Source: a virus | Virus record (IMG/VR): IMGVR_UViG_3300005529_000106 | Coordinates: 1-21,899 of that record | Strand: one strand, 5' to 3' | Length of the DNA stretch: 21,899 nucleotides | Part shown: positions 1 through 21,899 of the stretch, piece after piece | How the letters are laid out: the number at the start of each line of letters is the position of its first letter | How positions within the stretch are numbered: the stretch's first letter is position 1 | Translations under genes and position numbers: made by a program | Notes under the pieces: generated by a model | Database searches by the model: none | Seen by the model: the letters and a program-made list of their open reading frames with translations, nothing else | What the model was told of the DNA's origin: nothing

Positions 1-201
1 GCCCCGTCTATCACTCCCACTTCCTCAGTCGGCTTCTACATCCCGGCTGGTGTGTTCGTGCCGGAAACCCAGCTTTTCAACAGCGTCTACACGGCAGGCC
101 CGAACGCTATCCGCAACGACGAGGCGAAAGTGGAAATAGACTGCATTTCGATCAGCGGGACTGCTGGCAACGTTGATACCTGGGAAGAACTGATTCGCTA
201 A
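1..201 (+). CDS. 3' end of an unknown phage protein (partial)
   Basis: Reading frame 1 is open from the first base of the window to a TAA at 199-201, giving the last 66 residues of a protein whose start lies upstream. The visible part is a soluble, mixed alpha/beta-looking tail ending in TWEELIR, with two cysteines absent from any recognisable motif. The stop shares its last A with the ATG of the next gene (TAATG), the tight coupling seen throughout this operon. I do not recognise the family. Its place at the head of a module of secreted and surface-type proteins makes a structural or tail-associated role possible, but that is inference from context only. Confidence 0.6.
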   Translation, partial: APSITPTSSVGFYIPAGVFVPETQLFNSVYTAGPNAIRNDEAKVEIDCISISGTAGNVDTWEELIR

Positions 202-818
202 TGAAGCGCATCCTTACGTTTGTAACGTTGCTGGGTCTGTTTGCCAGTCCAGCGCTGGCTCTCGGCCCCGTCAACGGCGGGGGTTCTGGTGGAGCGCTAC
301 CCACTCCGATTTCCACCCCTGCAACCAACGCAGCCGGCGTCGCGGTCTATTGCACAAGCAGCAATAGCACTTCCTGTACGACCAGCCTGAACGTCTACAC
401 CGCAAAGCCCTGGACCTACGACTTTTATTCAGCAGGCACCCCCAGCGCCAACGCGATTATCGGCATGTATGCCTGCACCCACGAGATTGACCTACCGAAG
501 AACTTCACTGGCGGCGGCCCTGGCACGTTCCCACTGAATGTCAGTGCCTCCACCTTTGCGGGCACGTCACCAGGAACTGCCGACACATACACAGTCGAGG
601 GAACAGGCACCAGCGGCACCACGATGGCCCCACTCGGCACGATTGTACTACCCACGTCCAATTCGACTGCACCCACACTGACCGGCGCGAACGCTTGCGC
701 GAGTGGCACTTGCACGGCCTGTGTCGCGGGTGGCGCGATTGAGATCGTGGCCCCAGGGACGCTGCACTCGGAAGCCAACTTTTCGATTTCCTTGACCGGC
801 CAGGAGCAGATGCAGTGA
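201..818 (+). CDS. Secreted protein of unknown function with Sec signal peptide
   Basis: 205 residues. The N-terminus MKRILTFVTLLGLFASPALA is a textbook Sec signal: two basic residues, a hydrophobic core and an ALA cleavage motif before LGP. The mature part is rich in Gly, Thr, Ser and Ala and looks like a beta-sandwich. Cysteines come in two clusters, near residues 51-59 and 169-175, and could form disulfides outside the cytoplasm. The ATG overlaps the upstream stop by one base, and the gene overlaps the next one by 4 nt (GTGA), so it is translated as part of the operon. I cannot assign a family. Export signals are uncommon in phage structural operons, so it may act on the host envelope or be assembled onto virions outside the cytoplasm. 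Confidence 0.7.
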   Translation: MKRILTFVTLLGLFASPALALGPVNGGGSGGALPTPISTPATNAAGVAVYCTSSNSTSCTTSLNVYTAKPWTYDFYSAGTPSANAIIGMYACTHEIDLPKNFTGGGPGTFPLNVSASTFAGTSPGTADTYTVEGTGTSGTTMAPLGTIVLPTSNSTAPTLTGANACASGTCTACVAGGAIEIVAPGTLHSEANFSISLTGQEQMQ

Positions 819-2797
819 GGAAACTCCTGCTGCTTGTCATAGCACTGTTCTTCATTCCGACCCTAGCCTTTGGTCAGGTAGCGATTGACACCTTTACGAT
901 GGGCACGACCCAGAGCGGTGTAACCTCACTGACTGCGACAGTACCGTCTGGATCACTCAATAATGATTACTGTCTAGTCAGTTTTGTCGCGACCGTGACC
1001 GGCACCTGGGGCAGTGCAAGCTATACCGGATCGGCCTCTTTTAGCGCCATCTCCGGCACAGATGTACATGCAAGTGTGCCGTCGATTATCAGCTATATCA
1101 TCGGCCCGATCACCAACTCAGCCGACGCAGGGAAAGTCTTGACGGTCGGAACGCCTGGCGGCAGCTCCGGCTCCGGCAAGTCAATTATCTCCTGCTACAG
1201 CGGGTCGCGTGGTCTTGATCTAGGTAGCGGCCAGCACAACGGGTCGAGCACGACGCAATCAGCGCCGGCGCTCTCTGGCCTCAGTGGCTCGAATGACATG
1301 CTGGTGACGACGCTATTCTGGGGCGCCTCTGAAACGTCACTAGGCTCGCCCAATCAGGGGTCAAGCATTGGAACCACAATCGCAACGCCGGCGTCTGACC
1401 TAATCAATCAGACCCTTTCCAGCACCTCGTCAAGTGCAACTTCAGTCACTGCCAGCTCGACAGCGACAGTCGGCGGTGGCACGGCGATAGCCTTGTTGTC
1501 CAGCGCAACTCCCACACCCACTGCGACGCCAACTGCGACGCCAACTGCGACGCCAACTGCGACGCCAACTGCGACGCCAACTGCGACGCCAACTGCGACG
1601 CCAACTGCGACCCCCACTGGCTCGTCTACTCCGATCCCATATCTTAATGGCCGGCTCACCACGTACCCGCTTGGCTCGATGACCAGCGTATCGACCACCA
1701 CCTGCCCAGGCGGCGTGGTGTCAGGCGCCACCTGCTATCAGGGCACGGTCGTCTGCCCTAACACGGATAATGAAGTAGTTGACTACGCAGTCGCGACGCA
1801 GACCAACGGTGGTAAGGGCACAATCGTTCTGATCGGCGGCGCGCCTAACAACACCATGTTTGGCGTGACTGGCACTGGTCAGACCTTCGCGACGGATTTC
1901 TTCAATGCCGGCTACCAGACAGTCCAGATCGATTGGCCTAACAGCGTTGGCCCTGGACCTCCAGTGTCAGGCAATCCCTTACAGACCTCATCGCAGGGTA
2001 GCCAGTCGCCCCCATTTGACTATGTAGGCAACCTCATCACAGCATCCTGCCGCCCGTCCACGGTCATCCGGTACGCCTATGACACCTATCACAATGGCAA
2101 CACCGGCCTTCCGTTCGGATTGGTAGGCTTCTCTGAAGGGTCTGCACTCGTCACTCTGCCTTTGATGTTCTACGGCGCGGACACCTATGTGGATGCGGTC
2201 TACGCGATCACAGGGCCGCCGTTCGCAGGGATCTATGAAGGCTGCTTCGATAACACCGCAGCCAAGAACGCGATGGGCTGTGGCGCGTCACCAGGCTATG
2301 TCAACTGCGGCGGGTCGGTCCCGTCGTCCCCGTCTGACATCTCCACTTGCTCAGGTGTTACCACACAAATTTCCGTGTCCGGCTCGATTGCCCAATCCTA
2401 CTTCAATGCCGTCTCGGATGCCTCCACCTGTGCGAGCGGCGTAGGAACCAGCGCCACGGCGGCATTTTCCCCACCGGACGCGGCAGCATTTCTGGCTAAC
2501 GACCTGTCCGGCAACATCGGCAAGGTCTACTACCCACAAACCGCTATAGGGACGACCCTCTGCGGAATAATTACATCAAGCTTGGGGCAGTTCTACTGGT
2601 CCAGAGTACTACAGGGCGGTCAGCTCTCAGCGGGTCTGGTCAGTGATTTTCAGTGCATTCCGCAGTCCGTAAGCAACGCCCATGACAATCTCTGCAACGG
2701 CGAACAGCCGTGGACTGACAAGGACGGCGACGTGAACTCAACCTGGATTAGCAACTTCGAGTCAACCTTTGAGGGCATGATGGTGCCCCGCCACTAG
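815..2797 (+). CDS. Secreted two-domain protein: beta-sandwich, TATP-repeat linker, alpha/beta-hydrolase-like domain
   Basis: 660 residues from a GTG at 815, with AGGAG about 8 nt upstream and a 4-nt overlap with the previous gene. Residues 1-20 form a Sec signal peptide (LLLLVIALFFIPTLAFG). Residues about 21-230 are Ser/Thr/Gly-rich with the alternating pattern of a beta-sandwich domain (SNDMLVTTLFW, then GGGTAIALLSS at its end). Residues about 232-268 are a low-complexity TPTATP linker. Residues about 275-660 carry hydrolase-fold signs: a beta-strand followed by GG (TIVLIGGAPNN), then GFSEGS, a GxSxG nucleophile elbow centred on Ser440. The catalytic acid and histidine cannot be placed with confidence (His in SNAHDN is one candidate). 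Many cysteines fit an exported enzyme. Likely an esterase or lipase-like enzyme acting outside the cell or on the virion; the substrate is unknown. Confidence 0.65.
   Translation: MRKLLLLVIALFFIPTLAFGQVAIDTFTMGTTQSGVTSLTATVPSGSLNNDYCLVSFVATVTGTWGSASYTGSASFSAISGTDVHASVPSIISYIIGPITNSADAGKVLTVGTPGGSSGSGKSIISCYSGSRGLDLGSGQHNGSSTTQSAPALSGLSGSNDMLVTTLFWGASETSLGSPNQGSSIGTTIATPASDLINQTLSSTSSSATSVTASSTATVGGGTAIALLSSATPTPTATPTATPTATPTATPTATPTATPTATPTATPTGSSTPIPYLNGRLTTYPLGSMTSVSTTTCPGGVVSGATCYQGTVVCPNTDNEVVDYAVATQTNGGKGTIVLIGGAPNNTMFGVTGTGQTFATDFFNAGYQTVQIDWPNSVGPGPPVSGNPLQTSSQGSQSPPFDYVGNLITASCRPSTVIRYAYDTYHNGNTGLPFGLVGFSEGSALVTLPLMFYGADTYVDAVYAITGPPFAGIYEGCFDNTAAKNAMGCGASPGYVNCGGSVPSSPSDISTCSGVTTQISVSGSIAQSYFNAVSDASTCASGVGTSATAAFSPPDAAAFLANDLSGNIGKVYYPQTAIGTTLCGIITSSLGQFYWSRVLQGGQLSAGLVSDFQCIPQSVSNAHDNLCNGEQPWTDKDGDVNSTWISNFESTFEGMMVPRH
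1520..1615 (+). repeat. 12-bp tandem repeat encoding the TATP linker
   Basis: Seven perfect copies of ACTGCGACGCCA run from 1520 to 1603, followed by an eighth, degenerate copy ending at 1615. Each unit is exactly four codons (Thr-Ala-Thr-Pro), so changes in copy number keep the frame and only alter linker length. It joins the beta-sandwich and hydrolase-like parts of the 660-residue secreted protein. Near-identity at DNA level points to recent slippage or recombination. Confidence 0.95.
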
Positions 2798-2805
2798 GAG
2801 CCAAC

Positions 2806-3624
2806 ATGGACAACTACTACCTCGGACGAGAGAACCAATCCGGAATCGGAAGCAATAGCTTCGGGTTGACCGCAGCGGTCCCCAACCTCACCATCAGGGC
2901 CTCGTGGAGCGTGATCCAGCCCACTGCCGGTGGCCCGCTCGTCACTACGGCTATTGACGCAGGGATCGCGGCAGTCGGCGCCGGCAATCTCGCCTTGATA
3001 GTGGGCCTGAATGGCCCTGCACTGCCGTCATGGTACGGCGGCTCGAAAGTCGCAGGCTCGTTCCGTGGCCTCCCCGAAACGTATGCAGTGCCGTGGGATC
3101 CCACCTACCTGAGCAACGTCAAGTCCTTGGTAACAGCGCTCGGAGCCAAGTACGCAGGCGTCAAGAACCTGGTTCGCGTGTGCATGAACGCCGTCGCGAC
3201 GCAGACCAACGAAGTCTATCTCGACCAGTCGGATATTTCACTGGCGACCTGGAAAGCGGTTGGCTACTCGCAGAACAACGTCAAGACCGCATTCATGTCA
3301 AACCTCACTGCCCTCAGGGGTGCTTTCCCCACTCAGCTTGTCCAGATGGCGTGGCTGCCTGGCAACGCCGGATTTTCGTTTGATCCTAACGGAGCCACCC
3401 TGACCTCGTACCTGCGTGGCTACTTCGCCGCACTACCCAATGTCATCAACTCCAACGAGGGCGCGAATAGTGACTGGGTGATGCCTTTCTCACCGCCCGC
3501 GCCGTTTGGTTATCAGTCTTCAACCGTACTCGGTTCGCCTGGAATCAATGAGTCGTTGGCCCTCGCGGTCGCGGCAGGCGCTTCGTATTACGAAATTTAT
3601 CCCCCAGACGTACAGTACGTCTAA
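2806..3624 (+). CDS. TIM-barrel glycoside-hydrolase-like phage protein
   Basis: 272 residues, ATG preceded by AGGAG at a good distance and 8 nt after the previous stop. The pattern is that of a (beta/alpha)8 sugar hydrolase of the beta-galactosidase/GH5-like kind: ASWSVIQPTAGG followed by an (I)D..I helix (residues 32-53), LALIVGLNGPALPSWYGG (62-79), DPTYLSNVKSLVTALGAKYAG (98-118), a strand NLVRVCMNAV with a TNE motif (Glu136), and a final YYEIYPPDV strand (Glu263). Glu136 and either Glu218 or Glu263 are the best acid/base and nucleophile candidates, but I cannot confirm the pair. No signal peptide, so if active it is probably virion-borne or released at lysis. Possible role: degradation of a surface polysaccharide. 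Confidence 0.6.
   Translation: MDNYYLGRENQSGIGSNSFGLTAAVPNLTIRASWSVIQPTAGGPLVTTAIDAGIAAVGAGNLALIVGLNGPALPSWYGGSKVAGSFRGLPETYAVPWDPTYLSNVKSLVTALGAKYAGVKNLVRVCMNAVATQTNEVYLDQSDISLATWKAVGYSQNNVKTAFMSNLTALRGAFPTQLVQMAWLPGNAGFSFDPNGATLTSYLRGYFAALPNVINSNEGANSDWVMPFSPPAPFGYQSSTVLGSPGINESLALAVAAGASYYEIYPPDVQYV
3606..3622. repeat. Perfect inverted repeat AGACGTAC-A-GTACGTCT at a gene boundary
   Basis: An 8-bp arm, one central base and the perfect complementary arm. It covers the last codons of the glycoside-hydrolase-like gene and lies just before the AAGGAG ribosome site of the next gene. The arm AGACGTAC is the core of the GACAGACGTRCT element found four times elsewhere in the window. As RNA it can form a 6-bp stem with a 5-base loop; as DNA it could bind a dimeric regulator. 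Confidence 0.7.
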
Positions 3625-3633
3625 GGAGTATTT

Positions 3634-3861
3634 ATGGACGACGGACAGCATCGTGATAGTGGACGCGGAGCACCTGGCGAGAGCCGTGGACAGCGCTCAA
3701 AGATTGACCCTCGCGCCTATGTCGGCAATGCGAACGGCGCCGCGGCGAATATGCGGGTCGGAGCCACGCGACCGGACGCCGACATTTCTACCACGAGTCA
3801 TAGTGGCGGCGACGGCCCGAATCTGACACACAACCGCTACCGTTCGGATGATAAGCGCTAA
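3634..3861 (+). CDS. Small hydrophilic phage protein, unknown function
   Basis: 75 residues, very polar and rich in Asp, Arg, Gly and Ser, with no hydrophobic core long enough for a membrane segment. AAGGAG sits 8 nt before the ATG, one of the best ribosome sites in the window, and the stop shares a base with the next ATG (TAATG), so I take it as a real gene. The composition suggests a largely disordered protein. The central segment SKIDPRAYVGNANGAA is the most ordered-looking part. No family recognised. It follows the inverted repeat at 3606-3622 and opens the run of genes leading to the portal. Confidence 0.6.
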   Translation: MDDGQHRDSGRGAPGESRGQRSKIDPRAYVGNANGAAANMRVGATRPDADISTTSHSGGDGPNLTHNRYRSDDKR

Positions 3862-4133
3862 TGGCAAAATATCGCAAGAGACCAATAGTCATCGAGGCTC
3901 GACAATTCGAGACCAACAACGAAGCAGGCAGTCCGAACATGGACGCACTCGTTAATTGGATGAACCAGGGCAGCCCAACCTGTGTCGGGTGGCATAATGG
4001 GACCGACATTTTCATCCGCACTCTTGAGGGCGAAATGAGGGCCGAGGTCAAGGATTGGATCATTCGCGGTGTCAAGGGCGAATTTTATCCCTGCAAGCCG
4101 GACATCTTCGCCGCGACCTACGAGCCCGTATAG
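3861..4133 (+). CDS. Conserved phage protein of the KYRKRPVVIEA...GVKGEFYPCKPDIF type
   Basis: 90 residues. The start MAKYRKRPIVIEARQF and the end WIIRGVKGEFYPCKPDIFAATYEPV are hallmarks of a small protein found in very many tailed phages; I recognise the sequence pattern but know of no established function. The middle, about residues 30-60, contains a GT.I.I.TLEGEM strand pattern before a helix. It begins on the last base of the previous stop (TAATG) and ends 2 nt before the start I prefer for the portal gene. An unconnected longer reading frame of the portal overlaps its 3' end, but this gene's strong family match shows that the 3' region codes in this frame. Confidence 0.8.
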   Translation: MAKYRKRPIVIEARQFETNNEAGSPNMDALVNWMNQGSPTCVGWHNGTDIFIRTLEGEMRAEVKDWIIRGVKGEFYPCKPDIFAATYEPV

Positions 4134-4135
4134 TC

Positions 4136-5803
4136 TTGGCAGCCTCCTTAAATAAACTGGAGCGGGACGAAGCGCTCCAGCCGGAGAAACTGCTGAACCG
4201 CTTCCGCAAGCTGCTGGAGACGCGGCGCCTGTGGGAACCGACGTGGCAGGAGATTTCCGACTATGTATTGCCGCAGCGCAACGACGTGATCGTGCGCAAG
4301 TCACCAGGCCAGCGCCGGACAGAGAAACTGTTTGACAGCACGGCGATCTTCGCGGCGGAACTGCTGGCGGCGGCGATTCACGGCACACTTACCTCGTCGT
4401 ATATCCGCTGGTTCTCCCTGCAACTTGACGACGAGGAGTTGAACGAGGATCAGGAGATTGGTGAGTGGCTGGACGCCTGCGCGCAGCGTATGTACCTTGC
4501 CCTGAACCAGTCAAACTTCGCCCAGGAAGTACACGAGATGTATTCCAACCTCGTGCCCTTCGGCACTGGATATTTGCTGGAAGAAGAAAAGAAAGAGCGC
4601 AACGGCCAACTAATCTTTAAGTCGATTCGGCTTCAGGACGCGGCGCTCGCGGAAGATGCAGACGGGCGAGTTAATACTGTCTTTAGGTCAATCCCGATGA
4701 CGCGCGGCGCAATCTTGGAGAAGTGGCCGAATGCGAAGAAAGCGCAGGACGTAGACCTCGAATCCGACCCCGACATGATGGAAGAGGTTATCCACGCGGT
4801 CGTGCCGGCGTCTGACAAGCGTTTCAAGTTCGCCGGAGTGTACTTGCTATCCAAAAGTAAGTACCGTCTGGAAGTTAAAGGCTATTATGAGTTTCCCTTC
4901 ATGGTCCCGCGCTGGTCGAAGGAGACTGGCGAGACCTACGGGCGCGGGCGCGGCCACACTGCACTGCCGGACATCAAGACCTGCAACAAGATGGTCGAAA
5001 TGGAACTACGCGCCTTGGGTAAAGTTGTGAATCCCCCTGTCAAGGCGCGCGGCGGTGACGTGATCGGTCAGGTGAAGCTGAACGCGGGTGGCGTCTCGAC
5101 CGTCCGTGATATGGAAAGCCTGGCGCCGCTCTTCCCGAACTTCGACTATCAACCTGTCAACCTGAAGATTCAGGATTTGAAGCAGACGATCCGGCAGATG
5201 TTCTACAGCGATCAGTTGCAGCTTAGCAATCAGTCTCCGCAGATGACCGCGACCGAAGTGAACGTACGCTACGAGCAAATGCAGCGTATTCTCGGTCCGA
5301 CTCTGGGACGGCTCGAATCGGAACTGCTCGACCCGATGATTGCGCGCACGTTCAAGATCCTCCTGCGGGCCAACAAGTTGCCGCCGATACCGGCCAAGTT
5401 GCAGCAGGCACAGACGAGCCTGAACGTGAGATATGAGGGACCATTGGCCCGCTCGCAGCAATCGAGTGACGTGGCGGCTGTGCAGCAGCTAGAGCAGGTG
5501 CTGGAGCCGCTGATGCAGACTCACCCTGAGATTGCCGACGTGCTGGATCTTGACGGCTTGACGCGGCACACGGCGATTGTGCTTGGTATCCCCAAGAAGT
5601 ATGTCCGCGACGACCAGGGGGTTGGTGAAATTCGGCAGCAGCGCCAGCAAGCGCAGCAGGCCCAGGAGAACCAGCAGGCCACCTTGACCGCAGCGACGGC
5701 AGCCGGCAACGCGGCACCAATGTTGAAGGCTATGCACAGTGCGCCGGAGCAGGGGTCTATCGCTGACCAGATGCAGCAACAACAGAATCAAGGCCAACAG
5801 TGA
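4136..5803 (+). CDS. Head-tail connector (portal) protein
   Basis: Forms the dodecameric ring at the capsid vertex through which DNA is packaged and ejected. The N-terminus RFRKLLETRRLWEPTWQEISDYVLPQRND and the following KLFDSTAIFAAELLAAAIHGTLTSS segment match the podovirus head-to-tail connecting family (PF12236 type, T7 gp8-like). Length is 555 residues, normal for the family. The C-terminus (about residue 490 on) is Gln/Ala-rich and probably coiled or disordered, ending in QQQQNQGQQ. I chose the TTG at 4136, 3 nt after the previous stop, because family proteins begin close to this motif. An in-frame ATG at 4055 would add 27 residues (MDHSRCQGRILSLQ...) that lie wholly inside the preceding conserved gene and look unlike protein sequence. 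The ribosome site before the TTG is weak, so coupling is likely. Confidence 0.9.
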   Translation: MAASLNKLERDEALQPEKLLNRFRKLLETRRLWEPTWQEISDYVLPQRNDVIVRKSPGQRRTEKLFDSTAIFAAELLAAAIHGTLTSSYIRWFSLQLDDEELNEDQEIGEWLDACAQRMYLALNQSNFAQEVHEMYSNLVPFGTGYLLEEEKKERNGQLIFKSIRLQDAALAEDADGRVNTVFRSIPMTRGAILEKWPNAKKAQDVDLESDPDMMEEVIHAVVPASDKRFKFAGVYLLSKSKYRLEVKGYYEFPFMVPRWSKETGETYGRGRGHTALPDIKTCNKMVEMELRALGKVVNPPVKARGGDVIGQVKLNAGGVSTVRDMESLAPLFPNFDYQPVNLKIQDLKQTIRQMFYSDQLQLSNQSPQMTATEVNVRYEQMQRILGPTLGRLESELLDPMIARTFKILLRANKLPPIPAKLQQAQTSLNVRYEGPLARSQQSSDVAAVQQLEQVLEPLMQTHPEIADVLDLDGLTRHTAIVLGIPKKYVRDDQGVGEIRQQRQQAQQAQENQQATLTAATAAGNAAPMLKAMHSAPEQGSIADQMQQQQNQGQQ

Positions 5804-6108
5804 CCTATACGAAAGAGCAGAAAAAGACTCTCGCAGCGTACAAAGACGTGTTTACCAGTCCCAACGGCAAGTTGGTATTGGAAGACCTGCGACTAAACAA
5901 CGGTGATCGCCAGTCCTATGTGAAGGGCGATCCCTATCACACAGCGTTTAATGAAGGCCGAAGGGCAATTTATTTAGACATTCTGGCCTTGATCGAACAA
6001 GCAACCAAACTAGAGAGGAATTATGCCGGACGGGATTCTCGACCAACAATCACAAGCGACGCAGACGACTCCGCCTCCGACGACACAGACGGCGCCGGAG
6101 CCGAATAG
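5800..6108 (+). CDS. Bbp19-like phage protein
   Basis: 102 residues from GTG at 5800, overlapping the portal stop by 4 nt (GTGA), with a modest AAGG ribosome site. Residues about 10-65 match the small protein found beside portal genes in BPP-1-like phages (Bbp19 type): VFTSPNGKLVLEDLRL, then GDPYHTAFNEGRRAIYLDILALI. The function is not established; position suggests a head-assembly or packaging accessory. Residues 75-102 form an acidic Asp/Ser/Ala tail (DADDSASDDTDGAGAE) whose DNA is shared with the first 29 codons of the scaffold gene in another frame, an unusually long overlap of 86 nt for this operon. The tail may therefore be dispensable and shaped by the overlap. Confidence 0.75.
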   Translation: MTYTKEQKKTLAAYKDVFTSPNGKLVLEDLRLNNGDRQSYVKGDPYHTAFNEGRRAIYLDILALIEQATKLERNYAGRDSRPTITSDADDSASDDTDGAGAE

Positions 6109-6844
6109 CTGGCACGCCTCACTTCCTGAAGACCTGCGCAGTAATCAGTCGCTGGGCAAGTTCAAGGACGTAGGATCGCTCGCCAAGTCCTACGTCGAAC
6201 TGGAGAAGCATCAGGGCGGCGCTTTGCGCCTGCCTGGTGAAGACGCGAAGCCGGAAGACTGGGACGCCTTCTACAATAAGCTGGGGCGTCCAGAGTCACC
6301 GGACAAGTACGAAGTCAAGCGACCGGAGCTGGGCGAAGGTATCCAGTGGCCGGAGCAGACTGAGAAAAGCTTCCTGCAACAGGCACATAAGCTGGGCCTT
6401 AACTCCAAGCAGGCGCAGGGCTTGATGGACTGGTTCGCCGGCGATCTTAAAGGCGTCGTCGGGATGCAGGCCAGGCAGATGCAGGAGCAGCAGCAACAGC
6501 TCCAGGCCGACTGGGGCGACAAGTACCAGACCAACCTGAGTCTGGCGCAGCGCGCGGCGAAGGAATTTCTCACTGACCCTCAAGAAATTGAGTATTTCAA
6601 GCAGTCGGGCCTGCATCAGCATCCAGTGGTGATCAAGCTCTTCGCGCGGCTGGGCAAACAGCTCGAAGAGGGTAGTGGACTTGCAGCGGAAGGCGGTCAG
6701 TCAAGCAGCCAGAAGTCGGCGTTGGAAAAGATTGCGGAGATCCGCAACAACAAGAGCCATCCTTACCACAACTCCAATGCTGCGGGGCATAAGGAAGCAG
6801 TCGCGGAAATGAGCCGGCTCTATGATCAGGCGTACCCTGATTAG
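6023..6844 (+). CDS. Capsid assembly scaffolding protein
   Basis: 273 residues. GAGAGGAA sits just before the ATG and fixes the start inside the preceding gene. The N-terminal 30 residues are Gln/Thr/Pro-rich and disordered. Then NSWHASLPEDLRSNQSLGKFKDVGSLAKSYVELEKHQG (about 28-65) is the conserved opening of podovirus scaffolding proteins, followed by GRPESPDKYEVKRPEL. A Gln-rich stretch (about 150-170) leads into a helical, charged region, and the basic C-terminus (NNKSHPYHNSNAAGHKEAVAEMSRLYDQAYPD) is the type that binds capsid protein. It would guide procapsid assembly with the major capsid protein and portal and then leave or be incorporated. It ends 4 nt before the first GACAGACGTACT element. 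Confidence 0.85.
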   Translation: MPDGILDQQSQATQTTPPPTTQTAPEPNSWHASLPEDLRSNQSLGKFKDVGSLAKSYVELEKHQGGALRLPGEDAKPEDWDAFYNKLGRPESPDKYEVKRPELGEGIQWPEQTEKSFLQQAHKLGLNSKQAQGLMDWFAGDLKGVVGMQARQMQEQQQQLQADWGDKYQTNLSLAQRAAKEFLTDPQEIEYFKQSGLHQHPVVIKLFARLGKQLEEGSGLAAEGGQSSSQKSALEKIAEIRNNKSHPYHNSNAAGHKEAVAEMSRLYDQAYPD

Positions 6845-6846
6845 GC

Positions 6847-6875
6847 TTGACAGACGTACTGGCACGCGCTAAACT
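6847..6875 (+). promoter_or_regulatory. Element GACAGACGTACT, copy 1, with sigma70-like promoter fit
   Basis: The 12-mer is at 6849-6860, five bases after the scaffold stop. This copy alone also reads as a host-type promoter: TTGACA at 6847-6852, a 17-base spacer and TAAACT at 6870-6875. The other copies lack a matching -10 at that spacing, so the 12-mer itself, not sigma70 spacing, is what is conserved. It would drive the block leading to the major capsid gene. Confidence 0.6.
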
Positions 6876-6974
6876 GGGAATTGTATGGCAGCATCAACGA
6901 TAGGCGCAGCGGCAGCGGGTGCCGCAACTATGGCGGCAGTGGCCGGTCTAATCAACAGTCAAGGAGCATCAGGC

Positions 6975-7241
6975 ATGAGTATTTCCAGCATTTTCGGTAA
7001 TCTTTTTGGTTCGAGCACTCCGGCGCCCGTCGCGCCTCCCACCGGCAGTGTCGTCACCGGCAGCATCACCTTCACCGATGCGCAGCTCAAGACCCTGTTG
7101 AGCATGGGCGAGTCGGCCGGTTGGGTTGTGGTCCCGACGAGCCGCGCCGCGATCATGGCGATGGTCGAGCAGCTTCAGTTGATCGGTCTGCCGATTGACC
7201 AGGCGATTGTCGCGCAGTTGCTTTCGCAGGCCAAGTCGTAA
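6975..7241 (+). CDS. Small phage protein between scaffold and capsid genes, unknown function
   Basis: 88 residues from ATG 6975, chosen because AAGGAG lies at 6961-6966, 8 nt upstream. The same frame is open back to an ATG at 6885, which would add 30 Ala/Gly-rich residues (a possible membrane helix) but has only a weak GGGA site; the extra codons also have visibly lower third-position GC than the rest. If the element at 6847-6875 is a sigma70-type promoter, the transcript would begin almost at 6885, again favouring 6975. The protein has a Pro/Val linker near residues 15-25 and then a compact helical part (FTDAQLKTLLSMGESAGW; SRAAIMAMVEQLQLIGLPIDQAIVAQLLSQ). No family recognised; a head-associated role is guessed from position. 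Confidence 0.6.
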   Translation: MSISSIFGNLFGSSTPAPVAPPTGSVVTGSITFTDAQLKTLLSMGESAGWVVVPTSRAAIMAMVEQLQLIGLPIDQAIVAQLLSQAKS

Positions 7242-7275
7242 TGCGTCCGTTCGACTGGTAAATCAGAAACGGCGG

Positions 7276-7434
7276 ATGACTAATCCCCTCGACAACCCCA
7301 AGACCACCTCGCTTGGTCTTGGGGCGGTGATGATCGGCGTGTCTTGCTGGATGGGATGGCTCGACCATCAGTCCGGCCAGATCGCGATCTTCGCCCTTCT
7401 GGGCGCACTTGGCATCCTCGCAAAAGACGCTTAA
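7276..7434 (+). CDS. Small membrane protein with two helices, possibly holin-like
   Basis: 52 residues. Two hydrophobic segments, about 13-29 (LGLGAVMIGVSCWMGWL) and about 36-48 (IAIFALLGALGIL), are separated by the short turn DHQSGQ, and the protein ends in LAKDA. The ending resembles small phage membrane proteins whose last helix finishes in GLLxARD, often annotated as holins, but the likeness is weak. I use ATG 7276; the frame is open upstream to 7195, but those residues are Arg-rich and overlap the previous gene. The ribosome site is poor, so translation may depend on reinitiation. A lysis role is not certain because the other lysis-like genes lie 13 kb away; a membrane-bound assembly role is equally open. 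Confidence 0.5.
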   Translation: MTNPLDNPKTTSLGLGAVMIGVSCWMGWLDHQSGQIAIFALLGALGILAKDA

Positions 7435-7470
7435 CACTACATTTCTGTACACACTTCCTGGTACGTTTGT

Positions 7471-7478
7471 GATACAAT
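7471..7478 (+). promoter_or_regulatory. Extended -10 promoter upstream of the capsid gene
   Basis: TGATACAAT (7470-7478) matches an extended -10 (TGnTATAAT) in five of six hexamer positions. No good -35 is seen at 16-18 bases, which extended -10 promoters tolerate. The expected start is near 7485, about 120 nt before the capsid ATG. It lies in the longest non-coding gap of the late operon (7435-7606), where extra transcription would serve the protein needed in most copies. Confidence 0.55.
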
Positions 7479-7486
7479 AGGGGTAG

Positions 7487-7517
7487 GATAACCGCAGGGC
7501 GCGGCCCTTTAGTTATT
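7487..7517 (+). promoter_or_regulatory. Structured 5' leader hairpin of the capsid mRNA
   Basis: GATAAC (7487-7492) pairs with GTTATT (7512-7517), and inside it AGGGC (7496-7500) pairs with GCCCT (7504-7508) around a GCG loop. On read-through transcripts an outer GGGG (7480-7483)/CCCC (7520-7523) pairing extends it. From the predicted start near 7485 the hairpin would sit at the very 5' end of the RNA, as in stabilised messages. There is no U-run, so it is not a typical terminator. Confidence 0.55.
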
Positions 7518-7606
7518 AGCCCCGCATAAGCCACGATACGGCTAGGCTTTGGGCCTGCTCCGCGCAGACAACCCGCCGCAGAGAAAACAAACTTTGTGAG
7601 GTTGTC

Positions 7607-8533
7607 ATGTCATTCGAGATTACTCAAGGATTCGTTCAACAGTATCGCGATAATGTGATACATTTGGCGCAGCAGAAAGGTTCGCGCCTGCGTCAGACTG
7701 TCCGCGTTCAGCCGGACATTAAAGGCCAGAACTACTATTTCGAGCGTATCGGCGCAACGGCGGCGATTGCTCGTACAACCCGTCACGGCGACACACCGCT
7801 GATCAGCACGCCCCATTCACGGCGCCAGCTCACGATGCTGGACTATGAGTGGGCCGACCTGGTTGATAGCCAGGACCGCCTGCGTTTGCTTATCAACCCT
7901 GATAGCCAGTATGTAATCGCAGCGACCAATGCTTTTGGCCGCACGATGGACGACATTATCATTGCCGCCGCGACCGGCAACGCCTACAGCGGTCAGGACG
8001 GCGCGACTGCGGTTCCATTCCCCGTTTCAACTCAGGTTATCGGATCGAGCTACAACACCTCGAACGACGGTGGGCATATGTCGATTCCGAAACTCTTGAA
8101 GGTCAAGCAGATTTTTGATTTGGCGGACGTTGACCCTGACGAGCCGCGTTACGCAGTCGTCTCGCCTAAGCAGATCACCGACCTCTTGGAAACCACTCAG
8201 GTGACGAGTGCTGACTACAACGTGGTCAAGGCTTTGTCTGAGGGCGCAATCGATTCCTACCTGGGTTTTAAGTTCATTATGTCGAACCGCCTGGCAACCT
8301 GGGGCAGCAGCCAGACTGGGTTCGTGGGTTCGACAACCTCTGCGAGCGGGGACCGGCGCTGCCTGTTCTATACCACGAACGGCCTTGGTCTGGGTATCGC
8401 GGAAGATGTCACCACGCGCATGACTGAGCGGTCCGACAAGGGCTACGCAATGCAGATCTATATGCGCATGACGATGGGCGCGACCCGTATCGAAGACGTG
8501 AAAGTAGTCGAACTCGACTGCACAGAGTCGTAA
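7607..8533 (+). CDS. Major capsid protein
   Basis: 308 residues. It forms the icosahedral shell, working with the scaffold and portal encoded just upstream. The start MSFEITQGFVQQYRDNVIHLAQQKGSRLRQTVR and the stretches GQNYYFERIG, DYEWADLVDSQDRLRLLINPDSQYVIAATNAFGRTMDDIIIAAATG (about 85-128) and YLGFKFIMSNRL (about 218-229), followed by CLFYTTNGLGLGIAEDVTTRM, match the podovirus capsid group that includes BPP-1-like phages, with an HK97-type fold expected. Length is normal. GTGAGG lies about 7 nt before the ATG. It has its own promoter and leader hairpin in the 172-nt gap upstream, and is followed 4 nt after its stop by the second GACAGACGTACT element, consistent with separate control of this high-output gene. 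Confidence 0.9.
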   Translation: MSFEITQGFVQQYRDNVIHLAQQKGSRLRQTVRVQPDIKGQNYYFERIGATAAIARTTRHGDTPLISTPHSRRQLTMLDYEWADLVDSQDRLRLLINPDSQYVIAATNAFGRTMDDIIIAAATGNAYSGQDGATAVPFPVSTQVIGSSYNTSNDGGHMSIPKLLKVKQIFDLADVDPDEPRYAVVSPKQITDLLETTQVTSADYNVVKALSEGAIDSYLGFKFIMSNRLATWGSSQTGFVGSTTSASGDRRCLFYTTNGLGLGIAEDVTTRMTERSDKGYAMQIYMRMTMGATRIEDVKVVELDCTES

Positions 8534-8537
8534 GCCG

Positions 8538-8549
8538 GACAGACGTACT
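8538..8549 (+). promoter_or_regulatory. Element GACAGACGTACT, copy 2
   Basis: Lies in the 35-nt gap after the capsid gene. After the 12-mer come AGGACA and TAAGG, the last overlapping the ribosome site of the next gene (ATG at 8569). The core CAGACGTAC begins 29 nt before the ATG, the same distance as in the inverted-repeat copy at 3605. No sigma70 -10 at the usual spacing. Confidence 0.6.
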
Positions 8550-8568
8550 AGGACATAAGGAAACGTAG

Positions 8569-9087
8569 ATGGCAGTAGCATATACCTCAACGGAAATAGC
8601 GGCGGCGATTGGCACCTTTACTGGTGGACTGGGCGGCGCCCCTGACAAGAAGCGCTCCAGCGACTTTGGCAAGGCGCTGATTGTTGACTTCCACTTCACG
8701 CAGGGTGCGAGCCAGGGCAACGTCAACGACACCATTGACATCCTGTATGCGCCCCCGACCTACAAGCTCTATGACGGGCTGGTGGTGTGGACGGCGGGCG
8801 GCGCCGGCGTGCAGTTGGACATGGGTGTGGTTGACCCCAATAACGCATCCAACAACAACGCAACCAAGTTTATGAATGCGCAGAATATCGCCAACGCCGG
8901 CAGCCAGCGGCTGACCCTGCTTGGCGGGATTCAGATCGGCACGGACCCGCAGGGCGATCAAACCACCGGCAACGTACCGCCGAACTACGGTTCGGGGTTG
9001 GTCACAGTGCAGTTGAAAGTCGTCGGCGCGGGCCTCGCGGCTGCGGCGCAGATCAGCGGCTGGCTTCTGGTTGTACCTGGTTTCTAA
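8569..9087 (+). CDS. Probable capsid cement/decoration protein
   Basis: 172 residues, with TAAGGA about 8 nt before the ATG. It is beta-rich with a compact layout: a helical start (TSTEIAAAIGTFTGG), strands ALIVDFHFTQGAS and NDTIDILYAPPTYKLYDGLVVWT, an Asn/Ala-rich loop near residues 90-105, and closing strands GLVTVQLKVVGAGLAAAAQISGWLLVVPGF. No signal peptide. BPP-1 encodes a cement protein (Bbp16) directly after its capsid gene; this gene has the same position, a suitable size and a beta-type composition, so I infer a capsid-stabilising role. I see no diagnostic motif, so another virion protein remains possible. It is the first gene after the second repeated element and may have extra transcription from it. 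Confidence 0.55.
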   Translation: MAVAYTSTEIAAAIGTFTGGLGGAPDKKRSSDFGKALIVDFHFTQGASQGNVNDTIDILYAPPTYKLYDGLVVWTAGGAGVQLDMGVVDPNNASNNNATKFMNAQNIANAGSQRLTLLGGIQIGTDPQGDQTTGNVPPNYGSGLVTVQLKVVGAGLAAAAQISGWLLVVPGF

Positions 9088-9097
9088 AGGAACAAAC

Positions 9098-9577
9098 ATG
9101 AAAAAGATACTAAGCGCTATTCTAGTTCTTGGGTTGCTGGCCGGAGGCCGTTCCGCCTTCGCCCAGTCCGCCTATACTCCGTATTCGTCGTGGGCGTTTA
9201 TCTCGGCTTCGGCCGGCAACGCGCAGGGCGCCACGGCCTACCTGGAAGCGGGTAGCCTTGGCTCGACCGCCGCGCAGGGCGCGGCAGCCACGGCCTATAC
9301 CATTGCTCCGTCCAGCGGCACGGCGCACAGCCTTGAGTGTCGCAATGCGACGCCGGCGGACAACTCCACTGGTGTCTCGTACACCCTGTACGACGGCGGC
9401 AATGCAACCTCGTTGACTTGCAGCACGAATACCAGTGGCAGCACGACGCTCTGTTCGGATCTAACACATGTGGCGGGGATTGCCGCTGGCGACTTGATTT
9501 CGATCAAGGTAGTCAACGCCAATACCACGAACGCGAACGGCGTGACTGAGTGCAGCTTTATCGTCGATAACCACTAA
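9098..9577 (+). CDS. Secreted protein of unknown function with Sec signal peptide
   Basis: 159 residues from ATG 9098, chosen because AAAGGA precedes it at a suitable distance and because it gives a clean signal peptide, MKKILSAILVLGLLAGGRSAFA, cut before QSA. The in-frame TTG at 9071 would spoil the signal and overlap the previous gene. The mature part is beta-rich and Thr/Ser/Ala/Asn-rich, with four cysteines (in LECRN, LTCST, TLCSD and TECSF) that could pair in an oxidising compartment. It resembles the N-terminal secreted proteins of the window in composition but has no visible sequence repeat with them. No family recognised. It is the third exported protein in what is otherwise a virion operon, and the last gene before the strong hairpin at 9594. 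Confidence 0.65.
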   Translation: MKKILSAILVLGLLAGGRSAFAQSAYTPYSSWAFISASAGNAQGATAYLEAGSLGSTAAQGAAATAYTIAPSSGTAHSLECRNATPADNSTGVSYTLYDGGNATSLTCSTNTSGSTTLCSDLTHVAGIAAGDLISIKVVNANTTNANGVTECSFIVDNH

Positions 9578-9593
9578 TTCCTGCGTTTACGAG

Positions 9594-9620
9594 CGCCCCC
9601 TGACTCGACCTCAGGGGGCG
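9594..9620 (+). terminator. Strong GC hairpin between capsid and tail modules, no U-tract
   Basis: A perfect 10-bp stem, CGCCCCCTGA (9594-9603) against TCAGGGGGCG (9611-9620), with a 7-base loop. What follows is GCAGGTGTGTG, not a T-run, so a standard intrinsic terminator is unlikely; partial pausing, RNA processing or a stability block are options. It ends 12 nt before the tail adaptor ATG. T7 has its Tphi terminator at the same gene junction (10/11). Confidence 0.55.
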
Positions 9621-9632
9621 GCAGGTGTGTGA

Positions 9633-10358
9633 ATGAGTAATCCTAACCTGGGACCAGTAGACATCTGCAACGCCGCCCTGACCAAGCTCGGTGTCTCCCT
9701 AATAGTAAGTCTCTCCGACACGTCAACGCAGGGCCTTGCCTGCAACGCTATATATCCAATAGCGCGTGACGCCCTCCTGCGGTCCCATCCGTGGAACTTC
9801 GCCCGCGTCTGGGTGAATCTGGCACTCCTGTCCACGACGCCGCTTCAGCTTTCAATCAAACCCGATCCGCACTACCAGAGTGAGATTCTTTACACCGGCG
9901 CATATCAACTGCCGTCAGACTGCGTGCGCGTGTTCCGCGCGGCTCCGTTCAACTATAACTTCCGCATCGTCGGATCGCAGCTATACACTGACGCCCCGCC
10001 GCAGAATATCAGCACCAACCTATATGTCGGCTCACAGCCTGGTGTTGGCCTACCGCCGATCACCAATTCGTCGAATCCCAACACCTGTGGGATTGAGTAC
10101 ATCTCGCGCGACACTGACGTGAGCACCTACGATTCAATGTTTGTGGATGCTTTCGCCGCGAAGATTGCGATGGAGCTGGCGTGGCCGCTCACCGCTTCGC
10201 TGCAACTCAAGGCCGACCTTGAGAAGGAATTTACCGAGAAGTTAACTGAGGCTTGGTATGCTGATGGTGCGGAACAGTGGAACGATGATCTCTATAATAA
10301 CGTCCTTACTGACGTGCGCCAGACTATCGGCGCCCCGAACGGATCGGTGAGCTGGTGA
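9633..10358 (+). CDS. Tail tubular protein A (head-tail adaptor, T7 gp11-like)
   Basis: 241 residues. It forms the ring between portal and nozzle in short-tailed phages. The N-terminal block PVDICNAALTKLGVSLIVSLSDTSTQGLACNAIYPIARDALLRSHPWNFARVWVNLALL (about 8-68) is the signature of the family: INaALxxLG, an aYP.aRd.lLrxhPWnFA motif and a following strand. The C-terminal half has YQLPSDCVRVFRA, IEYISRDTDVSTYDSMFVDAFAAKIAMELAWPLT and a helical WYADGAEQWND segment, all usual. The ribosome site (AGGTG) is weak and lies just after the 10-bp hairpin, so the hairpin could also affect initiation. Its last 4 nt overlap the next gene's GTG. Confidence 0.9.
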   Translation: MSNPNLGPVDICNAALTKLGVSLIVSLSDTSTQGLACNAIYPIARDALLRSHPWNFARVWVNLALLSTTPLQLSIKPDPHYQSEILYTGAYQLPSDCVRVFRAAPFNYNFRIVGSQLYTDAPPQNISTNLYVGSQPGVGLPPITNSSNPNTCGIEYISRDTDVSTYDSMFVDAFAAKIAMELAWPLTASLQLKADLEKEFTEKLTEAWYADGAEQWNDDLYNNVLTDVRQTIGAPNGSVSW

Positions 10359-10582
10359 ACTGGCCGGTAGATCCTATAGGCGGTGACTCAGGTTGGTCTA
10401 ACTATTCCTTCTGGCAAGTGAGTTTTACCAGTCGTGAAGGCCAGCCAGGGACCGCTGTGATTTTTGCCGCGTCGGCTGCTGACGCCATCAACGCGATCAA
10501 CGCTGACAAGCAGTTCCAGATGATCTACGGACCCCTCACCGGAGTCTCGGCAACGTCCTATTCCGGCACAGGTACAGAATAA
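10355..10582 (+). CDS. Small phage protein between tail tubular A and B genes
   Basis: 75 residues from a GTG overlapping the adaptor stop (GTGA), ending one base into the next ATG (TAATG), so it is held tightly in the translation chain. Sequence MNWPVDPIGGDSGWSNYSFWQVSFTSREGQPGTAVIFAASAADAINAINADKQFQMIYGPLTG shows two or three strands and one helix (ADAINAINADK), a small soluble fold. No signal peptide or membrane segment. I do not recognise a named family. Genes of this size at this junction are common in related podoviruses and may be minor tail components or assembly chaperones, but that is inference. Confidence 0.65.
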   Translation: MNWPVDPIGGDSGWSNYSFWQVSFTSREGQPGTAVIFAASAADAINAINADKQFQMIYGPLTGVSATSYSGTGTE

Positions 10583-13569
10583 TGGCCCAGCGCACTCGTG
10601 AGATAATGACCAGTTGGGCCAACGGGGTGATCTCACCGCGTGTGATCGGGCGCACTGACCTCGACAAATACTACTCCAGCGCTGAAGTAATCCGCGACCT
10701 GATCGTCCTGCCGCAGGGTGGCCTGAAGCGGCGTCCTGGGACGGCTTACATTGCTGACGCGATGGGGCCGTCGCGCCTGATCCCGTTTATCTTCTCCCCG
10801 TCCGTCGCCTATATAATCGAGTTGGGGGCGATGGCGGCGCGGTTTTACTACGCCTACAACGACGCGGCCCAGTCACCAAATAATTCTCAGCCACCGTTTA
10901 CCTACGGCGCCCAGATTCAGACCGGCAACGTGCCGGCATGGAATCAGACGCTTGGCGGCACGACTTCTGACGGGTCACTGACTTGGACGAATCGCGGTCA
11001 GCGGTCCTATGCCACGCTCACCAGCGGCGGCGCAGCCACGGCTCTTTCATTACACACCTGTTGTATCGACAGCAACGGCAACATTCAGGAAGTTACGACC
11101 GCAGGAACTACTGCCAGTCAGGCATCAAGCTATGGCAACCGTCCACTGTGGAATACCGCCTTCGGCGGCACCACCACAGACGGCTCGGTGACATGGACGA
11201 ATCGCGGCGTCCCTTCGTGGTCAAGTACGACAACATTTGCCACCAACGCCCTCGTCTACACTGCCTACGGAATTCAACAGGTGACGGCTGGTGGAGGCGG
11301 CAACTCTGGCAGTGGCTCAGCGCCAATTCCCTTCCAGATCCCAACACCCTTTGACCCCTATCAGATGTCCCTCTGGGATGTTCAGTACGCCCAGCAGGGC
11401 GACATCATGTACCTGGTCCATCCGCTCTACCCAGTAACCAAAATAGAGCGGTTTGGCACTTCCGGCTCCGTGCCATCGAGCGCGGATAGGAACTGGCGCC
11501 TGGTGCAGCCTAACTTCTACTGCCCGCCGACTGACCCCAGCGATCAGGACGTGAGCGGCGGCACGATCACTGTGACGCCATCCGCGCAGACCGGAACGGG
11601 AGTGACCTTCACTGCCTCGTCGGCCTGCTTCCTGCCAGGCGACGTGGGGCGCTTTATCGTCTCCGATACACAAATCGCCTTAATCACTGCCTACATCAGC
11701 ACCACGGTAGTGACGTGCAATATCCTGACCTCATTTACCAGCACGTCTGCGATTGCGGCTGGCTCGTGGTTTCTGCGTGGTCCTTACTACACCTTCGCCG
11801 GCGTAGGCAGCGTCAGTGGTGGCAACTTCTTCTCTGATAACGGCTTCGGCGTCGGACAGACGGTTAGTATATTGAGCTATGCTAAGTACCCTGATAATGG
11901 CTCCACTGCTCCGGCTACGACTGATTGCTTCCGTAGCTCTGACGTGGGCCGCTATGTCAACGTGTCGGGTTGTATCGCAGTAATCACAGCATTTAACAAT
12001 GCACATAACGTCACGGCGCAATACCTGTCAGTACCGGAGCAAACCTTCACCGGCAGCGCAGGCGGTCTCCGCGTGTCGCCCTCTGTACCTGGGGCATGGA
12101 CAATGGAAGATCCGATCTGGACTGGCAGCCACGGCTATCCTGGCGCGGTCGCATTTTTCCAGGACCGGCTTTTCCTTGCCGCCACGCCGTATGCCCCGAA
12201 AACCGTCTGGGCCTCACGCACGGGCGACTATGAAAACTTTGCAAAGGGCACCAACGCGAGCGATGCATTGGATTTTACTATCTCAGGGGGCAAACTGGAC
12301 ACTATTCAGTGGCTGGCGGGCACCCCAGTGCAGGGAAGACTTGCTATAGAGACGGATGCAGCGGAATATATAGCGTATGCTGGCGGTCAGAATGGAGACA
12401 CCATCACCCCGACCAGCATCAACGTGCAGCCGAACTCGACCCAAGGCGGCACGACCCTGCCTCCAATTCTTGTGGATGCGGTCTTAATTTACGTGCAGCG
12501 CTACCGCACCAAGGTATATGAGTTTGCCTACAACATTTACCAGTCCAGTTTCGCCTCGAAAGACCTTGGCTTGTACGCTGAGCACCTGACCCACGCCGGA
12601 ATTAAGGAGATGGCCTTCCAGCCCAACCCGCACAAGATAATCTGGATGGTCACTGAGGACGGCCGGATGCTGGGCATGACCTACGACCGCACGCAGGATG
12701 TATGCGCCTGGCATGAGCACAGGACTGGCTATGCAGACAACGGCTACGGCGCGGTGGGCACTGGCGACAGCTTTCTGTCGGTCGCAGCGATACCAAATCC
12801 GGCGCCGCTGTTGCTCAGTTCCGCGAAGGACGGCAGCCTGGCCTACGTCGGCAATGGCGATCCGTCTTATTCCTCTGACCTTGTATGGACGACGGTGAAG
12901 CGCAAGCGCAACGGCAGCACGGTTTACACGGTCGAATTGATGGCGGATGGCTGGATGGCGGACTGTTGCAGTCAGTTTAACAGTTCTTCGTTCAGCTCCA
13001 GCGCCTTGACGACGACGATCACAGGAGCGCAGCTTGGCGGGCGCCTCGTGGTAGCTACTGGTCAGCCTGGGAACTCGTCAAAATCCTACTTCCCGTATGA
13101 CGCGCCGCTGGGATCGGGCACAGCCAACTCGTCCGGCCAGATCACCATATCCACTGATGTGGCACTAACCTCCCTGACCTGCTACGGGCTGCCCTTCCAG
13201 CCGACCCTGACCACGCGGCGGGTCGAGATCAAGGGCGCCCCGACTGTGCAGGGGCTGGTCAAGCGCTGGTCTGACCTCTGGATACGGGTCTATGAGACGC
13301 TGGGCCTGACGGTCAACGGCTCCGCAGTGCCCTTCTTCAACCTGGTTGGCACGTTGCCAGGCTCGCCTGCGGCGTCATTGGAGCAGGGTGGCACAACCTC
13401 AATCGGAGTTTCTGACACAATGTCGGATGAACTAGCGCCGCTCTCGACAGATGTGCGTGTACTTCAGTTCGGATATGATAGACTAGGACGTGTGACTATT
13501 ACGCAGCCACAACCACTGCCTGTGACCCTGCTTGCCATGTTCGGCACGCTCTTCATAGGTGATCAATGA
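10582..13569 (+). CDS. Tail tubular protein B (nozzle, T7 gp12-like)
   Basis: 995 residues, somewhat longer than T7 gp12. It forms the tail nozzle below the adaptor and carries fibre attachment. The N-terminus is diagnostic: SWANGVISPRVIGRTDLDKYYSSAEVIRDLIVLPQGGLKRRPGTAYIADA, then SRLIPFIFS and a YIIELGA strand. Residues 115-209 contain two copies of a 25-residue motif (W..LGGTTSDGS.TWTNRG type), and about 340-490 a second duplicated pattern built on DVGR (LPGDVGRFIV, RSSDVGRYVN); both are probably insertions in the nozzle tip. The centre has QDRLFLAATPYAPKTVWASRTGDYENF (about 530-555), another family hallmark. It begins on the last base of the previous stop and overlaps the next gene by 4 nt (ATGA). 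Confidence 0.9.
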   Translation: MAQRTREIMTSWANGVISPRVIGRTDLDKYYSSAEVIRDLIVLPQGGLKRRPGTAYIADAMGPSRLIPFIFSPSVAYIIELGAMAARFYYAYNDAAQSPNNSQPPFTYGAQIQTGNVPAWNQTLGGTTSDGSLTWTNRGQRSYATLTSGGAATALSLHTCCIDSNGNIQEVTTAGTTASQASSYGNRPLWNTAFGGTTTDGSVTWTNRGVPSWSSTTTFATNALVYTAYGIQQVTAGGGGNSGSGSAPIPFQIPTPFDPYQMSLWDVQYAQQGDIMYLVHPLYPVTKIERFGTSGSVPSSADRNWRLVQPNFYCPPTDPSDQDVSGGTITVTPSAQTGTGVTFTASSACFLPGDVGRFIVSDTQIALITAYISTTVVTCNILTSFTSTSAIAAGSWFLRGPYYTFAGVGSVSGGNFFSDNGFGVGQTVSILSYAKYPDNGSTAPATTDCFRSSDVGRYVNVSGCIAVITAFNNAHNVTAQYLSVPEQTFTGSAGGLRVSPSVPGAWTMEDPIWTGSHGYPGAVAFFQDRLFLAATPYAPKTVWASRTGDYENFAKGTNASDALDFTISGGKLDTIQWLAGTPVQGRLAIETDAAEYIAYAGGQNGDTITPTSINVQPNSTQGGTTLPPILVDAVLIYVQRYRTKVYEFAYNIYQSSFASKDLGLYAEHLTHAGIKEMAFQPNPHKIIWMVTEDGRMLGMTYDRTQDVCAWHEHRTGYADNGYGAVGTGDSFLSVAAIPNPAPLLLSSAKDGSLAYVGNGDPSYSSDLVWTTVKRKRNGSTVYTVELMADGWMADCCSQFNSSSFSSSALTTTITGAQLGGRLVVATGQPGNSSKSYFPYDAPLGSGTANSSGQITISTDVALTSLTCYGLPFQPTLTTRRVEIKGAPTVQGLVKRWSDLWIRVYETLGLTVNGSAVPFFNLVGTLPGSPAASLEQGGTTSIGVSDTMSDELAPLSTDVRVLQFGYDRLGRVTITQPQPLPVTLLAMFGTLFIGDQ
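10924..11208 (+). repeat. Duplicated 25-residue motif in the nozzle gene
   Basis: Copies at 10924-10998 and 11134-11208 are each 75 bp and encode 25-residue segments that agree at 18 positions, both containing GGTT.DGS.TWTNRG. At DNA level TGGACGAATCGCGG is identical in both. They are in frame and 210 bp apart, so this is an internal domain duplication and not a mobile element. The motif looks like a small beta-hairpin module of a surface-exposed insertion. Confidence 0.85.
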
Positions 13570-13982
13570 TCGAACTTCTGCCTTTCAAGGCGGATGACTT
13601 GCTCCTGATCAAGGCGCGCGAGCCTTACCCTGGTTTTTCTATCGCAATGGAGCTGGAGCGGCGCGGCCCCGCGCTGACTGCGTGGTTGGCTGGGAAGCCT
13701 ATTGGCGCCGCTGGAATTGCGAAGCTCTGGAAGGGCGTCGGGGAAGCCTGGGCCTTCGTCGGGCCGGAAGCCGCTGCACGTCCGATCTGGATGACCAAGA
13801 CTATTCGGCAGTATATCCGGCGCCTGCGCGAGGAAATGGGCCTCTCGCGGGTGCAGGTGTACGCGCGTTACTACACTGTGAGTTGGGCCGCGCGATTCTT
13901 TGACGCGGGCCTCGAAGCCCAACTGAAACACTATTTCCCAGACGGAGAGGACGCCTTCTTGATGGCGTGGATCAAACCATGA
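13566..13982 (+). CDS. T7 gp13-like / GNAT-fold phage protein
   Basis: 138 residues, ATGA overlap with the nozzle gene. The layout matches the small acetyltransferase-like proteins that stand at the gp13 position of T7-type phages: LKADDLLLI-type start, a strand ALTAWLAGKPIGAAGIAKLWKGVGEAWAFVGPEA (about 37-70), a long helix WMTKTIRQYIRRLREEMGLSRVQVYARYY and a terminal strand with the FFDAGLEAQ and DAFLMAW motifs, as in GNAT folds. The acetyl-CoA pyrophosphate loop is not clear, so catalytic activity is unproven. In T7 the gp13 product is needed for virion maturation. The next gene begins 4 nt before its stop. Confidence 0.75.
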   Translation: MIELLPFKADDLLLIKAREPYPGFSIAMELERRGPALTAWLAGKPIGAAGIAKLWKGVGEAWAFVGPEAAARPIWMTKTIRQYIRRLREEMGLSRVQVYARYYTVSWAARFFDAGLEAQLKHYFPDGEDAFLMAWIKP

Positions 13983-14476
13983 GTACGATGTTTTCAGGCG
14001 GCGCGGGTGGCTCTTCTCTTTTCACCAAGTCTAATGCCATGAGCGGCATTCCTATTCTGGGTGGAATCCTGGGCGGTGTAGGCAGTATTGCCCAGGGTAT
14101 GCAGGAGGGGCAGGAACTGGACAATCGCGCCACCATCTACGACCAGCAGGCGCAGCTCGATAGATATAACGCCGGCGTCCAGGTGCAGCATACTCAGGAT
14201 CTGGCAGTCCGCACGATGACAAGTCAAATCGCAGCAGCGGGCGGCTCCGGTATCACCTCTGCCGGCTCCCCGATGGTGGCTGTGCGCGACACGATCAACC
14301 GCGCGAACGCTCAGGACGTGCGTGACCGCTGGCTAGGCGACATCCGCAGCAGTGCCGATCTGTATCAGGCGTCGCTGGCGCGGTGGAGCGCGAGTCAGGC
14401 ACGAACGGCCGGCATGATGAATGGGATTATGGACTTCGGCACGGCGGGGCTATCGGGCGCCTCAATCTTCGCGTAA
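13979..14476 (+). CDS. Internal virion protein, T7 gp14-like
   Basis: 165 residues from ATG 13979 (ATGA overlap with the upstream stop); the in-frame GTG at 13967 would add four residues and has no better ribosome site. A Gly/Ser-rich start is followed by a hydrophobic glycine-rich stretch GIPILGGILGGVGSIAQGM (about 22-40), which could insert into a membrane, then a long polar helix region (ELDNRATIYDQQAQLDRYNAGVQVQHTQDLAVR) and a helical C-terminus. This hydrophobic-Gly plus helical pattern, at this position between gp13-like and gp15-like genes, is typical of podovirus ejection proteins that form a channel in the host envelope during DNA entry. Confidence 0.75.
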   Translation: MSTMFSGGAGGSSLFTKSNAMSGIPILGGILGGVGSIAQGMQEGQELDNRATIYDQQAQLDRYNAGVQVQHTQDLAVRTMTSQIAAAGGSGITSAGSPMVAVRDTINRANAQDVRDRWLGDIRSSADLYQASLARWSASQARTAGMMNGIMDFGTAGLSGASIFA

Positions 14477-15918
14477 TGGCTAATATACCTCTCTTTGATG
14501 ACAACGGCGGAGGCGGGCAGGAGGCCACTGTCCGACCGACCCGCATTGGACCTGAAGAGCCTAAAGCGCTTGTGGGACAGACTGTCGAGCAGTCCACCAA
14601 GGAATTTTCTGCCGTCGCCAAGCAGATGTCCTACATGCAGGACGGCAACGACCTGAACATGGGCCAGCTCGCGATCACCAACCACCTGAATACAGTGCGC
14701 CAGCAGCTTGCCCAGCAACCGCTTTCTCAGTTCACTGACCCGCAGACCTACATGCAGCAGGCCCAGCAGCTCTCCGACCCGTCGCAGTTGATCAAGGGCT
14801 TCAGCGGCTACAGCCTGCATGTCCAGAAGACGCTTCAGCACAACGCCGCGTTGATGCAGAACGATTTCCTGAAGGAGCAACAGGGGCAGGCCCTTAAACT
14901 GGCTGACACCAAGCTGCGGTCGGACACTGACACCATCCTCGATGGCTATGCGCAGGCGGCCGGCACGGCGCAGGGCCTCCAGCACGCCGCTCTGTATAAG
15001 CAACTGGCGATGGACCATATCCAGTACGCCGTCGATAACCACGCGCTCACGCCTCAAGAAGGTGAGGCCAAGAAGGCCCAGTTCAACAACCACGTTGACC
15101 TTGCAGCGCTGGATGATCAGTTGGTCCACGATCCAGCGGGCGCGATCAAAACCTTGACCGGCGACGCCTGGGAGACAGCCTATCCGACCCTGACGCCGGA
15201 GCAGCGCATGGGCGGAATCCAGCGCGGCCACGCCGCGTTGAATCAGGAGACCAACGCCGCTGAGCAGTTTATGAAGCAGCAGCAGGGTGCCACCGAGAAT
15301 GAACTTCTCCAGCGCATGAAGGATGGCACTCTCACATCTGCATGGTTGGATGAGAAGTATAATCACAGTCTGATCTCACCGGAGTTTTATCGCTTAGCCA
15401 CCGGCCGGAAGCCGCCGCAGGAGGGCAACCCCGAAGCCTATCAAATGTATATGACCATGTTGCAAGACCCCAACATGAGCACTGACAAGATGGACAATCT
15501 GCGCCAGCAGCTCGTGGGCGACACTGCCAGCGGCATGAGCGGCGCGGAGAAGTCGGCCTTCATGGTCGCGTGGACCTCGCGGCGCCACGACATGCACACC
15601 CCACTGGAGATAGCGAAGAAGAACGCCAGCTCTGACTTCGAGGCGCGACTGGGTAACTGGTCGTCCTCCTTCCCCGCTGGCTACGCGGCAGTCTACAAGA
15701 AGGATATTGCGACCGCCGAACGCAACGCCCGCGCGGCCTTTAATGCTCAACTCTACGGGCTGGACAAGGAAGATAAGGTTCGCGCCCTCGTCAACTCATT
15801 TGATTTTTCCAAGTACATGCCCGCGAGCGCCGCAGGAGCAGCGACGGTGGCCCCGATGCCCCCCACCCTTCCTGACGACGTGACCAGGAAACTCGCAGCA
15901 GTCAAACCAGGAGCTTAG
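14476..15918 (+). CDS. Internal virion protein, T7 gp15-like
   Basis: 480 residues. ATG 14476 shares a base with the previous stop (TAATG); an ATG at 14383 in the same frame would add 31 residues that lie over the previous gene and look random. The protein is Gln/Ala/Asp-rich and almost entirely helical: KQMSYMQDGNDLNMGQLAITNHLNTVRQQLAQQP (about 50-85), repeated QQAQQL and FLKEQQGQALKLAD segments, DAWETAYPTLTPEQRMGGIQRGHAALNQETNAAEQFMKQQQ (about 232-275). No membrane segment or enzyme motif. Such long helical proteins at this position form part of the internal core and the ejection conduit. It ends 2 nt before the ATG of the largest gene. Confidence 0.75.
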   Translation: MANIPLFDDNGGGGQEATVRPTRIGPEEPKALVGQTVEQSTKEFSAVAKQMSYMQDGNDLNMGQLAITNHLNTVRQQLAQQPLSQFTDPQTYMQQAQQLSDPSQLIKGFSGYSLHVQKTLQHNAALMQNDFLKEQQGQALKLADTKLRSDTDTILDGYAQAAGTAQGLQHAALYKQLAMDHIQYAVDNHALTPQEGEAKKAQFNNHVDLAALDDQLVHDPAGAIKTLTGDAWETAYPTLTPEQRMGGIQRGHAALNQETNAAEQFMKQQQGATENELLQRMKDGTLTSAWLDEKYNHSLISPEFYRLATGRKPPQEGNPEAYQMYMTMLQDPNMSTDKMDNLRQQLVGDTASGMSGAEKSAFMVAWTSRRHDMHTPLEIAKKNASSDFEARLGNWSSSFPAGYAAVYKKDIATAERNARAAFNAQLYGLDKEDKVRALVNSFDFSKYMPASAAGAATVAPMPPTLPDDVTRKLAAVKPGA

Positions 15919-15919
15919 T

Positions 15920-18900
15920 ATGCCTGACGATATTCAGACCACGCCCGCACCAGAGCCGACCGTCTCACCAGCAGATAGCAACTACGAAACTCAAGTGCAA
16001 CTGCGGGCCAAGGCTCAGCAGGGGTGGGCCTACCTGTCGCAGCATCCTGAAGAGGCCACTAAATACGGGCTTGACCCCAGCATGTTCAAGCCGGCTGATC
16101 CGCTGGCGCAGCAGTTTCCTGACCGCAGCCTCAACCCGCAGCAGGCCGATGAGAAGCAGGCGCAGATCGAGGGACGTGGTGGCTCTGAGGTAGAGGATAC
16201 CGCATTTGATCCGGTGTCTATGGGGGTTGCCGCGCTCACTGGCGGCGGGTCTTTAGTGGGCCGCACTCTTGCAGCCGCCACGCAGCCACTCTTCTCGAAG
16301 GTGCTGGACAAGGTGATAGGAGCGCCGGTCGAGAAAATCACCGGCAGTCCAACCGCCGCAGAGGTGGCAGAGACGGTTGCGGGCTTGGGTCTTGGCGTCA
16401 TGGGTGGCGGCGAAGAGGGCGCGGTGAAGCCGGAGGTGGAAGGGGAGCCAGCGCCGGTCGCACCAACCACTGAAGCAGCCCCAGCGACGGAACAGCCTAC
16501 TGCCCCAGTCTCCCCCGACGCCCAGCGCTTCGTGGAGGGCCTGAAGCCTGGCGAGAACGGCACCTTCACCACGGCGGACGGCCAGACCTTGACCAGGGAG
16601 CAGGCGGAGCAGCAGTTCAATGAGCATCAGGCGATGCCCTACGACACGCAGCACGCCGATGACTTCCTGGCTGGCCTCAAGAAGATTTTCGGTGAGGACG
16701 TAGAAACCCAGCGGCGCGGCGTCCGGCCCCAACTGACCACGCTGGCCGCGTCTGAGAACGTAGACCCTGCCTACCTGTCGCGTATCCTTGATTCACCAGG
16801 GACGGCGCTCAATGCGGAGCAGCTTGCCAAGCTTCAGGACTTCGCCAGTTCTAAGGGTAAGCTCCTGCAAGAGACGGCGCAGCGAATCCTGGACGAGCCG
16901 GATCAGGCCAAGCGTATCCAGATGCTTGAGACGGAGTTGAAGCCGCAGACCCTGGCCTTCGGCCAGTGGCACGCATTTGCAGCTGGCGGTGAGGCGGAAA
17001 CTGGACGCTCCCTGAACATCATGCAGAAACTTCAGGAGGCCAAGGCGGCGCGGGTCGCGCTGGCTGATCAGATCGCCAAGATGTCAGAAGACCCGTCGTC
17101 GTGGGAAGACTACGTTCGCACTATCGCCAGCATGAAGACGCCGGAGCAGGCGGCAGAGGTGGCGATCAAGTCCACCGCCAATGGTGGTCAAGACCTACCC
17201 TGGGGTGACAAGGTGGTGAAGTATGCCATGAACGCGGCACTCACCCAACCCACCCTGCCAGGCAAGAAGATCATCACTGACCTTGCCAGCAACGCCTCCA
17301 AGATCGCGGCCTATCGAATCGGCAGTATGATCACCCCGAAAGACCTTCCGCGCGGGATGGATATTGCCGCTGTGCGTGGAATCACTGAAGGCTTTGCCGA
17401 TGCGCTAAAAGCCGGCTGGGGGGCGCTCAAGTCGGGCCGGCCAGAGTGGTCGATAGCTAACGACGCACGCGGCGTATATGGGTCAGAGGCATTGGAAGGA
17501 ACGCACGTCGGCCATGCCCTCGACTACACCGGCGTCATGTCGGCGCCCAGCCGACTGATTATGTCACTGGGGGAGTTTCAGAAAGCGCTCAGCTACCGGA
17601 TGGAGCTGCACGCGCAGGCGTGGAAGCAGGCGGCGCAGGAAGCGGACAGCGTGATCGGCACGGACCCTAACAAGGCCGGCGACCATCTTGACTATACCAA
17701 CAAGCTCTACACCACCCTGATGAAGACTATTCCGAAGAACCTCCATCAGAAGGCCCTTGACGAGACGGCCATCAACAGCTTCCTGCAAGACCCTGGGATC
17801 ACGGGGCAACATATCCAGGACGCGATCAAATCTTTCAACCCGATGGGGATACCCTTAGGGCGGCTGGCGATGTTGTTCTACCGCACCCCCCTGAATCTGT
17901 TGAAAGCGGAGATCGCTCATTCTCCGCTCGGCTTCATCGGAGCGGTGCGGAGTGCGATGGCAGGTGACGCGGGTGGCGCCAGCCTCCAGACCGCAAAAGC
18001 AGGATTAGGTAGCATGATTACAGCGTTGGCTATCTACGCGCACCATCACGGTATATTGACCGGCAACGGCCCAGGCGACCCTGAGCTGCGCAAGACCTGG
18101 TTGCTGAACCATAAGCCTTACTCACTCAAGGTGGGCAATCACTGGGTCAGCTATAACAATGTACCACTGTTTCGCGGCACGGTCGCGGCGGCGGCGGACT
18201 TTGGGGATATGTACTCACGGATGCCAAGCCACGATGCGGCAAGTATGGCCTCAATGTTAGCCACCGTGGTCGCGCGCAACGTGACCCACATGCCTTTCAT
18301 GCAGTTAATAACTGACTTCGCGGACTATGTTACCCAGTCCCTCCACGGCGAGACGGCCAGCTTCTCAAAGAACGCCAACGATTTCCTGTCGCGGTTGGCT
18401 ATTCCTGCCGGAGTGTCCGCCTTAACCCGTGAAGTGGACCCAACGCAGCGGGAGCTGAGGAAGGGCCTTGATGAGTGGCGCGAAAAGATCCCAGGGCTGT
18501 CGAGCACCCTGCCACCCGACCGCAACGCCTTCGGGGAGCCGCACTATATTACTGGCGGCTACAAGCCGGAGGACGCTCCTGGGTTTATGATGCGGATGGA
18601 AAACCTGCTTTCGCCCTTCGAGGACGGCAAGAATATTGAGGACCACGATCCGGTCTATGCTGAACTAAACCGAGTTGGTGCCAACCTCGCCAAGCCCAGC
18701 CGCGCCATGTTTGGGCAGCCCCAGTCTGGAAGTCCCTTTGCTCCACCCAGCACCAAAACCGGCCTGACCCTGAACGACAAACAGTATGACCGCCTGCAAG
18801 TGCTCGCAGGTGAAGGCAAATACGAAGAGATGCAACAGGCAATCAACTCGAAGTGGTATAAGCAGATGGGCGACGGTGAGAAGCGCACGGCGCTCGAAGC

Positions 18901-19036
18901 AATCAACCTGGCGCACAACAAGGCCGCTCAGGACAGACTGGCGGTCGAAGACCCCTCCATCATTCCGTCTCTCAATAAGATGTTCAGCCGCCGCGCCCAG
19001 ATTGCCCAGAAAGGCGTTTCCTTCAACACTCCATAA
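15920..19036 (+). CDS. Large internal virion / DNA ejection protein, gp16 position
   Basis: 1038 residues; CAGGAG precedes the ATG. It is the largest protein, placed as T7 gp16, which is ejected into the host. I see no soluble lytic transglycosylase motif, unlike T7 gp16. Visible parts: polar N-terminus; a hydrophobic Gly/Ala segment (about 95-160); Pro/Ala/Glu-rich linker (about 170-200); helical middle; LTQPTLPGKKIITDLASNASKIAAY (about 440-465), like the 'S.pT...N..SN' motif of injected phage proteins; and a segment near 700-760 with hydrophobic helix ITALAIYAHHHGILTGNGPGD followed by PYSLKVGNHWVSYNNVPLFRGTVAAAADFGD, a pattern I recognise from large polyvalent virion proteins. The C-terminus is charged and helical. 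The stop is immediately followed by the third repeated element. Confidence 0.75.
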   Translation: MPDDIQTTPAPEPTVSPADSNYETQVQLRAKAQQGWAYLSQHPEEATKYGLDPSMFKPADPLAQQFPDRSLNPQQADEKQAQIEGRGGSEVEDTAFDPVSMGVAALTGGGSLVGRTLAAATQPLFSKVLDKVIGAPVEKITGSPTAAEVAETVAGLGLGVMGGGEEGAVKPEVEGEPAPVAPTTEAAPATEQPTAPVSPDAQRFVEGLKPGENGTFTTADGQTLTREQAEQQFNEHQAMPYDTQHADDFLAGLKKIFGEDVETQRRGVRPQLTTLAASENVDPAYLSRILDSPGTALNAEQLAKLQDFASSKGKLLQETAQRILDEPDQAKRIQMLETELKPQTLAFGQWHAFAAGGEAETGRSLNIMQKLQEAKAARVALADQIAKMSEDPSSWEDYVRTIASMKTPEQAAEVAIKSTANGGQDLPWGDKVVKYAMNAALTQPTLPGKKIITDLASNASKIAAYRIGSMITPKDLPRGMDIAAVRGITEGFADALKAGWGALKSGRPEWSIANDARGVYGSEALEGTHVGHALDYTGVMSAPSRLIMSLGEFQKALSYRMELHAQAWKQAAQEADSVIGTDPNKAGDHLDYTNKLYTTLMKTIPKNLHQKALDETAINSFLQDPGITGQHIQDAIKSFNPMGIPLGRLAMLFYRTPLNLLKAEIAHSPLGFIGAVRSAMAGDAGGASLQTAKAGLGSMITALAIYAHHHGILTGNGPGDPELRKTWLLNHKPYSLKVGNHWVSYNNVPLFRGTVAAAADFGDMYSRMPSHDAASMASMLATVVARNVTHMPFMQLITDFADYVTQSLHGETASFSKNANDFLSRLAIPAGVSALTREVDPTQRELRKGLDEWREKIPGLSSTLPPDRNAFGEPHYITGGYKPEDAPGFMMRMENLLSPFEDGKNIEDHDPVYAELNRVGANLAKPSRAMFGQPQSGSPFAPPSTKTGLTLNDKQYDRLQVLAGEGKYEEMQQAINSKWYKQMGDGEKRTALEAINLAHNKAAQDRLAVEDPSIIPSLNKMFSRRAQIAQKGVSFNTP

Positions 19037-19048
19037 GACAGACGTGCT
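19037..19048 (+). promoter_or_regulatory. Element GACAGACGTGCT, copy 3, before the fibre gene
   Basis: Begins on the base after the gp16-like stop and ends 12 nt before the fibre ATG. One base differs from the other copies (A to G at position 10). It is followed by AGAATATAAG, much like copy 2 (AGGACATAAG). There is no ribosome site between it and the ATG. T7 has promoter phi17 at the same gene junction. Confidence 0.6.
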
Positions 19049-19060
19049 AGAATATAAGCT

Positions 19061-19570
19061 ATGAGCGTAACCAGCACATCAGTCAAGGTCCAGTACACCG
19101 GCGACGGCAGCACAACCAACTTCAGCTTCCCGTTTAATCTACTGACCGACGCCAACGCCCGCGTCGTAATCAACCCGACTGATGTAGTGGTCTACTTCGG
19201 CGCGAGCGGCAGTGAGGTTGTCCAGTCTACCTCCAGCTATACGGTCAATGGCCCCAGCGGGTCGCCGGCCAACACGGTAATTTTTAATTCGGCGCCTGCG
19301 AGCGGTACGGTCATCACCATCTACCGGACCAAGGCCCTAACCCAGGCCGGCACCTGGACGGACGGCCAGCCCTTCTCAGCGTCGCAATTCCAGCTCGCCC
19401 TCGACAAGCTCACCATGCTGGTGCAGCAGCTCCAGGAACAGCTCAACCGCTCGATTCAGCTCTACCCTGCCACGACGATCAGCGGTCCGGTCAGGATGCC
19501 TGACCTTGTGGCTAACAACTACCTGAAGGTCAGCAGCGACGGCACGAAGCTGATTATGAGCGCCACCTAA
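19061..19570 (+). CDS. T7-type tail fibre N-terminal (adaptor) protein
   Basis: 169 residues. The whole length corresponds to the N-terminal domain that fastens T7 gp17-type fibres to the tail (PF03906 type): VQYTGDGSTTNFSFPFNLLTDANARVVI (about 9-38), VIFNSAPASGTVITIYRTKALTQAGTWTDGQPFSASQFQLALDKLTMLVQQLQEQLNRSI (about 73-133). The shaft and receptor-binding parts are missing; the frame simply ends after a short LKVSSDGTKLIMSAT motif, itself typical of the junction to a fibre shaft. No ribosome site is visible before the ATG: the 24 bases upstream are the third repeated element plus a short AT-rich stretch. The receptor-binding part must be supplied by another gene, most simply the next one. 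Confidence 0.85.
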   Translation: MSVTSTSVKVQYTGDGSTTNFSFPFNLLTDANARVVINPTDVVVYFGASGSEVVQSTSSYTVNGPSGSPANTVIFNSAPASGTVITIYRTKALTQAGTWTDGQPFSASQFQLALDKLTMLVQQLQEQLNRSIQLYPATTISGPVRMPDLVANNYLKVSSDGTKLIMSAT

Positions 19571-19571
19571 A

Positions 19572-20264
19572 ATGGGCATCTCAGGGGGAACAGGGACGAT
19601 AGCCTCCAACGGCGCGTCCGTACAATTCGCAAATACCGATCAGGGCACTACCCTGTTCAGCATCACTGGCACGTGGTCAGGGACGCTGGCTTTTCAGTTC
19701 AGCCTTGACGGGGGCAATACCTGGTACACGCAGTTGGCCCAAGTAGTGTCCAGTGGTCTCTTCACCGGACGAGCCTCAGTGACCACCAGCAACGGCGTAT
19801 ATGCCATCTCAGACCAGCCAATACCATTGGTGCAGGTGGTGGCGACGGCATGGAGCAGCGGCACAGCGACTGTGGCCTGGTACACTTCTGCCACAACCCT
19901 GCCGACCAACACCTCATCTACGCCGACCGTACTTGGCAGCTCGAAAGGATTTTCAGGGATTCAAGGGACCGTCACCGACATTATAACAAGCGGGTTCCCG
20001 CATTTCTTGTATGGCTACAAATTCACTGGGGCGACTACAGGATGTTTTCTTCAACTTTTCGACGCGGCGGCAGCCAATGTGACGCTTGGCAGCACGGCAC
20101 CCAAGATCGCAATCGTGACGGACACCAGCAACGTGGAGCCTTTCATTTCACAGCAGATAGCGCTGGTTCAGTTCAGCACTGGCCTCTCGGCAGCGTACAC
20201 CACCGGCCCGACCAACAGCACGGCAGCGGGCAGTGCCTTGAGTGGCACGCTGTGGATCAACTAG
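19572..20264 (+). CDS. Probable tail/fibre-associated structural protein
   Basis: 230 residues, one base after the fibre adaptor stop. Residues about 1-110 form a beta-rich module (GTGTIASNGASVQFANTDQGTTLFSITGTWSGTLAFQFSLDGGNTWYT; PIPLVQVVATAWSSGTATVAWY) like the immunoglobulin-type domains on phage surfaces. Residues about 130-230 carry a pattern I have seen in phage structural proteins: LYGYKFTGATTGCFLQLFDAAAANVTLGSTAPKIAIV, then QFSTGLSAAYTTGPTNSTAAGSALSGTLWIN. No signal peptide. Its position directly behind a fibre adaptor that lacks a receptor-binding part suggests it is the distal subunit or a second adaptor. No enzymatic motif and no C-type lectin fold signature of a variable receptor-binding protein. 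Confidence 0.6.
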   Translation: MGISGGTGTIASNGASVQFANTDQGTTLFSITGTWSGTLAFQFSLDGGNTWYTQLAQVVSSGLFTGRASVTTSNGVYAISDQPIPLVQVVATAWSSGTATVAWYTSATTLPTNTSSTPTVLGSSKGFSGIQGTVTDIITSGFPHFLYGYKFTGATTGCFLQLFDAAAANVTLGSTAPKIAIVTDTSNVEPFISQQIALVQFSTGLSAAYTTGPTNSTAAGSALSGTLWIN

Positions 20265-20266
20265 CC

Positions 20267-20503
20267 ATGTCCAACCCTGTGCCACCAGACCCGTCCGGCG
20301 CGATGATAGTAAGCAACTGGTTCATATGGGCAGCAGGCACCATCATCAGCGGACTGTCGGCTGCGCTGGTCTACCTGTTCCACAACAAGGCCGACCGCGC
20401 GGAGCTGTCCACTGCCCTCCAGAACATCAGCAACAACACGGCCGATATGCGCGCGGACATCCGCCAGCTTCGCGACATATTGTTGAGGCAACACAATGAT
20501 TAA
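20267..20503 (+). CDS. One-TM coiled-coil protein, candidate holin or spanin-like lysis protein
   Basis: 78 residues from ATG 20267, 2 nt after the previous stop. A short polar start (MSNPVPPDPSGAM) is followed by one membrane helix, about 15-38 (SNWFIWAAGTIISGLSAALVYLFH), and then a charged heptad-like helix (NKADRAELSTALQNISNNTADMRADIRQLRDILL). This layout, N-terminal anchor plus coiled coil, fits inner-membrane spanins or small one-TM holins. It overlaps a lysozyme-like gene by 8 nt, which supports a lysis role. The length is short for an i-spanin and no o-spanin lipoprotein frame was recognised inside or after it, so holin or accessory remains possible. Confidence 0.6.
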   Translation: MSNPVPPDPSGAMIVSNWFIWAAGTIISGLSAALVYLFHNKADRAELSTALQNISNNTADMRADIRQLRDILLRQHND

Positions 20504-20849
20504 GACGCCCGCAGACAAATTCATTCAGGCTATTGCTTTAGTAGAATCAAATGATAACCCCAACGCTCCACTAGGCGACCACGGACGCGCGGCAGGACGC
20601 TTCCAGCAGCATCCGACGTTCTATGAGCAGTGGCATATCCCTATCTCGCGTGGCACAAATCCGACATGGGACCAGTGTTTCGAGTGGGCGCTTCTACATT
20701 TTTACAGCAATCGTCCTGGTGACAAGTCCGATGCTGACGTAGCGGTCGCGTACCATCTCCACGGTTACCATCGTTACGTCGAGGACGATCCAGAGTATCG
20801 AGCCAAGTTTGAAAAGGCGCTGCTTACTGTGTCTGAACTGTGCCCGTAG
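20496..20849 (+). CDS. Endolysin: lysozyme-fold transglycosylase-like protein
   Basis: 117 residues, ATG overlapping the previous gene by 8 nt, with GAGG upstream. The N-terminus IQAIALVESNDNPNAPLGDHGRAAGRFQQHPTFYEQW has the layout of the soluble lytic transglycosylase/lysozyme fold: catalytic Glu in a helix followed by Ser (Glu17-Ser18), then Ala-x-Gly-x-x-Gly-x-Ala-x-Gly-x-x-Gln (about 24-37). The rest is helical (CFEWALLHFYSNRPGD, ADVAVAYHLHGYHRY). It would cut peptidoglycan at lysis. There is no signal peptide, so release would depend on a holin, for which the preceding gene is a candidate. It is the last gene of the rightward operon. A virion-associated wall hydrolase is a less likely alternative because the gene lies after the fibre genes. 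Confidence 0.7.
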   Translation: MIKTPADKFIQAIALVESNDNPNAPLGDHGRAAGRFQQHPTFYEQWHIPISRGTNPTWDQCFEWALLHFYSNRPGDKSDADVAVAYHLHGYHRYVEDDPEYRAKFEKALLTVSELCP

Positions 20850-20868
20850 CTTGGACTAAGATAGCCGT

Positions 20869-20880
20869 GACAGACGTACT
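20869..20880 (+). promoter_or_regulatory. Element GACAGACGTACT, copy 4, after the lysis genes
   Basis: Lies 19 nt after the endolysin stop in the 104-nt gap between convergent gene sets (20850-20953). No credible + strand gene follows; the only open frame downstream is antisense to the HNH gene and has no ribosome site. If the element is a promoter, its transcript would run antisense to the HNH and integrase genes. No terminator hairpin was seen in the gap. Confidence 0.55.
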
Positions 20881-20953
20881 TGAGCGGGAGTAAAGCGACT
20901 GTAAGGATTGGGATCTCTGACTCTGTGGATCATCTACATCCTTTGGCATACGG

Positions 20954-21418
20954 CTACATACGACCATTAAGTGCTGTGAGTTTCAAGCCCGCTCGCCGTT
21001 GTTTAGATCTGAGAGAAGCATTATTTCGGCAGATCTTACACTCTCGGCTTCTTCTTTCTGGTCTTATGTATAAGTTTTCGCCAGATAATGGATGCCCATT
21101 GAGGCAGGTTGTTGTACTGCGGCGGGCTTTGTGGTAGACAGAAAGGCTGCTTCTCTTGATGTTTTCTTCTTTAGTTACAGCTTCAAGGTGATCTGGATTT
21201 ACGCAGGCTCTGTTCGTACATAGGTGGTCTATCTCAAACCCATTTCTTACAGGTCCAATCCAGATGATATGCGACCACTGATGTGCTTTCCTTCTGGACT
21301 TACCTGCCATGAACTTACCATACCCATCAGACAAAGAGCCTTTCCACGTCCAACACCCACCCTCAGTGAAAGTGATCCAAGATAGGAATCTATTCAAATC
21401 ATCTTCTGTGAAATGCAC
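20954..21418 (-). CDS. HNH homing endonuclease
   Basis: 154 residues from a GTG at 21418, supported by GGAG 9 nt upstream on the minus strand. The core EIDHLCTNRACVNPDHLEAVTKEENIKRS (62-90) is the HNH_3-type zinc-bound active site: Asp64-His65, Asn74, His77, with Cys67 and Cys72. GCWTWKG (21-27) and DGYGKF earlier are the usual N-terminal motif. A second metal site follows: CLNGHPL (Cys105, His109) and CKIC (Cys127, Cys130), then a basic tail likely to grip DNA. It would cut a specific DNA site to spread itself. Base composition is visibly lower in GC than the phage genes (about 42% in 21001-21060), consistent with later acquisition. Its first 20 nt overlap the integrase 3' end. Confidence 0.9.
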   Translation of the reverse strand: MHFTEDDLNRFLSWITFTEGGCWTWKGSLSDGYGKFMAGKSRRKAHQWSHIIWIGPVRNGFEIDHLCTNRACVNPDHLEAVTKEENIKRSSLSVYHKARRSTTTCLNGHPLSGENLYIRPERRSRECKICRNNASLRSKQRRAGLKLTALNGRM

Positions 21419-21899
21419 TCAGCTTTTCTCCAGCCTCACGGAGCATAACCTCGTCCACAATTGCGTAACGACGATATACACTCTCGGTCAGGTGTCCGGT
21501 CATTTTCATGGCGGCTGAACGTGATATTCCTGAGCGCTCCAGGTTTCTGACGGCAGTGCGGCGAAAGTCATGGACGAGGCGCCCAGGCAGTCCTGCCTTC
21601 TCACAGGCCGTCGCCCAACAGCGCCGGTAGGAGCGGATGCGATGGCCGTGGCGATGGAACAGGTAGGGGATGATTACACCGTCGCGCATCTCCTGACGAC
21701 GGGTCGCGGCCAGGACTTCCTCAAGTACGGCGCGCAGTTCAGGTATGATCGGGAACATCCGGCCCTGCTTGTTTTTCGTCTCGTTTGGGTCAAGCCGCAG
21801 CCAGCCGGCCTGAAGATCGACGTGGCTCTTTAGGCGAGTTAGGATCTCTGACTGCGTGCGCCAGCCGGTGATGTAGGCCACGCGCATGACCGGCTTCAT
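21399..21899 (-). CDS. Tyrosine recombinase (phage integrase), C-terminal catalytic domain, cut by window edge
   Basis: 166 residues are visible; the N-terminal arm- and core-binding parts lie beyond the right edge. All catalytic landmarks are present, counted from the first visible Met: Arg14 (GWRTQSE), a beta-hairpin Lys in ETKNKQGRMFPI (Lys42 or Lys44), His110-x-x-Arg113 (HDFRR), His136 (GHLTES) and Tyr145 (RRYAIVDE), nine residues after the last His as is usual. It would insert and excise the phage at att sites, so a temperate lifestyle is likely. It is transcribed against the late operon. The gene ends 21 residues past the nucleophile and overlaps the HNH start, and the C-terminus appears intact. 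The attachment site was not identified. Confidence 0.9.
   Translation of the reverse strand: MKPVMRVAYITGWRTQSEILTRLKSHVDLQAGWLRLDPNETKNKQGRMFPIIPELRAVLEEVLAATRRQEMRDGVIIPYLFHRHGHRIRSYRRCWATACEKAGLPGRLVHDFRRTAVRNLERSGISRSAAMKMTGHLTESVYRRYAIVDEVMLREAGEKLSAFHRR

Follow-up and report, generated by a model that had tools for sequence, protein, structure and literature searches.

A capsid–tail hairpin and short oriented gap repeats as possible separate late controls in an integrase-bearing HTVC010P-like phage fragment

The late genes of a podophage fragment carry a hairpin between the capsid and tail genes and a 12-bp repeat that recurs, in one orientation, in the gaps between genes. We tentatively read the hairpin and the repeats (boxes) as two separate controls on the late operon, the boxes acting as repressor sites, a reading to which we give somewhat less than an even chance. 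The window, by which we mean the whole stretch of DNA analysed, is the 21,899-nt IMG/VR record IMGVR_UViG_3300005529_000106, a phage fragment with an integrase and with its early region missing. It belongs to the HTVC010P-like podophage clade, having homologous capsid, portal, gp11 and gp12 genes in conserved order; HTVC010P-type pelagiphages and VP2/VP5-like Vibrio phages share these homologues and this gene order. The window gave no Rfam match, and we saw neither a repressor nor any other regulator in it (the early region is absent from the record). The following genes were assigned:

4103–5803, + strand: portal (head-tail adaptor, phrog_332), family match on ORF 4055–5803
6023–6844, + strand: scaffold-like gene (phrog_3742), family match
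7607–8533, + strand: major capsid protein (phrog_3437), HTVC010P type, family match
8569–9087, + strand: virion structural protein (weak phrog_8455), homologues in 60 of 171 sequences
9633–10358, + strand: gp11-like tail tubular protein A (phrog_394), family match
10582–13569, + strand: gp12-like tail protein (phrog_376), family match
19061–19570, + strand: gp17-like fibre N-terminal domain (Phage_T7_tail), family match
20954–21418, − strand: HNH endonuclease
21399–21899, − strand: tyrosine-type phage integrase, truncated by the window end

The candidate control elements are:

3606–3622, no strand: probable fifth site AGACGTACAGTACGTCT, a perfect palindrome AGACGTAC-A-GTACGTCT containing two box cores
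6849–6862, + strand: box 1 GACAGACGTACTGG, after the scaffold gene and ahead of two small genes that precede the capsid gene
7470–7478, + strand: extended −10-like TGATACAAT in the capsid gene's 172-nt leader, a candidate host-RNAP promoter
8538–8551, + strand: box 2 GACAGACGTACTAG, between the capsid gene and gene 8569–9087
9594–9620, + strand: hairpin with 10-bp stem and 7-nt loop, lacking a U tract, in the gap that separates the capsid block from the gp11-like gene
19037–19050, + strand: box 3 GACAGACGTGCTAG, in the 24 nt separating the gp16-like gene from the gp17-like fibre gene; TGCTAGAAT starts within it, at 19045
20869–20882, + strand: box 4 GACAGACGTACTTG, downstream of the final late gene and pointing toward the convergent HNH and integrase genes

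The preliminary description of this DNA had placed a 10-bp hairpin at 9594–9620, past the capsid block and ahead of the gp11-like gene, and this proved exact. The stem has 10 Watson-Crick pairs with a folding z of −2.7 to −3.4, and perfect hairpins with at least 10 pairs number two in the window versus an average of 0.14 in shuffles. The hairpin occupies the same slot as Tphi in the T7 annotation, but no U tract or T run follows it (the next bases are GCAGGTGTG), and our terminator detector found no terminator in the window's own capsid-gp11 interval, nor did a separate scan report the hairpin as one. It thus falls outside the definition of an intrinsic (rho-independent) terminator, a GC-rich hairpin with an immediate U tract. 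Given the missing U tract, full intrinsic termination is the less likely role; the hairpin may rather attenuate transcription partially, mark an RNA 3' end or serve in RNA processing, or assist factor-dependent termination.

Relatives of the window commonly have a terminator in this slot. A U-tract terminator lies in the capsid-to-gp11 interval of 39 of 86 dereplicated relatives, compared to 3/69, 11/79 and 1/74 in neighbouring intervals (Fisher p=2e-9, 2e-5 and 6e-12), as called by a detector whose sole hit in 3.2 kb of T7 was Tphi and whose thresholds were chosen after the results of a first folding detector had been seen. That first detector (57/87) was unspecific, with 40/87 calls inside the capsid gene too and two extra T7 hits, and a perfect-stem detector (31/87; no T7 control) was set aside, a related perfect-stem finder having missed Tphi. 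Hairpins of 9 or more bp lacking a U tract also favour the capsid-gp11 slot (12/86 versus 4/220), and both HTVC010P and Vibrio phage H3 have a terminator after the capsid block. Because this interval is the clade's terminator slot, the earlier analogy to Tphi holds by position, although the window's own hairpin has no U tract. The slot shared with Tphi and the terminators in relatives make a capsid-over-tail step at 9594–9620 plausible, and the hairpin would most likely reduce the mRNA or protein of the tail genes compared with the capsid.

It is unlikely, in our judgement, that the hairpin instead tunes gp11 translation. The hairpin ends 12 nt upstream of the gp11-like ATG, and its 3' arm overlaps the pre-start region and can pair with the gp11 coding start in an alternative fold (9605–9680, −32.1 kcal/mol, z=−3.05) that competes with the hairpin when 9585–9685 is folded. 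However, the hairpin wins when more flank is included (9560–9700), the slot in relatives has U-tract terminators, and the alternative pairing is likely due to chance, as its partner is gp11 coding sequence.

The boxes are real as well. Four copies of the 12-bp sequence GACAGACGTRCT lie at 6849, 8538, 19037 and 20869, always on the coding strand and in a gene gap, with exact GACAGACGTACT at 6849, 8538 and 20869 and the single-change version GACAGACGTGCT at 19037, all on the + strand. It is the window's sole dispersed 12-mer with at least three exact copies, each of them intergenic, and intergenic gaps make up 2.4% of the sequence. By chance 0.0025 exact copies of the 12-mer would be expected, and pattern GACAGACGTRCTNG with at most one mismatch gave 4 forward, 0 reverse and 0 control matches; with three mismatches allowed there was no clear excess (20 versus a mean of 14.1, a count reached by 8 of 100 shuffles). 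In a gap-motif test the window scored 4 gaps versus a null maximum of 2 (100 shuffles). The boxes are short and asymmetric and conserve 12–13 bp, a near-perfect 12 bp persisting in four contexts while flanks differ and post-core positions vary. The copies at late-gene borders described earlier are therefore real, including those before the fibre gene and after the lysis genes, given there without coordinates and located here at 19037 and 20869, but that description had omitted the box after the capsid gene (8538), and the first box is not adjacent to the major capsid gene (7607), lying 758 nt upstream with two small genes intervening.

A fifth site is probably formed by the palindrome at 3606–3622, half of which is the box core. 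No other perfect palindrome with arms of 8 or more bp and a spacer of 0–2 occurs in the window; this one covers the stop codon of gene 2806–3624 and precedes gene 3634–3861. Unlike the boxes it has no GAC prefix, it overlaps coding sequence in part, and a matrix built from the other four sites did not recover it (rank 141).

We suggest that the boxes are recognition sites at unit borders, oriented with transcription, for a phage-encoded DNA-binding protein; given the integrase, the likeliest candidate would be a repressor that silences late genes at many short sites in stoperator-like fashion, and the palindrome may be a paired site heading the portal unit. In favour of operators, all four boxes lie in gaps on the coding strand, an integrase is present, and no RNAP was found in the clade. 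A palindrome whose half is the box core would also be a better target for a protein that forms dimers than for a single-subunit polymerase. Against operators, box starts lie 31, 36, 31 and 24 nt upstream of start codons (24–36 nt at four of the five sites), a spacing that also suits promoters or translation elements. On balance, operator- or stoperator-like sites fit the boxes and palindrome slightly better than late promoters do.

The preliminary description had likened the boxes to T7 late promoters, and our results do not support their being promoters of T7 type. The related reading, that they are late promoters for a phage-encoded or phage-modified host polymerase, with leaders of about 11–23 nt and a T7-like plan that includes the hairpin, appears doubtful to us. 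The same-strand repeats ahead of the capsid unit and of gp17 and at the right end recall phi10, phi17 and phiOR, box 4 is geneless like phiOR, the T7 late promoter array behaves alike in the same gap test (6 gaps versus a null maximum of 2), and LUZ100 combines such a plan with an integrase. Yet box positions agree with the slots of T7 promoters at p=0.046 over all 22 junctions and at p=0.24 when only real gaps are counted, and the probable fifth site is palindromic. Single-subunit RNA polymerase (PF00940) had no match in any of 63 virus records, the window, a fragment without its early region, among them; ten records were at least 33 kb long and the T7 control was positive (9.9e-110). The relative Skadi-1 is likewise reported to have no viral RNAP (PMC10504331).

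The boxes also depart from a T7-type promoter in their make-up. T7-type late promoters contain an AT-rich melting part. With such promoters defined as about 17–23 bp (the T7/LUZ100 range) with an AT-rich melting part upstream of late units, the boxes fall outside the class: T7 shares 23 identical bp at six late promoters versus 12–13 bp here, and the melting part is absent.

The late operon is probably transcribed by host RNA polymerase. Box 1 overlaps TTGACA-17-TAAACT at 6847–6875, the only 10/12 sigma-70 match in the window, where such matches were overall not above chance (5 found versus 7.6 expected). As a common explanation of the boxes, sigma-70 was rejected: this element fits box 1 only, boxes 2–4 read GGAAAC, GCTATG and GTAAAG at the same spacing, and the box 3 start would fall inside its own gene. 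In the capsid leader gap, TGNTANAAT, found in 15 of 2000 shuffles of that gap, has just two + strand sites in the window, both in gaps. Host promoters upstream of the capsid gene in relatives were at about chance level (4 of 72 gaps at p≤0.05, a set that excludes the window, whose scaffold-capsid gap exceeds 600 nt), and H3 alone had a near-consensus promoter there.

Two further explanations seem improbable. The boxes could be start-associated elements that act on the translation or stability of mRNA, as has been suggested for the Cluster K SAS repeats, which, like most box starts, are tied to translation starts. But box 4 has no called gene's start codon close downstream on the + strand, the boxes have no Shine-Dalgarno or AGGAG core, and they are unstructured as RNA (z of 0.24, 0.40 and −0.01 for boxes 1–3 and +1.45 for the box 4 gap). 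A shade less probable still, they could be junction repeats from modular phage exchange, or HNH endonuclease sites, with no regulatory role. Box 1 adjoins two small genes without a family match, and the HNH gene ends near box 4, but the fixed orientation, the similar start-codon spacing and the 12 bp conserved while flanks differ argue against it.

Searches elsewhere placed the boxes in no relative, so we infer their function. CAGACGTRCT had 3 matches in 170 relatives versus 5.2 expected, and none of the HTVC010P-type pelagiphages and VP2/VP5-like Vibrio phages tested had the box. Scans of viral contigs with the box pattern gave 5, 1 and 19 stretches; the five loci of the first were scanned for the box alone, and the 20 loci of the other two held no relative of the query window proteins and never more than one copy of the 12-mer. 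A blastn of phage records with the box returned one chance match. No relative was found by a genome scan with the capsid protein or by scans of viral contigs with the gp16-like, portal and gp12-like proteins, and a genome scan with the capsid alignment gave 65 loci, none closer than 52%; no host was assigned. Our literature search found no paper combining "stoperator" with "podovirus".

A more far-reaching reading is that in an HTVC010P-like podophage with an integrase, distributed oriented repressor sites silence the late genes, with a palindromic double site at the head, beside a clade-wide Tphi-like slot that arose by convergence or common descent in a clade where no RNAP was found; this combination is possible but less probable than the two-control reading alone. 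Should the terminator slot be borne out, capsid-over-tail control of the T7 kind would not depend on a phage RNAP and would belong to a broader late module of podophages. Should the boxes prove to be sites of silencing, its distributed form would extend beyond actinobacteriophages to an RNAP-less podophage group.

Among known systems, T7 has the late elements phi6.5, phi9, phi10, Tphi, phi13, phi17 and phiOR, with Tphi between the capsid block and gene 11. The window differs in its 12–13 bp boxes versus 23 bp, its extra box after the capsid gene, the missing boxes before the scaffold and gp13/14-like genes, its hairpin without a U tract and a clade in which no RNAP was found. An integrase beside such a plan had been considered notable, but a published phage already combines an integrase with promoter-terminator control of the capsid: LUZ100, a T7-like Pseudomonas phage with temperate features, is reported to have an integrase, a local phage promoter for the capsid gene and a terminator directly after that gene (PMC10134795). 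Unlike the window, LUZ100 is described there as an autographivirus that encodes its own RNAP, and transcript mapping yielded its 17-bp promoter motif. Within the clade itself, an integrase is annotated in HTVC028P and none in HTVC010P (pelagiphage records compared).

The 13-bp SAS repeats of Cluster K mycobacteriophages are described at translation starts (PMC3203893); the boxes differ from repeats at a ribosome-binding site with a Shine-Dalgarno core, as box 4 has no nearby called start. The L5-type stoperators of temperate Cluster A mycobacteriophages are described as asymmetric, about 13 bp long, in short gaps and oriented with transcription (PMC9283540, PMC6550527), and the boxes, short asymmetric gap repeats in a single orientation with transcription, resemble them in these respects. 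In an L5-type system a cognate repressor binds the sites and stops elongation. L5 is credited with more than twenty sites per genome (PMC9283540), whereas the window has 4–5 in the available 22 kb, one probable site being palindromic. Similar unexplained repeats occur in T1-like phages: TLS and Stevie are reported to have gap repeats oriented with transcription whose function is unexplained, those of TLS lying upstream of start codons in a phage with no RNAP or sigma gene, although these repeats are 21–22 bp long, number 16–18 copies and belong to siphophages called lytic or virulent (PMC11447400, PMC4319613).

The portal, scaffold, capsid, gp11-like and gp12-like proteins of the window match phage families and stand in T7-like order, and an HNH gene and an integrase gene lie on the opposite strand at its end; the window, an IMG/VR virus record of 21,899 bases, is itself a fragment, with its 5' end within a coding frame and its 3' end within the integrase gene. 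The nearest named phages to the capsid protein are HTVC010P-type pelagiphages, at identities of 50.6% and below (136 records), and those nearest to the portal are the same group and VP2/VP5-like Vibrio phages (232 records). As far as family and database matches show, the capsid family appears to differ from that of T7. A preliminary description had called a T7-like late plan beside an integrase notable, a view we do not retain: PMC10134795 describes local capsid control, by a promoter and a strong terminator, in the integrase-carrying T7-like phage LUZ100, and the annotation of HTVC028P has an integrase adjoining an HTVC010P-type late block. Given these two precedents, the layout as such is unsurprising. 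Genes 201-818, 815-2797 and 9098-9577, which have no family match, begin with signal-peptide-like N-termini as judged by eye; gene 815-2797 also carries a 12-bp tandem array encoding TPTA repeats (about 1510-1610), and the gp12-like gene contains a 74-nt direct repeat of 70% identity (10924-10997 and 11134-11207), a duplicated protein segment.

We compared the interval between the capsid and gp11 genes across 170 relatives and the window, 137 of which had both genes within 6 kb (34 were dropped); dereplicating these at 90% capsid identity left 87 loci, window included. The U-tract terminator detector used finds exactly Tphi, the terminator between genes 10 and 11, in T7 22000-25200. It found terminators in this slot in 39/87 loci (39/86 without the window), compared to 3/69 portal-to-scaffold, 11/79 scaffold-to-capsid and 1/74 gp11-to-gp12 intervals (Fisher p=2e-9, 2e-5 and 6e-12, guides only because the loci are related and the interval lengths differ), and in 0-5% inside the five genes. 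Per kb, the slot holds 0.65 terminators versus 0.10, 0.43 and 0.08 in those three intervals, so that per base the scaffold-to-capsid interval is close behind. Hairpins of at least 9 bp without a U tract occupy the slot in 13 of the 87 loci, the window among them (12/86 without it, versus 4/220 elsewhere). In over half of the relatives the detector finds no terminator there. The terminator of HTVC010P in this slot is:

7273-7294 (HTVC010P): slot terminator, AGGTGGGGAGTAATCCCCACCT followed by TTTT

A clade-wide terminator slot at this position was not met in the literature searched, whose coverage of HTVC010P-type phages is partial. The authors of the OVC8 genome, a VP2-like phage, predicted eight rho-independent terminators in it (PMC4802629). 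Vibrio phage H3 carries the palindrome TGTCGACGTCGACA in eight places (1099, 16860, 21827, 24661, 29367, 33257, 34782 and 36003), with the flanks of some copies extending to GGGTGTCGACGTCGACACCC; these recurrent palindromes are possibly terminators.

The window has in this slot:

9594-9620: hairpin, perfect 10-bp stem with 7-nt loop

Its folding z is -2.73 and -3.36 in two frames, and perfect stems of at least 10 bp number two in the window versus a shuffle mean of 0.14. No T run follows it, and neither of two detection rules scores it as an intrinsic terminator. The proposed Tphi-like terminator is thus supported by the clade, in which this position carries U-tract terminators in 39/86 relatives, while the window's own copy is a U-less variant. 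Possible effects of the hairpin are weaker transcription, the marking of an RNA end or an influence on gp11 translation. Within 9605-9680 its 3' arm and the next bases are predicted to form an alternative pairing with the beginning of the gp11 gene, at -32.1 kcal/mol (z -3.05), which excludes the hairpin. Of the perfect hairpins found in the window the longest, of 11 bp with a 7-nt loop, lies at 7296-7324, close to where the small gene 7276-7434 starts, ahead of the capsid gene; its loop, CCTCGCT, has CTCG in common with the loop ACTCGAC of 9594-9620.

Sequence searches located a repeated box and other short sites:

6849, 8538 and 20869, forward: exact box GACAGACGTACT (boxes 1, 2 and 4)
19037, forward: box with one change from GACAGACGTACT (box 3)
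3606-3622: palindrome AGACGTACAGTACGTCT, both arms being AGACGTAC
7470, + strand: TGATACAAT, a match to TGNTANAAT, in the 172-nt capsid leader
19045, + strand: second TGNTANAAT match, overlapping box 3

GACAGACGTACT is the sole dispersed 12-mer of the window with at least three exact copies, and the pattern GACAGACGTRCTNG with one mismatch allowed occurs four times forward, never in reverse and never as a reversed control. With three mismatches allowed there is no clear excess in the window (20 versus 14.1), which confines the signal to the near-exact copies. When held out of the matrix, each of the four boxes came at rank 5 or 6, first or second behind the four training sites. Noncoding sequence makes up just 524 bases (2.4%) of positions 201-21899, and four of the nine gaps of at least 10 bases there contain boxes (counted after amending genes 3634-3861 and 7276-7434 in the gene list, the latter's start entered as 7277). 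AGACGTAC occurs five times versus 0.35 expected, in three boxes and both arms of the palindrome, which is the window's only perfect palindrome with arms of at least 8 bp and a spacer of 0-2. It falls on the stop codon that ends gene 2806-3624 and, in box register, 31 nt upstream of gene 3634-3861. The palindrome is probably a fifth box site, although a matrix of the other four boxes ranks it only 141st of 43,764 positions.

The boxes had been proposed to be T7-like late promoters. In a gap-motif test the T7 late block yielded its promoter in six gaps and the window its box in four, each against a null maximum of 2, and as an array the boxes resemble T7 late promoters in this test. Among 62 sequences of at least 10 kb (56 testable, six dropped for too few gaps), only the window and one other, L129, whose word is Shine-Dalgarno-like, gave 0 of 100. 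However, PF00940 was found in none of 63 virus records, ten of at least 33 kb and most others fragments: 24 records including the window (profile search run without a positive control), 37 further IMG/VR records and two complete phages (T7 positive control 9.9e-110). It matched one of 12 bacterial genomes, a Bermanella MAG whose matching stretches have nothing but a run of N in common with the capsid locus. In the relative Skadi-1, viral RNAP is absent and terminators are unidentifiable according to its authors (PMC10504331). The conserved part of the box is 12-13 bp long, against 23 bp common to six T7 late promoters. The four boxes account for three of the six late promoter slots of T7 at p=0.046 (22 junctions), p=0.009 with the fifth site counted and p=0.24 over eight gaps of at least 20 nt, values that bear the mark of a mapping assigned by the analyst after the boxes were seen. 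We consider it unlikely that the boxes are promoters.

A host-type candidate for the real capsid promoter is the 7470 site, 137 nt upstream of the capsid gene. TGNTANAAT occurs on the + strand at 7470 and 19045 only, and in 15/2000 shuffles of the capsid leader; sigma-70 sites upstream of the capsid gene show no enrichment in relatives (4/72).

We place ahead of promoters, tentatively, a reading of the boxes as operator/stoperator-like sites. The palindrome suggests that the box core is read by a protein acting as a dimer, and no gene for such a protein was recognised in the window. Box 4, in region 20850-20953, faces the two convergent HNH and integrase genes; as a promoter it would produce antisense RNA to both, and a stop site here would keep late read-through out of them. 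The box is absent from the relatives searched: CAGACGTRCT occurs three times versus 5.2 expected in 170 relatives (2.13 Mb), and IMG/VR pattern scans returned only single-copy 12-mer stretches, with no relative among the loci of two later scans. Within the searched sequences the array is private to the window's lineage. Such a restriction would be expected of any recognition pair that evolves fast and leaves the readings undivided. A box array with palindrome in the HTVC010P-type group was likewise not met in the literature searched, of partial coverage. Among known repeats, those of Cluster K phages are 13 bp long and located at translation starts (PMC3203893), and T1-like phages carry 21-22 bp gap repeats along the direction of transcription, with function given as unknown (PMC11447400, PMC4319613). 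L5 stoperators are described as asymmetric 13-mers in short intergenic spaces, oriented with transcription (PMC9283540, PMC6550527), and the window boxes are like them in orientation, gap position and length.
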